This document shows positions 1 to 60,477 of a DNA stretch of 60,477 nucleotides, piece by piece. The position numbers and the translations under genes were made by a program. Numbering within the stretch: the first letter of the stretch is position 1; each line of letters begins with the position of its first letter. Below the pieces are notes generated by a model. It saw only the letters and a program-made list of their open reading frames with translations, made no database searches and had not been told where the DNA came from. The DNA comes from Candidatus Angelobacter sp. Gp1-AA117 (GTDB lineage Bacteria; Acidobacteriota; Terriglobia; Terriglobales; Acidobacteriaceae): NCBI GenBank assembly GCA_003223515.1, contig QHVI01000021.1, positions 1 through 60,477 of the forward strand. Reading direction: 5' to 3'.

Positions 1-1135
1 CGATTAGTCCAAGCAAGCAATCGCCCACCCGTATACGCTTCTGGCGAAGACCGAGACCCCAGTTGCTTGCCACTAAAATACACGCGAGCACCAACAGAGA
101 ATTGGCCAGACTTTGTCCATATCTGATGAGCACCCAGCCAAGTAAGTCGAAATAAACCAAATTGGATGCTTTCGAGTCCTCTGAGGTGGCGTTGCCAAAA
201 TGTCGGACCATTTCAAGAACATAATCCCCTTGATGCTGTAGGCTTCCCCGATCTGCATTTTCAACCGAATCCAATTTGGTGTGGTAGTAGGCAAGCCTAT
301 TAATGAATGCGAAATTCAAGCCTGCATAGCCTGCACGGTGAAAAATCGTAAAATCCGTATTATTCGGCAGCCGTTTGTAAATTTCGTAGGAAAGAGAATT
401 AGCAACCGGATGGGAAGCCGCTTGCGCAAAATTTCTGATCAGCCAGCCATTGTTATCACTGGTTTCAAACATGATAGAAGGCCCACTCGTCCCACGTGCC
501 TCGAAATTGAATACGAAACCAACGTCGCGTGCCCACGGATGTTCTTCCACAAAAGCCCGGGCTCCGAGCAGCCCCACCTCTTCACCATCGGTAAAAAGAA
601 AGATCACATCCCTCTTCAGTTGTGGTAGTGACTTGAGCGCCCGGGCAGTTTCCAGAAACGCGGCCACAGCTACACCATCGTCACTGGCTCCAGTTCCAGT
701 TGTAACAGAATCGTAATGCGCGACCAGAAGGACAGCCTTTTCATGGCTGCTTCCACTCAGACGGCAAACGATATTGTCCAGCGCGCCTTTTATACCTCTT
801 CTCTCAGTTATATCTGTAGTCCTCTGGATTTCGGGAGCAAGTCCAAGATCACGAAGTGCACGCACGATGTAGTCGCGAATCACATCGTGCTCTGGAGAAT
901 TGATTGGATGCGGCGCGCGTCCGATAACTGAGAGGTGCTTGGCAGCTCTTTCCGCTGAGAAAGTTGACGGGGGCGCTTGCTCCGGCAATGGTCTTGGCGG
1001 ATTATCAAGACCAATGGTAGCTAGGCCGAAAACAACAAAGAAGACCAACCAGATTCCGGATCGGGGTATCTTCGTAACATCAGCTTTTTCGATGCTCGAG
1101 GAGACTGTCTCTTTAAGGGATATTGCAATATGCAT
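1..1135 (-). CDS. Membrane-anchored M28-family zinc aminopeptidase (C-terminus off the window)
   Basis: The reading frame is open from the ATG at 1135 to the window edge, giving 378 visible residues with no stop, so the gene is 3'-truncated by the window. The M28 (Zn-dependent aminopeptidase) motifs are in order: HYDSV (zinc His), GASDDG (bridging Asp), TDGEEVGLLGA (catalytic and zinc Glu), FNFEARG, and YYHTKLDS (last zinc His). A hydrophobic segment at about residues 27-43 looks like a membrane anchor, and a second membrane segment begins after the catalytic domain (LLVLACILVA), as in ER-metallopeptidase-like M28 proteins. The active site would lie outside the cytoplasm. It is the last visible gene on the biosynthetic strand, 88 bp after the Rieske gene, so it could process or detoxify the product (inference), or be an unrelated neighbour. 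No clear Shine-Dalgarno precedes the chosen ATG. Confidence 0.82.
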   Translation of the reverse strand, partial: MHIAISLKETVSSSIEKADVTKIPRSGIWLVFFVVFGLATIGLDNPPRPLPEQAPPSTFSAERAAKHLSVIGRAPHPINSPEHDVIRDYIVRALRDLGLAPEIQRTTDITERRGIKGALDNIVCRLSGSSHEKAVLLVAHYDSVTTGTGASDDGVAVAAFLETARALKSLPQLKRDVIFLFTDGEEVGLLGARAFVEEHPWARDVGFVFNFEARGTSGPSIMFETSDNNGWLIRNFAQAASHPVANSLSYEIYKRLPNNTDFTIFHRAGYAGLNFAFINRLAYYHTKLDSVENADRGSLQHQGDYVLEMVRHFGNATSEDSKASNLVYFDLLGWVLIRYGQSLANSLLVLACILVASNWGLGLRQKRIRVGDCLLGLI

Positions 1136-1223
1136 ACTTTGGATTGTTGGAAAGAATTATAGGTCGGACTTATCTTTCGGCAAACTGACCGGGTGCCCAG
1201 CTTGTTTTGTAGTACCTCCGTTT

Positions 1224-1541
1224 TTACAAGGCTAGAAATATATCCTCTTCTATAACGGTCACCTTATAAATCGCGAGGCGGATACCTGCCTTCCGCGGAG
1301 TCTCGCCCGTCCTCAAATCAAATTGCCAGCCGTGCCAGGGACAGATGAGTTTGCCATCTTCAATTCTGCCTTGGCCCAAAGGACCACCCCAGTGGGGGCA
1401 AACATTGTCGGTTGCACAAATTTCTCCATTTACGTTCGCGATGCATATGAACCGGCCACCTGCCATGAATTCCTTCGCTCTTCCACATGCAGGTAGGCTG
1501 GACTTATTTGTTACTTTGACTAAAGTGCCTTCGGATTGCAT
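1224..1541 (-). CDS. Rieske [2Fe-2S] ferredoxin
   Basis: This 105-residue protein is essentially one Rieske domain. The cluster ligands are clear: CPHWGGPLGQG (Cys and His) and CPWHGWQF (Cys and His), with the usual spacing. The length fits the free-standing ferredoxin subunit of Rieske non-heme oxygenases and related electron carriers. It has no signal peptide or membrane segment, so it acts in the cytoplasm. It lies 65 bp downstream of the SbnA-like gene on the same strand. The only visible partner needing electrons is the diiron oxidase at 4178-4921, so a reductant role for that enzyme is a reasonable inference. No ferredoxin reductase is visible. Confidence 0.88.
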   Translation of the reverse strand: MQSEGTLVKVTNKSSLPACGRAKEFMAGGRFICIANVNGEICATDNVCPHWGGPLGQGRIEDGKLICPWHGWQFDLRTGETPRKAGIRLAIYKVTVIEEDIFLAL

Positions 1542-1606
1542 TTCGGTGCGCCATAGATGTCATAGTATTGAATTGTCTCTTAAGAGGGAACTTGCCATGT
1601 TGGCTT

Positions 1607-2668
1607 CTATCCTACAGAAACATTAGCTGACGAAAGAGCACTTCTCTCTGGACTGCTGCACTGCTTAACATCTATAACCCGGCCTGCTCGTAAACGTTCA
1701 GCCAGTTCACTGCGGCTTAATATTTTAATGCCGTGGTCAGCGAGCCACGGTCTGTTGTAAATCTGGTCAAGATAATTAGCTCCGCTGTCTGGTATGATCG
1801 CCAGCGCGCTTCGTATGGAGCTTTGTTTTAACCACGCCAACGAACCGAACACCACGAGCCCCGAAGATCCGCCGAACAATAAACCGTGCTCTTTCGCCAG
1901 CAAATGGCATATGGAAATAGCTTCCTCATCTGACAAAATGCAGAGTTTATCCAGAACCGAGAGATCGGTGTTTTTGCCACGCCAGCTTAGGCCTGATCCA
2001 CTTACGAGATATGGGTGAGACGCGCCGCCAAAAACCGCCGACCCGTCAACGTCACACGCTACAACTGTGGTTCCAGGCCGCTTCTCTTTGACCTTACGAC
2101 TTATGCCGCAGAGATGGCCACCTGTGCTCACGCTGCCCACCACAGCATCCACTTCTAATTCTGCGACCTCCTCTCCTGTCGTGGAATAGTGAAAATCCGG
2201 ATTATCTTCATTGTCATATTGGTTTGGCCAGATCGCCCCAGGATAATCCTCTAACAGTTCTTTTACACGGGCCACACGTGTCTTCTGGTATCCTCCGTTC
2301 TCGTCTGTGTCCTGCACCATTTCCAGTTTCGCGCCATATGCCTCGCACCATTTAATGACAGTAGGACTTGTCTTTGCATCAATTACGACAATCACATGAA
2401 AACCATATACGGCGCCAAGCATGGCGAGCGATTTGCCAAGGTTTCCAGACGTAGATTCGATTAGAGTGCCTCCTCTGCCTAACTTTCCCGCAGCAATTGC
2501 GGCTTTCACTAGCCCCAGCGCTGTGCGGTCTTTAATGCTGAAACTCGGATTGTAGTATTCCAGCTTTGCAAATAGTCGCTTGCCCTGAGGAATAAGGCTG
2601 TCGCGGAGTTCCACAATTGGAGTGTGCCCGATACAATCGGCAATGCTGCCATAGATCGCGGTGTTCAT
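1607..2668 (-). CDS. SbnA-like PLP-dependent amino-acid beta-substituting synthase (cysteine synthase fold)
   Basis: Fold-type II PLP enzyme of the cysteine synthase superfamily. The PLP lysine is in SFSIKDR (about residue 46), followed by the substrate loop STSGNLG, a phosphate-binding GSVSTGGH loop and PDSGANYLD near the end. The STSGNLG loop and the overall pattern recall SbnA, which joins O-phosphoserine and glutamate into N-(2-amino-2-carboxyethyl)-glutamate in staphyloferrin B synthesis, and AesA of the EDDS pathway. The SbnB dehydrogenase that normally follows is absent, so the product may be used directly. I chose the ATG at 2668, giving 353 residues and the family N-terminus (SIADCIGHTPIVEL); an in-frame TTG at 2695 is possible. 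It sits between the NAS-like and Rieske genes. The substrate is inferred, not shown. Confidence 0.8.
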   Translation of the reverse strand: MNTAIYGSIADCIGHTPIVELRDSLIPQGKRLFAKLEYYNPSFSIKDRTALGLVKAAIAAGKLGRGGTLIESTSGNLGKSLAMLGAVYGFHVIVVIDAKTSPTVIKWCEAYGAKLEMVQDTDENGGYQKTRVARVKELLEDYPGAIWPNQYDNEDNPDFHYSTTGEEVAELEVDAVVGSVSTGGHLCGISRKVKEKRPGTTVVACDVDGSAVFGGASHPYLVSGSGLSWRGKNTDLSVLDKLCILSDEEAISICHLLAKEHGLLFGGSSGLVVFGSLAWLKQSSIRSALAIIPDSGANYLDQIYNRPWLADHGIKILSRSELAERLRAGRVIDVKQCSSPERSALSSANVSVG

Positions 2669-2749
2669 ATCGTCTTGATCCAAAATGGTGAGCAATCGAC
2701 CGCGCTGATGACTTGGCCATCTGCTGTATCGGTCATTGCTGTTAACAGG

Positions 2750-4168
2750 TTAATAATTCAAGTTATTGGGCGGCTGGAAAACAGGAGTAGCCTCTGTTGC
2801 TTTGGCTCTGATTTCCTTTATGCGCTCTTTGAGTTCAGTGCAGGTTTGTGTCAGGTAAAGGCCTTGATATCTCTTCTCGCCCACACGCGAGTAGTCTTGA
2901 AGGAGCCCATATGGTTTGAAACCGAAGTGCTGCCACCAGATCGCAGCCATGGTGCCCGCTCGAACGTCTAGGCAAATCACTTCTCGTTCCAGTTCTTCAC
3001 ATTTCCTGGCAACTTCTTCAAAGGCATGAAAAGCAAGCCCTCCACCGCGGAAGGATGGATCAATTGTGCCTCGCGTCAGTTCTACGATGTGGTGGTGATT
3101 GGGCGTTGAATTCGGCGTTAAGATGAGTTGCCCTACAATCCGCCCTCCTTTTATTGCTACAAGCAAATGACGGCGGCGTTCTCCCACATCTGCCTGCAAC
3201 TGGCACATGAGGGCATTCCCTGTATCCTCATCCAATGGACCTGGAAACCCAATGGTTGTTTCTTCCTCCAGAGTACGATTCATTAAGCGCAGGATTTGAG
3301 TCGCTTGCTCCGGAGTGATTTCCTTGAGCCACTCCAGTCGGATATCGGTTGCCGCGCTTGTGGCTGCTTCTAAAAGTAAGGTGGAGATGGTTTGTTCACC
3401 CTCTGCTACCTGCTGTCCTTGAATATGAAATCCACGGAAGTCTCGGTCAGAGGTGGGTTCATAGACCAGGCGCCGAACTCCGAGAGATGTTCTGCAGAGG
3501 ATTAGGCATTCTGACCGCCGTTTTCGCAGGGTGCGCAGAATATGTCTCTTGGGCCCCCTTGGAAGATCGATAAGGATCAAGTCGTAATTTGAAGCCGCAT
3601 ACTCCGTATCACCGTCGCGGAACATCCTTACCGATCCGTCGAAGCCGCACTTCTTGAGTACCTGTCGTGCGATGCTTACGTCACCCGGATCGTAACCTAC
3701 ACAATCAACCGACATGTCACTCTGCAAGTGCACGTGAATGGCACTGCTAGGTAAGGGGCCGCTCCCCATGATCAGCATCCGCTGTGGCCGGGCACCCGAA
3801 ACCAAGGTTAATTCTCGCTTGACCAACTCGCTGGATCGTTTATGCAGAAAATAATCCTGGAGAGAAGTCTTCCCTTGCAGGAACGCAGCAGCAAATTCAT
3901 ATTCCAGGCGGCTTTGCCATGAATGATAGGCTTTATTCGAACTCGTAATCAGTTCTGGCGTTAAGGCTTGCAAAAAACTTCTGGCTCTGAATTCGTCTTG
4001 ATCAAGGCAAAAAATCAACTTCTCCAGTTGCAGAATATTTTCATGCAACATGGAGAAGTCAAGCTGGTTCACTGTAACTGCCTTGAAAGTCTCACAGACT
4101 CGCCTCAGCAGCTCGAGATCCAGCTCTTCTCGACTTTCTATGGACCAATTGACGGCCGCACTGCTCAT
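2750..4168 (-). CDS. Nicotianamine synthase-like domain fused to a GNAT acyltransferase
   Basis: A 472-residue two-domain protein. Residues about 40-270 resemble nicotianamine synthase/CntL: the hallmark GSGPLPSSAI at 135-144, an acidic residue in VGYD (160) where SAM binds in this fold, and a glutamate-bearing helix (RLEYEF, about 88-92) where NAS has its catalytic Glu. This family moves the aminobutyrate arm of SAM onto an amine. Residues about 275-460 form a GNAT domain, with the acetyl-CoA loop in PSFRGGGLA and the C-terminal FGFKPYG strand. I do not know a characterised protein with this fusion. An AGGAG sits 8 bases before the ATG, and the gap to the HDO gene is 9 bp, so it is in the operon. 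A joined transferase-acylase activity on one amino-acid product is inference. Confidence 0.82.
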   Translation of the reverse strand: MSSAAVNWSIESREELDLELLRRVCETFKAVTVNQLDFSMLHENILQLEKLIFCLDQDEFRARSFLQALTPELITSSNKAYHSWQSRLEYEFAAAFLQGKTSLQDYFLHKRSSELVKRELTLVSGARPQRMLIMGSGPLPSSAIHVHLQSDMSVDCVGYDPGDVSIARQVLKKCGFDGSVRMFRDGDTEYAASNYDLILIDLPRGPKRHILRTLRKRRSECLILCRTSLGVRRLVYEPTSDRDFRGFHIQGQQVAEGEQTISTLLLEAATSAATDIRLEWLKEITPEQATQILRLMNRTLEEETTIGFPGPLDEDTGNALMCQLQADVGERRRHLLVAIKGGRIVGQLILTPNSTPNHHHIVELTRGTIDPSFRGGGLAFHAFEEVARKCEELEREVICLDVRAGTMAAIWWQHFGFKPYGLLQDYSRVGEKRYQGLYLTQTCTELKERIKEIRAKATEATPVFQPPNNLNY

Positions 4169-4177
4169 GCTTAACTC

Positions 4178-4921
4178 CTATGCCTGTGCGCCGATGGTGG
4201 CTGCTTCGCTCAGGCTGCGGCCCTCTGCTTCATAGGCATCCTGAATTCCATCAAAGAAGCGCCAAAAGCGGTCGCAGGTACCTTCAATAGCTTCGATAGC
4301 TTCGTTCTGCATCTTTTCCGTGGTGCAAAGTTCTGACACCAGATCCAGGCCGTCAGCCACGTGATATACATCTTCAACCGCGTGCACTGCGAAAAATGCC
4401 AAATCCTCGGGCTTCAATCCGTACAACTCCGGAATCAGCTGTTCCTTCGTCTTACCCGCCTTGCTTTCCAGACTCTGCCCTTCTGAAGCAATCATCACCG
4501 CTGCCGCCCCCATGTGAAGCGTCGCTGGATCTGCGCAAAGTTTTCGCCTGTATTCGATCAGATCCATCGTAGTCGGCAAGGGAACCTCGTTTTCAATCTG
4601 TTCTTTTGTCAGCCCCAGGGCCAGGATGAATCGCTCCATCAAATCCATGTGGTTGGCCGTCTTTGAGAGAGTGCCTGTCTCCTCTTCATACAAATTAACC
4701 GCCAGGGCTACTCGGGATTTCTGAATGGGGCACCGCGAATAGATCATTCCCAGATACCAGGTGAAGTTCCGGGTCAGGTGGAAGCCTTGAAGTGCTATTT
4801 TGCCGATGAGGGGAAGGTTCTTCTTCGGTTTGGCCATCTCCAGTAAAACAGGATGATCCAGAGTGAGTCTTTTGTGCAAAGTTTCTTCCAGCTTCATCCG
4901 AAATTCGTTCTTGCTGAGCAT
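4178..4921 (-). CDS. Heme-oxygenase-like diiron oxidase (HDO superfamily)
   Basis: An all-helical 247-residue protein with the ligand pattern of the HDO superfamily (SznF, CADD, UndA, BesC). Counting from the chosen start there is an E-rich helix (EEETG, 79-83), H91 in ANHMD, E147 in IASEGQ, and the triad H180-x3-D184-x2-H187 in VHAVEDVYH, the same H-x3-D-x2-H spacing as SznF and CADD. Such enzymes perform O2-dependent N-oxygenation, C-C cleavage or desaturation of amino or fatty acids. The start is set at 4921 because GGAGGA lies just upstream of it; an in-frame ATG at 4933 would place that ribosome site inside the gene. It is 9 bp before the NAS-GNAT gene. Reaction and substrate are unknown. 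Confidence 0.82.
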   Translation of the reverse strand: MLSKNEFRMKLEETLHKRLTLDHPVLLEMAKPKKNLPLIGKIALQGFHLTRNFTWYLGMIYSRCPIQKSRVALAVNLYEEETGTLSKTANHMDLMERFILALGLTKEQIENEVPLPTTMDLIEYRRKLCADPATLHMGAAAVMIASEGQSLESKAGKTKEQLIPELYGLKPEDLAFFAVHAVEDVYHVADGLDLVSELCTTEKMQNEAIEAIEGTCDRFWRFFDGIQDAYEAEGRSLSEAATIGAQA

Positions 4922-5133
4922 TAATTCCTCCATTGTTTATTTTGTGTTTGAATTTGAGCCGCCAGATTCTTGTAGTGGCATACAGATAGGCGCGCACATT
5001 AAGTATGACTGATGCTAGTAGCTGAAAAGTTAAGGTGTTCTGAGGGCCTGCTTGAATCGATTTTTCAAGAACAGCCCCAGGGAGCTATTGATCAGAACAA
5101 CTCAAGAGGAAACAAAGGCAACGATGAATCCAG

Positions 5134-6102
5134 TTATTGCATATCTAAAGCAATGGCGTATTGGGTCGCGGGTGCGCCCACGCCGATTTCCAAAAGACGC
5201 TCCACATTTTGGTGAAGAACCAGGGATTGCTCCTTATCACTCAGTTCTGCCAGCGCGCCGTTTTCAGACATCAATGGCATGAGGAAGTCCTTCTGCTCGC
5301 CTTGTAGCCGGAATACCGGGAAATCAGTTCCGAACAGCACCTTGTGATTAATTCCCAGGGAAACGATCTTCTTCACTGCCGTAGCTGTCGGATCATAGCC
5401 GAGCGTCGACTGGTATCCACTGATATCCAAATAGATGTTGGGCCTGAATCTGCACAACATGACGCACTCTTCGACAAAACTGACGGCGCCGTGCGCCAGA
5501 ATGAAATTCACTGATGGGAACCGGCGGGCCGCTTCGTCAATCAGGAACGGACTGGAAACTGTGAAATCCAGCACTGGTGCGGTTGGGCCGATATGGACTA
5601 GGACGGGGAGTTGATGGTGTGCGCACAGTTCGTAAAACGGGAACAGCGCGGGATCACTGGGGCTGAAGCCACAAGGTGGATAGACCTTGAAGCCACGAAA
5701 TCCAAACTCCACCAGCGAACGCTCGAACAACGCCAGCCCGTCCTTTCCCCAGCGTGGATCGACTCCTCCAAAGACTTCGAACTTTCCTGGATGCCGAAGC
5801 AGCACTTCCCGATGTCTGGCGAAAGACTCCTCGATTGTCAGGATGCAGTCCTTCAAGGCATAAGTGAAATCCGCTATCAACAGAACACTCTTGCTGATTC
5901 CGGCTTCCCCCATTTCGGTTACCAGGGCATCGCCAAAGGGATCTCGCATCTTGCTCTGGAAAATTGTCATGAGCTTTTTGACGGAAACCGGGAGTCCCTG
6001 GGCAGACAGAGCCGCCACCATATTCTTCACTGATCCCTCAAGAAACGATCTCGGAGTATGCTCCTCGGAAGCAATATGACAATGGCAGTCAATAATTTTC
6101 AT
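5134..6102 (-). CDS. ACMSD-like amidohydrolase (amidohydrolase_2, TIM barrel)
   Basis: A 322-residue metal-dependent hydrolase or decarboxylase of the amidohydrolase_2 group. The metal motif is at the very N-terminus (IIDCHCHI, HxH at residues 7 and 9), with later ligands in LVHIG, LAHG and the catalytic Asp of FGTDFP. Length and order match ACMSD/gamma-resorcylate decarboxylase-like proteins, which act on amino-carboxylates or aromatic acids. No signal peptide. It follows the ACP gene by 29 bp and leaves about 210 bp before the HDO gene, in which I see no gene. Whether it decarboxylates or hydrolyses an intermediate cannot be told from sequence. Confidence 0.85.
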   Translation of the reverse strand: MKIIDCHCHIASEEHTPRSFLEGSVKNMVAALSAQGLPVSVKKLMTIFQSKMRDPFGDALVTEMGEAGISKSVLLIADFTYALKDCILTIEESFARHREVLLRHPGKFEVFGGVDPRWGKDGLALFERSLVEFGFRGFKVYPPCGFSPSDPALFPFYELCAHHQLPVLVHIGPTAPVLDFTVSSPFLIDEAARRFPSVNFILAHGAVSFVEECVMLCRFRPNIYLDISGYQSTLGYDPTATAVKKIVSLGINHKVLFGTDFPVFRLQGEQKDFLMPLMSENGALAELSDKEQSLVLHQNVERLLEIGVGAPATQYAIALDMQ

Positions 6103-6131
6103 ATTTTTGCCTGCTGCTTCCGTCTTTGTCT

Positions 6132-6419
6132 TCAGGCTTGCTTGGCAAGAAGCGCTTTGTTCAGGATGTCGCGGGCTGCCTGGATGACGTCACTGACGGT
6201 TTTCAGCTTCGCAACATTGATATCTACACCCAACTGTGCGATATCGATACTGAACAATTCTTCAAAACGAAATACCATCGCTAGTATCCCGATCGAATCC
6301 AGTCCTAGTTCCTTCTGCAGGTGGGTTTCTGGTGTAATCTTCGTTTTCTTGAACCTGCCGGAGACGCCCTGCGAAACTATGTTAATGATCTTTTCGTCAA
6401 GTTCCGCAGCAATCTCCAT
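6132..6419 (-). CDS. Acyl carrier protein
   Basis: A 95-residue carrier protein. The phosphopantetheine attachment serine is in LGLDSIGIL (Ser42 from the ATG), the expected place in helix II, and the rest is helical and acidic as in stand-alone ACPs. The start overlaps the stop of the upstream ligase gene (TGATG), and a GTG at 6422 is an alternative. This coupling means the ligase is the likely loader of this carrier, giving an acyl- or aminoacyl-S-ACP on which the later enzymes could work. No phosphopantetheinyl transferase is visible in the window. Confidence 0.9.
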   Translation of the reverse strand: MEIAAELDEKIINIVSQGVSGRFKKTKITPETHLQKELGLDSIGILAMVFRFEELFSIDIAQLGVDINVAKLKTVSDVIQAARDILNKALLAKQA

Positions 6420-8026
6420 CACGCACCCCTGGCCAGCACTTCTTTGGTCTCTCGACTCTCCTTCAGGAAGTGCTCAGCGATTTTCCTGCGATCAAGTTTC
6501 AGGTTAGGCCGCAAAAACCCGTTTTCACGGGAAAATGCTGCATCAGTGAAAATGATTCTGCCTACTAGGATGGAAGGCTGTCGCTCGCCGATGCTGTCCA
6601 CAAACCGTTGGATCCGAAGCTTCGCGGATTGATCCTGTGGGCTTTTGGGTACGACGACTGCTACCAGAGTCGAGGCATCCGGATCTGCAAAAACGACTGA
6701 CCTTGCCACATCGGAAGAAGCGTTGATCGCTGATTCAGGAATTTCCGGATGGATCTTTGTTCCACCCGCAGTAACAATCATCTCTCGTTTCCGGCCGATC
6801 AGGTAAAGATAACCATCTTTATCAAACCGGCCCACGTCACCCGTCGCCACGCGATCGTGGTTGATGAATGTTTCTTCTGCCTCTCCTTCAACACAATCGA
6901 AATAAGTAGATGCAAGCCGGTGTTCGCGAATGGCGATGACCTCGCCATCAGCAGCCAACTCGACTCGAACCCCAGGGAGCAACCGCCCCACGGAACCAAC
7001 TCTCTTTGCTCCAGGAACATTGAGTGCAATACCACCGAACTCGATCATGCCGTACGTCTCGAACAGCGGCAGTTGCATGAGTTCAAAGAGATCCAGGGTT
7101 GATCGCTTGATGGGGGCCATGCCTGTCACCATGAAGCGCATCTTGCCACCCAGTGCTTCATATGCGTCCTCGAAGATGATTTGGGCGAGCTTCTCGCGCA
7201 ATCGTTTTGATGGAACCTTACCCGCCATTGTGCCCATGATTCTTGCGGCCCTTTGTTTCCACCGCGGCAGATTACAGAATCGCGTCTCAAAAGTTTCATA
7301 CAGCATAGGTGGCGCAATAAGAACCGTGGGATGAAGGTCCTTCAATGCGCGAAAGAGCCGGTTGGGATCCGTAACAATGAGGTCAACACCGTACCATAGT
7401 GCTGAATAGTACATGAGCCGTTGCTGAAAGTTTGAGATCGGCAGGAAGAGGAGAAGGCAATCGTCAGCGCGTGGAGCAGCCGCTTTTGTGAACGCATCGA
7501 CACTGGCCTCGATCCCCTGCCGATTCAGCGTAAGCCCCTTCAGCCGGCCAGATGAGCCGGAAGAAAAGATCAGTCCTGTATTTTCAAACTCCGGATCTGA
7601 GTTTGACTGTTGGCGATCAATGGCTTTGATGTTTTTATTTTTCCCATCGAGAAAAGCGACAGCATCTGACTGCCTCGTGTTCTTGTAGGTCTGGTTCGTG
7701 GACTGTACCAGCAGGAGTGACAACGAATACCTGTCGATCAGTTCGTCTGCGCCCATCTTTGCAAAATCGTCGGTAAAAGCTACCGAGAGTGCTCGTAACT
7801 CAAGCAAGGCCAAGTCATAGATGATCCATTCATAGCAGTTACAGGAAAAAATCCCAACCCGCATCCCTGTCTGCACTCCCCAGGCCCTTAATCTCGCAAC
7901 GGCTGCCATTACATCTTGAAACACGTTCTCATGGCTTCTTTTTACTACCTGTCCCTTTTCGAACGTAAGGATGAAGTTCTGATGCTTTTGCTCGGAGATG
8001 TGGGAGGTTAATGCTCTTAGATCCAT
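6419..8026 (-). CDS. AMP-forming acyl/aminoacyl ligase (ANL superfamily)
   Basis: A 535-residue adenylate-forming enzyme with the full set of motifs: the P-loop-like SSGSSGRLKG, ETYGMIEFGG, TGDVGRFD and GRKREMIVTAGGTKIHPE, and a C-terminal lid that ends in an RPNLKLDR-like segment. It resembles long-chain acyl-CoA synthetases and free-standing ligases more than NRPS A domains. It would activate an acid with ATP and pass it to the adjacent ACP; its stop overlaps the ACP start. The ATG at 8026 follows AAGGTG; a TTG one codon upstream is less likely. An MbtH-like protein is encoded two genes upstream, which is unusual for a ligase that is not part of an NRPS. The substrate cannot be predicted by eye. 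Confidence 0.9.
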   Translation of the reverse strand: MDLRALTSHISEQKHQNFILTFEKGQVVKRSHENVFQDVMAAVARLRAWGVQTGMRVGIFSCNCYEWIIYDLALLELRALSVAFTDDFAKMGADELIDRYSLSLLLVQSTNQTYKNTRQSDAVAFLDGKNKNIKAIDRQQSNSDPEFENTGLIFSSGSSGRLKGLTLNRQGIEASVDAFTKAAAPRADDCLLLFLPISNFQQRLMYYSALWYGVDLIVTDPNRLFRALKDLHPTVLIAPPMLYETFETRFCNLPRWKQRAARIMGTMAGKVPSKRLREKLAQIIFEDAYEALGGKMRFMVTGMAPIKRSTLDLFELMQLPLFETYGMIEFGGIALNVPGAKRVGSVGRLLPGVRVELAADGEVIAIREHRLASTYFDCVEGEAEETFINHDRVATGDVGRFDKDGYLYLIGRKREMIVTAGGTKIHPEIPESAINASSDVARSVVFADPDASTLVAVVVPKSPQDQSAKLRIQRFVDSIGERQPSILVGRIIFTDAAFSRENGFLRPNLKLDRRKIAEHFLKESRETKEVLARGA

Positions 8027-8093
8027 CAAAGCACCTTATGTATTAATGCGATCAGCTGGGAAAAAATCACGCGGGATGTCGAAGGCGTATTCA

Positions 8094-10034
8094 TTATGCC
8101 TGCGCCATCGCCTCTTGCGCCCGTAGCGCTACGGGCAGTTCCTCCGGATCCGCGAAGAACTTCCTGAGCAAATCGGCAACAAAATCCGCGCGATCATAGA
8201 GGCAGTAATGGGTGGCGCCTTTCACGAATATATACCTGGCATTCGGGAAGCGCCCAGCCGCAATTTCCGAACTGGCCGGGGCTGCAACCTGATCGTATTC
8301 TGCTGCCATCAGTAGCACTGGAATCTGGACTTCACTGGCTTTGCCTCGCGAATCATGTGACCAGAAGTCAACAAGCTGATGAGCGTAATTGGCTGTCGTC
8401 GCCTCCGTCTTAAACGGCGCCACAACGTATGACCTCAGATTGATGTTCATCAGAGATAGCACGCTAACGCTCAGATCTTCAGTTGCTGGCCCATTTAAAA
8501 ATTCCAATTCGTCCTGCTCCGGCGGTGACTGCAGGTTCTTCATGACTGAGGCAGCCATTACAGGCTTGCGGACTAGCATCCGGCAGAGGGACTCCATATT
8601 CCGCTCGTAGGGACTGTCCAACTCTTCCGGGCTGCCATCACATTTAAACGTGCTGTTCAGAAACGCCATGGAAGTAACCACCGATGGTCGCCGCAGATAG
8701 AAATCAATGGCAACTTTCGCGCCAGTGCACCAGCCTACGAGATGACATTTCTCCACCACTTCTTGTTGCAATATGGCATCCAGGTCGTTTACCTGGTCCG
8801 CCAGTCCAAACGGTGGCGGCGGAGAGGCTGTCCCCCTAGGCTCCCAGGTAATCACCGTGTAGTTTTCTGCCAATTCATCGATTAGCCGGTGCCAGCATTC
8901 CATTTTCTGTCCCAGTGCATTTAGTAAAACAACCGACTGGGCGCCACTGCCGCCGACGTAATAGTTAAGTTCAGTTCCGTTTATGCTTATTGTTTTCTCT
9001 CTGAGTCTTGCAGGTAAATTTGCAACCCTCCTTTTCCGTGCTTTGGCAGCGTCATCCTGGCTTCGCCGGATTGACTCAAAGATCGCAATCTGGGTGTCTT
9101 CGTCCAGCTGTGCGCTGTCTGCCTGAAAATAGCCGGGCGGCGGCGCTGTTCCCGGAAGAAAACCGAAACCACCTTCTGTCCGTTCATGAAACACGCGGTC
9201 TATGGCGTTGAGAGCGCCAAAATCCCTGACGGGAAGAAGACCAAGGCCATAAGCAACACCAATGCGCTCACATAAAGACCAGACCGGCGTATCTTGTGGA
9301 TTGACCGCTGAAAAGCTGGAATTGATAGTCCCATTTGTATGGGCAACGCGCAACAGGGACTCCGATGCCTGTGCTGCTGTAATTAGGTTTACGGCTGCTC
9401 CCTCTTGAACAAGGCACCGCAGTGCGTGGAAGTCAAAATACTGTGGACACCGCTCTTCAATTTCCTGCTTGAATGAATGCAGTACCAATAGGAATCGTGA
9501 GAAGCGGGAAGCTGCCTGCCTTGACTGCACATTGCCTGGCAGCAACGGCGTGCGGAAAATCCGATAACCAACGTCGTGGCTCATGCACCACTGCGAAATT
9601 AGATAATCACTAACCTCCTCTTTTGCTTGAACTGTGCCGCAGTTTTCCTCTTCGAATCTGACGTAATTGAATTCCTTAGCTCCCCTGGCGGCACAGGCTG
9701 AGATCAATCCTTCAATTTCTATGCTGTCCCCACCGCTCATACCATCTGCGCAATACCACACTTCGTCAATCGTCTTGCTGATCTGCCCATCCTGATGAAT
9801 ATCAAGATCCTGATCTAACCACAGTAGGCGGTTAGTTAGCTCCTCTGGCCTCAAAGCCTTAATTTCTCCGGACTGGCAGGCTGCCTGGCACACCAACTCG
9901 CATATTTGCTTTTCCGGCAACTTCTCGCTTATCCCAAAACGATAAAAGATCCGGTCGTCCGTCGTGCGCAGGCAATGGCCCGCCAGATGGCTTCCCAGCA
10001 GGGATTCTATGCCGCAGATCAAAATATGGCGCAT
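8094..10034 (-). CDS. Fusion of degenerate SDR-like domain and alpha/beta hydrolase with Cys nucleophile
   Basis: A 646-residue fusion. Residues 1 to about 325 begin like an extended SDR or thioester-reductase C-terminal domain (MRHILICGIESLLGSHL), but the glycine-rich NAD motif is eroded. Residues about 345-630 form an alpha/beta hydrolase: the nucleophile elbow is GWCTG with Cys436 in place of the usual Ser, the acid is probably Asp581 (AAEYDQV) and the His is His609 (GATHYC). Cys in this elbow is known from some thioesterases that make beta-lactones or beta-lactams, and from transacylases. It lies 67 bp upstream of the ligase, so it may offload or transfer the ACP-bound acyl group (inference). 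The N-terminal domain could be a degenerate or non-catalytic scaffold. Confidence 0.78.
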   Translation of the reverse strand: MRHILICGIESLLGSHLAGHCLRTTDDRIFYRFGISEKLPEKQICELVCQAACQSGEIKALRPEELTNRLLWLDQDLDIHQDGQISKTIDEVWYCADGMSGGDSIEIEGLISACAARGAKEFNYVRFEEENCGTVQAKEEVSDYLISQWCMSHDVGYRIFRTPLLPGNVQSRQAASRFSRFLLVLHSFKQEIEERCPQYFDFHALRCLVQEGAAVNLITAAQASESLLRVAHTNGTINSSFSAVNPQDTPVWSLCERIGVAYGLGLLPVRDFGALNAIDRVFHERTEGGFGFLPGTAPPPGYFQADSAQLDEDTQIAIFESIRRSQDDAAKARKRRVANLPARLREKTISINGTELNYYVGGSGAQSVVLLNALGQKMECWHRLIDELAENYTVITWEPRGTASPPPPFGLADQVNDLDAILQQEVVEKCHLVGWCTGAKVAIDFYLRRPSVVTSMAFLNSTFKCDGSPEELDSPYERNMESLCRMLVRKPVMAASVMKNLQSPPEQDELEFLNGPATEDLSVSVLSLMNINLRSYVVAPFKTEATTANYAHQLVDFWSHDSRGKASEVQIPVLLMAAEYDQVAAPASSEIAAGRFPNARYIFVKGATHYCLYDRADFVADLLRKFFADPEELPVALRAQEAMAQA

Positions 10035-10113
10035 GGTTGCTGGAGTAAAAAGCTGCGTTTATAACACGATCGCAAATGCGTCTACCTGAAAGAAACCAAC
10101 CTTTGTGAGTCGA

Positions 10114-10725
10114 TTAAGCAACGGTTGCCTGTTGGCTCTCGACCTTTACCAATTGTCCTGTTCCCTGCAATGTGCTCAAATCGATGTCCGCGACACATTT
10201 AACCGTCACGTAGTCAAGAACCAGATTGCCTTCGAGGTGGGCGGTACCCTTCCCATTCTCAAAATCCGCTGACTTGAAATCTGAGCTGTTCTGGTCCAGG
10301 TGAAATCCAAGTTCCGTCCCGCCTTTCGTCTTCGTAAATTTAATGTGAACGTAGTTGCTATCCACCGCCTTTTTGAATCGGGCAACCGTCTTCTCGGTCC
10401 GAAGTCCCACTTCGACCTCATGTTTTCCTTCGCATAACCGGTCCACCAGACTCTTCTCGTGCTTTACTTCGGAAGTGGGAGCAGCGGGCGGCGCAGGTGG
10501 ATTATGCTCCATTGCCTCCATCTTCTTCCTTAGACTAAGCGGCCTCATGTCTGTCCAGACTTCCTTAATGTAAGCCAGGCACTCCGCTTTCGGACCAGCC
10601 TTTCCTGCATCCTTCCACCCAGCAGGATTTTCCTTATAATCCGGCCATATCGAATATTGCTCTTCATGATTCATCACAACTTTGTACGTTGTAGTATCTT
10701 CCCGATCAGGATCGTTCAAACCCAT
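10114..10725 (-). CDS. MbtH-like protein with ~130-residue C-terminal extension
   Basis: Residues about 12-70 are a clear MbtH domain: N19-x2-E22-Q-Y-S-I-W27-P, then NPAGW37, a CLAYI segment and VW57TDMRPLSLR, so the three hallmark tryptophans are present. MbtH proteins are normally about 70 residues and bind adenylation domains of NRPSs. Here a Pro/Ala linker (about 75-86) leads to a further 115 residues, rich in predicted strands ([19 protein letters not shown]), which I do not recognise. No NRPS is visible, so the partner may be the ligase at 6419-8026 or an enzyme elsewhere. AAGGAG precedes the ATG by 8 bases. The gene follows the antiterminator by 210 bp, which includes a GGAGGC-C-GCCTCC palindrome at 10866-10878. 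Confidence 0.85.
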
Positions 10726-10935
10726 GGTTGCATCTCCTTTGATAAATTTTCACAGACTCCAAACTACTTTCGACCATTGATTGCATGCTGCAGATTGCGT
10801 AGCGCTGTGAGCGGAACCAGTTTTGCGTTAGCGCTGTGATTTGTACAATACCGTGGGCAGTCCGGGGAGGCCGCCTCCTGTCATGCGCAACGACCAGTGG
10901 CGGCACTGCTACATACATAATCGTCTCCAGGATCA

Positions 10936-11454
10936 TTATCCTGCCGCAGCTTGAACCAGAGTCACTTCTGATCCATCGATCTCTACCGAGATCGATTTCA
11001 TGATCACGTCTAATGAAATTACCAGCCGATCGCGTTTTTTGAATTGCGTAATGATTCCACTGATACCTGTGAGTGGCCCCGAGATGACCTGGACTTTCTG
11101 TCCCGCTCTAAAATATGGAACGGCGCTATATTCCCGTTTGCCACGCACGATCTGCTGAAGAGCTTCAATTTCCCGGTCCGGAACCGGCTGCGGTCTCCCG
11201 CCAAAGCTCACCATACGTACTATTCCGGGAGAGTCCCGTATAACTTCCATTAAATTCCTTTGACTCTTACAAAACACATAGCCGGGGAAGAGCGGTTCCT
11301 CGACTACCCTGACCCGATCCGACCATCTTCGACGCACGCGGCAAGTCGGCAGGAAATGTTTGTAACCCCGATATTCAAGGGTTTTATCGACGCTTTTTTC
11401 GTGTCTGGGTAGCACTTGAAGGGCAAACCAGGAACCCGTATCACTGAAAAGCAT
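10936..11454 (-). CDS. NusG-family specialised transcription antiterminator (UpxY/LoaP-like)
   Basis: A 172-residue NusG paralog with an N-terminal NGN domain (SWFALQVLPRHEKSV at the start, EEPLFPGYVFCK in the middle) and a C-terminal KOW domain (AGQKVQVISGPLTGISG). NusG paralogs such as UpxY, LoaP and RfaH ride on RNA polymerase to let it read through terminators in long polysaccharide or natural-product operons. Here the gene stands first in an 11-kb co-directional block of biosynthetic genes, the typical position for an operon-specific antiterminator. An AGGAG site lies 6 bases before the ATG. Its target would be a hairpin in the leader RNA; one candidate is at 11623-11642. Confidence 0.9.
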   Translation of the reverse strand: MLFSDTGSWFALQVLPRHEKSVDKTLEYRGYKHFLPTCRVRRRWSDRVRVVEEPLFPGYVFCKSQRNLMEVIRDSPGIVRMVSFGGRPQPVPDREIEALQQIVRGKREYSAVPYFRAGQKVQVISGPLTGISGIITQFKKRDRLVISLDVIMKSISVEIDGSEVTLVQAAAG

Positions 11455-11801
11455 AGCTACTCCTAAGCTGAGTGCGACGAAGTGAGTGAATGTTGGTAGG
11501 GAAAAAACAGGCTATCGCCATCCTGAGTCACAAGTAGACTTTTGCGGTAGATCAGTTCCGGTGTTCAAACTCCGAGACGGGGCATATGTATATCATCAAA
11601 CGGTTTAATATCAACACTGTACCTGGACGTTTAGACGACCAGTAATACCTGTACTTAAATTCAAGTAAATGGGCAGGGAGATAGGGCAATCGCATGAAAA
11701 CTTTTTAATGTCCCCAAATCTCGGATGTCTGAGCAGTTAATGGCAACTTTTGAGGTGTTATGAATTCATTTTCTTGCCATTGAAGCTGAATAAGAAATTG
11801 A
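11455..11801 (-). other. 347-bp leader region upstream of the biosynthetic operon
   Basis: No gene is supported here. It separates the LuxR-type gene from the antiterminator gene on the same strand. It is AT-richer than its neighbours and holds a short hairpin (see 11623-11642). I cannot pick a convincing -35/-10 pair by eye. Confidence 0.5.
11623..11642 (-). promoter_or_regulatory. Small hairpin in the leader of the antiterminator operon
   Basis: The arms CTGGACGT and ACGACCAG pair over 8 positions with one mismatch around a TTAG loop. In an RNA from the minus strand it lies about 170 bases before the start of the NusG-family gene. Specialised NusG proteins such as LoaP recognise leader hairpins, so this is a candidate target; it could also be chance. 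Confidence 0.25.
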
Positions 11802-12452
11802 TTATGCAGTCATTTCTTTAACGGGAGGTTCGGATTGGGAAGTTTTGATTGCTTGCAGGCTTCTGCGATTCTTAACATTGAATTTTTGCAAAACGTTGGC
11901 AACATGAAATTTCACGGTTCTGGGCGAAATCCCTAACACCTGACCAATTTCTTTATTCGACAAACCTTCTAGTAAGCAGGCTATGATCTGCTGTTCCCGG
12001 CTTGTAAGTTTTGACGCCGGACCTGCCAATCCGTGTCTTTGCACAATGTACTCTGTCAAAGTATTGCGGCGAATCCACAATTGCCCGGCAATTACCGCTT
12101 CAACTGCCGGCGCGAGCTCATTTTCCACATTTGCAATCGGCACAACCCCGCGCACACCGAGATGCAATATCCTGACTTCTTCTTCCTGAGTACTCGGCGT
12201 GTCCGTGAGGAGAATGACTGGCTGTTTTTTCATCACTCCATATCGCAAGGCCATCTCAAGCCATCTTTCTACAGAGTGTATATCAATAATTAAAATACAC
12301 TTATATTCCGCAAGCCCCTCGATTTGCGCCACAGAAAATGGATACACAAGGCGGCAGCTAGGTGCCAGTATTTTTTCGAGCATCCGATATACCAAAGGAT
12401 GATGGCACAGTATGTGAATCGGCAGGTCGAAATTGATCGTTGGCTGTCTCAT
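11802..12452 (-). CDS. LuxR/NarL-type transcriptional regulator with degenerate receiver-like domain
   Basis: About 216 residues from the ATG at 12452 (a GTG at 12506 is the longer alternative). The C-terminus is a clear LuxR HTH: LTSREQQIIACLLEGLSNKEIG followed by ISPRTVKFHVANVLQKF. The N-terminal part has the length and strand-helix rhythm of a receiver domain and keeps one Asp (LIIDIHS), but the usual acidic pocket and lysine context are weak, so phosphorylation is doubtful. It lies directly upstream of the biosynthetic cluster on the same strand and divergent from the padR gene. It could control the cluster, but nothing in the sequence proves it. Confidence 0.85.
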   Translation of the reverse strand: MRQPTINFDLPIHILCHHPLVYRMLEKILAPSCRLVYPFSVAQIEGLAEYKCILIIDIHSVERWLEMALRYGVMKKQPVILLTDTPSTQEEEVRILHLGVRGVVPIANVENELAPAVEAVIAGQLWIRRNTLTEYIVQRHGLAGPASKLTSREQQIIACLLEGLSNKEIGQVLGISPRTVKFHVANVLQKFNVKNRRSLQAIKTSQSEPPVKEMTA

Positions 12453-12553
12453 GCGGCCTCGAGGATCATCGCGGTAGAGCACGCCGCACCCGTCTACTCG
12501 AGCCACTATACTCCATAATCAAACAAAATAAGTTAGTTTTTTGACATAGCGGT

Positions 12554-12624
12554 GGGAACCTCAAAAACACTGACCTGTTGGTTTCCAAAATGAAGATGTG
12601 GTATGCTCTCGCCTGCCGGTTCCC
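12554..12624 (+). promoter_or_regulatory. Candidate padR promoter with three GGGAACC/GGTTTCC-type half-sites
   Basis: TTGGTT (12578-12583) and TATGCT (12602-12607) with 18-bp spacing could be the padR promoter. GGGAACC (12554-12560), GGTTTCC (12580-12586) and GGTTCCC (12618-12624) are related half-sites in inverted or direct arrangement around it, fitting autoregulation by a dimeric PadR protein. Assigned by eye only. Confidence 0.3.
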
Positions 12625-12627
12625 AAG

Positions 12628-12975
12628 ATGAAAAAAAAGACTGATGTTCAGCAAGGTACGGTAGCGTTGATGGTGCTCAAAACGCTGGATGTGATCGGCT
12701 TACTGCACGGGTATGGCATCGCTCGCAGGATTGAGCAGATTAGCGGTGACTTGTTGGCTGTCAACCAGGGGACGTTGTATCCAGTACTGCTGAAATTGGA
12801 ACAGGAAGGTGCGATTGCTTCCGAATGGGGCGCGTCAGAGAACAACCGTCGCGCTCGTTTCTATCGAATGACCCGCGAGGGTCAAAAGCGGCTTGAAGCC
12901 GAGACGCGAGAGTGGCAGAAGACCGCCGATATCATAGCTCGCTTCTTCGCCATCCAGGCAGAGGACTTGAAATGA
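12628..12975 (+). CDS. PadR-family transcriptional regulator (acidobacterial type)
   Basis: A 115-residue winged-helix repressor. The PadR pattern is clear: HGYGIARRIEQISG, the recognition region NQGTLYPVLLKLEQEG, and the wing ending ARFYRMTREGQKRLEAE, followed by a short C-terminal helix. I start at the ATG at 12628, since the GTG at 12598 would begin upstream of the likely -10 box. Its stop overlaps the start of the permease gene (ATGA). In Acidobacteria this regulator type regularly accompanies large orphan FtsX/MacB-like permeases and is presumed to control them. Confidence 0.92.
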   Translation: MKKKTDVQQGTVALMVLKTLDVIGLLHGYGIARRIEQISGDLLAVNQGTLYPVLLKLEQEGAIASEWGASENNRRARFYRMTREGQKRLEAETREWQKTADIIARFFAIQAEDLK

Positions 12976-15671
12976 TGCGTTTGCGCGAACTCTTCCAGCG
13001 CGTCGTCAATACGCTCACCCGGCGAAGGCAGGATGAACGCTTTCGCTCAGAAATCACAGAGCACATGGTGCTCCAGACGGAAGACAACATCCGCTCAGGA
13101 ATGCCGCCCGATGAAGCACGACGTCAGGCAATGCTCAAGTTCGGAGCCGTGGAAGGAATCACAGAAGCGTATCGCGACCAGCAGAGCATTCCCTCCGCCG
13201 AAACCATCCTCCGCGATGCTCGCTACAGTTTCCGTGTTTTGCGGAAGACTCCTGCGTTTACCGGCGTTGCCGTGGTAATTCTGACACTCGGTATTGGTGC
13301 GTCTACAGCCATATTTTCCGTTGCCTACGCGCTGCTGCTACGGCCTCTGCCCTATCGCGATTCCTCCGCTCTGGTTGCAGTCAGCATGGAGACTCCAACC
13401 TTCAAGTCGGCCGCCGGCTTTGGCGTTGCTCTTCCGGACGTGGCCTTCTGGAGAGAACGCAATCACCTCTTTCAATCGGTTGCGGCGTACGGACTCGCTG
13501 ACATGACGATTACACGATCCCACGAAACCGCGCGGGTTCGAGTTGCCTCGGTTACGGCCAACTTCCTGCAGACTTTAGGTCTGGAGCCGCGTCTGGGAAG
13601 GGACTTCAACATCGGTGACGACGGGAATAATCCCGCCATGACGGTGCTGATCACGGATGCGCTCTGGCGGGAGCGCTTCAACGCTGATCCCGAAGCCGTT
13701 GGCAGCCTCGCCAATCTTGAGGGTCGCGCTTACACGATTATTGGAGTTCTCCCTCGGGATTTCCAGTTTCCGGAACCCATTGATTCACCCCAGGTGCTCA
13801 TGCCCATAGCCGGTGGGAACGAATCAAGTTTCGCCACTGGTGGATACCGGATCGTCAAGGTACTCGGACGGATGCGCACCAGCGCAAGTCTTGCGCAAAC
13901 ACAAGCCGAATTGAGTGCAGTACAGCAAAACCGCAGCCACGACTACCCAATGATGTACCGCAGCATGTTTAAGGGCGCGACTTTTCCCGTCGAACCTCTC
14001 GCTCAACGGCTTACCGGCGGTGCTCGGATCCCGGTATTGGTTCTCCTTTGCGCGGTTACACTGGTGCTGCTGATTGCGTGTGCGAATGTCGCCAATCTGC
14101 AACTTGTGCGCGCCAGCACCCGCCGCCATGAACTTACGTTGCGGGCCGCGCTCGGGGGTAGCCGGTCCGGGCTCGCGCGCCAGTTGTTGACCGAGTGCCT
14201 TGTTCTATGCGGCCTCGCATCGGTTCCGGCGTTTCTCGTTGCTGATCAGGCTGTGCGCGTGATTCGCGCCACCAAACTTGCTTCGATGCCGTGGCTGGCC
14301 AGCGTCAGCGTCAACCCGATCGTGCTTGCCTTCATGGTCGCTATCACGGTGCTGTCTGCGGTTGCGTTTGGCATCGCTCCCGCAATCAGCGGATCGAAAA
14401 CCAATCTGCTCGATACACTTCGCGCAGCGCCACTGAACATGTCCGGAGGACGCGGGCACCGCACTCTACAACAGGCCCTTGTTGCAGGACAAGTCGCGAT
14501 CGCACTCCTCCTGGTTATCTGCGCGGGCCTGCTGGTCCGGAGCTTTCGCAAGCTTATCGATGTGAATCCCGGCTACGATCCTGCTGGCGTGTTGACGATG
14601 CAAACTGTGCTTCCTACTTACCGCATCGCCGATTCCGGGCGGCCAGCATGGATGTCCGGCAAGAGCCAGGAACTGCTTGCGCGCCTGAAGGCGCTGCCTG
14701 AGGTTCGATATGCGGCCCTCAGCACCTCGATTCCATTGCAGCGGTATAGAGTTAACGGTGCCATCCGCACACTCGACATGCCGCCCGACCCTACCGGGAC
14801 TTTATCTCCAACCTCGCCGCAGATTGGCATTTCCCCTGATTACTTTCACGCCATGGGAACACCGCTGCTCGCGGGTCGTGGTTTTTCGGATGCCGATAAT
14901 GAAAACAGCCCGGCGGTCGCGATCGTCAACGAAAGGTTTGCAATACAGTTTCTCCGAGGCGCGGCCTTAGGCAAGCACTTTCAAGCAGGTATGGCCTTGT
15001 ATTGTGCTGGTTGCAGCCGCGGCTCACAATCCGATATTGAGGTGGTTGGGGTGGTTGCGGACATGCGGCATGAAGGCAACGATCAACCAGCCCAGCCGGA
15101 ATGGTTCGTGCCCTATCACCAGGCTCCGCTCGGCAATTTCACCATCGTAGTGTCTACTGCGAAGGACGCTGCTACGTTGTCCACCCCGGTGCGCGCGGTG
15201 GTACACGAAGTCGAGAGCGAGGCTCCGCTATTTGAAGTTGGGACGATGCAGCGACTGCTCGATGAATCGCTCGCGAGACGTCGCCTGACGATGTTTCTGC
15301 TCTCCAGTTTTGCCGGCTTGGCGCTGCTCCTGGCAGCGGTCGGAGTTTATGGCGTGATTGCCTACGCGGTGCTGCAGCGTAGGCAGGAAATTGGCATCCG
15401 TATCGCGCTTGGCGCCACACCCGGCGGGATTGTGCGGCTCGTATTAACCGAACACCTCAAGGTGCTGGCCATTGGAACCATTGCTGGAGTCACACTGGCA
15501 GCCGCATCTACGAGGCTGATGGCGAATCTGCTGTTCGGCATCAGGTCGGGTGATATAGCAACCTTTGCAGTCGCCTGCGGCGTGATTGCGGTCGCTGCAT
15601 TCGTCGCGTGCATGATTCCCGCATGGCAGGCGGCGGCGGTTGATCCGCTGATTGCGCTGCGATACGAGTAA
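12972..15671 (+). CDS. Large FtsX/MacB-type ABC permease (acidobacterial duplicated orphan permease, ADOP)
   Basis: An 899-residue membrane protein. After a soluble start (about 1-80) come a membrane helix (about 85-115, VVILTLGIGASTAIFSV), a MacB-type periplasmic domain, an FtsX block (VLLCAVTLVLLIACANVANLQLVRA), a second membrane/periplasmic/FtsX unit (VAIALLLVICAGLLVRS) and a final FtsX block ending in PAWQAAAVDPLIALRYE. This duplicated architecture without an adjacent ATPase is the ADOP family. No ABC ATPase is encoded nearby, so its partner and cargo are unknown. The ATG at 12972 overlaps the padR stop, supporting this start rather than the longer frame upstream. Confidence 0.93.
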   Translation: MMRLRELFQRVVNTLTRRRQDERFRSEITEHMVLQTEDNIRSGMPPDEARRQAMLKFGAVEGITEAYRDQQSIPSAETILRDARYSFRVLRKTPAFTGVAVVILTLGIGASTAIFSVAYALLLRPLPYRDSSALVAVSMETPTFKSAAGFGVALPDVAFWRERNHLFQSVAAYGLADMTITRSHETARVRVASVTANFLQTLGLEPRLGRDFNIGDDGNNPAMTVLITDALWRERFNADPEAVGSLANLEGRAYTIIGVLPRDFQFPEPIDSPQVLMPIAGGNESSFATGGYRIVKVLGRMRTSASLAQTQAELSAVQQNRSHDYPMMYRSMFKGATFPVEPLAQRLTGGARIPVLVLLCAVTLVLLIACANVANLQLVRASTRRHELTLRAALGGSRSGLARQLLTECLVLCGLASVPAFLVADQAVRVIRATKLASMPWLASVSVNPIVLAFMVAITVLSAVAFGIAPAISGSKTNLLDTLRAAPLNMSGGRGHRTLQQALVAGQVAIALLLVICAGLLVRSFRKLIDVNPGYDPAGVLTMQTVLPTYRIADSGRPAWMSGKSQELLARLKALPEVRYAALSTSIPLQRYRVNGAIRTLDMPPDPTGTLSPTSPQIGISPDYFHAMGTPLLAGRGFSDADNENSPAVAIVNERFAIQFLRGAALGKHFQAGMALYCAGCSRGSQSDIEVVGVVADMRHEGNDQPAQPEWFVPYHQAPLGNFTIVVSTAKDAATLSTPVRAVVHEVESEAPLFEVGTMQRLLDESLARRRLTMFLLSSFAGLALLLAAVGVYGVIAYAVLQRRQEIGIRIALGATPGGIVRLVLTEHLKVLAIGTIAGVTLAAASTRLMANLLFGIRSGDIATFAVACGVIAVAAFVACMIPAWQAAAVDPLIALRYE

Positions 15672-15784
15672 GCGGGCATCGTCACGCCTGCCGAAATGCT
15701 CCAGATGCGGGCGTCAAAACGACGTGCATACCGGATTTATGCCGCATGACGGCTGCTGAACGAATAACACAACGGAGGAACTCG

Positions 15785-16132
15785 ATGATGAAGAAGTCAG
15801 TGATGGTGGCAACGTTGGCGACAACTCTGTCCATTTGCATGGCGGCGCAGCCGGCAAAGAACAACCCGCAGGCGAAGCAGGTGCCAGCGAAGACGCAGAC
15901 GGTCACCGGTTACGTCAGCGATGCGAATTGCGGCAGAAACGTGAGCTCCGATTGCAACAAGCAGTGCTTCGCCCGCGGAGCAGCGCCCGTGCTTGTAGTC
16001 GACGGCACCCGTGATGTCCTGAAGACGAAGAATGGCGACGAGTTGAAGAAGTATCCCGGCGCACACGTGCAGGTGTCCGGAGTTCGCTCCGGCGACGAAC
16101 TCACGGTACAAAAGGTTACGCCGCTCAAGTAG
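15785..16132 (+). CDS. Small secreted protein with four conserved-looking cysteines
   Basis: 115 residues with a signal peptide (MMKKSVMVATLATTLSICMAA) and a mature part beginning near AQPAKNN. The mature domain (TGYVSDANCG, then SSDCNKQCF, then a strand-rich tail ending ELTVQKVTPLK) resembles small secreted OB-fold-like proteins frequent in Acidobacteria; no function is known to me. Start chosen because GGAGGA lies 6 bases before the ATG at 15785. It is 113 bp after the permease, possibly its own unit. Confidence 0.75.
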   Translation: MMKKSVMVATLATTLSICMAAQPAKNNPQAKQVPAKTQTVTGYVSDANCGRNVSSDCNKQCFARGAAPVLVVDGTRDVLKTKNGDELKKYPGAHVQVSGVRSGDELTVQKVTPLK

Positions 16133-16167
16133 CGGATCGCTTCACGAGCAGGCTCGCTCGCACCGCG

Positions 16168-16186
16168 GCCGCTGTGTCTCAGCGGC
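16168..16186 (+). terminator. Hairpin after the small secreted protein gene
   Basis: GCCGCTG and CAGCGGC form a perfect 7-bp GC-rich stem with loop TGTCT, 35 bp after the stop. There is no T tract, so it is terminator-like rather than a classic intrinsic terminator. Confidence 0.4.
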
Positions 16187-16202
16187 TGCGTCACTACCTA
16201 AG

Positions 16203-16409
16203 TTAGGGCGGACTCAGGAACACACGAAAACACTGGATCGCATCTGCAATCGTGACCCTGGTACGCGCTTCAGGTTTGTGCTGATTGGCTGCATCTTCGA
16301 GATCGCGGGCTGTGAGCTCCGCTTTTTCCCAGTTGCGAGTGTTGGCTACTTGGTGAATTATCCTGCCATCATCGAGCGTTCCTTGTATCCATTTCGGGAA
16401 GACATTCAT
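16203..16409 (-). pseudogene. N-terminal fragment of a tyrosine recombinase (phage-type integrase)
   Basis: A 68-residue fragment reads like the N-terminal arm and start of the core-binding domain of an integrase: a tryptophan-containing beta arm (WIQGTLDDGR), a helix TRNWEKAELTARDLEDA and VTIADAIQCF. The core-binding and catalytic domains (R..HxxR..Y) are missing. It is a remnant, next to another mobile-element fragment on the other strand. Confidence 0.5.
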
Positions 16410-16537
16410 CTTTGGGGGTTGGGTTGTGGGTCGGTTTTGTTACCGATTTCTATTTCCGCGCCCGATATACTCATGCGGAATCAACAGACCAATCAGAACT
16501 CTTTCTAATGGTGAAGGTGCGAGGGTATCGATGACAC

Positions 16538-16732
16538 CGCTTTGCCCAACGCTATACCATCGCTGACATCGAACTATTGGTAGGCATAGATGAAGCCCAT
16601 GCAGCTTGAGCGGAGCGGCGACACGTCAATGGTCTGGCGAAGACCAAGGATGGAGCGGTGATCCGCAAGCACATGGGCTATGGGCCCCTCGCGAACATGC
16701 CGTGGCGGAACTGGCATACGAAGTTGCCTTGA
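16538..16732 (+). pseudogene. Transposase/integrase catalytic-domain fragments
   Basis: Read in one frame with a stop, the segment gives RFAQRYTIADIELLVGIDEAH and then RRHVNGLAKTKDGAVIRKHMGY. Both pieces resemble parts of DDE-type IS transposases (the ADIxLLxxxDExH region and the NGxxExKNGxxxRKHxGY region), which normally lie more than 100 residues apart. An internal deletion and a stop show it is dead. No terminal inverted repeats were seen. Confidence 0.5.
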
Positions 16733-16799
16733 CGAACTGCTTCGTTTGAAACTGTTTGTTTCTCATACCAGTCAGCCGATAGCAGCTTGTCTGATTCGT

Positions 16800-17792
16800 C
16801 TATGATGCGGCGCAAGCTGCGACGCGGGCCATTGGTATAGAGGCGGGAGTAGGTTTTCTGGTGCTGTACCAGTCCACTGTCCGTCGTAGTCCTTCTCTGA
16901 AGTTCACCAGCGGAGAATAGCGGAGCATCTTACGGGCACGGGAAATATCAGCCAGCGAATCGCGCACGTCCCCATTGCGTACAGGACCATACTCTATGCC
17001 TCCGGTGAAACCGGTGATCTCTGCCAATAACCGGCAAGTCAGGTTCAAAGAGAGGCGCTCACCGGTGCCAATATTGAAACACTCGCCGACAACTCCTTCC
17101 GCGGGTGCAAGCACCGCCGCAAGATTGGCGGCGACCGCATTGTCTACATAAGTAAAATCCCGCGTCTGCTCGCCATCACCATTGACCACCGGGGACTCAC
17201 CTTTGAGCATGGCCGTGATGAATTTCGCGATCACACCGGAATAAGGCGAACCGGGGTCCTGGCGCGGACCAAAAATGTTGAAGTAGCGCAGGCACACAGT
17301 CTCAACTCCGTAGATCCTGAAAAAACAGCGCATGTAAAGTTCACCGGTCAGCTTCTGCACAGCATACGGAGAAATCGGATCAGGCACCATGCCTTCATGC
17401 TTCGGCAATACAGCCGTTTCACCGTAGGCCGAACTGGAGGCGGCATAGACCACGCGTTTCACCTTGGCGCGGCGGGCGGCAAGCAGCACATTAAATGTGC
17501 CATTGATATTGATGTAGTGGCTGCGGGCGGGGTCAGCAATGGAAAGCGGGACGGAGGGAAGGGCGGCCTGATGCAGAACGTAATCTACACCGTGGCAGAG
17601 GTCGGCAAAGTTGGGGTAGTCGAGGATGTCAACTTCGTGGAAATCAATCTGGTCCAACACTCCATCGAGGTTTTCCAGTTTGCCGGTCTCAAAATTGTCT
17701 ATGGCGCGAACACGTTCGCCTTGCGCCACCAATTCGCGCGTGATTGAAGAACCAATGAATCCTGCCGCACCCGTAACCAGATAAGTCGCCAT
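16800..17792 (-). CDS. UDP-sugar 4-epimerase-like NAD(P) SDR
   Basis: 330 residues of an extended SDR: NAD motif TGAAGFIGSS (7-16), catalytic Ser/Tyr/Lys in SSSAYG and YAVQK, and the sugar-binding region YFNIFGPRQDP. The closest resemblance is to WbpP/TviC-type UDP-GlcNAc 4-epimerases and UDP-glucose 4-epimerases. It would supply an epimerised nucleotide sugar to the glycan locus. An AGGACA precedes the ATG, and a sigma-54-like element lies about 88-104 bp upstream. Confidence 0.88.
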   Translation of the reverse strand: MATYLVTGAAGFIGSSITRELVAQGERVRAIDNFETGKLENLDGVLDQIDFHEVDILDYPNFADLCHGVDYVLHQAALPSVPLSIADPARSHYININGTFNVLLAARRAKVKRVVYAASSSAYGETAVLPKHEGMVPDPISPYAVQKLTGELYMRCFFRIYGVETVCLRYFNIFGPRQDPGSPYSGVIAKFITAMLKGESPVVNGDGEQTRDFTYVDNAVAANLAAVLAPAEGVVGECFNIGTGERLSLNLTCRLLAEITGFTGGIEYGPVRNGDVRDSLADISRARKMLRYSPLVNFREGLRRTVDWYSTRKPTPASIPMARVAACAAS

Positions 17793-17879
17793 GATTGTCC
17801 TGTGACCGGAAGCTATTGAGCACTCCGGCGTTGATTTGCAAGCGCCGATGTTGACGAAGCTTGTTGTGGACTTATCTAT

Positions 17880-17896
17880 TGCAAGAATGCTTCCAC
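17880..17896 (-). promoter_or_regulatory. Candidate sigma-54 promoter for the epimerase gene
   Basis: Minus-strand sequence GTGGAAGCATTCTTGCA has GG-N10-GC with TGG and TTGCA, close to TTGGCAC-N5-TTGCA. Transcription would start near 17870, about 78 bases before the ATG. It overlaps the left arm of the palindrome at 17881-17916, which could instead be a terminator. Confidence 0.4.
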
Positions 17897-17916
17897 TTCA
17901 CGGGAAGCATTCTTGC
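17881..17916. terminator. Perfect 14-bp inverted repeat after the response-regulator gene
   Basis: GCAAGAATGCTTCC and GGAAGCATTCTTGC pair perfectly around an 8-base loop, 10 bp past the stop of the response regulator. The position suits a terminator, but there is no T tract. Each arm also reads as GG-N10-GC, pointing in opposite directions (see findings). Confidence 0.55.
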
Positions 17917-17926
17917 ATGGCAGAAA

Positions 17927-19387
17927 TTACCTGAACGCCGGACGCACCTCCGACCCAACCGGCCTGGACTGCAGGATCTGGTATTGCTTCATCTTGTATA
18001 GCAACGCCTTGTAGCTGATGTTGAGCCTGGTGGCCGCGAGCTTGCGGTTCCAGTTGGTGGCGATCAGCGCTTCTTCAATGGCCTTCAATTCCGTTTTGTC
18101 TTTAAGATTGCGCACCAGCGACTTAAGGCCGAATTCCGGCCGTTGCGGGCCATCGTCACTCCTATCGGTGATGAACGAATGCGACTTGCTCTTTGATTCC
18201 AGTTCGGTGATAGCAAGGTTTTCATCCTGGAGCACCATGTAACGCTTCACGAAGTTGCCCAATTCCCGCAGGTTTCCCGGCCAGTGATACTGCATGCAGG
18301 CATTGATCAGCTTTTCGGAATAGCCCATGGTGGTATGTGCATACTTTTGCGCAAACTGGTTCATGAAATGCTTAAACAGCAGAGGAATTTCCTCGCGCCG
18401 CTCCCGCAGAGGCGGAATGGTGACTGTAAAAGCGTTCAGGCGATAGTAGAGGTCTTCACGGAAGGTCTTGTTGGCAATAGCCTCATGCACGTCAATGTTG
18501 GTCGCTGCCAGCACGCGAAAATCCGCGCTGATGTTCGAGCGGCTGCCGAGACGGCTGAACTGGCCATCCTGCAGGACGTGGAGCAACTTGGCCTGCAATA
18601 CCGGGCTCATCTCGCCGATTTCATCCAGCAGAATCGTCCCCTTATTGCACAGCTCAAATTTTCCGGGCTTGGGACGAGTTGCGCCGGTGAATGCGCCGGG
18701 CTCGTATCCGAAGAGTTCGCTTTCCAGCAAATCTGCCGGCAGCGCCGCGCAATTCACCTTCAGCAGCGGATTGCGGGAACGCGGCGACAGCTTATGAATG
18801 AGGCGCGCCAGAATCTCTTTTCCCACACCACTCTCGCCCAGCAGCAGCACTGGCACGTCTACCTTGGCCACCAGGGAAATCTGCGCGCGGATCTGTTTCA
18901 TGGCCGGGCTGGCGGCCAGGAAGAATAAATCATTTTCCAGACTCTCAATGTGCTCGTTATCTTCACGCGCCAGCGTTTGCGCCGGCCGGTGTGCCGGGAC
19001 ATTGGCCACTAGCGAACGCTTCAATACAGCATCCAATTCAGCCTTGTAAAAGGGTTTGGTCATGTAATCCAGAGCGCCCATCTTGATCGCCTGCACGACC
19101 ATGCCAGTGTCACTCACGCACGAGCACACCACGATTTTCTGATCAGGACGAAGCTGCTTTGATGCCTGAATGGTTTGCAGGCCGTCCATGCCCGGCATGG
19201 CCATGTCCACAAACATGAGATCAACCGGCGTTTTCGATTCCAGGCGCTTGAGCGCCTCTGCTCCGCTGGAGACGGTCTCTACAGCATAATTGTCCATTTC
19301 CAGCATTGTCCGCATGTAATGGAGCATGCTGCTCTCATCATCAACTACAAGCACGTTCTGTTTCCCGGAAGTTACAAAAGATTGCAT
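17927..19387 (-). CDS. NtrC-family sigma-54-dependent response regulator
   Basis: 486 residues with three domains. Receiver 10-125: acidic pair VVDDE, phospho-acceptor Asp61 in FVDMAMPG and Lys in TKPF. AAA+ domain about 160-390: Walker A GESGVGKE and the sigma-54-contacting GAFTGA loop. C-terminal Fis-type HTH: ATRLNISYKALLYKMKQY. It would activate sigma-54 promoters when phosphorylated by the kinase encoded 13 bp upstream. It sits inside the glycan locus with sigma-54-like sites around it, so local control of polysaccharide genes is likely (inference). Confidence 0.95.
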   Translation of the reverse strand: MQSFVTSGKQNVLVVDDESSMLHYMRTMLEMDNYAVETVSSGAEALKRLESKTPVDLMFVDMAMPGMDGLQTIQASKQLRPDQKIVVCSCVSDTGMVVQAIKMGALDYMTKPFYKAELDAVLKRSLVANVPAHRPAQTLAREDNEHIESLENDLFFLAASPAMKQIRAQISLVAKVDVPVLLLGESGVGKEILARLIHKLSPRSRNPLLKVNCAALPADLLESELFGYEPGAFTGATRPKPGKFELCNKGTILLDEIGEMSPVLQAKLLHVLQDGQFSRLGSRSNISADFRVLAATNIDVHEAIANKTFREDLYYRLNAFTVTIPPLRERREEIPLLFKHFMNQFAQKYAHTTMGYSEKLINACMQYHWPGNLRELGNFVKRYMVLQDENLAITELESKSKSHSFITDRSDDGPQRPEFGLKSLVRNLKDKTELKAIEEALIATNWNRKLAATRLNISYKALLYKMKQYQILQSRPVGSEVRPAFR

Positions 19388-19400
19388 GGTATTCTCCCCT

Positions 19401-20267
19401 TCATCCGTTTTGCTGCTGTTCTGTCAGAGGCAGCAGGAACAAAAAGTTGCTGCCTCGCCCAAATTCACTTTCAACCCAGATTTTTCCGCCATGGGCTTCC
19501 ACCAGCCTCCGCACAATGGCCAATCCGAGGCCAACCCCGTCGGTATGCCCCGGGCGGATGCGTAGAAACTCCTCAAAAATTTCAAGGTGATGCTCAGGCG
19601 CAATGCCTGCTCCGGTATCTGCCACGGAGATGCGCGCCGCGTTGTACTCCAGCGCGCCATGGTTGCTGCGGCGTTCCTGCGGAAACTCTGCATTCTGGCG
19701 GGCGCCGCGCCGTTCCCACCAGTATTGCTGCGTGCGAACCATGATCTTTCCACCCGCAGGAGTGAATTTCAAAGCATTGTCCAGCAGGTTCGATACGATG
19801 TGCTGAAGTTTAGGACCATCAAAGCAGAAGCAGGGCAAGCCGCTGTCAGGCAGGAACTCACAGGTGATGCCGCGCTGTTCAAAACGGATCGCCCAGTGCT
19901 CCATGATCTCAGCGATGCACTCGTTGACGTCCCCTGGTTCCCTGCTCAATTCAAATTTGCCTGATTCAAGCGAGCTGAAAGTAAGAAAGGTGTTGACGAA
20001 CTTTTGCAGCCGCCAGGCGTTCTGCTGCATTTCCTGCAACACGACCTTTTGGGCTGCGGTGACCGGGCCAAGACCGGCGGTCAGCAACAGGTCCGTATAG
20101 CCGAGCATCACCGCGAGCGGAGTCTTCAACTCGTGGGCCGCTGAAGCGAGGGCCAGCGTCCTCCTGAACACTTCCCTTTTCAACCATCCATCAAGCAGTA
20201 GAGACACGCCGTCCGGCATTGCCCGCAGCACGCTGGGGCTGGCTTCTGAAGTCAGATCTTTCAACAC
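19401..20267 (-). CDS. Soluble sensor histidine kinase
   Basis: 288 residues, no membrane segment. H-box [11 protein letters not shown] (His45) starts the dimerisation domain; the ATPase domain follows with N-box [11 protein letters not shown]1 DTGAGIAP and G2 [12 protein letters not shown]. There is only a short region (about 35 residues) before the H-box, so no sensor domain is encoded; the signal may reach it through a partner. It is followed after 13 bp by the NtrC-type regulator, its obvious partner. Confidence 0.95.
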
Positions 20268-20700
20268 ATCTACTTCCCTGGAGACTCAAGCAACATGCAG
20301 TTCCGTCGCTGCAACGATGCTATGTCCACCTTCTAGTTGTTAACTGGGGTCCTTCGGGGGGCGAAAGAACCTATATGCTGGGGTCCGTCAAAAAGCACAT
20401 GCTCTTTGCATTCACGTGCATGCTGCATTAATTAACGAGGCAAGGTGCCTGCCGCATGCCGGTCACTTACGTGTGACAAGAGCTACTGGTGTTACGAAAG
20501 TATTATTGACAAGATGCATCAGTACAACAGCCATGTCAACAAAATTCTCTGTAAATTCATGATAATCATAGGTTTCTAATTTACGGATCACTCTGCCAGC
20601 ATATTTCTGAATGGTTTCTAATAACAGAATCGATTTGGATCCTTCAGTGTGAGAGGGTATTTCCTATCACAGTTCCGTGGATGGTTCGTTCGGTTAGAAA
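20268..20700 (-). other. 433-bp intergenic region between PilZ and kinase genes
   Basis: No gene is supported. It contains one sigma-54-like element for the kinase-regulator operon (20438-20454). A repeated CTGGGGTCC occurs at 20345 and 20379; its meaning is unclear. Confidence 0.5.
20438..20454 (-). promoter_or_regulatory. Candidate sigma-54 promoter for the kinase-regulator operon
   Basis: Minus-strand GCGGCAGGCACCTTGCC has GG-N10-GC, with GGCA in the -24 box and TTGC in the -12 box. It would start RNA about 160 bases before the kinase ATG, implying autoregulation by the encoded regulator. Confidence 0.4.
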
Positions 20701-21042
20701 TTACTCTTGAAGAAAATCAAAGGCCTGGATGGCTGTAGCGATTCCTTTGCTGCTGCTGCCATTCTGCTGCTCCAGGCGCAACACCTTTACCCGGCAGGCC
20801 ACGCGGACCTCTGATGGGCTTAGCTGGTAAGGCAATGCCAGCGTCAATTGGATTTCATCCGATGTGTGTACAGGCGCATCGGCATACAAGAAGATGCCTC
20901 CGCCGCTGATATCGCGGGTGGTGCCGTGGACCTTGAGACCAGCGTCAGGGACGGTCAATGTAATCGGCACCTGCAAAGCAAAACGCGGCGAGATGCGCCT
21001 TTCCTTAGGCAAAAGCTGACCTCCGGCCCGCAAACATTTCAT
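20701..21042 (-). CDS. PilZ-domain protein (c-di-GMP binding)
   Basis: 113 residues from the ATG at 21042 (AAGGG upstream); an in-frame ATG at 21129 would add 29 residues of low-complexity sequence. The PilZ signature is present: RRISPRF (RxxxR-type) and DISGGGIFLY (DxSxxG), followed by the beta-barrel strands EIQLTLALPY and VRVACRVKVLRL. It probably binds cyclic di-GMP and, given its place, may link that messenger to polysaccharide export or synthesis. It lacks other domains. Confidence 0.85.
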   Translation of the reverse strand: MKCLRAGGQLLPKERRISPRFALQVPITLTVPDAGLKVHGTTRDISGGGIFLYADAPVHTSDEIQLTLALPYQLSPSEVRVACRVKVLRLEQQNGSSSKGIATAIQAFDFLQE

Positions 21043-21521
21043 CAGCACAGCCGCCCTTGGCTGCGCGGAAGATCTTCTACTGTAGAAATTTGTACAATAG
21101 TAATACACAGGCCTATTGTGACTATGCATTTAGAAAGCCGCGCCGCTGTGCATAGATAATCCTTCAAACACGGGACTTTTTTGAAAAATCGCATTTCTCT
21201 GTCACTACTTTCATGCCATCCACATTCTTTCAGGTGAATGGAGTTGCAGCTTTTCTCTGCCGAGCCATTGGTTTGAGGGGTCATAGTTCCCTGACGACAG
21301 GGAAAAACTCTTCCTAATGTGAAAATGTTTTCACACCATATTCGTGGCTCAGGCTGGTTCGGCTGCTCCCCACGAGACCCGGCCATCAGTCCTGAAATTG
21401 AGCTTTGCTGTTTGTATCCAATGACTTGCTCACATTGCAGCGCACCTTTATCCATTCATTTGTAGAAGCTGCCAGTTGGTGTTTCGAGTGCATTCAACAT
21501 CTGTACCAAAGAATCCAGACA
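21043..21521. other. Intergenic region between divergent PilZ and activator genes
   Basis: About 480 bp with no supported gene; carries a sigma-54-like element close to the activator gene (21476-21492). I see no other structure. Confidence 0.45.
21476..21492 (+). promoter_or_regulatory. Candidate sigma-54 promoter for the activator gene
   Basis: TTGGTGTTTCGAGTGCA has the GG-N10-GC spacing with TTGG and TGCA at the ends. The predicted start, near 21503, is 19 bases before the ATG at 21522, which supports that start. Confidence 0.4.
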
Positions 21522-22640
21522 ATGCTTATTACCCGAGGCAGCACCGAAATGGTTCGTTATGGCCCGCCGCAGCCGACAGGCGAAAGAGGCGGGCTTCCGC
21601 CAGAGGAAGTAATTTTTGGCAAAGCGCCGGACATGGCACTGGTGCGCAAAACCATGGCCAAGGTCGCGGCCACCAGCATTCCTGTGCTCATCACCGGAGA
21701 GAGCGGAACGGGAAAAGAAGTGATTGCCCGCTTGCTGCACCGGGATTCGTTGGTGTCCGGCAAGCCATTTGTGCAGGTCAACTGCGCCGCCATACCGGGG
21801 ACACTGCTGGAGAGCGAGCTGTTCGGTTATGAAAAAGGCGCGTTCACCGGCGCCATGACTGCCAAACCCGGACGCATCGAATTGGCCAATGGCGGCACAC
21901 TCTTCCTCGATGAAATCGGGGAATTCGATCCGAGCATCCAGGCCAAGCTGCTTCAGGTCTTGCAGGACAGCCAGTTCAGCCGCATTGGCGGGCAGACAGA
22001 TAAACAGGTAAATGTCCGCTTTGTTTTTGCCACCAACCGCGACCTGGAAGAGGAGATCGCGATCGGTAATTTCCGTGAAGACCTGTTCTACCGCATCAAC
22101 GTGGTCAATATACATCTACCACCGTTGCGGGAGCGCCTGGAAGACATTCCTGAGCTTTGCGAGTATTTCATCACCCGGCACAATGAAACTTTCAATTGCC
22201 GCGCGCGGATGCTCTCAGAAGGACATATTGCAGACCTTCAGAAATATCACTGGCCGGGAAACATCCGGCAACTGGAAAACCTGACGAAGCGCTATGTGGT
22301 TCTGGGATCGGAAGAAGCAATCCTGTCTGAGCTTCAGGACCGCGAACAGGACATCTTCAAATTCGTAATTCCGGCCGAAGGCCACGTCTCACTCAAGCAG
22401 ATCACCAAGCAAGCCGTGCGCCAGGTGGAACGCAAAATCATCCTGAAGATGGTTGAGGCCAGCAACTGGAACCGCAAGCATGCGGCCAAGCGCCTCAACA
22501 TCAGCTATAGGGCGTTGCTATACAAACTCAAGGATGCAGGAGTCCCCTCTGAACGCAGAAAAGCATTGGAGAAGAAAGCCGCGGAGCGAAAGACGCAAAG
22601 CCTCAACATTGCCCCGCCGGCTGATGATCAGCAAACATAA
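21522..22640 (+). CDS. Sigma-54-dependent activator without receiver domain
   Basis: 372 residues from the ATG at 21522. A short N-terminus leads straight into the AAA+ domain: Walker A GESGTGKE, the GAFTGA loop (KGAFTGAMTAKPGR), Walker B LFLDEIGE, and sensor region YHWPGNIRQLEN. A Fis-type HTH follows (AAKRLNISYRALLYKLKD), almost identical in style to that of the response regulator at 17927. Without a receiver it may act constitutively or be controlled by a partner protein, as PspF-type activators are. A longer frame from 21405 exists, but the promoter-like element between the two argues for the shorter form. Confidence 0.9.
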   Translation: MLITRGSTEMVRYGPPQPTGERGGLPPEEVIFGKAPDMALVRKTMAKVAATSIPVLITGESGTGKEVIARLLHRDSLVSGKPFVQVNCAAIPGTLLESELFGYEKGAFTGAMTAKPGRIELANGGTLFLDEIGEFDPSIQAKLLQVLQDSQFSRIGGQTDKQVNVRFVFATNRDLEEEIAIGNFREDLFYRINVVNIHLPPLRERLEDIPELCEYFITRHNETFNCRARMLSEGHIADLQKYHWPGNIRQLENLTKRYVVLGSEEAILSELQDREQDIFKFVIPAEGHVSLKQITKQAVRQVERKIILKMVEASNWNRKHAAKRLNISYRALLYKLKDAGVPSERRKALEKKAAERKTQSLNIAPPADDQQT

Positions 22641-22787
22641 AATCCCTTTGCTGCTGATTACGCCGGAAAAATCAAAAATCTCTGCTACGACAGCCAGCCT
22701 TTATCACCGCAGAATCATCTGTGAGCCGCGCTAAAACAATTTCAGAGTTGGTGTAGACCGGCATTCATCAGGAGGAAACAGCAGCAG

Positions 22788-22813
22788 GGGCTAAAAGCCC
22801 AGAATCTTTTTTG
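22788..22813 (+). terminator. Weak intrinsic terminator
   Basis: GGGCT-AAA-AGCCC forms a 5-bp stem, followed within 7 bases by six T. It is about 150 bp past the stop of the activator gene. Confidence 0.4.
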
Positions 22814-22904
22814 CTCTTTCGGTACGACTGAAGTCATACCCTGTTACTCGTCTCGCTCGTGGACGGTCTACATTAACTCCAAAAATGCTCTAAACTCGGG
22901 TCTC

Positions 22905-22929
22905 AGAGGCGGTGCAAAGCACCGTCTCT
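22905..22929. repeat. Strong 11-bp hairpin, possible REP-like element
   Basis: AGAGGCGGTGC and GCACCGTCTCT pair over 11 positions (one G-T) around AAA. The motif around it resembles the short intergenic palindromes found in many copies in acidobacterial genomes, from memory; only one copy is seen here. Confidence 0.4.
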
Positions 22930-22992
22930 ACGGCAATCATCCTTTTGATTCCCACAAGACTCACAGGCCAGGGCGGCTCGGTCTGTAAAAGT

Positions 22993-23919
22993 CTATGAAG
23001 AAGATGGGCCGCCGACTGCATAGCGATAGTATTTATAATCCTTGTCTCCCACTTCTTCACATGCATTCAGCACAACTCCGGCCAGCTTTTTAGGGTCCAC
23101 TCGGGCGCATGTCTTCGTAAACGTCTCAAGGCTTGTCTTTCCGGAGCGGGCCACCAGCATCACAGCTTCGCAGGGCGAGGCGATCAGCTCGAAATCGGCC
23201 AGGTCGAGCATTGGCGGGGAGTCTATCAGCACCAGCTTGAATGACTCAGAACTCCAGCCGATAAACTCCTTCCACGCCGCTCTTGAAAACAACTCAGGAG
23301 CGGGCGTAGATGACTTGCCCGCAGGCAGCACGTACAGGTCAGGCACATCCGTCTGCAGAACGGCCTGGTCATAAGCACAATCAGATTCAAGAATATCTGC
23401 CAGCCCCGCAGCCCCGGCCCTCCCCAGCAATGAAGACATTCCCTGGGTGCGCAGATCGGCATCCACCAGCAGTACTGGCCAGTTCTGTATGCGGGCAAAG
23501 CACAAAGCCATATTGAACGCGGTAAGGGTCTTGCCATCTCCTGGCGCGGCGCTGCTGATCACCAGTGAGCGCATGCCGTGCCTGCCTTCGTGCTTTACCA
23601 GGCGGGTCCGCAATGTCTGGTAGGCCTCCATGGCCTGCTGCATAGGCAGGTTGTATTGAGGGACGAGCAGCAATTGCTCGTTGTCTCGCGGCAGGCGAAT
23701 ACTGCGGCAGTTCTCCAGGCGTGCAGCTACCACCTGGGAAGCAATGTTATTCGCATCTTCCAGGGGCGCGAGCACCTGCCGCACTTGAGAGCTGGAAGGG
23801 CGCGAATGCGTCTCAAGGCCTTCTCTCAACCTGCTGATGTGCTCCTGCAAGTCCACATTGCGCGGGCCCACAGTCACATGGCGGGAAGCTTTACGGCTCT
23901 CATTAAAAAATCTGCTCAT
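22993..23919 (-). CDS. BY-kinase-type tyrosine kinase (CpsD/CapB-like, exopolysaccharide)
   Basis: 308 residues. Walker A SSAAPGDGKT at 122-131, Walker A-prime VLLVDADLR, and Walker B VLIDSPPML identify a bacterial tyrosine kinase. The C-terminal tail has a tyrosine cluster (Y295, Y297, Y298, Y300), the usual autophosphorylation site. There is no fused membrane (Wzz) domain, and no separate Wzz activator was found here. It would control polysaccharide chain length or export. The ExeA-like gene ends 3 bp upstream, so both are one operon, as in XrtA/EPS loci. Confidence 0.92.
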   Translation of the reverse strand: MSRFFNESRKASRHVTVGPRNVDLQEHISRLREGLETHSRPSSSQVRQVLAPLEDANNIASQVVAARLENCRSIRLPRDNEQLLLVPQYNLPMQQAMEAYQTLRTRLVKHEGRHGMRSLVISSAAPGDGKTLTAFNMALCFARIQNWPVLLVDADLRTQGMSSLLGRAGAAGLADILESDCAYDQAVLQTDVPDLYVLPAGKSSTPAPELFSRAAWKEFIGWSSESFKLVLIDSPPMLDLADFELIASPCEAVMLVARSGKTSLETFTKTCARVDPKKLAGVVLNACEEVGDKDYKYYRYAVGGPSSS

Positions 23920-23922
23920 TGT

Positions 23923-24801
23923 TTACCCATTACTCAAACTTGCTATGGCTGGAACTGTTGATAGCACGGGCGGCCCGGCTATGATGCTCAGGTCATCGGC
24001 GGCCTCACTGACTACGTCAGGGCTGATCTTGTGCATCTGGCAGCGGCAGCCTACGGCGAGCGCCCGGTCACATATTGTATTCATCAGCCGGGGCACGCCA
24101 TTGCTGCGCCGGTGGATCTCCTCAAGCCCCGGGGTCGTAAATGGAACTTCTCCACGCAGCCCGGCAACATGCATGCGTTCGGTGATATAGGCCCGCGACT
24201 CAACCAGCGTGAGCGGCCTGAGCCTGGTAAACACCGAGACCCGCTGCTTCAGGGCGGCAAACTCCGGCCGCGCCAGCAGCGTGAGCAATTCCGGCTGTCC
24301 GCATAGCAGCACCTGGAGGACGTTGACAGCATAGTTGTCCAGGTTGAGCAGCAACCGCACCTCCTCCAGCAGCGCGGGCGAAAGCAGGTGGGCCTCATCA
24401 ATAATCAATAACAGCGTGCCGTTCCTGCCATGGCCTTCGCACAATATCTCATGGAAGGCCCGCAGGTAAGCCGGCTTGGTCTTTGCCGGCGGCGGGACTT
24501 CCAACTCGTCGAACAGCATCTCAAAGAACTCCAGTGAAGTAAGCACCGGATTGACAATAAAGGCGGTGCGTACCGGATGCTCCGGTACCGCTTCATGCAT
24601 CAATATCTGCTGAAGGCAATACAGCAGCGTGGTCTTGCCGGTGCCAATCGGCCCTACAGAAACCTGCAAGCCTTTCCGGGAAGACACCCCTCCCAGCATG
24701 GCTTCAAGCACGTTCCGGTGAGGCGATGCCAGGTGCAGGAACCGGGGATCAGGATTGAGCCGAAATGGCTCCCGCTCCAGCCCATAGAACGCCAGATACA
24801 T
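23923..24801 (-). CDS. ExeA/GspA-like AAA ATPase (EPS-locus type)
   Basis: 292 residues beginning with the ExeA signature (MYLAFYGLEREPFRLNPDPRF), with Walker A GPIGTGKTT at 50-58, Walker B LLIIDEAH and an AAA arginine region (RVSVFTRLRPL). Members of this family are found in general secretion pathways and as partners of tyrosine kinases in exopolysaccharide loci. The peptidoglycan-binding domain of true ExeA is missing. It is first in a two-gene operon with the BY-kinase, downstream of a good sigma-54-like promoter. Confidence 0.9.
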   Translation of the reverse strand: MYLAFYGLEREPFRLNPDPRFLHLASPHRNVLEAMLGGVSSRKGLQVSVGPIGTGKTTLLYCLQQILMHEAVPEHPVRTAFIVNPVLTSLEFFEMLFDELEVPPPAKTKPAYLRAFHEILCEGHGRNGTLLLIIDEAHLLSPALLEEVRLLLNLDNYAVNVLQVLLCGQPELLTLLARPEFAALKQRVSVFTRLRPLTLVESRAYITERMHVAGLRGEVPFTTPGLEEIHRRSNGVPRLMNTICDRALAVGCRCQMHKISPDVVSEAADDLSIIAGPPVLSTVPAIASLSNG

Positions 24802-24870
24802 TGCTTACCTATCCCAGACCGCGCCTGGATACGCGCGCCTGGCCTTTCTTGCCCTCAACCGCAGGTTTAT

Positions 24871-24887
24871 CGCAATCCAGATGCCAT
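24871..24887 (-). promoter_or_regulatory. Candidate sigma-54 promoter for the ATPase-kinase operon
   Basis: Minus-strand ATGGCATCTGGATTGCG: TGGCA and TTGC at GG-N10-GC spacing, the best match to the consensus in the window. Predicted start is about 60 bases before the ATG. Confidence 0.55.
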
Positions 24888-25136
24888 TTTGGAGCTATAT
24901 CTCCCTTTATTCCATGGCCCTCCTGAGACTGCTATGTGAACAACTTTTCATCCTTCAGCCCGCTGGTTCTGGCCTTCACAGCCGGACTATGTGCAAAGTT
25001 TTTCCTACGAGTCTCAGTAACTTTCCTTGCACATGCCTCCTGCCGCCCCAGGCTGGGCAGATACAGACAGCCACACAGATAAAGCCCATCTCTTCAGATC
25101 ATTACAGTTCCATGCATTCGCCTTGCAGGGCGCTTA

Positions 25137-25153
25137 TTGGTACATCACGTGCA
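25137..25153 (+). promoter_or_regulatory. Candidate sigma-54 promoter for the nucleotide-sugar operon
   Basis: TTGGTACATCACGTGCA matches TTGG and TGCA at GG-N10-GC spacing. The predicted start is near 25164, about 30 bases before the first gene. Confidence 0.5.
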
Positions 25154-25194
25154 ATCCACCTGTGTAGATCAACTCATAAGGAACTATAGGAACT

Positions 25195-26268
25195 ATGTTT
25201 ATGAACCGACTCAAGGTGGCCCAGGTGGGATGTGGTTACTGGGGACAAAACTTAATCCGCAATTTCTGGGAGCTTGAAAGCGCAGAAGTCGTAATGGCCT
25301 GCGACCCGGATGAGAAGGCCCGGTCACGCATGGCGCGGCGTTATCCCACGGTGCAGCTTGCGCGCAGCTACGCGGAAGTATTGTCGAGTCCCAATGTTGA
25401 GGCCGTAGTGCTGGCTACTCCGGTTTCAACTCACTACGAATTTGCCAAACAGGCCCTGCTGGCCGGTAAACATGTGCTGGTGGAAAAGCCTATGACCACC
25501 ACCAGCCTGCAGGCCATTGACCTGATTGAAACCGCAGCACGCGAAGGCAAGACCCTGATGGTGGACCACACCTTTCAATACACCGCAGCGGTGCGGCGGA
25601 TGAAGGCGCTGATTGATTCCGGAGAGCTGGGCGAATTGCTCTACTTTGATTCGGTGAGGATCAATCTCGGCCTGGTGCAGAGTGACACCAATGTGCTGTG
25701 GGACCTGGGCCCGCACGATTTTTCGATCATGGATTTCCTGCTCGGACAAGAGCCGGTCTCGGTGTCAGCCATTGGCGTAAAACACCTGCGCACGCCCTAC
25801 GAGAACATGGCGTATGTGACGGCCCAGTTTGATTCCAGCCTGATCGCGCATTTCCATCTCAACTGGCTGGCCCCGGTGAAGGTACGGCGCACTCTGGTAG
25901 GCGGCAGCCAGAAGATGCTGGTGTATGACGACATGGAATCCAGCGAGAAGGTGAAGATCTATGATCGTGGCGTAAGCCAGAACCACGATCCCGCCAACCG
26001 CGAACGTCTGCTCACCAGCTACCGCAACGGCGATAGCCTCGCGCCCAATCTCGATACCACTGAAGCCATGCGTCTGATGGCCTCTGAGTTCGTGAATGCA
26101 GTCCAGGAGAAGCGCGCGCCATTGAGCGATGGCTACTCAGGCTTACGCGTGGTGCGACTGCTGGAAGCGGCGCAACGCTCCATCCAGCAGGACGGCGGGG
26201 TTGTGCTTCTGTCGCCCATGATACCGCGCCCGCAAATCAGCAGGGCGGCAGTGGCAAGCGTCGCCTAA
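25195..26268 (+). CDS. Gfo/Idh/MocA-family nucleotide-sugar dehydrogenase (WbpB/WlbA-like)
   Basis: 357 residues. NAD motif GCGYWG at 12-17, VEKP (the EKP motif), and the C-terminal alpha/beta domain with WDLGPHDF. It is the first gene of a tight six-gene operon; followed by an acetyltransferase and an aminotransferase it mirrors WbpB-WbpD-WbpE, which convert UDP-GlcNAc-uronate into the 2,3-diacetamido sugar. Here it would oxidise C3. The C6 dehydrogenase (WbpA) is not visible. The ATG at 25195 has AGGA only 3 bases away; the ATG two codons on (25201) has better spacing. Confidence 0.88.
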
Positions 26269-26285
26269 TTTCCGGAGAACAAGAA

Positions 26286-26765
26286 ATGGAATTCTGTCGT
26301 ATCGCCCCTGACGTAAAGCTTGGCAGCAACGTGACCTATCACGCATTCATCAACCTCTACGGCTGCTCGGTTGGAGACAACAGCCGTATCGGGACCTTTG
26401 TCGAAATCCAGAAAAATGCCCGCATAGGCAGAAACGTGAAGGTCTCCAGTCACACGTTCATCTGTGAAGGCGTAGTAATCGAAGACGATGTCTTCATCGG
26501 GCACAATGTCTCGTTCATCAACGATAAATATCCCCGCGCTACTGACGGCAATGGCAAACCGCAGTCAGAGGCGAACTGGGCGGTTGTCCCCACGCTGGTG
26601 AAACGGGGCGCTTCCATTGGCACCAGCGCCACCATCCTATGTGGAGTCACCATTGGCGAGAACGCCATTGTGGGAGCAGGCAGCGTGGTAACGCATGACG
26701 TTCCTGATGGAGCAATTGTGGCCGGCAATCCGGCACGGACGATTCGAAAGGCGGTGGCAGTATGA
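26286..26765 (+). CDS. Left-handed beta-helix N-acetyltransferase (WbpD/WlbB-like)
   Basis: 159 residues made of hexapeptide repeats (LGSNVT, IGTFVE, IGRNVK, IGENAI and others) and ending [12 protein letters not shown], the LbH acyltransferase pattern. Length and place between the dehydrogenase and aminotransferase genes fit WbpD, which acetylates the C3 amine. GGAG lies before the ATG; its stop overlaps the next start (ATGA), so translation is coupled. Confidence 0.88.
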
Positions 26766-27880
26766 AGATACCTTTTGCAGATTTGCGTGCCCTGCACGCT
26801 CCTTTGAAAAATGAATTCATGGGGGTGCTCGAGCGTGTGCTTGAGAACAACTCTTTTATCCTGGGCCCGGAGGTGCGGGCATTCGAAAACGCATTCGCCC
26901 AATTTGCAGGCGTGGAGCACTGCATTGCCGTTTCCAATGGCACAGCGGCGCTGCAACTCGCGTTATTGGCATTGGAAATTGGGCCCGGCGATGAAGTGAT
27001 CACCGTGGCCAATACGTTCATTGCCACCGCGGAGGCCATCAGCGCCGTGGGTGCGCGACCGGTGTTTGTAGACGTTGACCCAACCTGTTACACCATGGAC
27101 ACGGCAGCCGCGGAGAGAGCAATCACCTCCAGGACCCGCGCGATTATTCCAGTCCATCTTTATGGGCAGACCACAGACATGGATCCTCTGTTGGAATTGG
27201 CCAAAGCCCACGGGCTGTTCGTACTTGAAGATGCCTGCCAGGCCCACGGCGCTGAGTACAAAGGCCGCAGCGCAGGCAGCATGGGAACGTTGAGTTGCTT
27301 CAGCTTCTATCCGGGCAAGAACCTCGGCGCTCTGGGTGAAGGAGGGGCCATTGTGTGCAACGATGCAGCCCTTGCCAACCGCCTGCAAATGCTGCGCGAT
27401 CACGGCTCAGTCAAAAAGTATGAGCACGAGTTTCCCGGATACAACATGCGACTGGAAGGCTTGCAGGGAGGGTTCCTGGCAGCCAAGCTGCCCTACCTTC
27501 ATGAGCAGAACGAAGCCCGCCGCACCGCCGCGCAAATGTATAACCATCTGCTTGCCGGATCTGAGATCGTCACGCCCGCGGAGAGGTCCAACGGCAAACA
27601 CGTCTACCACTTATATGTGGTACAGGTGGATGAGCGCGACGCCTTGAAGCAGCAACTCGGCGAACGAGGCATAGAGACTGGCTTGCATTATCCAGTGCCG
27701 CTTCATCTTCAGGAAGCCTACGCCGGGTTAGGACACAAACGGGGCGACTTCCCGGTCTCGGAACTGCTGGCCCAGCGGATTCTTTCCTTGCCCATGTTCC
27801 CCACCATCACCCCGGAGCAGGTTGAATACGTCTGCACAGCAGTTATGGAGTTCACCGAGTGTCTGACAGCCAGAGTATAG
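26762..27880 (+). CDS. DegT/DnrJ/EryC1 sugar aminotransferase (WbpE/WlbC-like)
   Basis: 372 residues. PLP-binding Asp157 ([10 protein letters not shown]) and Schiff-base Lys186 ([15 protein letters not shown]) are in place. It resembles WbpE/WlbC, which transfer an amino group from glutamate to the C3 keto sugar made by the first enzyme of the operon. It overlaps the following gene by 22 bp. Confidence 0.92.
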
Positions 27881-28590
27881 AAACCATATCCGAAGTGCGC
27901 AGAGTTGAGGCGGTCTTTGGTGCTAAGAAAACGCGCCCTGATCCCCGCTGGGAGCATGAATTTGCCGCACACCTGCGCGAGACAAATTCAACCAGCGAAT
28001 TGATGTCGCTGTTTGGACGCTTCCGCGCGGGCGAAAATGCTTTTGACTATTTTATGCGCCGCCTGATCATGCGCGCGCTGTGCAAATCGGTCGGCGATGA
28101 TCTTCAGGTCGCGCCCAACGTAGTGCTTAAGCATCCGGAGACCATGGAATTCGGCAACAGCGTCTTTATCGGCGCACAAGCCATGATTCAGGGCCGGTTC
28201 GATGGCACTTGCCGCATTGGCAACCACGTATGGATCGGGCCGATGGCCTACTTCGATGCGCGCAACCTTGTCCTTGAAGACTACGTAGGATGGGGGCCGG
28301 GGGCAAAAGTTCTAGGGTCAGAGCACACCGGAGATCCGGTAGACGTTCCTATCATCGCCACGGCCCTGACGATCAAGCCGGTAGTCATCGGCCAGGGCGC
28401 AGACATTGGCACCAATTCCACCATTCTGCCGGGAGTGCGGATCGGCGCCAATGCAATCATCGGCGCGGGTGCGGTCGTGAACCACGACGTGCCCGAATAC
28501 GCGATAGCCGCAGGCGTTCCGGCGCGAGTGCTGCGTTCACGTCTGAACACCAACGGCCATAACCAGGTTGAAATCGGGGAGAAACAATGA
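27859..28590 (+). CDS. Left-handed beta-helix acetyltransferase
   Basis: 243 residues, GTG start at 27859 inside the end of the aminotransferase gene. The N-terminal 90 residues are helical and unassigned; then hexapeptide repeats (FGNSVFIGAQAMI, IGNHVWIGP, IGTNSTILPGVRIGANAIIGAG) end in AAGVPARVLRSR, as in maltose/galactoside O-acetyltransferases. It likely O- or N-acetylates a sugar or glycan. The stop overlaps the next start (ATGA). Confidence 0.88.
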   Translation: MSDSQSIETISEVRRVEAVFGAKKTRPDPRWEHEFAAHLRETNSTSELMSLFGRFRAGENAFDYFMRRLIMRALCKSVGDDLQVAPNVVLKHPETMEFGNSVFIGAQAMIQGRFDGTCRIGNHVWIGPMAYFDARNLVLEDYVGWGPGAKVLGSEHTGDPVDVPIIATALTIKPVVIGQGADIGTNSTILPGVRIGANAIIGAGAVVNHDVPEYAIAAGVPARVLRSRLNTNGHNQVEIGEKQ

Positions 28591-29573
28591 ACCAGATCAA
28601 GGGTGCGCGCTTCCTTATTACAGGGGGCGCAGGATTCATCGGCAGCACGATCATTGACCAACTGCTGGAGGCGGGGGCCGCAGAAATCCGCGTCATCGAT
28701 AACTTCATTCGCGGAAGCTGGGCCAACCTGAAACCGGCACTGGCCAGCGGCAGAGTCAATGTGACCGAAGGCGACATCCGCGATGCCGAGCTTGTAGATG
28801 AATTGACCGCGGGCGTGGACTACGTTTTTCATCAGGCGGCACTGCGGATCACGCGCTGCGCTGAAGCTCCCCGCGAGGCGGTGGAAGTGCTGATGACCGG
28901 CACTCTCAACGTGCTGGAAGCGGCTGTCCACCACAATATAAAGAAGGTAGTGGCCGCGTCGTCCGCTTCCGTTTATGGCGAACCCTCTTATCTGCCCATT
29001 GACGAGGCCCATCCATTCAATAACCGCACTATGTATGGCGCGGGCAAGATCGCCAACGAACAGATGCTGCGCGCCTGCTACACCACATCCGGGCTGCCCT
29101 ATGTGGCCTTCCGCTACTTTAATGTCTATGGGCCGCGCATGGATGTGACCGGGGTCTATACCGAAGTGCTGATCCGCTGGATGGATGCAATTGAGAATGG
29201 CACTGCCCCGCTCATCTTCGGCGATGGCGAACAATCCATGGATTTTGTCTTCGTTGAAGATGTGGCGCGCGCTAATGTTATGGCCATGCAGTCCGAGGTC
29301 ACCGATGACGTTTTCAACGTGGGCACGGGCATACAGACATCATTGAATGAATTGTGTGCCGCGCTGCTGAATCTGACCGGATCAAGGTTGAAACCGGAAT
29401 ACCGTCCGGCCCGCGCCGTGGCCAATGTAACTCGCCGTCAGGCTTCAATCGAGAAAGCAGAACGGCTGCTCGGATTTAAGGCCGGAGTCTCTCTTGAGCA
29501 AGGTTTGCAAAAGCTGATTGACTGGCGCAATTCCAGCGACGTGAAGCTGGCCATGGCGGAGACAAGAGCATGA
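28587..29573 (+). CDS. NAD-dependent sugar epimerase/dehydratase
   Basis: 328-residue extended SDR with TGGAGFIGST near the N-terminus, the SASVYG active-site strand, YGAGK (Tyr-x3-Lys) and FRYFNVYGPR. It resembles UDP-glucose 4-epimerase/dTDP-glucose-dehydratase-like enzymes; the next gene is a second sugar aminotransferase, so it may make the keto or epimerised sugar that enzyme uses. Coupled by ATGA overlaps at both ends. Confidence 0.88.
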   Translation: MNQIKGARFLITGGAGFIGSTIIDQLLEAGAAEIRVIDNFIRGSWANLKPALASGRVNVTEGDIRDAELVDELTAGVDYVFHQAALRITRCAEAPREAVEVLMTGTLNVLEAAVHHNIKKVVAASSASVYGEPSYLPIDEAHPFNNRTMYGAGKIANEQMLRACYTTSGLPYVAFRYFNVYGPRMDVTGVYTEVLIRWMDAIENGTAPLIFGDGEQSMDFVFVEDVARANVMAMQSEVTDDVFNVGTGIQTSLNELCAALLNLTGSRLKPEYRPARAVANVTRRQASIEKAERLLGFKAGVSLEQGLQKLIDWRNSSDVKLAMAETRA

Positions 29574-30736
29574 GCACCGCAGTAAAACCTGCACTCACTA
29601 TCCCGGTTGCGCGTCCTTATTTTGGGACCGAAGAAGAGCAGGCCGTGGTGTCCGCATTGAAGAGCGGCTGGGTAAGCCAGGGACCGAAGGTAGCGGCGTT
29701 CGAGCAGAGCTTCGCGGAATATGTGGGTTCCCAGTATGCCGTGGCGCTCTCCTCCTGCACCACTGCCCTGCACCTGGCCATGCTGATCAGCGGTATTGGA
29801 GAAGGCGACGAGGTGCTCTGCCCCAGTCTCTCATTCATCGCCACTGCCAATTGCATTCGCTATGCAGGAGCGCGCCCGGTCTTCATAGATATCGACCCTG
29901 TCACTTACAATATTGATCCCAACCGCGTGGAAGAAGCGATTACTCCGCGCACCAAAGCAGTCCTTGTCGTTCACCAGATAGGACTACCGGCAGCCATGAA
30001 GGAGCTGGCCGCCATCGCCGAGCGCCATGGCCTGATACTGCTTGAGGACGCGGCCTGCGCCATCGGCTCAGAGTACCTTGGCGAAAAAATAGGGCGGCCG
30101 CATTCGCGCATGGCCTGCTTCAGCTTCCATCCGCGAAAGATATTGAGCACCGGTGAAGGCGGCATGATCACCACCAATGATGAAGCCGTTGTTGCTCGCT
30201 TGCGCCGCCTGCGCCAGCACGCCATGACCACCTCTGACCTGGCACGGCACAGCGCCACGCGCGTAATGGTCGAGAGCTATGACGAGGTCGGCTACAACTA
30301 CCGCATGACTGACCTCCAGGCTGCAATTGGCCTGGAGCAGTTGCGCCGCCTGGATTCCATGCTGGCCAGACGCCGCCATCTGGCAGCGCGCTACACTGCC
30401 CGTCTTAAAGACGTCGGCTGGCTCTTGCCGCCGCACGAACCCGCTGGACTCAGGCACAATTACCAGTCCTACATGACACGGTTAGCGCCGAATGCACCCA
30501 TAAGCCGTGACCAGCTAATGCAGTGTCTACTGGACCACGGGATTTCAACCCGCCGCGGCATCATGGCCACCCATAAGGAAATGCCATACGACAGTCCCAG
30601 GTGGGAGCATCTTCTGCCCGAAACCGAACGCGCCACCAGGGAAACCATCATCCTCCCGTTATTCCACCAGCTAACAGAAGAAGAGCAGGATTATATTCTC
30701 GACATGATCAGCGAGGCGGGAAGGGTTCACACATAA
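29570..30736 (+). CDS. DegT/DnrJ/EryC1 sugar aminotransferase (second)
   Basis: 388 residues; PLP Asp160 (LEDAACAIGSEY) and Lys190 (SFHPRKILSTGEGG). The HPRK lysine motif is that of perosamine-synthase-type 4-aminotransferases, whereas the first aminotransferase of this operon has YPGK. So the operon probably makes two different amino sugars, or one diamino sugar. Last gene of the operon. Confidence 0.92.
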   Translation: MSTAVKPALTIPVARPYFGTEEEQAVVSALKSGWVSQGPKVAAFEQSFAEYVGSQYAVALSSCTTALHLAMLISGIGEGDEVLCPSLSFIATANCIRYAGARPVFIDIDPVTYNIDPNRVEEAITPRTKAVLVVHQIGLPAAMKELAAIAERHGLILLEDAACAIGSEYLGEKIGRPHSRMACFSFHPRKILSTGEGGMITTNDEAVVARLRRLRQHAMTTSDLARHSATRVMVESYDEVGYNYRMTDLQAAIGLEQLRRLDSMLARRRHLAARYTARLKDVGWLLPPHEPAGLRHNYQSYMTRLAPNAPISRDQLMQCLLDHGISTRRGIMATHKEMPYDSPRWEHLLPETERATRETIILPLFHQLTEEEQDYILDMISEAGRVHT

Positions 30737-30862
30737 AGAGCATCAAAAGATATTTGAATGTATTGGGTCTCTCGATCAATACGAGTTTTTCGCAAGCTGT
30801 TTAGCCGGACGACTGAAGTCACTCATAAATTGAAATGGTGCAACGGCAAACAAGGCGCAGCT

Positions 30863-31405
30863 CTACTCTGCCAGAAGATCATCCATCACATCTGCAATGC
30901 CATACCCGAAACGATGGCTGACCGTCCTCACATGATCAAGACGAGCTATAAACGCATCCCGAACATTGTCCGGCAGTGCCTGCACAATTTTGAGGGCCTG
31001 CTCGAATGTATTCAGCAGGCTATTGATGTAGGTCGAGTCATCCTCGCCAAAGTCTGCGATGAAGGCTGAGGCCAACTCGCAATAGAAAATCATCAGTTCC
31101 GCGGTTCTTTCAGGGCTGCCTCCCGCTTTCTTGTAATCGCTGATAGCCTGCTTGCCTCGGGAGACAGAGGGTCTCTGATTGCGATACACATCGGGCGAGA
31201 TCCACCGGTCAATTTCCTTTTTATACGGTTCCAGAACGTCTTCGCCCAGCTCGAAGCGAGTGTGAAGAAAGACCTGGTTGTCCTGATTAGCAGCGTAGAG
31301 GTTCTGGATCAGCCCCAGCAACCCGGCCCGGTCAAAACCCGCAAGCTTCGCTTTAACATCAGCCCACGTGGGCTGTGCTTTAGATTGGCGTTTGGACTTA
31401 GGCAT
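30863..31405 (-). CDS. Helical protein of unknown function (DUF6155-like)
   Basis: 180 residues from the ATG at 31405 (ATG at 31444 is possible). After a basic start (MPKSKRQSK), it is all-helical: LLGLIQNLYAANQDNQVFLHTRF and DDSTYINSLLNTFEQALKIV. The resemblance to the DUF6155 family is from memory and tentative. No signal peptide. It is convergent with the sugar operon and lies 48 bp downstream of the CcbP-like gene. Confidence 0.6.
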   Translation of the reverse strand: MPKSKRQSKAQPTWADVKAKLAGFDRAGLLGLIQNLYAANQDNQVFLHTRFELGEDVLEPYKKEIDRWISPDVYRNQRPSVSRGKQAISDYKKAGGSPERTAELMIFYCELASAFIADFGEDDSTYINSLLNTFEQALKIVQALPDNVRDAFIARLDHVRTVSHRFGYGIADVMDDLLAE

Positions 31406-31453
31406 TCTCGATTGTAACCCGCAAGGCAATTGGGAAAGAGGCAATAGAGTTGT

Positions 31454-31822
31454 TCAGAACAAATAGCCTTGCCTGATCCAATAGTGCCAGTCGCCGATCG
31501 CCTCAATAGTCGCCTCATCCGGTTTGGTGGGAGAAAGTTGTGATAGGGGAACAGCCATAGTGCGGCGCTGCCAGCGAACCATCACCAGCATATCGTTGGA
31601 GCAGACATCTTCCGGAGCCATGCGGCACACTTCGACCTCTTCTCCCGTGCGCAATGGTGAGACAGCTTTGCTTGATATACACTGCGCCAGAAACGGAAAT
31701 CGAATTTTGTCCTGTAGATAGCAGTACCAGCCCATGGCACGCTCTTCCGGTCCATAAGCATCCACCACCACTTCGTCAGCAATTCGATTTTCACGGACAG
31801 GATTTTCCCTGGGCTTCTTCAT
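31454..31822 (-). CDS. CcbP-like calcium-binding protein
   Basis: 122 residues resembling the cyanobacterial calcium-binding protein CcbP: the acidic IADEVVVDAYGPEERAMGWYCYL start, IRFPFLAQCI, SPLRTGEEVEV and a DWHYWIRQGY end. CcbP buffers Ca2+ through surface acidic residues; whether binding is kept here is unknown. Cytoplasmic. It is isolated from the glycan genes in function and may be a passenger. Confidence 0.75.
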   Translation of the reverse strand: MKKPRENPVRENRIADEVVVDAYGPEERAMGWYCYLQDKIRFPFLAQCISSKAVSPLRTGEEVEVCRMAPEDVCSNDMLVMVRWQRRTMAVPLSQLSPTKPDEATIEAIGDWHYWIRQGYLF

Positions 31823-31922
31823 ATTGTCGTATTCATGCCCCTTGAGCAGTTATGCCCACCGAAAATACCAGCGTGAAGATAGTGTAATGGCTACTCGCGC
31901 CCGTTTTGCGGCCCTTGCGCCT

Positions 31923-34900
31923 CTACCGGCTGATCACCACCACATTGTCAAACGCGATTGGCTGGTTTGATGTATCCAGCGCCACCGCGCCTTGCGCATA
32001 GCTGGTGTCCGTTACTTGGAGAACCTGCACATTGTCGTAATACACCTGAATCTCCGCACCTTTGAAGCCCAGGGTGATGTTGTGGAAGCTGGTATTCATG
32101 CTGACCACCGGCGACTGCGCCAGCAGGGTGGTATCCGCGTCTATGCTCCATTGGCCTATGCGGAAGAGCTTCAGCACTCCTTCCGCCGGATAGATCCATA
32201 CGCCATAGGAGGCGCCGGTGGTGGTATTGACGCGTCCACGAATGCCGCCCGGAAAATCATTGACAGAAGCAAGCTTGAAATCCACGCCGACAGTGTAGTC
32301 CGTCCATGTGGGATCGCCTGCCCATGACTGGGTATGGCCTCCACCGTTATATGTATAGCTGCCATTCACGACCGACCAGCCCGCGGCATTCCCAAGAGGC
32401 GAGATGGTCCAGTTGCCGGCAGAACCGGAATTGAAATTGTCGTTGAACAGCAGGTTGCCAACATTGAGAGTCAGCGGCACGGTGATGGGGCCATTCGCAA
32501 CATCCACGGAATTCACAGTCAGGTTGCCGGAGTAGCTGCCTGCGGCCAGCCCTGTGGTGTCCGCTGACAGAATTGGCGCAGCGGGCGCGGTGCCCGAAGC
32601 GGCGCTGAGTGATGCCCATGCCGTATCCACGCTGGCACTCCATGAGAGGCTGCCCGTTCCGGCATTGGTAACGGCAATGTTCCGGCTGGGATTGAACCCG
32701 GACGCACCAAACAACGTGACGGAAGATGGATTCACGCTTAGTGCGGCGGTCTTTATCGCCAGAGTTACTGGAACAAGTAACGGCGAGTTTGCCGTTCCCG
32801 GAGCGTATAGCTTTATGTTACCGAAATAGGTCCCTTCAGCCAGACCAGCGGTGTTCACCGAGACGGTGGCAGTTGCTGGTGCTTGTCCGCGTGGAGCAGT
32901 GAAGTTTGCAGACGCCACTGCGGTCAGCCACGGCTGATCAGTACTTACCGCCCAGGTGGTCACTGCATTTTGGGCATCTACGCTGATGATCTGCTGGCTG
33001 GCTGGCGATCCCGGCAGGGCTGAGAACATCAGGCTCGAAGGCGCGGCTGACAAATTAATTGCAGGATCACTGGCCGCAACGCTCACGTTGGAATAGGAGA
33101 TGGGCTGATTATCCGCATCCATACACACAAGGCCACTGGAGTATGCAGGGTCGGTGGCGTTCATCAGGAGCTGTCCATCCCATGAAATCGTGATGTTGCT
33201 GCCCTGGAACTGCATCTTCAGATCATGGGATGCAGTGGTATCAAAGCTGAGGTTCGCCTGGGCCAACACAGTCAGGCCCGGGCCATTAATGTCCCACTGA
33301 GGCACACGATAGAGGATTGCAAAGCCACTTCCCGGATAGAGCCATACCGCATACCCTGCTCCGGTAACTGGATTCACGCGGCCACGCACGCCTCCCGGCC
33401 AGTTACTGAGATTTGAGAGCTTAATGTTTGTGTCAAAAATGTAATCTGACCAGTTGGTATCTCCCGCACAAGATTGGCTGAAGCCGATCCCGCTGAAGGA
33501 ATACACGCCATTGCTGACGCTCCAGCCACTTGCCAGACCCATAGGCGAGATGACCCATCCTTTGGCGAGGCCGCTGAAATTTTCAGACATCTCGGGCACC
33601 AGCACGGACAAAGAAACCGCAATGCTCTGCGGAGAATTACCCACCCCGACAGAGGCAACGGTGACGCTGCCTACGTAAGCACCGGGCGCAAGACCTGTGG
33701 GATCAACACTCACGTTGATGCTCGACGGAGTGCTGCCCGAAACGGCCGACAGTTTGAGCCATGATGCGCTGGAAGTGGCGCTCCACGAAAGGGTGCCGAA
33801 GCCGCCATTGGTAACAGAGAACGCTTGTGCCGCCGGGTTCGGCTGCCCGGTCACCGCCACAAAGCTCAACTGCGCTGGTGACAGAATAATGACGGGTGGC
33901 GGGACCACCACATTGAGATTGACATTGATGAGTTGCGAAGTATTGGTCGCGCCCAGTGATACTAACCGGATCGCGCCGGTGTAACTTCCACCTGCCAATC
34001 CGGCGGTATTCACCGATACCTGAAGCGTAGCCGGCGTAGGCCCACCAGATGGAGAAACGCTGAGCCACGGGACGGTGCTCACGGCTGTCCAGGCCAGCGC
34101 ACCGGTTCCGCTGGCGCTGAGTTGCACGCTCTGGGCAGCGGGGTTCGCTCCCTGGAAGGTCCCGCTGAAGTTCAGTGAAGATGCGCCTGATAACAGCGAG
34201 TTGCCGCTGGGAGAGTTGGTGGTGACCTTTATACTGTCGTAGGTGATGGCCTCGGTCGAAACATCCAGCGCAATCATGCCACTGGGATAATTCGCATCCG
34301 TCGCGGTGACCACTACATTGCCGTCATACAACACCTGGATCTGGCTGCCCTGGAATGACAACTTGAGCTGATGGAATGCGGTGTTGTCGAAGTTGGCTGC
34401 GCCCTCACCAATCTCGGTAAAGCCCGCGCCGATGTCCCAGGCAATGGTCCGGTAGAGCCGGATGATGCCTTCCGCGGGATACATCCATGCGGCATAAGCT
34501 GCGCCCGTGGCGGGGTTCACGCGTCCGCGAATTCCTCCGGGCCAGTCGTTCATTGTTGAGAGCTTCACATCAGCCTGGAAGCTGTAATTCGTCCACGAAG
34601 AATCACCGGTATAAATCTGGGTGTGGCCGCTCCCACTGTTCTGCAAGGCGCCGTTTACCACTGACCAGTGAGAAGCCATTCCCAGCGGAGAGAAGAGCCA
34701 GCCTTCCAGAGTACCGCTGCTGAAATCATCGGAGAGCAACAGGCTGGAAACAGTGAGCGTAACCGGAATGGTAACCGGAGAGTTGGCTGCGCCCGCTGCG
34801 GTGATCGTGATGGTGCCCTGGTACGTGCCGCCCGCCAGCCCCGCAATGTTTACTGATGCGGAGAACGACCCCGGCACCGAACCGGACCCCGGCGAAACGG

Positions 34901-37448
34901 TAAGCCATGAGCCATTGGTGGACGCAGTCCAGTTGAGAGTGTCTGTTGACTGGTTATAGAAGTTGATGGTCTGGCTGGGAGGGTTGGGCTGTCCGATGAA
35001 TGCTGAGAAACTCAGGCTGTTCTGGGCAAGCACCAGCGAGGCCGGAATACCGGGGATCCCGCTGGTCGGCATATAGACCACGTCCGCCCAATAATTAGTG
35101 GAAGCAAAAGTCTGGTTGGGAAAGCCGGGATGGCTGCCATAAACATACACGCCATTGGCTCCGGAGATGCCGTCCTGCGGCGCGTGCAGCGGCGGATTAT
35201 CGCTGCCGGCGCTGAAATAATGATTGTCAGCAGAATAATGCCCGTTGGGCGCGAAGTAAGAAGCCACATACGTGGTGTTCGCGGTGACCGGCACCGGAGT
35301 GCTGAAGTTCACCTGCTGCCATCCGGAGGCCGATTCGCCCGTGAATGTAGCAGAAGCCAGCAGCGTGCCGGTATTGCTCCACAGGTGTCCGGAGTGTGTG
35401 CCAATGTTGGTTGTGGCTTTGTAAAAGCGAATGCCCGTAATCAGGCCATCATAATCAGCGGTGAAGCGCACGCCGTATTCGCCCGACCCTCCATCACCCG
35501 CGTCAATCAGCCCCGGAGTAGTTGAAGCGTTCCAGATGTTGCAGGGGCAGTCGTGCCCGGTCACCATAAAACTGGTGGATACCGGCGCAGACAAATTTCC
35601 GCTGTCATCCACCGCGCGCGTCATTAACGTGAGAGGCCCCAGGCGTGGCGGCTTGACTGTGAAAGTCCAGCTCTCGCGGCCAGTTGCCGGATGCCAGGTC
35701 GTGCCGCCATCATCAGAAAACTCAACTCCCGCCACTACGCCGCCCGAATCAGCGGCTGTACCGGAGATGGTGCTGGTAGTCCCAGCCTGCAATCCGCCGG
35801 AAACCGGGTTGATGGACGTGACAGGAGCCACGGTATCGGCAGACTTAGTGGCAGCAACCAGGCCGGGCTGCAACGCTTGCGGCTGCACGCCCATATCGGC
35901 AAACAGGTTCACCGTGGCCTGCTGCATATTGACATCAGGAAACGTGCCATTAATGGTCGTGCCCAGAGGGTTGTCATGATTGTCATCAAGGCCAAAGGGC
36001 CACTGCACTGTTCCTGAACCAAAGACCAGAGCGCCGCTGGGCGCGCGGTAGAGCGTGAGATTGTGGGTTGCCGTGCCTGCTCCGAAATTAGCGCCGAAAT
36101 CCAGCAGAAAATCTGAGGTCAATGTATAAGTTGACGTGGAAAGATGGAACAAGCCTGCCGGCCGGAATCCATTGTCCGTATCTACATCCCATTCGTAACC
36201 CAGGGTGCCAGGTGGCAGTATCCACGTGTGTCCGGGGAGTTGGGTAGCAACCGGGGTATTGCGCCAGAAACGCATTTTGCCATCAGCGGCCGGAACCTGA
36301 ATGGATTGATTGAGCGTGTCAGCCCCAGGGCCGTTGACTTTGAAAAATGTCCCGGTCAGCGCATTCTGCGGACGCCCGCCATCTCCCGGCGGACTGAAAC
36401 GCGGATCAGCCCAGGTGCCGGTCCATACCGGGAACGCCGGATCGATCACCGCGTTTACCAGGGTTTCCTTGTAGCACACCAGAGTTCTGTAAGGAGTGTT
36501 GGAACCGTCAATGCTGTTCTCCCAGCGCGTTTTCCAGAACGCCTCATTGCCGCTCAGGAAGGCCAGATTCACACCGGCATCCCGTGCAGCTTCTATGCTG
36601 GCGCGCTTGGGGCCAGACCAGTATTCATCGTGGCCGACGGAAAGAAACAGCTTGTGGTTCTTGATCAGTGTGCCGGTGCGCGCGGCGTCAACACTGGTGA
36701 AATAAGTAACGTCATAAGCATTGGCTTCCAGCCATCGCACCATGGGATATTCGGCATAGAAGACCCACGAGGCCGCTTCAAACCGCCGCGTGTCTGAAGG
36801 GCGGTTGTAGCTCACCTTAAATGACCGGTTGGCCAGGTCAAATTCCGCCGCCGCTCCATAAAGGCTGTTGCCGCCGTAATCGTTGTAAGCCTGCCAGGTT
36901 TCGTCAGAGGTCTGGAAGAGCACGTCAGAGTGGCTGGCATCATTGCGGACGATGAACGCAATGTGGCTGTCACCGCCGTTATCCAGCCGGATGAGATGGG
37001 CGAAATAGATTCCGGAAACTGCATCCGCAGGAACGGCCCATGAAGCTGAAACGGCCCAGTTCCCGCAGTCCATCAATTTGGTGGCCGCATCCGTGAGGCA
37101 GGCGGGCTGGGTCTGCGGCAAATGCGCCGAGGGATTCACGGTCGCCACGAGGCGCGCGCCGTTCCCCTGGTAATAGCCCATGCGGTAAATATCCAGGCGA
37201 TAGGCAGTAGCGTCGGTGTTGATCTTGAAGAAGATTGTCTGCCCAACGTTGACGCTGATGTCCGTAGCAAATCCCTGGATGGTAGGATCGCCAACCACGT
37301 CCACGTCCCATTGTCCTTGTGGGGTGCCGGGCAGGCAGTTTTCCGCCTCAATGGCATTAGCGGGGTGAGTACAGTCAGCGAATGCAGGAACCGAAAGGCA
37401 AACAAATAAAGCTAACGCTACAACCAATGTACTCTGGTGTCTGGGCAT
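31923..37448 (-). CDS. Giant secreted protein: dimethylformamidase-like domain, DUF4082, BACON and LamG-like repeats
   Basis: About 1841 residues from the ATG at 37448 (AGAGGA upstream), with a signal peptide (LVVALALFVCLSVPAFA). Order: an N,N-dimethylformamidase large-subunit-like domain (about 30-520; LDIYRMGYY, SVGHDEYWS, FLSGNEAFWKTRW); an Ig-like domain (about 540-620); a DUF4082 domain (about 640-790; GVRFTADYDGLITGIRFYK); then BACON-type modules alternating with three copies of a 150-residue LamG/DUF1080-like domain, recognised by DWPGGIRGRVNP or close variants. The gene overlaps nothing and lies between the sugar operon and glycosyltransferases. It is a surface or secreted glycan-binding or glycan-processing protein (inference). 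No C-terminal anchor seen. Confidence 0.85.
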   Translation of the reverse strand: MPRHQSTLVVALALFVCLSVPAFADCTHPANAIEAENCLPGTPQGQWDVDVVGDPTIQGFATDISVNVGQTIFFKINTDATAYRLDIYRMGYYQGNGARLVATVNPSAHLPQTQPACLTDAATKLMDCGNWAVSASWAVPADAVSGIYFAHLIRLDNGGDSHIAFIVRNDASHSDVLFQTSDETWQAYNDYGGNSLYGAAAEFDLANRSFKVSYNRPSDTRRFEAASWVFYAEYPMVRWLEANAYDVTYFTSVDAARTGTLIKNHKLFLSVGHDEYWSGPKRASIEAARDAGVNLAFLSGNEAFWKTRWENSIDGSNTPYRTLVCYKETLVNAVIDPAFPVWTGTWADPRFSPPGDGGRPQNALTGTFFKVNGPGADTLNQSIQVPAADGKMRFWRNTPVATQLPGHTWILPPGTLGYEWDVDTDNGFRPAGLFHLSTSTYTLTSDFLLDFGANFGAGTATHNLTLYRAPSGALVFGSGTVQWPFGLDDNHDNPLGTTINGTFPDVNMQQATVNLFADMGVQPQALQPGLVAATKSADTVAPVTSINPVSGGLQAGTTSTISGTAADSGGVVAGVEFSDDGGTTWHPATGRESWTFTVKPPRLGPLTLMTRAVDDSGNLSAPVSTSFMVTGHDCPCNIWNASTTPGLIDAGDGGSGEYGVRFTADYDGLITGIRFYKATTNIGTHSGHLWSNTGTLLASATFTGESASGWQQVNFSTPVPVTANTTYVASYFAPNGHYSADNHYFSAGSDNPPLHAPQDGISGANGVYVYGSHPGFPNQTFASTNYWADVVYMPTSGIPGIPASLVLAQNSLSFSAFIGQPNPPSQTINFYNQSTDTLNWTASTNGSWLTVSPGSGSVPGSFSASVNIAGLAGGTYQGTITITAAGAANSPVTIPVTLTVSSLLLSDDFSSGTLEGWLFSPLGMASHWSVVNGALQNSGSGHTQIYTGDSSWTNYSFQADVKLSTMNDWPGGIRGRVNPATGAAYAAWMYPAEGIIRLYRTIAWDIGAGFTEIGEGAANFDNTAFHQLKLSFQGSQIQVLYDGNVVVTATDANYPSGMIALDVSTEAITYDSIKVTTNSPSGNSLLSGASSLNFSGTFQGANPAAQSVQLSASGTGALAWTAVSTVPWLSVSPSGGPTPATLQVSVNTAGLAGGSYTGAIRLVSLGATNTSQLINVNLNVVVPPPVIILSPAQLSFVAVTGQPNPAAQAFSVTNGGFGTLSWSATSSASWLKLSAVSGSTPSSINVSVDPTGLAPGAYVGSVTVASVGVGNSPQSIAVSLSVLVPEMSENFSGLAKGWVISPMGLASGWSVSNGVYSFSGIGFSQSCAGDTNWSDYIFDTNIKLSNLSNWPGGVRGRVNPVTGAGYAVWLYPGSGFAILYRVPQWDINGPGLTVLAQANLSFDTTASHDLKMQFQGSNITISWDGQLLMNATDPAYSSGLVCMDADNQPISYSNVSVAASDPAINLSAAPSSLMFSALPGSPASQQIISVDAQNAVTTWAVSTDQPWLTAVASANFTAPRGQAPATATVSVNTAGLAEGTYFGNIKLYAPGTANSPLLVPVTLAIKTAALSVNPSSVTLFGASGFNPSRNIAVTNAGTGSLSWSASVDTAWASLSAASGTAPAAPILSADTTGLAAGSYSGNLTVNSVDVANGPITVPLTLNVGNLLFNDNFNSGSAGNWTISPLGNAAGWSVVNGSYTYNGGGHTQSWAGDPTWTDYTVGVDFKLASVNDFPGGIRGRVNTTTGASYGVWIYPAEGVLKLFRIGQWSIDADTTLLAQSPVVSMNTSFHNITLGFKGAEIQVYYDNVQVLQVTDTSYAQGAVALDTSNQPIAFDNVVVISR

Positions 37449-37783
37449 CCCATTCCTCTGGCCCTGCAACGCAGGACCTCTTTCTTTTCTTGTCTGTTGC
37501 ACAATGCATACTGCTCTCTGGGCGCATTAGTGCTCTGGGGAGTTAGTCAGATGAATAGCAATTCAGGGGCACACAGGTACGCGGAAGTTTCCGGAAGGCG
37601 GGAGACTGCGCCCGGCGCTGGCTTCACTGGAACCCCTTTGGTTCTCTTCACATGCGGAGACTGCCGGAAAAGGCGGCGCAAATCCCACCAGCGGGCAGGA
37701 GCGTAGCATGACTGCTGTTTGCAAAACATTGCACAAGAACTGAAGGGCATTGTCTTTGACGAGGTGGGATTGACTCTGCTCCG

Positions 37784-38923
37784 TCAGCGAGCGTGGCCGA
37801 TGAGATGTTTCAGCCTGATATTGGTTTCCCGCAGGTAGTTCCCCAGGGGTCCACTGCGCAGCAGCAGATATTTGGCCCAGATGGCTGGCGCCCAGAAGGC
37901 TTGTTGCAGTGCGCGGCGGTAGAACTCCAGAGCTTCAGGATACTGCTCCTTCCAATAAAAGCGGTCAGCAGCCATGGTGTACGCCTTTGCGCGAATTCTT
38001 CTCCGCAGTCCATCGTTGGGTCGTTGCGCCAGGGAATCCTCGAATTCTGCAAGGGTCAGGCCGGCCCGCGCACCCGCGCGATATTCTTTGCAGGCCAGAT
38101 GATCGCCGTAATGTGAACCCAGCGCGTCCACGCAATCGAGCAGCAGTTGGCGGTCTCCAAGCTGCGCCACATAATCATGGATCCTCCACAACAAGACCAG
38201 GTCGTTGCTGCTGCAGATGGTCACGTCCTGCTGCACCAGAGTGTTCGACATGGCCATATCGTGGTAGCGGTAATTGACCATAGGCGCGGCCAGATAGACA
38301 GCATCAAAGTGCAGCGAAAACATCAGCCACAAATACCAGTCGCCGCTGAAAGGCAGGTCGAGGGGAAACATTCCTATTTTGTCGTAGCAGGAACGGCGCA
38401 CCATGCCGGCTGCTGCCAGAATGCAATTGCCGGTAAGTAATTTTCGGAACAGGTCATGGCCCTTGAATACCTGGTCATGCCCGGCAATGCATGAATAGTC
38501 GAGCAGGCGGGTTTCGCGTCCGTCCTGCAAAGCCATGCCCGGACAAAATGCAAAGCCTGCATTGGGATGCCTGTCCATCGCCGACACATACCGCTCCAGG
38601 GCGTCATTACGCCGCAGCCGGTCGTCGGCGGAAATGAGCCAGATGTAATCGCCCCGGGCCATCTCGATGCCTTTGTTGTAATTGCGCAGATGCCCGAGAT
38701 TAGGATTATTGCGAACATGCACGACACGGGGATCGCGGAAAGAGCGCGCCACCTCAGGAGTATTGTCGGGCGAGCAATCATCCATGATCAATATTTCAAA
38801 GTTGTCGTAACTCTGGGCAAGTATGGAGTGGGTGCACTCAGTAAGCAGGTGCGCCAGCTTGTAGCAGGGCACCACAAACGAAACCTTTGGTTTTGCAGGC
38901 CGTAATATCAGCAACTCACCCAT
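37784..38923 (-). CDS. Family-2 glycosyltransferase
   Basis: 379 residues from the ATG at 38923, which is 1 bp after the stop of the ABC-ATPase remnant (an ATG at 38944 is the alternative). GT-A fold: KVSFVVPCYKLA at the N-terminus, NFEILIMDDCSPD and the metal-binding SADDR. The C-terminal 150 residues are helical. It adds a sugar to the growing glycan, presumably in the cytoplasm. It follows the exporter genes in the same operon. Confidence 0.92.
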   Translation of the reverse strand: MGELLILRPAKPKVSFVVPCYKLAHLLTECTHSILAQSYDNFEILIMDDCSPDNTPEVARSFRDPRVVHVRNNPNLGHLRNYNKGIEMARGDYIWLISADDRLRRNDALERYVSAMDRHPNAGFAFCPGMALQDGRETRLLDYSCIAGHDQVFKGHDLFRKLLTGNCILAAAGMVRRSCYDKIGMFPLDLPFSGDWYLWLMFSLHFDAVYLAAPMVNYRYHDMAMSNTLVQQDVTICSSNDLVLLWRIHDYVAQLGDRQLLLDCVDALGSHYGDHLACKEYRAGARAGLTLAEFEDSLAQRPNDGLRRRIRAKAYTMAADRFYWKEQYPEALEFYRRALQQAFWAPAIWAKYLLLRSGPLGNYLRETNIRLKHLIGHAR

Positions 38924-38924
38924 G

Positions 38925-39563
38925 TCACACCGTGGCTGCCGCATGCAGTTCGCTTTCAGCAGGCTCGCCCATGATCAGCTCCGCCGTGGGATTCAAATGC
39001 ACAAACCCATTGGCCTTTCGGTCTCCGGTCATCACCAGTTGTTTCACGCTCATGTTGCAGTACAGGAAATATTCGTCAAATTCAGAGCTGATGGAAAACC
39101 CGACGCGAAACACGTCAGCGCGCAGGTTCAAACGCACGCGGAAAATGGCGGTGGCACATGCGCCTTTTCTCAGCGTGATCCGGGCATCGGTGTGCCTGCT
39201 GGTGGCCGTATCAAACAGCGCTTGTCCGTCTCGGCCCTGGATGTACATGCAGGCATGCGCCTGAGAAATATCCGTGAGCGCCCGGAAGGTGACTTTGAAA
39301 ACCGCAGTCTCGCCCGGTTCAAACACATCGCGGGGCCGGGCATCAACGCCTTCCAGCGTGGCCTCAGTCACTTCTATGTCTTTGCTGAGGTTGTTGTTCT
39401 CTTCGTAGAAAGAATAGTACTTCGCCACTGCCGTACATACGTCACCGTGGTAGACGGGCTCGCCCTGCTTGAGAAGCAAGGCCGTCTTGCAGAGGGTGCT
39501 CACCGCCGCCAGGTTATGAGACACGAACACCAGCGTGGTGCCGTTGCGGGCAAACTTCATCAT
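38925..39563 (-). CDS. C-terminal fragment of Wzt ATPase (H-loop and glycan-binding domain)
   Basis: 212 residues from an ATGATG 27 bp past the premature stop. It begins just before the H-loop (LVFVSHNLAAV) and continues into the Wzt C-terminal domain (VFEPGETAVFKVTFRALTDI) which in O8/O9a-type exporters binds the modified non-reducing end of the glycan. Translational restart is possible but unproven. Confidence 0.55.
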   Translation of the reverse strand: MMKFARNGTTLVFVSHNLAAVSTLCKTALLLKQGEPVYHGDVCTAVAKYYSFYEENNNLSKDIEVTEATLEGVDARPRDVFEPGETAVFKVTFRALTDISQAHACMYIQGRDGQALFDTATSRHTDARITLRKGACATAIFRVRLNLRADVFRVGFSISSEFDEYFLYCNMSVKQLVMTGDRKANGFVHLNPTAELIMGEPAESELHAAATV

Positions 39564-39590
39564 CCGGGTAAAACATTTTTCCTTAAAGTG

Positions 39591-40157
39591 TTAATGGCCC
39601 ACGCTTAGGACTTCGTCCACCAGCAGGACGTCAGGCTCCATGTGCGCTGCCACCGAGAACCCCAGCCGCGCATACATGCCAGAGGAGTACCGCTTCACCG
39701 GCATGTCCATAAAATCCTGAAGCTCTGAAAATTCAACGATGGAGTCGAATTTGCGTGCAATCTCGGCCCGCTTCATTCCCAGAATTGCGCCGTTCAGAAA
39801 GATGTTTTCGCGTCCGGTGAGATCAGGGTGGAAACCAGCGCCCAGTTCAATGAGCGCGCCGATGCGGCCATTCACGCGAATTGCGCCCCGGTCCGGGCGA
39901 AGGATCCGGCTCAGCAGCTTCAGGGTGGTGCTTTTGCCGGAACCGTTAGGGCCGATAATGGCGATGGATTCTCCGCGCTGCAGGTCGAAACATACGTCCC
40001 GCAGTGCCCAGAACTCGCGTGGTTTCACGTCTACGGTTGTCTCCCGTGAGAATGCGCGCTTGACAATTGCGGGAAGCAGGTCACGCAGCGAGTCATGCCG
40101 CTCACCGCGGCGAAATTTCTTCCAGACATTTTGAAATTGGATGACGGGTGCGCTCAT
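39591..40157 (-). CDS. N-terminal fragment of Wzt ATPase (to the premature stop)
   Basis: 188 residues containing Walker A, Q-loop, signature motif and Walker B, but missing the D-loop Asp, H-loop and the substrate-binding C-domain. On its own it should not hydrolyse ATP in the normal cycle. AGGAAA precedes the ATG. Confidence 0.6.
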
Positions 40158-40159
40158 AC

Positions 40160-40945
40160 TTATATTTCCTGGGCAAACAATGGTTCAGCTTTCTTGAAAA
40201 CAGACCCCGCGACGATCAAGCCGAGAACCCCAAACAAAACTGCATAGCACAACCACAGCGGGTCGGGGGCGCGGTGGAGCACCACCGCGGAATCGAGCGC
40301 CTCCAGCACCGCACCCATAGGATTCAGCAGCAGCAGCGGCTTCCACCTGCCGAACATCTCCGCGCTGTAAAACACCGGAGTAAACAGGATGCCGTAAGTG
40401 AGCACCACTTCCACAATGTACTTAACATCACGAAAAAAGAGATTGGCGCATGCCAGCAGGACGGCAAAGCTGGCAGTGATCATGACCAGCGCCAGCAGAA
40501 TTAATGGAAGCCAGAAAAGATGAAAGCTCGCGCCTCCGCCCGTAAATGCCATCACGCTTGTAACGAAGACTGCGGCCACCATGAAATCGAAAAAGTTCGC
40601 CAGCACGCTGGCCATCGGCAGGATCTCCCGCGGGAAATAGATCTTGGTGACCAGATTGTTATTGGCGATCAGGGAATTTGAACCGAAGCGGACCGCTCCT
40701 ACAAAGAACGCCCAGGCCACTCCCTTCACGGACACGGAGATCACATCCTGCATATTGATATGCCTGCCGGTAGTGAATGAAAAACTGGCTTTCATCATGA
40801 TGCCGGCGCTCACAATCAGCACGGGCATGAAGATCGCCCACAGAAATCCCATCACTGATTGCTTGTAGCGCACCTTGATCTCTTTCCACGTGAGCATGTA
40901 AAGAAGTTCGCGGTAATGTAAAAATTCCTTCAATATCGCAGGCAT
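40160..40945 (-). CDS. wzm: Wzm-type ABC-2 polysaccharide export permease
   Basis: 261 residues with six membrane segments and the ABC-2 start ([26 protein letters not shown]). It would form the channel that, with the Wzt ATPase, moves lipid-linked glycan across the inner membrane. It is the first gene of the exporter-glycosyltransferase operon and has a sigma-54-like element about 165-180 bp upstream. Its partner ATPase is interrupted. Confidence 0.92.
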
Positions 40946-41003
40946 CGCGATCTCCTCATCATCCTAACCATTTGAAAATTCAGCGGTATCTGCACTTCTG
41001 TTT

Positions 41004-41020
41004 ATGGCTGGGCAATTGCG
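41004..41020 (+). promoter_or_regulatory. Candidate sigma-54 promoter (distal) towards the lipoprotein gene
   Basis: ATGGCTGGGCAATTGCG has TGGC and TTGC at GG-N10-GC spacing. It would leave a leader of about 490 bases before the ATG at 41523, so it is less convincing by position. Confidence 0.3.
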
Positions 41021-41108
41021 TTATGGCAAAACAGAAGTTCAGTGTTCCCGGTTGCCACCTGCTGGCATTGGCAGGACACAAACGAATTTCTGCTTTGCAT
41101 AGCTGTTG

Positions 41109-41125
41109 AGCAAACTGCATTCCAT
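41109..41125 (-). promoter_or_regulatory. Candidate sigma-54 promoter for the wzm operon
   Basis: Minus-strand ATGGAATGCAGTTTGCT: TGG and TTGC at GG-N10-GC spacing, about 165-180 bp upstream of wzm. Confidence 0.4.
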
Positions 41126-41522
41126 TCTCTGGGAAATCAAAAGCAGTCAAGCTGTTGATGAAACAGCGAATAGTTTCACAGGCGCAAAGTTGATTCTGGT
41201 TCCGATATGCAAACTTTTGCACATGTAGTCTGAAGTTTGAGTGAGTGCTGTGGGGAGGAATCTTGATAGTTAATTCCATGAATCGAAGCCAGCGCCACTG
41301 CATATCCAGCGGCAAATCAGGAGATTCAACAAATGTGCCCGCCTGCATCCGGAAGTCTCTGTACCAGTTCAACCGCATTCTCCGCTTTCGTACCGATGCG
41401 TAATTAACGGAGCTTTGCCAAAATTCCGATAGCTGCAATGGCGGCCAATGACTTCTGTCCTCATTCATCTGCTGTGAATGATGGACCAGCCAAAAGAAAG
41501 TCTTGAAGCGGAAAGAGCAACT

Positions 41523-43805
41523 ATGAACGACGGAAAGTTGAACCTGGCAAGAACCCACATCAGTTTTGTATTGCTGGCTGCACTCATGCTTTTGCTTGCG
41601 GGATGCGGCGGTGGTGGAGGCACGTCTGCCAGTACCAGCACTACGTCAGGTAATTCATTGACGATCGTAACTTCAGCCCTCCCCAGCGTGCCCGCCAATT
41701 CAACTTTCACGGCGAGTTTGTCAGCGTCCGGCGGAACCCCGCCTTATGCGTGGAATGTGGCTTCCGGCAGCCTGCCCGCAGGGATCACGCTGTCCGCTTC
41801 TGGCGCGATTACCGGCGTGGCTACCACTCCTGGAAACTATTCCTTTACTACACAGGTAAAGGACGCAGCCAACCAGGCAGCCAGCAAAGCTATGAGTCTG
41901 AACGTTATGCCCCCGGTTTCTTCGCCTCTGGCGATCACCACCACTTCCATAGCCGGGGGTACGGCAGGGGTCAACTTTGCGGCAACGCTGCAGGCCAGCG
42001 GCGGCACGCCTCCATATAACTGGACGGTAAACAGCGGGACCTTCCCTCCGGGCCTGATACTGCAAAGCTCAGGAGCAATCTCCGGCAACCCCAGCACCGC
42101 AGGGCTGTATTCATTCACAGTGAAGGTCAGCGATGCTGTTCCAGCTTCAACCACCGCTCTGCTCAGCATCAATATCCTGGCGCCCGCGCCGCCGAATACA
42201 TGGTTTATCCGCCCTGATGGCGGCACCGCCGCACAATGCACCGGCAAAGTAGACGCCGCCTATCCCGGCAGCGGCTTGAGCCAGGCTTGCGCCTTCAGCA
42301 ATCCTCATTATTTATGGGGTGATGACGTTCAGGGAGAAACGGCCAAGTGGAAGATCGCTGCCGGCCATACAGTCATCATCAAAAACGGTTCGTATCGCAT
42401 CGGCTATAAAGGGCCGAACTCCGGCGACTCATGGGGACAGTGCCCCGGTGACCCATTTGATTGTGGCATGCCTTCCATTCCTTCGGGTACTGCGACCCAG
42501 CACACCAGAATACTTGGCGAAAATTTTGCCAACTGCGCCACCAAGCCTGAACTTCACGGCGGGTTCGGATTGTTCCGCGTCATCGGCCTTGAAGGTTCTT
42601 CCAACGTAGATGTCCAATGCCTGGAAATTACCGATCATGCATCCTGTGGCCGGTCTGGACAGGGCAATAACTGCAGCAGTTCATTCCCGCTGGATGACTA
42701 CACGACCCATGGCATCATGACTGATGTGAACACCAAAAACATAAATCTCACAGACCTGAACATCCACGGCCTGGCGAATAATGGAATCATCGGGCCTGTC
42801 GGCGGAGGCATCACAGCCACCCGCGTGAGGATTGCAGGGAATGTGGGCTCCGGCTGGAACTTTGATGACGGGCTTGGCACCAAGACCACTGGCGGCGTCA
42901 CCATGTCATTCGTAACAGTGGAATGGAATGGCTGCGCTGAAATCTATCCGCCCACCAATCCTCCCAGCTATGATCATTGCTTTGACGATAACAGCGGCGG
43001 CTATGGCGATGGTGTAGGCACGCCCGATACCGGCGGCACCTTCATCGTGGACCATTCCACCTTCCGCTATAATACCCAGGACGGGCTCGACCTGCTGCAC
43101 GTTGACAATGCCGGAGCGGTCATCACCATCACCAACTCCACTGCTTATGGAAACATGGGCAACCAGTTCAAGCAAGGAGCGGCCACCGCTACCTTCCAGA
43201 ACAATGTGGTGATTGGCAACTGCCAGCGGATGAAATCAGCCTTTGCGCCGAATCCAGCCAGCTACAACGCCAGTCTCTCAGACTTCTGCCGCGCCAATGG
43301 CGATGCAGTTGTTATTGGCACTAATGACAATGCGCACGCTGTAATCCAAAACAACAGCGTGACCAGCAATTACTCCATTGCTTTTGATATTCAATGCCTG
43401 GCGGCTGGGGGCGGTACGGGCACATGCACCACTGCATCCCACGTCAATTTCGACAACAACCTGATCTATGGCTTTGCCGATGCCAGCGGAGTACACACGT
43501 TTATCACCGCTATCTTTGAGCAAACCAATTCACCCGATTTCATGAGCAATCCTGGAGGAACGCGGCGCAACAACCTGCTGTTCCACACCAACACCACATG
43601 CGGAGCATCCCCGGCACTCAATGAGGTGTGCACCGATCCGCTGCTGGTCTCAGAAACCGACGTTAATACAATCGATTTCCACCTGACGACCAACAGTTCG
43701 GCGCGGACAAAAGGTCTGGTCATTCCGGCAATTACTACAGACTATGACGGTAAGCTTCGTCCCACTGGCGGCGTACTTTATGACATTGGAGCGTTTCAAT
43801 TCTGA
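41523..43805 (+). CDS. Lipoprotein with Ig-like repeats and parallel beta-helix domain
   Basis: 760 residues from the ATG at 41523 (41478 is an alternative). The lipobox LLAGC places the lipidated Cys at residue 28, followed by Gly/Ser/Thr-rich linker. Two putative-Ig (He_PIG) repeats follow (GTPPYAWNV, GTPPYNWTV), then from TWFIRPDGG (nucleotide 42198) a right-handed beta-helix of the pectate-lyase type to the end. The domain has many Asn/Gly turns and paired Cys. It could bind or cleave the polysaccharide; catalytic residues cannot be assigned. Its beta-helix is duplicated in the next gene. Confidence 0.82.
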   Translation: MNDGKLNLARTHISFVLLAALMLLLAGCGGGGGTSASTSTTSGNSLTIVTSALPSVPANSTFTASLSASGGTPPYAWNVASGSLPAGITLSASGAITGVATTPGNYSFTTQVKDAANQAASKAMSLNVMPPVSSPLAITTTSIAGGTAGVNFAATLQASGGTPPYNWTVNSGTFPPGLILQSSGAISGNPSTAGLYSFTVKVSDAVPASTTALLSINILAPAPPNTWFIRPDGGTAAQCTGKVDAAYPGSGLSQACAFSNPHYLWGDDVQGETAKWKIAAGHTVIIKNGSYRIGYKGPNSGDSWGQCPGDPFDCGMPSIPSGTATQHTRILGENFANCATKPELHGGFGLFRVIGLEGSSNVDVQCLEITDHASCGRSGQGNNCSSSFPLDDYTTHGIMTDVNTKNINLTDLNIHGLANNGIIGPVGGGITATRVRIAGNVGSGWNFDDGLGTKTTGGVTMSFVTVEWNGCAEIYPPTNPPSYDHCFDDNSGGYGDGVGTPDTGGTFIVDHSTFRYNTQDGLDLLHVDNAGAVITITNSTAYGNMGNQFKQGAATATFQNNVVIGNCQRMKSAFAPNPASYNASLSDFCRANGDAVVIGTNDNAHAVIQNNSVTSNYSIAFDIQCLAAGGGTGTCTTASHVNFDNNLIYGFADASGVHTFITAIFEQTNSPDFMSNPGGTRRNNLLFHTNTTCGASPALNEVCTDPLLVSETDVNTIDFHLTTNSSARTKGLVIPAITTDYDGKLRPTGGVLYDIGAFQF
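42198..43805 (+). repeat. First copy of a duplicated beta-helix module
   Basis: 1608 bp from the TW codon pair to the gene end; matches 45894-47501 in the same orientation, with equal length and high identity. Confidence 0.85.
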
Positions 43806-44360
43806 TTGGAGCCCAATAATGCTCATAGCTCGAGATCATCTCGAAGATTTACACGCGCGTAGTGCGCAATCGAAGGGGCCTTGTGGTTGGCTGCCGAGTA
43901 AGAACATTCACCTGGAGGATTTATGCATTTGTTCACTCTGAATATTGATTCTTTAGGCATAAACATTAGACCATGATGCTGTTTACCGATATATAATCTT
44001 TCGAAATTCAAAGACCATACAGCAATTTAATCCTGCTGTATCCCGCACCTTAGCACCGGTCGAACACGATGCCGCTTCGCATCAGTCGATAAAAGCACAC
44101 GGAACAGGCTCCATCATGTCGCGTTGATGGCTGGAACTTCCCCTGACACTTCCGCATGCAGGAAGTAACCCGCCACTCGTAACCCGCAGACGTAAAGCCT
44201 CACGCCGATAGTGTTTTTATACACAAAAGAAAGTGTAAGTAAAATGCTGAAGACCAGACCACCTGCTCGTTGTTTCTTACATCCATTCACAGACAATTTG
44301 ATTTCTGCAAGCCACCTGCACGTTTCCGCTGCGGCTGCCGGCCCCTCAGTCAAACTAACT
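43806..44360 (+). other. 555-bp intergenic region between the two beta-helix genes
   Basis: No gene is supported. TATAAT occurs at 43992-43997 but no good -35 partner. In-frame sequence from 44211 lacks coding character before the signal peptide at 44361. Confidence 0.45.
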
Positions 44361-47300
44361 ATGAGAAGAATGATCGTTCTCTTTTCTGTAGTGCTGTCAC
44401 TGGCACTGTGCGCGTCTGCCCAGGCAGGCATTGATATCACCGCTTCCAGAGACTCCTCCTCAGCGGTCTTGAGGATCACCACCCCCGCCTTCTCAACTTC
44501 AGCCAACAATGAACTCCTTCTGGCATTTGTAGCCACTGATGGATCATTTCCGGGCATGAAGGTCCAGAGCATCACCGGCGCAGGCCTCACGTGGATGGTG
44601 GTCAAACGCTCCAATACGCAATTAGGCACTGCGGAAATCTGGCGGGCCTTCGCGCCTTCCAGGCTGGCAAATGTAACCGTAACTGCGAATCTGTCTCAGA
44701 GTGTGGCGGCTGCCATCTCTGTAATGAGTTTCACTGGAATAGACACGAGCGGCGCCAATGGCTCCGGAGCCATTGGGGCAACCGCCGGGAACAGCGCAAA
44801 TTCCGGAGCGCCCACTGCCAGCCTGGTGACCACGCGCGCCAACTCCTGGGTATTAGGTGTCGGCAATGACTGGGACAATGCAACTGCGCGCACCGTTGGC
44901 GCCGGCCAGATTCTCGTGCATCAGTTCCTGGCATCGGTGGGAGATACCTATTGGGTGCAACGTCGAAGCACTGCCTCGGCGCCTGCCGGTACAGTCGTCA
45001 CCATCAATGACATCGCGCCATCGGGTGACCGCTATAATCTGAGCATCGTTGAAGTTCTTGCGGCAGGCGTCAGCGCCACCCCCGCGCCGTTGACGATCAA
45101 TTCCCAGTCGTTGCCCAGCGGCACTGCCGGCAGCGCATACAGCGCAACTCTCTCTGCCGGCGGAGGCAGCACGCCTTATAACTGGAATATCTCTGCCGGC
45201 ACTCTGCCCCCCGGACTTTCTTTATCAGCCGGTGGAGTAATCTCGGGTACTGCCAGCACGGCAGGATCTTATTCATTTACGGCCCAGGTCACTGACGCCG
45301 CGAACCGCACCGCAACCGGGGCGTTCACGATTGGCATTTCCACCGCACCATCTCCACTGGCAATCACTACCGCCAGTCTGCCGGACGGGACGGTGAGCAG
45401 CGCCTACAGCGCAGCTTTCTCAGCCAGCGGCGGAACAGCGCCGTATAGTTGGGGCATTGCCAGTGGAGCGCTTCCTGCAGGAATTTCTCTTTCAGCTTCA
45501 GGCTCACTCTCAGGCACTCCCACAGCAGCCGGAACATACTCGTTTACCGCACAGGTGAAAGATGCAAACACTCAGACTGCAAACAAGGCATTCAGCATCA
45601 ATATTGCTTCTGCACCGGCAGCGCTGAGCATCACGACCAAATTAATTGCCGGCGGCACGGTGGGCACAAGTTTTTCAGCGACCCTTACTGCCAGCGGCGG
45701 AACAGCGCTGTATAGCTGGAGTCTGAGCAACGGTGTTCTTCCCCCCGGACTTGCATTGCAAAGCTCCGGAACGATTTCTGGGACGCCCAGCGCCTCGGGC
45801 CAATACTCATTTACTGTTCAGGTTGTAGATTCGGCTTCCAACTCGGCAACCGCACAGCTCAGCATCAATATTCTGGCTGTTTCTTCAGGGACTACCTGGT
45901 ATGTGCGTCCTGATGGCGGCTCAGCTTCACAGTGCAATGGCAAGGCAGATGCTGCCTATCCCGGCAGCGGTGCCGCCCAGGCCTGCGCCTTCAGCAGTCC
46001 TCATTACTTGTGGGGCAATGACGTTTCTGGTGAGACTGCCAAGTGGAAGATTGCCGGTGGTGACACCGTCATCATCAAGAACGGTTCTTACCGCATTGGA
46101 TACAAGGGACCAAACTCCGGCGATTCATGGGGCCAGTGTCCCGGCGATCCTTATGATTGCGGCATGCCTGCAATTCCTTCCGGTACAGCCATCCAACACA
46201 CCCGGATTCTGGGAGAGAACTACGCCAGTTGCACCTCCAAACCTGAGCTTCATGGCGGTTATGGATTGTTTGAAATCATCAGCCTTGAAGGATCTTCCAA
46301 CATTGACGTGCAATGCCTGGAGATTACTGACCATGCATCTTGCGGCCGGTCCGGCACCGGCAATGGGTGCAGCAGTTCATTTCCGCTGAGCGACTATGCC
46401 ACTCACGGCATTAAAACCAGCGCAACCACAACCAACCTCAATCTCACCGATCTGGATATTCACGGGCTCGCCAACGACGGGATCTTTGGCCCCGTAGGTG
46501 GAGGCATTACAGCAACACGCGTGAGAATCGCAGGCAATGTCTCTTCCGGCTGGAACTTTGACGATGGCAATGGGACCAAAAGTACCGGCATTATCAAAAT
46601 GTCGTTCGTGACCGTGGAATGGAACGGCTGCGCGGAGACTTATCCGCCCACCAATCCAGCCAGCTATGATCATTGCTATGACGACAACAGCGGCGGCTAT
46701 GGCGATGGTGTAGGCACACCCGATACTGGCGGCATCTTTATCGTGGACCACTCCACCTTCCGCTACAACACCCAGGACGGACTCGACCTGCTGCATGTTG
46801 ACAACGCCGGAGCAGTCATCACCATCACTAACTCGATTGCTTATGGCAACATGGGCAATCAGTTCAAGCAGGGTGCAACAACCGCCGCATTCCAGAACAA
46901 CGTGGTAATTGGCAACTGCCAGCGGATGAAATCGGCTTTCGCGCCGAATCCGGCCGCCTACAACGCCAATCTCTCAGACTTCTGCCGCGCCAACGGCGAT
47001 GCAGTGGTCATTGGCACCAATGACAATGCTCATGCTGTCATCCAGAACAACAGCGTGACCAGCAATTACTCCATTGCCTTCGATATTCAATGCTTGGCGG
47101 CAGGCGGCGGTACAGGCACATGCAGTTCAGCTTCACACGTGAACTTCGACAATAATCTGATTTACGGCTTCCCTGATGTGAGTGGGGCCCATACCTTTAT
47201 TACTGCGATTTATGAGCAGACCAACTCCGCAGACTTCATGAGCAACCCTGGAGGAAGCAGGCGCAACAACCTGTTGTTCCACACCAACACCATATGCGGA

Positions 47301-47501
47301 GTATCTCCGGCGGTAAACGAAGTTTGCTCCGATCCGCTGCTGGCTTCTGAATCGGATATCAGCACCATAGATTTCCACTTAACTGCCGGGAGTCCGGCAC
47401 GAAATAAGGGATTGTCTATTCCCGGCATAACCACGGACTATGACGGTAAACCGCGTCCAATTGGTGGGCTGCCGTTTGACATAGGCGCATTCCAGTTCTA
47501 A
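44361..47501 (+). CDS. Secreted protein with Ig-like repeats and parallel beta-helix domain (paralog)
   Basis: 1046 residues from the ATG at 44361, with a signal peptide (MIVLFSVVLSLALCASAQA) instead of a lipobox. An N-terminal domain of about 220 residues (beginning GIDITASRDSSSAVLRI), common in acidobacterial secreted proteins, is absent from the paralog. Three He_PIG repeats follow (STPYNWNI, TAPYSWGI, TALYSWSL), then the beta-helix domain duplicated from the previous gene. The same glycan substrate is likely for both; the lipoprotein would stay membrane-bound and this one be released. Confidence 0.82.
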   Translation: MRRMIVLFSVVLSLALCASAQAGIDITASRDSSSAVLRITTPAFSTSANNELLLAFVATDGSFPGMKVQSITGAGLTWMVVKRSNTQLGTAEIWRAFAPSRLANVTVTANLSQSVAAAISVMSFTGIDTSGANGSGAIGATAGNSANSGAPTASLVTTRANSWVLGVGNDWDNATARTVGAGQILVHQFLASVGDTYWVQRRSTASAPAGTVVTINDIAPSGDRYNLSIVEVLAAGVSATPAPLTINSQSLPSGTAGSAYSATLSAGGGSTPYNWNISAGTLPPGLSLSAGGVISGTASTAGSYSFTAQVTDAANRTATGAFTIGISTAPSPLAITTASLPDGTVSSAYSAAFSASGGTAPYSWGIASGALPAGISLSASGSLSGTPTAAGTYSFTAQVKDANTQTANKAFSINIASAPAALSITTKLIAGGTVGTSFSATLTASGGTALYSWSLSNGVLPPGLALQSSGTISGTPSASGQYSFTVQVVDSASNSATAQLSINILAVSSGTTWYVRPDGGSASQCNGKADAAYPGSGAAQACAFSSPHYLWGNDVSGETAKWKIAGGDTVIIKNGSYRIGYKGPNSGDSWGQCPGDPYDCGMPAIPSGTAIQHTRILGENYASCTSKPELHGGYGLFEIISLEGSSNIDVQCLEITDHASCGRSGTGNGCSSSFPLSDYATHGIKTSATTTNLNLTDLDIHGLANDGIFGPVGGGITATRVRIAGNVSSGWNFDDGNGTKSTGIIKMSFVTVEWNGCAETYPPTNPASYDHCYDDNSGGYGDGVGTPDTGGIFIVDHSTFRYNTQDGLDLLHVDNAGAVITITNSIAYGNMGNQFKQGATTAAFQNNVVIGNCQRMKSAFAPNPAAYNANLSDFCRANGDAVVIGTNDNAHAVIQNNSVTSNYSIAFDIQCLAAGGGTGTCSSASHVNFDNNLIYGFPDVSGAHTFITAIYEQTNSADFMSNPGGSRRNNLLFHTNTICGVSPAVNEVCSDPLLASESDISTIDFHLTAGSPARNKGLSIPGITTDYDGKPRPIGGLPFDIGAFQF
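45894..47501 (+). repeat. Second copy of the duplicated beta-helix module
   Basis: 1608 bp, same length as 42198-43805 and with high identity at protein and DNA level; no net insertion or deletion. Confidence 0.85.
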
Positions 47502-47518
47502 GCGAACCAACCCGAGTT

Positions 47519-47544
47519 GTTCCGGGGCCGCACGGCCCCGGAAC
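47519..47544 (+). terminator. Strong GC-rich hairpin after the beta-helix gene
   Basis: GTTCCGGGGCC and GGCCCCGGAAC form a perfect 11-bp stem around GCAC, 18 bp past the stop. No T tract follows, but stability and place suit a terminator. Confidence 0.55.
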
Positions 47545-47706
47545 CAATTCATTTATCAAAGATCCCGTTGCACCGCAGAACCGATAGAGAAGAATGAGCT
47601 GAGGGTGCCGCCCACCAAGAATGACTCAGTGTTTATCTGTGTTCATCATTCATCAGTGGTGAGATCCTTGGACTTCGGCGTTAATCAGCGGCTACAAGGT
47701 TTTGCT

Positions 47707-48687
47707 TTATCGCGATTGGAATCTCTTCTTCAATTGAAAAACTTTCAGCATCAGCCCCGGCATGAGCCGCAGGAAGACGATAAAGGCCCATAACTTTGGC
47801 GTACGCAGGAATTCCGCGGCTTTGCGGAAGTAGTTCAGCGCTGCCGTGGTATCACCCTGGGCAAAGGCTTTGCGGCCATTCCAGTAGCTGGCTTCCGCCT
47901 GCTTTTTCTTCCGCTGCTGTTCCAGCAGTTTCCATTCAGTGGAACTCTCGGAGAAATTCCGCTGCATCTTCTCCAGCACTTTAAGGTTGTTCTCGGCCAT
48001 CCATACCGGATCAGCCGAAAGGCTGCTTTCCCTTCTGCGGTAATGGACAAGCACTTTGTCGTGATAACTCATGCGAGCGCCGGAAGCGGCCAGGCGCAGC
48101 CACATGTCATAGTCCTCGCAGGAACGCAGCCCTTCATCGAACAAGCCGGCCTGAAGAATTACATCGCGCCGGGCAGTCACCGAAACAAACAGATTGCATC
48201 TTCTGGTCACCAGGCTTTCCAATGTGACCGGGCCGCGCGAAGGAAATACTGACATGAATTCCTGGCCGCCATAGGTCTCATCACCAAAAAAACGCGCATT
48301 GCATGACACCAGGTCGCACTCAGGATGTTGGTGCAGGTAGTCCAGTTGCGTGGAAAGATAGTCAGGTTCCCAGATGTCATCGGCGTCAAGCAGGGCAACA
48401 TATTTCCCTGAGGCCGTCTTAATGGCTGTATTACGTGCGCCGCTCAGCCCTTTGTTTTCCTGCACTATATAAATGATGCGGTCACAATAGGGCTGGAGGA
48501 CTTCTTCTAACCTGTGGGTGTCCGGCGATCCATCATTTACCACAATGGCTTCGTAGTCCATGAAAGTCTGGCGGAAAACCGAATCCAGCGCCTCACCAAT
48601 ATAATCAGCAACATTGTAAGCAGGAATAATTACGCTCACTTCCGGGACGTGGCTGCCCGCAGCGCGGTTTGGAGAATTGCCGCTCAA
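47707..48687 (-). CDS. Family-2 glycosyltransferase
   Basis: 326 residues from a TTG (next Met is well inside the fold). GT-A features: EVSVIIPAYNVADYIG, DYEAIVVNDGSPD, and the DXD motif LLDADD; then EDYDMWLRL. The last 90 residues are helical and basic, with a short hydrophobic stretch (LWAFIVFLRLMPGLML) that may sit on the membrane. It stands alone, divergent from the deacetylase gene. Confidence 0.9.
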   Translation of the reverse strand: MSGNSPNRAAGSHVPEVSVIIPAYNVADYIGEALDSVFRQTFMDYEAIVVNDGSPDTHRLEEVLQPYCDRIIYIVQENKGLSGARNTAIKTASGKYVALLDADDIWEPDYLSTQLDYLHQHPECDLVSCNARFFGDETYGGQEFMSVFPSRGPVTLESLVTRRCNLFVSVTARRDVILQAGLFDEGLRSCEDYDMWLRLAASGARMSYHDKVLVHYRRRESSLSADPVWMAENNLKVLEKMQRNFSESSTEWKLLEQQRKKKQAEASYWNGRKAFAQGDTTAALNYFRKAAEFLRTPKLWAFIVFLRLMPGLMLKVFQLKKRFQSR

Positions 48688-48745
48688 TCAACAAAATGAA
48701 TGCTTCTGAAGGTGCAATATAGTACCATACACGCAACCGACGGAT

Positions 48746-49540
48746 ATGCCAGCCAAGTCATTGTCAACCAACGGAATAGCTGCGTCCGCAGCGCCCCGCA
48801 TGTACCTTATCTACCATGAGTTCGCGCGGAATGCGGGGCCTTATTCCTATAGCTGTGCGGTTGACCTTTTTGAAGAGCATATTCGGCTGGCGGCCCGGCT
48901 TCAGAATTCTGGCGAACATAGATATCACGTGCCGCAAGTCACCTTTGATGACGGCCACCTTTCCCAATACTCCTCTGCCCTGCCTGTCCTTGAAAAATAC
49001 GGAACGCGCGCGATCTTCTTCGTGATTGCAGGCTGGGTCGGCAACCAGTCCCAGACCATGGGTTGGAAGGAGCTGCGCGAGTTGCATGCGCTTGGACATC
49101 AGGTGCAGTCGCACTCCATGTCACACCCCATGCTCACGCACTGCTCCGATTACGAATTACAGCAGGAGCTTTCCGGTCCACGCCGGGAAATTGAGGACAA
49201 GCTCGGCGCACGTGTGGATGCAATCTCCATCCCTAATGGCCGCTGGGACAAGCGGGTGCTGCGAGCCTGCATAGATGCGGGTTACCAGCGGGTATTTACC
49301 TCTGATTCATGGCGCAGACCGGAATGGCGCGATGGCATACAGCTATCCGGCAGGCTCAACATCCCGCAATCTATGTCAGTGGAGAGGCTGGAAAAACTGC
49401 TGGTACACAATGGGCGCTGGAAGCTGCTGCATGATGTGCAGTCCCGCAGCAAGCAACTGCTCAAACAAGTTGCGGGTGACCGGCTTTATCATCGCCTGTG
49501 GCAGAGCGTAACAGGCGCCCGAAGCGCGGACCGAGGGTGA
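48746..49540 (+). CDS. Polysaccharide deacetylase (NodB-like)
   Basis: 264 residues with the NodB motifs: VTFDDG (Asp68, Asp69) and the metal-binding SHSMSHP (His123, His127). The C-terminal motif with catalytic His is less obvious. No signal peptide is evident, so it may act on a cytoplasmic or lipid-linked glycan. It is translationally adjacent to two glycosyltransferase genes. Confidence 0.88.
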   Translation: MPAKSLSTNGIAASAAPRMYLIYHEFARNAGPYSYSCAVDLFEEHIRLAARLQNSGEHRYHVPQVTFDDGHLSQYSSALPVLEKYGTRAIFFVIAGWVGNQSQTMGWKELRELHALGHQVQSHSMSHPMLTHCSDYELQQELSGPRREIEDKLGARVDAISIPNGRWDKRVLRACIDAGYQRVFTSDSWRRPEWRDGIQLSGRLNIPQSMSVERLEKLLVHNGRWKLLHDVQSRSKQLLKQVAGDRLYHRLWQSVTGARSADRG

Positions 49541-50662
49541 ATGAAAATCCTGCACCTGATCAGCAGTGGAGGCCTGTACGGCGCGGAAACCATGGTGGTG
49601 GCGCTGTCACGATGTTTGCAGCAGCAGGGCCACACCAGCACGATTGGAGTTTTTCATAACCTGCACTCGCCCAACGTCCAGGTGGCCGATCATGCCCGCG
49701 CCTCAGGAGTGCCGGTAGAGTTGATCGCCTGCAAGGGCAGGCTTGATCCCAGCGCGGTGATGGCGCTCCGCAAAATCATTCGTGACCGCCAGATTGATGC
49801 TGTTCATGCCCACGGGTATAAGGCGGACATCTATGGTTACGCGGCCAGCCGCGGCCTCCGCACGCCGGTTCTCTCCACCTGCCACACCTGGTATGACAAT
49901 GACCTTGCTGCTTATCTCTACGGTGTTCTCGATCGCCGTATCCTGAAGCGCTTTGACATGACCATTGCCGTATCGGAGTCAGTAGCGGATTTGCTGCGCA
50001 ATGCCGGTGTTCCCGGCGCCAGAATCTCCATCATTAATAATGGTGTTGATCTCGCGGCATTCGAGGCAGCGAGCGCCACGTTGCGTGGTGAACTGGGCGA
50101 AAACAAAATCATCATTGGCACAGTGGCGCGGCTCGCGCCGGAAAAAGGCATTCAATATCTGCTGCGGGCCGCTGCAGTTATTTTGAAGCAGCATCCTGAT
50201 GTGGTCTTCGCCCTGGTGGGAGATGGGCCGGACCACAAGCAACTCGAAGCACAAGCGCAAATATTGGGCATACATGAACAAGTGGTCTTCACTGGAGTGC
50301 GCCGTGACATGGCAGGCGTGTACGCCTCGCTTGATGTCCTGGTCCAGCCCTCGCTGAAAGAAGGATTGCCCATGACCATCCTGGAAGCTCTTGCCTCCAA
50401 GAGAGCTGTTGTTGCAACCAGTGTAGGGGCCGTGCCCAGAGTCATCCTGCATGAAAAAACCGGATTGCTGGTTGCGCCCGCTGATAGTGATGCGCTCGCC
50501 ACCGCGATTCTGCGCCTGTTGAATGACCAGATGCTGCGCCAGAAACTCGCCCAGGGCGGGCACGAGTTGGTGCGGGACAGCTTCTCCGCAGAAGCCATGG
50601 CGCACGCCTACCTTCAACTCTACCAATCTGTTTCCCGCAGGAACAATGGCCACCACGCTTAG
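49541..50662 (+). CDS. Family-4 glycosyltransferase (GT-B)
   Basis: 373 residues; GT-B fold with the start MKILHLISSGGLYGAE, linker and C-terminal motif around VQPSLKEGLPMTILEALASKRAVVAT, including the E-x7-E motif. It begins directly after the deacetylase stop and overlaps the next gene by 17 bp. It transfers a sugar from a nucleotide donor to the growing glycan; specificity unknown. Confidence 0.92.
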   Translation: MKILHLISSGGLYGAETMVVALSRCLQQQGHTSTIGVFHNLHSPNVQVADHARASGVPVELIACKGRLDPSAVMALRKIIRDRQIDAVHAHGYKADIYGYAASRGLRTPVLSTCHTWYDNDLAAYLYGVLDRRILKRFDMTIAVSESVADLLRNAGVPGARISIINNGVDLAAFEAASATLRGELGENKIIIGTVARLAPEKGIQYLLRAAAVILKQHPDVVFALVGDGPDHKQLEAQAQILGIHEQVVFTGVRRDMAGVYASLDVLVQPSLKEGLPMTILEALASKRAVVATSVGAVPRVILHEKTGLLVAPADSDALATAILRLLNDQMLRQKLAQGGHELVRDSFSAEAMAHAYLQLYQSVSRRNNGHHA

Positions 50663-51878
50663 CAACCAGTCTCCGGCCCCGTCCTCGCAGGAAGAAACAC
50701 GCGCCAGGGCCATCAAAGTCTTCATGATGGATCTATGGAGCACAGTTCCCTACTATGACGCTTACTTGTGCCAGGCGCTTCGTTCAGAGAATGTTTCCGT
50801 CCATCTGGGCGCGATCACCTACTACCTTGATCCAGACTGCTTTTCCATGCGCGGCATCAGAAATCGTCCCGGCCTGCTGGACATAGTGGGCCGATTCAAA
50901 TTGCCGGGTGGGCTTCGCAAACTGCTGAAGTTTCTGGAAAGCGGAATCAATGCCGCTGCCTTGATGCTGAGGTTTGCGTTTTCCCGGCCTGATGTAATTC
51001 ACGTGCAGTACCTGCCGATGCTGGCCCTGCATCTTCCTTTTGACTTCTGGTTTTTGCGTTATTGCAGGTGGCGGGGCTGCAAGCTGGTTTGCACCGTGCA
51101 TGACCTGCTGCCTTCCGATACCGGAGAGAAACACAGGCAGATTTTCCAGAAGCTCTATGAAATGATGGACGCGCTGATCTGTCATTCCGGAGCTGTCAAA
51201 GAAGAACTGTTCCATCAGTTCCAGTTCGAGCGCGAACGCATCCACGTAATTCCTCATGGGCCGTTTTTCTATGATTTCCCGCTGGTTTCCCCGGAAGAAG
51301 CCCGAAGAAAGCTTGGCATTGGAGCGGATGAATGCCTGGTACTTTGGCAGGGGATCATCCGGCCTTATAAAGGAGTAGAGTTTCTCCTGGAGGCATGGAA
51401 GTTAGTGCAACAGGCCGGGGTCCACGCGCATCTGCTGGTCGCCGGGACCGGAGACCCTTCCCTGCTGGCTTCAATCCAGGAAAAAGTAAATGCCCTCGGC
51501 CTGAACAATGCAGTTGATCTGCGCTTCGAGTTTGCGCCGTCAGAAGAAATGCTCTCCTACTACCAGGCCGCGGACATCGTTGTGTACCCCTACAAAACCG
51601 TGACCACCAGCGGAGCATTAATGACAGGCGTGACCCAGGGCAAAGCCATCGTAGCCACCTCCCTGCCCCCCTTCCGCGAACTGCTTCAAGACGGCCAAAA
51701 TGCCCTCCTCTGCAACTACGGCGACGCCCCCCAACTAACCGCAGCACTGCTGAAGCTCATCCAAAATCCATCCCTCCGCAATCAACTAGCCAGCGAAGCA
51801 GCAGCATTGAATCTGGGAGAACAAATGTGGCAACAGATAGCCCAGCAAACTGCTGCATGCTACGGCGCTGTATTGTAG
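50646..51878 (+). CDS. Family-4 glycosyltransferase (GT-B), second
   Basis: 410 residues from the ATG at 50646; the frame extends upstream, but that part overlaps the preceding gene. GT-B pattern with KLVCTVHDLLP, LGIGADECLVLWQGIIRPYKGVE and VVYPYKTVTTSGALMTG. The residues at the E-x7-E place are changed (SGALMTGV), so donor binding may differ from the standard family. Last gene of the deacetylase operon. Confidence 0.9.
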   Translation: MATTLSNQSPAPSSQEETRARAIKVFMMDLWSTVPYYDAYLCQALRSENVSVHLGAITYYLDPDCFSMRGIRNRPGLLDIVGRFKLPGGLRKLLKFLESGINAAALMLRFAFSRPDVIHVQYLPMLALHLPFDFWFLRYCRWRGCKLVCTVHDLLPSDTGEKHRQIFQKLYEMMDALICHSGAVKEELFHQFQFERERIHVIPHGPFFYDFPLVSPEEARRKLGIGADECLVLWQGIIRPYKGVEFLLEAWKLVQQAGVHAHLLVAGTGDPSLLASIQEKVNALGLNNAVDLRFEFAPSEEMLSYYQAADIVVYPYKTVTTSGALMTGVTQGKAIVATSLPPFRELLQDGQNALLCNYGDAPQLTAALLKLIQNPSLRNQLASEAAALNLGEQMWQQIAQQTAACYGAVL

Positions 51879-52504
51879 TTGAATATGTGGCGCATCAGGC
51901 GTAATCAAGAGCACCTTCACCGCCGCAATTTCTGACCTGGTGGCACCCTTCGAATGACAAACTTACTGTAGAAGGCAAACTCTTCACTGGCTCGACTCCG
52001 GAACCAGAGCCTGGACTCCTCAAAAACTCTCAGAGAGTGTAGCTCGGAACCAGCGCCCTGCTGGCATTGCTCCTGGAAGTCCTTATTGATCCATCATCAG
52101 CAAACTTCGCGACATTTAAAAGTTGTTGAAGCCTATGGTTTTGACAGTTACAAAATCGACTACAGAATCCGTTGGAACGCAGTACAAAGCTCCCATCTTA
52201 TTCAGCATAAAGCTGCTTAGGCGACCGCTGCGGATCAAGCCACTGATGTTGCATCAGGAGGTTCAGGTTGATCTCAGAAGTAAACTGGCCGGCTCAATCG
52301 AGTTAAGTGACTCAAGGGAAATGCTATTACCATCTTCGGCTTGTAGGTACCGGAAAGGAAGGGCTGCTCCTGTTCCTCCATTGCCAATTATTGTGTAGTG
52401 GTCCTTCCTAACAGGAACGCAGACAATTGCAAGATTCTCATAAACATCTGTTTCCTCCCTTCCGATTCAGGATTATGGAAAACCGCAGCAGTAAAGAGTG
52501 GCTG
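51879..52504. other. 626-bp intergenic region with decayed repeat
   Basis: No intact gene: a 91-codon plus frame at 52123 has no recognisable features. Part of it (52077-52264) matches 59333-59517. Confidence 0.5.
52077..52264 (+). repeat. Left copy of a diverged direct repeat flanking the RHS module
   Basis: Aligns with 59333-59517 in the same orientation over about 185 bp: AAGTCCTT at the start, CATCAGCA, GTTGTTGAAG, TACAAAATYGACTACAG, then TTGC..ATCAG.AGGT near the end, with small gaps. Similarity may extend about 50 bp further left. Confidence 0.55.
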
Positions 52505-53728
52505 TCAATCTGAGTTGAGGGATTCCTCAGGACTGAAATTGCAGTTGGAAACTTTATAAACTCCCAAGTTTTGGGGCGTGAAAATCGCAAACAATGTCGG
52601 ATCGAGACTAAAACTGATGTTTGCAGTATTCTTGCCGTCGGATTCCCTCACAGGGATGGGATCAAGGACGCAAAAAGGCGTTTTCCTAGCAGACCGATAG
52701 AAGAGCAACTGGGCTCCCTTGGCACGTTTTTGGGGATAATTCAAAGCAATGATGATCTTCTCGTCTCCTGAAATGGCCAAAACGCCTGTCGGTCCAAATC
52801 GATCATAACTCAAATCCTCGAGAGTTACTCCTGTCGAGGAATCCACCAGCTTGATGTGGTCAGCATATTTTCCCGTCGAATCTACAAAATGGTCTGGAAC
52901 GGCCAAAAATTTGTGGTCCTCAAGGAACACTGCTGTACTCAGATTGCTGTATCCCTGACCGTATGCGAACCCGCTACGGAAACGTCGAAGTGTCTTCCCT
53001 GTCAAGGCCTCCATGAGAAGAACATCTTCCGGTTGTTTCGGATCCCATGTGCCAGCCAAGAGCAGTTCGCCCGAGTTCGAGATGGAAATTGATTTGAGCT
53101 TTTCTGCCGGATTCCAATGAGCCGTTTCATCGCCGGTCTTGAGTCGAAACACGCGTACTAGATCCACGCCCGGAGCGTAGGGGCCATCACCGGAAAGTAT
53201 GGCAAGGGTCGTGGAATTGCGTGAAACGGAAAAGGTTCGTACAAAGGGAGGGTACTTAGAGATTTGAGCGTTAGTCGGCAGGCCTATCGAGTGCAACAAT
53301 TTAAGGGTTGCGGCATCGAGGATGTAGATGCTAGACCCTTCTGCCACAACGATAGCGGTGCCGTCGGGAGAAAACTCTAGCGTATGCATCGTGCGAACCG
53401 GGTTCGTTATGCCGTGAGAGGCAGCAAGTCGAATTTTGAGCAACAGCTTGCTCTCGGGAAGACTCCACAATCCAAGAAAGAGACCGGCTTTGTCCCTGCC
53501 CTCGCCAGCCGCAAATTTCACTGCAAGAGCCCTGCCGTCGGGCGCTATTGCGACATCTTGGATAGCCCCGCCATATTCATGGCCAGGAAAATCGGCTGCA
53601 CTGAGGCCCCCTACCCGTTGTACCCTGGCGGGCGCAACTGTGTCTGCAGTTTTGGCATGCAGGAGTAGAATGCCAATTGCGCTCACAACTGTAACTACTA
53701 TAACGCATGTTGATCGATTCGGCCGCAT
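52505..53728 (-). CDS. Secreted beta-propeller (WD40-like) protein coupled to the RHS gene
   Basis: 407 residues with an N-terminal membrane anchor or signal segment (CVIVVTVVSAIGILLLHA). The rest has propeller-blade repeats: DVAIAPDGRALAVKF, TLEFSPDGTAIVVAEGSSIYILDAATLKLLHSIGL, SISISNSGELLLAG. Its AGGAG site overlaps the TAG stop of the RHS gene, and the gap is 7 bp, so the two are translated together. It could be a partner or protective protein for the RHS product (inference), or an independent envelope protein. Confidence 0.75.
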   Translation of the reverse strand: MRPNRSTCVIVVTVVSAIGILLLHAKTADTVAPARVQRVGGLSAADFPGHEYGGAIQDVAIAPDGRALAVKFAAGEGRDKAGLFLGLWSLPESKLLLKIRLAASHGITNPVRTMHTLEFSPDGTAIVVAEGSSIYILDAATLKLLHSIGLPTNAQISKYPPFVRTFSVSRNSTTLAILSGDGPYAPGVDLVRVFRLKTGDETAHWNPAEKLKSISISNSGELLLAGTWDPKQPEDVLLMEALTGKTLRRFRSGFAYGQGYSNLSTAVFLEDHKFLAVPDHFVDSTGKYADHIKLVDSSTGVTLEDLSYDRFGPTGVLAISGDEKIIIALNYPQKRAKGAQLLFYRSARKTPFCVLDPIPVRESDGKNTANISFSLDPTLFAIFTPQNLGVYKVSNCNFSPEESLNSD

Positions 53729-53735
53729 ACGTCTC

Positions 53736-56700
53736 CTATGGACAAGGGTTCCGATGTTTATGAAATAGCACGTCTCTGAAGAAGTGCATAATTGCTCCTA
53801 ACGGGTTGCCACCGTTTGCAGAATCAAGGTGGGCGGTGAAGCTCACGGAGAGCTGGCCGCCAACATTAGAGCTGCTGAATTGCGCCCCGGGATCAAAAAA
53901 GTGCTGGAAAGTTCCTGTTCCCGCAATATGAAGGGTTGACCCCCAGCCAAGCACCGCCGCCGTCGTGCTCATCGGAAAATGCGTGTTCGGTTGAATCGCG
54001 TTGAACTGGTTCGCCGTTAATCCATCATTCGCGCTGGACGCAGCGACATCGATATTCCACTGGCTTCCCCGGCCTTGTGTATTGTTTTGTGCCCCTGCAT
54101 TAGTAATATTGTTAACTGTGAGATTTGTTCCCAGCTTATTATTGATCGCGTTAATAATCTTCTGATTGCAAGGGTTATCAGGAATTGGAGGATTATCCGG
54201 AGGCGGCTCCGGCGGTCCGTCGGGTACGTCGATGAGCGTCTCCTCACATACAAGGGCCATTTCCTGCTCGAAAGAAGGATCATCGTCAGGGCCGTACTGG
54301 ACCGTTACCATACCGTAGGAACAAACAGTCGCCGTGACAATGGTTAATCCCAAAGGATCGACCAAATTGACGGGATCATTTCTCGAATAGGTATAGCGAT
54401 TTAGTGACTGCGGGCTCTCAGGCGCGCCACCGAGCGGATCGGGTGACATAAACCTGCCCAGGCGCGTGGAATAATAACGTGCTATGGCATAGTCCAGTCC
54501 TGTTTCAGAATCCCGCTCGTAAGTGGCAAATTTCCATTTGTCTGAAGGCTGTGTGTTATACCAGCTGTCACCAAAAGGCAAGTCGCCACTTGTGCCGATG
54601 GCGGCGCCAGTTGCATCCGTAAGCAAACGATTAGAGAGGTGATCACGCTGATAATATGTGGTGGAGCCTCCGCTGATACTGCAAATGAGGATGCCATCGG
54701 GTGAGTAGACATATTCTCTTTGTACGGCACCACCGCTGTATTCTGCAGCTACTTGCGCTCCTGAGCGAACATATATGGTTGTTCCCTTCATCACTCTAAG
54801 TCCGTTTCCATCATACGAGTATGTGGCCGTCGCTCCACCGTCCACCTGGACGATGCGGTTTTCAACATCGTAGGTGTAAGTATGGATGCCGTCGTTGGTC
54901 AAGTTGCCGTCTGCGTCGTAGACAAAACCGGAGGAAGTAATTCGATTCGTGGTCGGGTCAATAGTCAATTGCGGCTGTCCGGTACTTAGAGTTCCTCCGC
55001 AGCCCGACTGTGAAAGGCGATTATTGTTGCGATCAAAGCTCCAGTTAAGACACCAGGTGTTCGCTGACATCAAATCAGAGGTTTGAGCGGACGTAAGTCG
55101 GGCCAAGGGATCATACGAAAGGCTCTGGTTATAGGCCGACCCGCGAGAATCAATGATGCTGTTGATTTCGCCGTTGTTCTGCGTTCCATAGCTGTAGGTC
55201 AAATTCAGTAGTGTGTTGGCTCCTTTCACATAGTTAATAGTAGATAGCTTAGAATGATCGTTATATGCAAATCCGCCCGCAACGCTGTTACCGTAGTTCA
55301 GGCTCAACACCTGGCCGGCAGCGTTGTACGTATTAACGGAAAGGGCGTTCGATCCCGCATTGGTTATTCCTTGAAGACGGCCGATGGCGTCATAAGCCTG
55401 TCCGACCACGCGGCCAGAAGGATATGTCACCTGAGTGAACGCGCTTAGGCCATTGTAGGAATAGGTAAAAGGAAAGCTGGTACCGTTGATAACCTTTGTC
55501 ATTCCAGTGACGTTGCCCATCAAATCGTACGTATACGACTCCGACCCGCTGCCGTCGGTCATCTGGATCAAGCGGCCATTATTGAAACTGGCCGTGCTCG
55601 TCCCATAATTCAATGTGATCGTTGATCCTGCGGGAACGCCAGTACTGCCAACATTGTAACTGGTTTGATGCAGGCGGTTTAATCCATCATAGCTATAAGT
55701 CGTGGTTACACCGCGAGCATCGGTCCGGGCTTGCACACCGCCAAAATCGAAATAGGTATATTGTGTCGTTCCGCTTTCCGGAAGGGTGGTCGATATAGAG
55801 CGTCCGAGATCATCATAGACAAATGTCCGCGTTTGCGAGCCGGAGATGACCTGCGTCAGCTCACCTGTCGGACGATAGCTGTAGGTAGTGACGGCAGGCG
55901 TTTTCAAGGAAACTGCGGGATCACTGCCGCCGGTCAGAGCAGCACCGGAGGCAGTAATTGGAAATGAGGTAGTCCCGGCTGCAAAACTGGAGCTGGTCGT
56001 GACAGAAGAGACAGAAAGCGAATAGTTGGTTCCAACGCCCGTTGCAATGGCCACCAAGTTCACCGTGGAGCTGGAAGCCGAGGCATTGACCAGCCTGGAG
56101 GGATCGTTATTCATGGCCGATGCCAGATTCGCTGCGATGGTCACCGAGGTGTCGTTTTGCCCATAGCTCACGCTGTACTGCATATCATTGATGGTGGCAG
56201 AAACCCTTCCCGTATCATAGACAGTAATAACCGTAGGATCACCGGAGTCACAAATTACCCGCGGCGGGCACTTGGGCGGTGGTGAGAAAGTTGTTTTGCT
56301 ACCCTCGGCGCCGCTAATACTCACACTACCTGTGCCAGGAAGCGAACCGTAGGCCGGTTCATCAACCTCGATGAGCCGGGCAAGCGCGTCGGCGAAGCGG
56401 CGGATCTGCTTATTAGCAGGATCAGTAGTGGTGGTGGCGTTGCCGCTGTAGGCGTATTGATAAAAGCCCCCGCTCGGAGGCGACATCTGGCTTGCTCTCC
56501 CCAGCGCGTCGTATGTAGTCGAGGTAGTGTAAATAGTATCGCCGGGAGCATAAGGGTTGGTCACACTCGTCGCATGTCCAAGGCCGTCATAGGTAGTATC
56601 GACGTTGCTAATCACGGTGCTTGCACCGTTCATAGTCTGTTGCTTGACCGTTCGATCTAGGCCATCGATTGAGGTCACCTGCCTGAAGCTGTTCACGTTG

Positions 56701-58712
56701 TTGCGAGAGGTGATGGTTGCGAGGCCCGCCGTATCATCATAGTCCGTATACAGAATAGTCCCATTCGGAAGGGAAGCGGAATTGAGACGGTGGGCCGCAT
56801 CATATTGAAATTGCACGACTTGATTATTCTCATCAGTGCTCGTCAGCACCAATCCGGTATCAAAATCATAGGTCGTGCTCGTGGTCAACGTCAAAGGGGA
56901 CGTTCCACGCGTCACCGAATCGGGATAAGCATACTGCGTTGTTGCGGAATAGACCCAGGCCTTCTGATTGCAGCAGTCAAGCTGCGCCAAGATCACGTTA
57001 CCCAAAGAATCGAAATTCGATGTACGGACAATTGCTCCGGTTCCAGCTTGAGCGTTGATATATCTGGTCAGGCTGGTCATATTGCCGCGGGCCGGGGACG
57101 AGCCAGTATTGTGGACTGCCCCACTGACGGTGGTGAGCGTTGTGGTGTCATAAGCATAGTCCGTACGGCTACGCTTAGTGCCGCCAGCGTCTTTGATTAC
57201 CACACTGCTCACCAGATTCAAGATGTGGTTCGAGGTCGGTGAAAGATAACTCGTGACGACTTCACGGAGGACGGTTCTGTCAAAATCCTTGTCTACTTCG
57301 TCGATCAAATTCCCATTTGCATCATAAGCGTAAGTATTTGTAAACTGCTGGCCTGAGTCATTCAGGACGGTGGTGGCGCTGGTGATCTGACAATTGTTTC
57401 CCAACGAGTCGGCAGTCCAGGTATTGTTTACCGTGCGCAATGTCGTGGAACCGCTTTTGACAATAATGCTGGAAGGTGTGCCTGAGCATGGATCCATCAT
57501 ATTGATATTGATTATCGTGATCGTATTACTGGGGTCAGTAATAGACTGAGAGGACACTATGTCGCCGCTCTTGGTAGTTGAATAACCCCAGAGATATTGC
57601 GTTGTTCCATCAGGTGAGACAGTCTGCTGAGTATATGATGGTACATCGCTTAGTGTGGTCGCGGCTGTTGGAAAATTGTAGCTTTCATAGCTACGCCGAA
57701 TGCTGGTCTTGCTGAAGTGGTCAATGCGATTGATGATTCCCCAGTCACCATAAGAAAATGTGTAATATGTTCCGTCCGGCAGAGTGCATTGCGTGAGTAC
57801 GTTTATGGATGTACCAGAGGCCTGCGTATCTGTCACAGTAAGTCCGCTGAAGTTGTAATTGAACGGAACTGAGCTCCACACAAATGTCGCGTATGTAAAA
57901 ATGCTAGGGGCACTTCCCTGCGTAATGGTCAGTAGTTGTCCCGAAGAGTTGTAATTAAAATTGATGACCCGCCCCAATGAATCGGTAATCGCACTGATAC
58001 GCTGGTTTGACACGACATCACTGCCGGCAACATAGCTAATGGATATATAGTTTCCATTTGTGTCTGTTATTTGCACGGGCCGGTACAGAGGATTGGATCC
58101 GGTGGGCAGATTGGGAAAAACTTGATAGCTAATTTGCCGCCCATCTCTGTATGAGATCACCATTGTGCTCGAGTTAAGCTCAATAAATGTAGAATCAATT
58201 GAGTCCCAAAGATTTGTGCTCGTGGAATTCATCTGATGCTTGCTACCGTCACCTTCAGTCAAGATCCAGAATCCGTCGGTCGTATCATTCTCCAGATAGC
58301 CATAGTCCATTCGAAATCCATAACTGGGAAAATCGCGATCGATATTGAAAGTGATGTTATTATCAGCACTGTTGAAATCCCAAATACGGCTGTTATAGAT
58401 GAGCGAGAGAGTGACGTCGAGGCCGGCACGGCCAGACAGGTTCACTAGGGGAATTGACCAGTTGAAGCTCTGGCTTCCAGGTAATTCCTGAGTCGCACCC
58501 CCGGAGCTGCTCGTTATGATCGCTTGGCGTGGCACCATCGGATTTGAATGGCCGCGAGCATTTTGTCTCTTCACTCGCGCCCCCACATTGGAAAAATAAG
58601 TTCCTGAACCAGGATCTGGGCCGCAATTTACATCACAAATCGGCGGGCGCTGGGCAAACGAAATTGTTGTCATCAAAATGATGGAAACTATTACAGCTTT
58701 GATGGCTTTCAC
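53736..58712 (-). CDS. Secreted RHS/YD-repeat protein with variable C-terminal domain
   Basis: 1658 residues from a GTG with AAGGAG upstream and a signal peptide (AVIVSIILMTTISFA). About 20 or more YD-type repeats (for example FQYDAAHRLNSASLPNG and YTYDLMGNVTGMTKV) are interrupted at about residues 780-930 by a non-repeat insertion (GRVSATINDMQYSVSYGQ), seen in many acidobacterial RHS proteins. The RHS core ends at RYYSTRLGRFMSPDPLGG and NRYTYSRNDPVNLVDPLGL; about 200 residues follow, with no family I recognise. That is the place where RHS proteins carry toxins, but no nuclease or deaminase motif is evident. Co-translated with the propeller gene. Confidence 0.88.
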   Translation of the reverse strand: MKAIKAVIVSIILMTTISFAQRPPICDVNCGPDPGSGTYFSNVGARVKRQNARGHSNPMVPRQAIITSSSGGATQELPGSQSFNWSIPLVNLSGRAGLDVTLSLIYNSRIWDFNSADNNITFNIDRDFPSYGFRMDYGYLENDTTDGFWILTEGDGSKHQMNSTSTNLWDSIDSTFIELNSSTMVISYRDGRQISYQVFPNLPTGSNPLYRPVQITDTNGNYISISYVAGSDVVSNQRISAITDSLGRVINFNYNSSGQLLTITQGSAPSIFTYATFVWSSVPFNYNFSGLTVTDTQASGTSINVLTQCTLPDGTYYTFSYGDWGIINRIDHFSKTSIRRSYESYNFPTAATTLSDVPSYTQQTVSPDGTTQYLWGYSTTKSGDIVSSQSITDPSNTITIININMMDPCSGTPSSIIVKSGSTTLRTVNNTWTADSLGNNCQITSATTVLNDSGQQFTNTYAYDANGNLIDEVDKDFDRTVLREVVTSYLSPTSNHILNLVSSVVIKDAGGTKRSRTDYAYDTTTLTTVSGAVHNTGSSPARGNMTSLTRYINAQAGTGAIVRTSNFDSLGNVILAQLDCCNQKAWVYSATTQYAYPDSVTRGTSPLTLTTSTTYDFDTGLVLTSTDENNQVVQFQYDAAHRLNSASLPNGTILYTDYDDTAGLATITSRNNVNSFRQVTSIDGLDRTVKQQTMNGASTVISNVDTTYDGLGHATSVTNPYAPGDTIYTTSTTYDALGRASQMSPPSGGFYQYAYSGNATTTTDPANKQIRRFADALARLIEVDEPAYGSLPGTGSVSISGAEGSKTTFSPPPKCPPRVICDSGDPTVITVYDTGRVSATINDMQYSVSYGQNDTSVTIAANLASAMNNDPSRLVNASASSSTVNLVAIATGVGTNYSLSVSSVTTSSSFAAGTTSFPITASGAALTGGSDPAVSLKTPAVTTYSYRPTGELTQVISGSQTRTFVYDDLGRSISTTLPESGTTQYTYFDFGGVQARTDARGVTTTYSYDGLNRLHQTSYNVGSTGVPAGSTITLNYGTSTASFNNGRLIQMTDGSGSESYTYDLMGNVTGMTKVINGTSFPFTYSYNGLSAFTQVTYPSGRVVGQAYDAIGRLQGITNAGSNALSVNTYNAAGQVLSLNYGNSVAGGFAYNDHSKLSTINYVKGANTLLNLTYSYGTQNNGEINSIIDSRGSAYNQSLSYDPLARLTSAQTSDLMSANTWCLNWSFDRNNNRLSQSGCGGTLSTGQPQLTIDPTTNRITSSGFVYDADGNLTNDGIHTYTYDVENRIVQVDGGATATYSYDGNGLRVMKGTTIYVRSGAQVAAEYSGGAVQREYVYSPDGILICSISGGSTTYYQRDHLSNRLLTDATGAAIGTSGDLPFGDSWYNTQPSDKWKFATYERDSETGLDYAIARYYSTRLGRFMSPDPLGGAPESPQSLNRYTYSRNDPVNLVDPLGLTIVTATVCSYGMVTVQYGPDDDPSFEQEMALVCEETLIDVPDGPPEPPPDNPPIPDNPCNQKIINAINNKLGTNLTVNNITNAGAQNNTQGRGSQWNIDVAASSANDGLTANQFNAIQPNTHFPMSTTAAVLGWGSTLHIAGTGTFQHFFDPGAQFSSSNVGGQLSVSFTAHLDSANGGNPLGAIMHFFRDVLFHKHRNPCP

Positions 58713-59826
58713 TGGTCTTTTCTCCTTGCTAATTCAACCGAAATTCCTGTGTTGTAAAACCCAGCACGCATCGGCAGGCTCCTGGTGCACCACCTGCATC
58801 TGGATTTGCGAAAAGCGCGGCCCAAATACTCTTGATCCATCAGGTCGCACTTGAAGGTCGCATTATTGGATTGAGGTGCAACTGGGGTAGTGTTTGCATT
58901 CAGCAGAAACTTTAGATTTGTAGTCGTGGATGAGGCGGGCTGGGAGAAGGCACTCAGGAAGAGCTCAAATACTGGAAGAAACAAACAAAGAATCTTCACT
59001 TCTACCTGCCCTGGTGTGGCTTTTGGAGGATTAGCACCGATCAAAGGGGAGATAAAAGGTCGGGTTTCCCACACCACACCTGACCTGAAAACCTTCTTTC
59101 TAGTTTTCTAAATACTTGTGACAAGGATTGGTAATGCGTTTCAAAAATTCTTTCGATGGGTGCCGCTAGATATTCCCACAACCAAGCTTTGTTGATTGCT
59201 AAATTCGCTGCGTAACGAGCAGCCCGCAACAGGTTCAATATCAATCGCTTAGGAACAGACGGTTTCAATAGAATCAAATAAGCTCTGGAATGTGGTTCGG
59301 GACCAGGAGGTCTACCCGGCGTATCATCTTGCAAGTCCTTTAGAATCAACATCAGCACCATTTCAGGTTGTTGAAGGCTGTTGAACCGGGCTTCGCGGCT
59401 ACAAAATTGACTACAGTGCCCGCCTGATGAACCATCCCATTCTTCAAACTCATTGAATATAAAGACTGCGGGGTTATCTGCCGCGAGGTAGACCGCCTGA
59501 TTTGCAATCAGAAGGTCGCGGACCGCCGTTGTCGCATTTGTGCGAAAAAGTATGAAACGCTTCTTCCCGCTGACTCACTAACAATTAGTTAGGGTACAGC
59601 GGAATGGATCAAAATTGGTCTTGTCGCGGTTCATCGTAAAATCGAGTACTGCTATCGGCAGCTACGAGAGTGCTTCATTTCACTGTTCATGAGCAGCTTA
59701 TGAACGCTACACTAAGATCCATCCCAGAATAGAACAGATCTGTCCTTTTACATCGGCACACATTCTTCAGCTTTCTGGCTGACCAATTAATCTGTCTCCA
59801 ATCTTCACGATTTGAGAGGAGCTAAA
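58713..59826. other. 1.1-kb region upstream of the RHS gene: decayed sequence
   Basis: I see no intact gene. Minus-strand frames of 122 (58709-59077) and 106 codons (59041-59361) have no clear domain. The latter shares a short piece (about 25 residues, LKDLQDDTP region) with the left repeat, so both may be decayed copies of one gene. Plus-frame text near 59450-59560 has Cys pairs like a zinc ribbon (CGVIC, CRIC), also decayed. Confidence 0.4.
59333..59517 (+). repeat. Right copy of the diverged direct repeat flanking the RHS module
   Basis: Partner of 52077-52264; see that entry. Distance between copies is about 7.26 kb. Confidence 0.55.
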
Positions 59827-60450
59827 ATGACCGACCATCTGCACGGTGGCAAAAAACGAAACCACATCCAAGAAGCTTTGAGAGTCGCGCGAAACGCCGC
59901 CGAAGAAGTTCGCCTTGGTCCGGAAGCGGGAGAAGAATACATCAATATTAAAGAAGGACAGCGCAATATCGAAAAGAGGCGGTTGGCAGATCACATCGCT
60001 CGCAAGTATGTTAACAACCTTGATGCGGTTGCAATCGACGCAGGCAGCACATTACAACTCATCGTCGAGCGGATGATGGAAACCAAGAAATTTCTCTCAA
60101 TTCTTACAAACAATATGACTGCTTTTCGTCGAGACTCCAAACGGAAAACCCCGGAAAGCTCTAACGAGTTCATCTTGACCGGTGGTAAGTATGTCGCACT
60201 CTTCGACGCTCTACTCGGAAACGAAACATTCAACTCCTTCCAGTTATTTCATCCGACTGTGGTCATCATCGGTGTGAGTGGTCTTATTCCACAAAAAGGT
60301 TTTTTCTGCCACGGAAATGACGAGAAAAATGTAAAAGAGCTACTCTTTCAAAAGAAGGATTGTACTATTATAGTCCCCGCTGACCACAGTAAGCTTGGGA
60401 AGTCCGATTCATATTTGTTTGGAAAAACGGCTCTGAGCAGGAATCTGTAA
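59827..60450 (+). CDS. DeoR-type effector-binding domain protein lacking the HTH
   Basis: 207 residues from the ATG at 59827 (GAGGAG 6 bases upstream). Residues about 50-205 match the DeoR sensor domain: RRLADHIARKYVNNLDAVAIDAGST, the threonine-rich NNMTA strand, TGGKYV, and DHSKLGK near the end. The usual N-terminal winged helix (ELxxxLxVSexTIRRDL) is missing, replaced by about 45 residues of basic and charged sequence (GGKKRNHIQEALRVARN) with no clear fold. It may be a partner of another regulator, a sugar-phosphate-binding protein, or a decayed repressor. It is isolated from other genes. Confidence 0.7.
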   Translation: MTDHLHGGKKRNHIQEALRVARNAAEEVRLGPEAGEEYINIKEGQRNIEKRRLADHIARKYVNNLDAVAIDAGSTLQLIVERMMETKKFLSILTNNMTAFRRDSKRKTPESSNEFILTGGKYVALFDALLGNETFNSFQLFHPTVVIIGVSGLIPQKGFFCHGNDEKNVKELLFQKKDCTIIVPADHSKLGKSDSYLFGKTALSRNL

Positions 60451-60477
60451 GAGAGGCCGTATTTTGCTGGGGTAGGC

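Follow-up and report, generated by a model that had tools for sequence, protein, structure and literature searches.

The window, a 60,477-nucleotide stretch of DNA that makes up the whole of contig C108, carries an eleven-gene operon that we read as the 5' part (regulators, MbtH and building-block enzymes) of an NRPS cluster cut by a contig end, the cluster probably continuing on another contig of the same genome, C89, with an NRPS that starts in a fatty acyl-AMP ligase (FAAL) domain. This reading rests on two complementary pieces of an M28 peptidase gene, on the NRPS genes lying behind the 3' piece, and on the NRPS context of paralogues of the window genes. An earlier note had described the operon as a cluster without an NRPS or PKS; given that the window spans an entire contig and that the operon runs off it inside the M28 gene, the absence of an NRPS cannot be concluded from the window, and, short of a physical join, that description is contradicted by the NRPS genes on C89. 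The case illustrates that a contig edge can disguise an NRPS cluster as NRPS-free, and that a split flanking gene can indicate the missing contig.

The operon and the contig end

By ORF coordinates the eleven genes are co-directional on the minus strand with intergenic gaps of -4 to 210 bp, and they encode, in order, a NusG-like protein, an MbtH fusion, a Cys-hydrolase fusion, an AMP ligase, an ACP, an Amidohydro_2 enzyme, a heme-oxygenase-like diiron oxidase (HDO), a NAS-like/GNAT fusion, an SbnA-like PALP enzyme, a Rieske ferredoxin (1224..1541; Rieske 58.9 bits) and the M28 peptidase. Family-model scans together with these coordinates bear out the earlier note's eleven co-directional genes, and they support its claim that this is a biosynthetic cluster with an unusual make-up, the NAS-like and SbnA-like labels both holding. 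A check for conserved synteny, which that note had suggested, found the amidohydrolase-HDO-NAS/GNAT-SbnA order on one 3.9-kb contig, from a single MAG of the same genus, with identities of 86% for HDO, ~60% for NAS/GNAT, 69% for SbnA and 74% for the amidohydrolase part. An Rfam scan of the window gave zero matches.

The first gene (10936..11454) encodes a UpxY-family (NusG-like) processive antiterminator, which passes the UpxY model NF033644 (123 bits, cut-off 100) and scores 80.9 bits with the LoaP model, under its cut-off of 125. It is preceded by a co-directional LuxR-type gene (11802..12506, minus strand; GerE 71.8 bits), probably the cluster regulator, and a LuxR-type gene likewise precedes a NusG-like gene in G001:C315. 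Divergent PadR and MacB/FtsX-type permease genes occupy 12598-15671; the permease (MacB_PCD/FtsX, 12912..15671, plus strand) adjoins the cluster, its membership being uncertain. The LuxR-type, PadR and MacB/FtsX-type genes were not on the earlier note's list.

The MbtH protein (10114..10725; MbtH 80.4 bits) is extended at its C terminus by a domain that matches CBF_beta (33.7 bits, cut-off 25), and a full-length copy with 54% identity lies near a large NRPS gene on C55. The Cys-hydrolase fusion (8094..10034) combines an N-terminal region that is SDR-like by eye, with zero Pfam matches, and an alpha/beta hydrolase with a Cys nucleophile (GWCTG at 434) that is kept in all four aligned acidobacterial copies. 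Of 18 records with a match to this protein three were inspected, and plasmids of Sinorhizobium and Streptomyces were seen to carry relatives within NRPS clusters.

Base 1 of the window is the contig end, and it cuts the eleventh gene such that only the first 378 residues of the M28 peptidase are present (2..1135; M28 173.7 bits). A paralogue-guided search for the 3' end of this gene among the contigs of its own genome located such an end at the very start of C89 (G000:C89:1-579), which is probably the remainder. When the two pieces were compared with the complete M28 paralogue on C180, only ~3-10 residues were missing. Beyond the M28 piece C89 holds two NRPS genes, the first with the organization FAAL-ACP-C-A-PCP, its A domain containing an inserted luciferase-like monooxygenase, and the second C-A, running off the contig, so that C89 is open at its far end. 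The A-domain codes, read by eye as DILQLGMIW and DLFNNALTY, would perhaps specify Gly and Ala; the reading proposed here does not draw on them.

Condensation-domain matches number 84 in this genome. In favour of the proposed continuation, codon usage in the operon and in the C89 NRPS correlates at 0.961, by a narrow margin the best of five comparisons made for the operon; against it, the GC content of C89 (0.544) is above that of the operon (0.505). Linking by shared contig ends gave no partner, the only full-length match of the 130 bp at the edge of the window being itself, and no reads join C108 to C89. The C89 piece could instead belong to a different M28 gene whose 5' half is unassembled.

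Several window genes have paralogues in further NRPS clusters of the genus, though there are exceptions. Contig C180 carries NusG, M28 and an NRPS gene in that order, and C55 carries NusG, the MbtH fusion and an NRPS gene, on both contigs with an intervening ORF or gap. The NRPS clusters of C40 and G003:C68 contain paralogues of the amidohydrolase and of the Cys-hydrolase. The exceptions are an M28 gene of the same type on C159, where the 15 kb retrieved held no NRPS, and a Cys-hydrolase copy on C157, with none in the 3.9 kb of ORFs listed from a 7-kb contig.

The NAS-like and SbnA-like enzymes

The NAS-like/GNAT fusion (2750..4168) consists of a nicotianamine-synthase-like domain (residues ~59-261) and a GNAT domain (~280-450). 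In profile comparisons the former matched MtNAS (3fpe) with an E-value of 8.6e-25, MtNAS E81 aligning with E89, and the latter matched 1ghe (E 1.8e-6); the best Foldseek matches were MtNAS and then CntL. The AlphaFold model is usable only over residues ~13-238, residues 249-472 scoring below 50. A NAS fold, the GSGPLP motif and the catalytic Glu place the domain in the nicotianamine synthase family, with a predicted activity of that type, and membership is marginal by the Pfam NAS model (27.4 against a cut-off of 27.1).

The fusion was found in two of 61 genomes, its own included, and has one relative in the searches made. A sample of 396 genomes from the phylum gave matches in 14, near full length only in its own genome; the other 13 covered the GNAT half (12) or residues 122-212 (one). 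The Pfam NAS model matched 3 of the 396 at E <= 0.001, and 1, its own, above the cut-off. A genome-contig scan, whose reach was short since only two peptide patterns were used, returned one contig, identical to the MAG contig of the 61-genome search. Three Paraburkholderia matches were rejected as relatives, their coverage being of GNAT only; in the two loci inspected this gene stands beside ectB, isochorismatase and hypothetical genes. NAS-GNAT fusions were absent from the results of a literature search in open-licence PMC articles, and a search on EDDS gave nothing useful.

The SbnA-like PLP enzyme (1607..2695) has SbnA and then CmnB as its best solved relatives, and shares with them the PLP Lys (K55, in place) and the NQY and VST motifs. 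That it is the SbnA equivalog of the Dap pathway is contradicted by its score with TIGR03945 (301 bits, cut-off 350) and by the lack of an SbnB partner over cut-off, the best match in the genome scoring 102 bits against 327.

Given that the NAS-like domain is nearest to MtNAS and CntL and the SbnA-like enzyme to SbnA, it was reasonable to consider that the two supply amino-carboxylate donors to a lipopeptide metallophore made by the NRPS, and with SbnB absent over cut-off the amino-carboxylate itself could be used. We regard this as possible but unlikely: no uptake receptor or siderophore transporter was named among the 44 Pfam-scanned window ORFs or the ORFs of C89, the far end of which is open, and the clusters of the NRPS-rich Ca. 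Angelobacter, a group to which this genome may belong, are described as having no siderophore markers beside them (PMC9723581). Less credible still is the proposal of the earlier note, an NRPS-free route to an amino-carboxylate or acyl-amino acid to which C89 would not be adjacent. The visible operon does lack an NRPS gene and no sequence links it physically to C89, but the complementary M28 pieces with NRPS genes behind the second, the MbtH gene and the NRPS context of the paralogues all argue against it. It is very improbable that the NAS-like domain makes azetidine-2-carboxylate (AZE) for the NRPS and that GNAT serves in self-protection. Genes for NRPS, N-acetyltransferase and alpha/beta hydrolase do occur in some loci of AZE synthases (PMC11794875), but none of the three AZE-synthase motifs given there (FY, PFNxxGN, RxxYYxxC) is present in either of the two NAS domains tested, and the nearest folds are MtNAS and CntL.

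The carrier cassette and the oxidase

The adenylating ligase (6419..8029) was compared with a panel of adenylating enzymes. It scored 194 bits with the ligase in the azsP position in Sinorhizobium and 227 with a Nonomuraea ligase, and 29-70 bits with three of the other four panel enzymes, the fourth being unmatched; the window, Nonomuraea and Sinorhizobium ligases match one another at 184-227 bits. These scores assign it by sequence to the AzsP/Tri29-type group of predicted carrier ligases, with the Sinorhizobium enzyme compared as a proxy for AzsP and Tri29 themselves. Next to it lie a free-standing ACP (6132..6422; PP-binding 24.6 bits, cut-off 20.8; DS at 42-43), which barely resembles the C40 ACP (E 0.009), and an Amidohydrolase-2 family enzyme (5134..6102; 133.6 bits), 51% identical to a Nonomuraea protein in a matching ligase-ACP-amidohydrolase order and 42% to the copies on C40 and G003:C68.

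The HDO (4178..4933; Haem_oxygenas_2 87.8 bits) has candidate ligands E85 (or E84), H95, E151, H184, D188 and H191. By sequence, the closest enzymes of solved structure are 4-aminobenzoate synthases. In the CADD type of these the self-sacrificed residue is Tyr27; Leu30 of the window HDO aligns with that Tyr, and the score with TIGR04305 (90.6, cut-off 200) likewise speaks against an enzyme of this type. The match to the Sinorhizobium HDO is weak (E 0.005), and the AlphaFold model was discarded (pLDDT 45). The spacing of E85, H95 and E151 (10, 56) equals that of the SznF ligands listed in PMC11705231, and as ligand spacing varies among other HDOs a function was not assigned from it.

Proposed pathway and known systems

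We infer a carrier-bound amino-acid pathway, in which an amino acid would be assembled and modified on a free carrier protein and then enter the NRPS; the order of steps is proposed by analogy with azaserine. The SbnA-like enzyme would couple an amine with an aminoacrylate derived from serine, the NAS-like domain would transfer a 3-amino-3-carboxypropyl group from SAM to the substrate, and the GNAT domain would N-acylate the product, the acyl group serving for protection. The AzsP-like ligase could then load the N-acylated product onto the ACP, where the amidohydrolase would remove the acyl group and the HDO, with the Rieske ferredoxin, would oxidize the carrier-bound unit. The Cys-hydrolase fusion may transfer or release the unit, and the NRPS modules would join it by condensation to an acyl chain and other residues. 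Our tentative suggestion, which we hold as possible rather than probable, is an NRPS pathway with nicotianamine-synthase chemistry: NAS-GNAT synthesizes an aminocarboxypropyl amino acid and protects it at nitrogen, and this amino acid is loaded on the free carrier, deprotected, oxidized by the HDO and incorporated into a lipopeptide, where it may be a new unit that binds metal or is reactive. If true, this would be a new protect-load-deprotect-oxidize route with a SAM-derived source of the aminocarboxypropyl group, and it provides a defined enzyme set for assays.

With nicotianamine synthase and CntL (staphylopine) the NAS-like domain shares the fold, the GSGPLP motif and the catalytic Glu; unlike them it is fused to GNAT and lies probably in an NRPS cluster, and Tyr107 of MtNAS (own-count numbering) aligns with its Ser113. 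The Nonomuraea gerenzanensis locus has the same ligase-ACP-amidohydrolase order (identity 31% for the ligase), but a gene that by eye is Fe/2OG-oxygenase-like replaces the HDO; inspection by eye rather than family-model scan revealed no NRPS there. The C40 cluster of the same genome has MbtH, amidohydrolase, ACP, Cys-hydrolase fusion, GNAT and NRPS genes in common with the window, and differs in its Lys/Orn monooxygenase, MetRS-like and DAO genes and in its ligase; own-genome searches gave no NAS or HDO match on C40, and no SbnA-like gene was among its scanned proteins.

In azaserine biosynthesis the GNAT AzsS, the ligase AzsP, the carrier AzsQ and the hydrolase AzsT act in that order (PMC10445470). 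The hydrazinoacetate (HAA) pathway genes (lysine N-monooxygenase, MetRS-like, DAO), which C40 carries, were found neither in the operon nor among the C89 ORFs, a difference from azaserine and triacsin; moreover, the window GNAT is fused to a NAS-like domain, it matched neither the Sinorhizobium nor the C40 GNAT, and the amidohydrolase and AzsT (a C45 peptidase) belong to different families. What the window has in common with the azaserine and triacsin cassettes (AzsS-P-Q-T; Tri31-29-30) is the combination of GNAT, ligase, free carrier protein and hydrolase, and the azs cluster also contains an HDO gene, as the window does, and an NRPS, which the window operon would share if C89 is joined to it.

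Gene content and the contig end

The eleven genes placed by the earlier note at positions 1-11454 are real: all lie on the - strand with intergenic gaps of -4 to 210 bp, Pfam and NCBIfam bore out their domain assignments, and the genes checked for catalytic motifs have them. They encode an UpxY/NusG-like protein, an MbtH fusion, a Cys-hydrolase fusion, a ligase, an ACP, an amidohydrolase, a heme-oxygenase-like diiron oxidase (HDO), a fusion of nicotianamine synthase-like (NAS) and GNAT domains, an SbnA-like enzyme, a Rieske ferredoxin and an M28 peptidase, which is an unusual composition. Upstream, a LuxR-type regulator gene is oriented the same way, with a PadR/MacB-FtsX pair divergent from it.

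The accompanying claim that the cluster lacks an NRPS probably does not hold, the apparent lack most likely arising because the contig ends within the operon. The genome (6.48 Mb) is in 206 contigs, of which the window is one in full (C108), and the M28 gene is truncated at base 1, so the far side of the operon is unreadable from the window. Contig C180 of the genome carries a complete M28 of 592 residues, with which the window copy shares 69% identity across 336 residues, and the last 199 residues of the C180 protein served as query for the missing side. Besides C180, the query matched two places in the genome, a segment of contig C89 (bases 46-561, 43%) and a stretch of a further M28 gene on contig C159 (32%). 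The C89 frame is open up to the first base and starts GGAEAASW, aligned with GGAVMT of the C180 protein three residues past the point where the window M28 is cut off; gapless back-reading from the aligned C89 part would leave ten residues missing between the pieces. That C108 adjoins C89 is very probable, and because a search for overlap between the contig ends found none, we infer it strongly rather than claim to demonstrate it. Behind its M28 piece C89 encodes a 2097-residue NRPS (fatty acyl-AMP ligase (FAAL), ACP, C, A, PCP), whose A domain contains a TIGR04020 luciferase-like monooxygenase insert (508 bits; cut-off 244), and a second NRPS (C-A) running off the contig.

Elsewhere, the window carries sugar and polysaccharide genes (25195-30736 and 47707-51878; Gfo/Idh, two DegT aminotransferases, hexapeptide transferases, epimerase, polysaccharide deacetylase and glycosyltransferases among them) and, at the far contig end, a 1658-residue RHS-repeat protein (53736-58712).

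NRPS genes beside paralogues in the genus

The available portion of PMC9723581 describes Ca. Angelobacter, to which the window's genome may belong, as an NRPS-rich acidobacterial genus with MacB pumps, its clusters lacking siderophore markers alongside and none being tied to known clusters. In the window's genome, 84 matches to condensation domains exceed the cut-off, spread over 18 contigs. C180 reads NusG, M28, then a C-A-PCP gene; on C55 one ORF separates NusG from the MbtH fusion and another separates the fusion from a 3225-residue NRPS; paralogues of the amidohydrolase (42%) and of the Cys-hydrolase fusion (28.5-29.4%) accompany MbtH and NRPS genes on C40 and on C68 of the same-genus genome G003. 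There are exceptions. In a comparison covering some of the genus M28 loci, the C159 M28 had no NRPS within 15 kb of sequence around the gene, and none was seen in the 18 kb surrounding the NusG-M28 of G003:C68; on that contig NRPS genes extend to base 78,000 or beyond and NusG begins near 90,100, with 78,001-82,000 outside the sequence read. Among the ORFs listed next to the third Cys-hydrolase copy of the genome (C157, 40%) none is an NRPS, and the NusG-MbtH of C122 sits at a contig end.

Genes for a MetRS-like protein, a Lys/Orn monooxygenase and DAO are also present on C40, a set of the kind described for hydrazinoacetate (HAA) pathways in the accessible parts of PMC11705231 and PMC10445470. 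The NRPS cluster there (L110/L118) further holds genes of fatty-acid-desaturase and, below cut-offs, isoleucine-dioxygenase/WelO5-like type, and as a whole suggests a hydrazine-type product in an acidobacterium.

In the window (10114-10725), at L072:13147-13746 and at L073:6236-6634, MbtH proteins carry at the C-terminus a domain that matches eukaryotic CBF_beta, scoring over cut-off in the window and below it in L073; on contig C315 of the same-genus genome G001 it is free-standing. What follows on C55 and G001:C315 is, judged by eye, an ORF of ankyrin type and an NRPS gene.

The NAS-GNAT fusion, SbnA-like enzyme and HDO

A two-sequence NAS-GNAT profile matched MtNAS (E 8.6e-25) and CntL (E 1.6e-5), which were also, in that order, the top Foldseek matches of an AlphaFold model (two sequences; usable over about residues 13-238). 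The counterpart of the MtNAS catalytic residue Glu81 is E89, present in both NAS-GNAT sequences. An azetidine synthase is very unlikely, its motifs, as given in PMC11794875, being absent. Among eight further genomes of the genus, one has a near-full-length relative; the other 52 relatives searched have none. Synteny, which the earlier note had proposed to check, is conserved for four genes: the MAG with this relative (labelled Acidobacteriaceae) keeps the order amidohydrolase-HDO-NAS/GNAT-SbnA on a 3.9-kb contig. An isochorismatase-HypE-HypF trio adjoins a window-like GNAT on two Paraburkholderia plasmids (L020, L021) and occurs, with a Cys-hydrolase relative, in an NRPS region of Streptomyces NBC_01361 (L132).

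The SbnA-like enzyme is nearest SbnA and CmnB, scoring under the SbnA cut-off, and its genome has no SbnB over cut-off. A metallophore, which the NAS-like and SbnA-like enzymes had brought to mind, is a possible but unlikely product; the cluster offers no uptake or regulation support.

Counting its own, 39 of 396 phylum genomes have an HDO match; outside its own genome the strongest in this sample is 28% identical (E 5.8e-23). Its closest solved relatives are 4-aminobenzoate synthases, and Leu30 stands at the position of the Tyr that we take to be their self-sacrificed residue.

Comparison with azaserine biosynthesis

The window ligase scored 227 bits against a Nonomuraea ligase, 194 against the azsP-position ligase of a Sinorhizobium plasmid cluster with annotated products in azsL-M-N-O-P-Q-S-T order, 64 and 70 against the C40 and G003 ligases and 29 against an NRPS A domain, with no match to the C89 FAAL. 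Nonomuraea has the same ligase-ACP-amidohydrolase order, and its amidohydrolase is 51% identical to the window's; among 170 plasmid records with a match it ranks first, the next listed being at about 28%. The Cys-hydrolase matched 18 records; on the three plasmids examined among them, its relatives (34-40%) are part of NRPS clusters. The conjugative S. meliloti plasmid pSmeSM11b (L131) carries genes whose annotated products follow the azsL-M-N-O-P-Q-S-T order, and also MbtH, two further NRPS genes and a Cys-hydrolase relative.

Against an azaserine-like scheme, the window GNAT showed no match to the GNATs compared from HAA clusters, the hydrolase belongs to another family and the HDO is only weakly like that of Sinorhizobium. 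In azaserine biosynthesis, as set out in the available text of PMC10445470, hydrazinoacetate is N-succinylated by a GNAT and loaded by a ligase onto a carrier protein, then a hydrolase strips the succinyl group, before oxidation and NRPS condensation. From these steps and the window enzymes set beside them we infer a pathway on a carrier-bound amino acid, whose steps, substrate, order and product are all putative and whose skeleton would come from SbnA-like and NAS-like reactions. This carrier-bound logic and the NAS-GNAT fusion are worth testing, the window parts concerned being the NAS-fused GNAT, the AzsP-like ligase, the ACP, the amidohydrolase, and the HDO with its Rieske ferredoxin.
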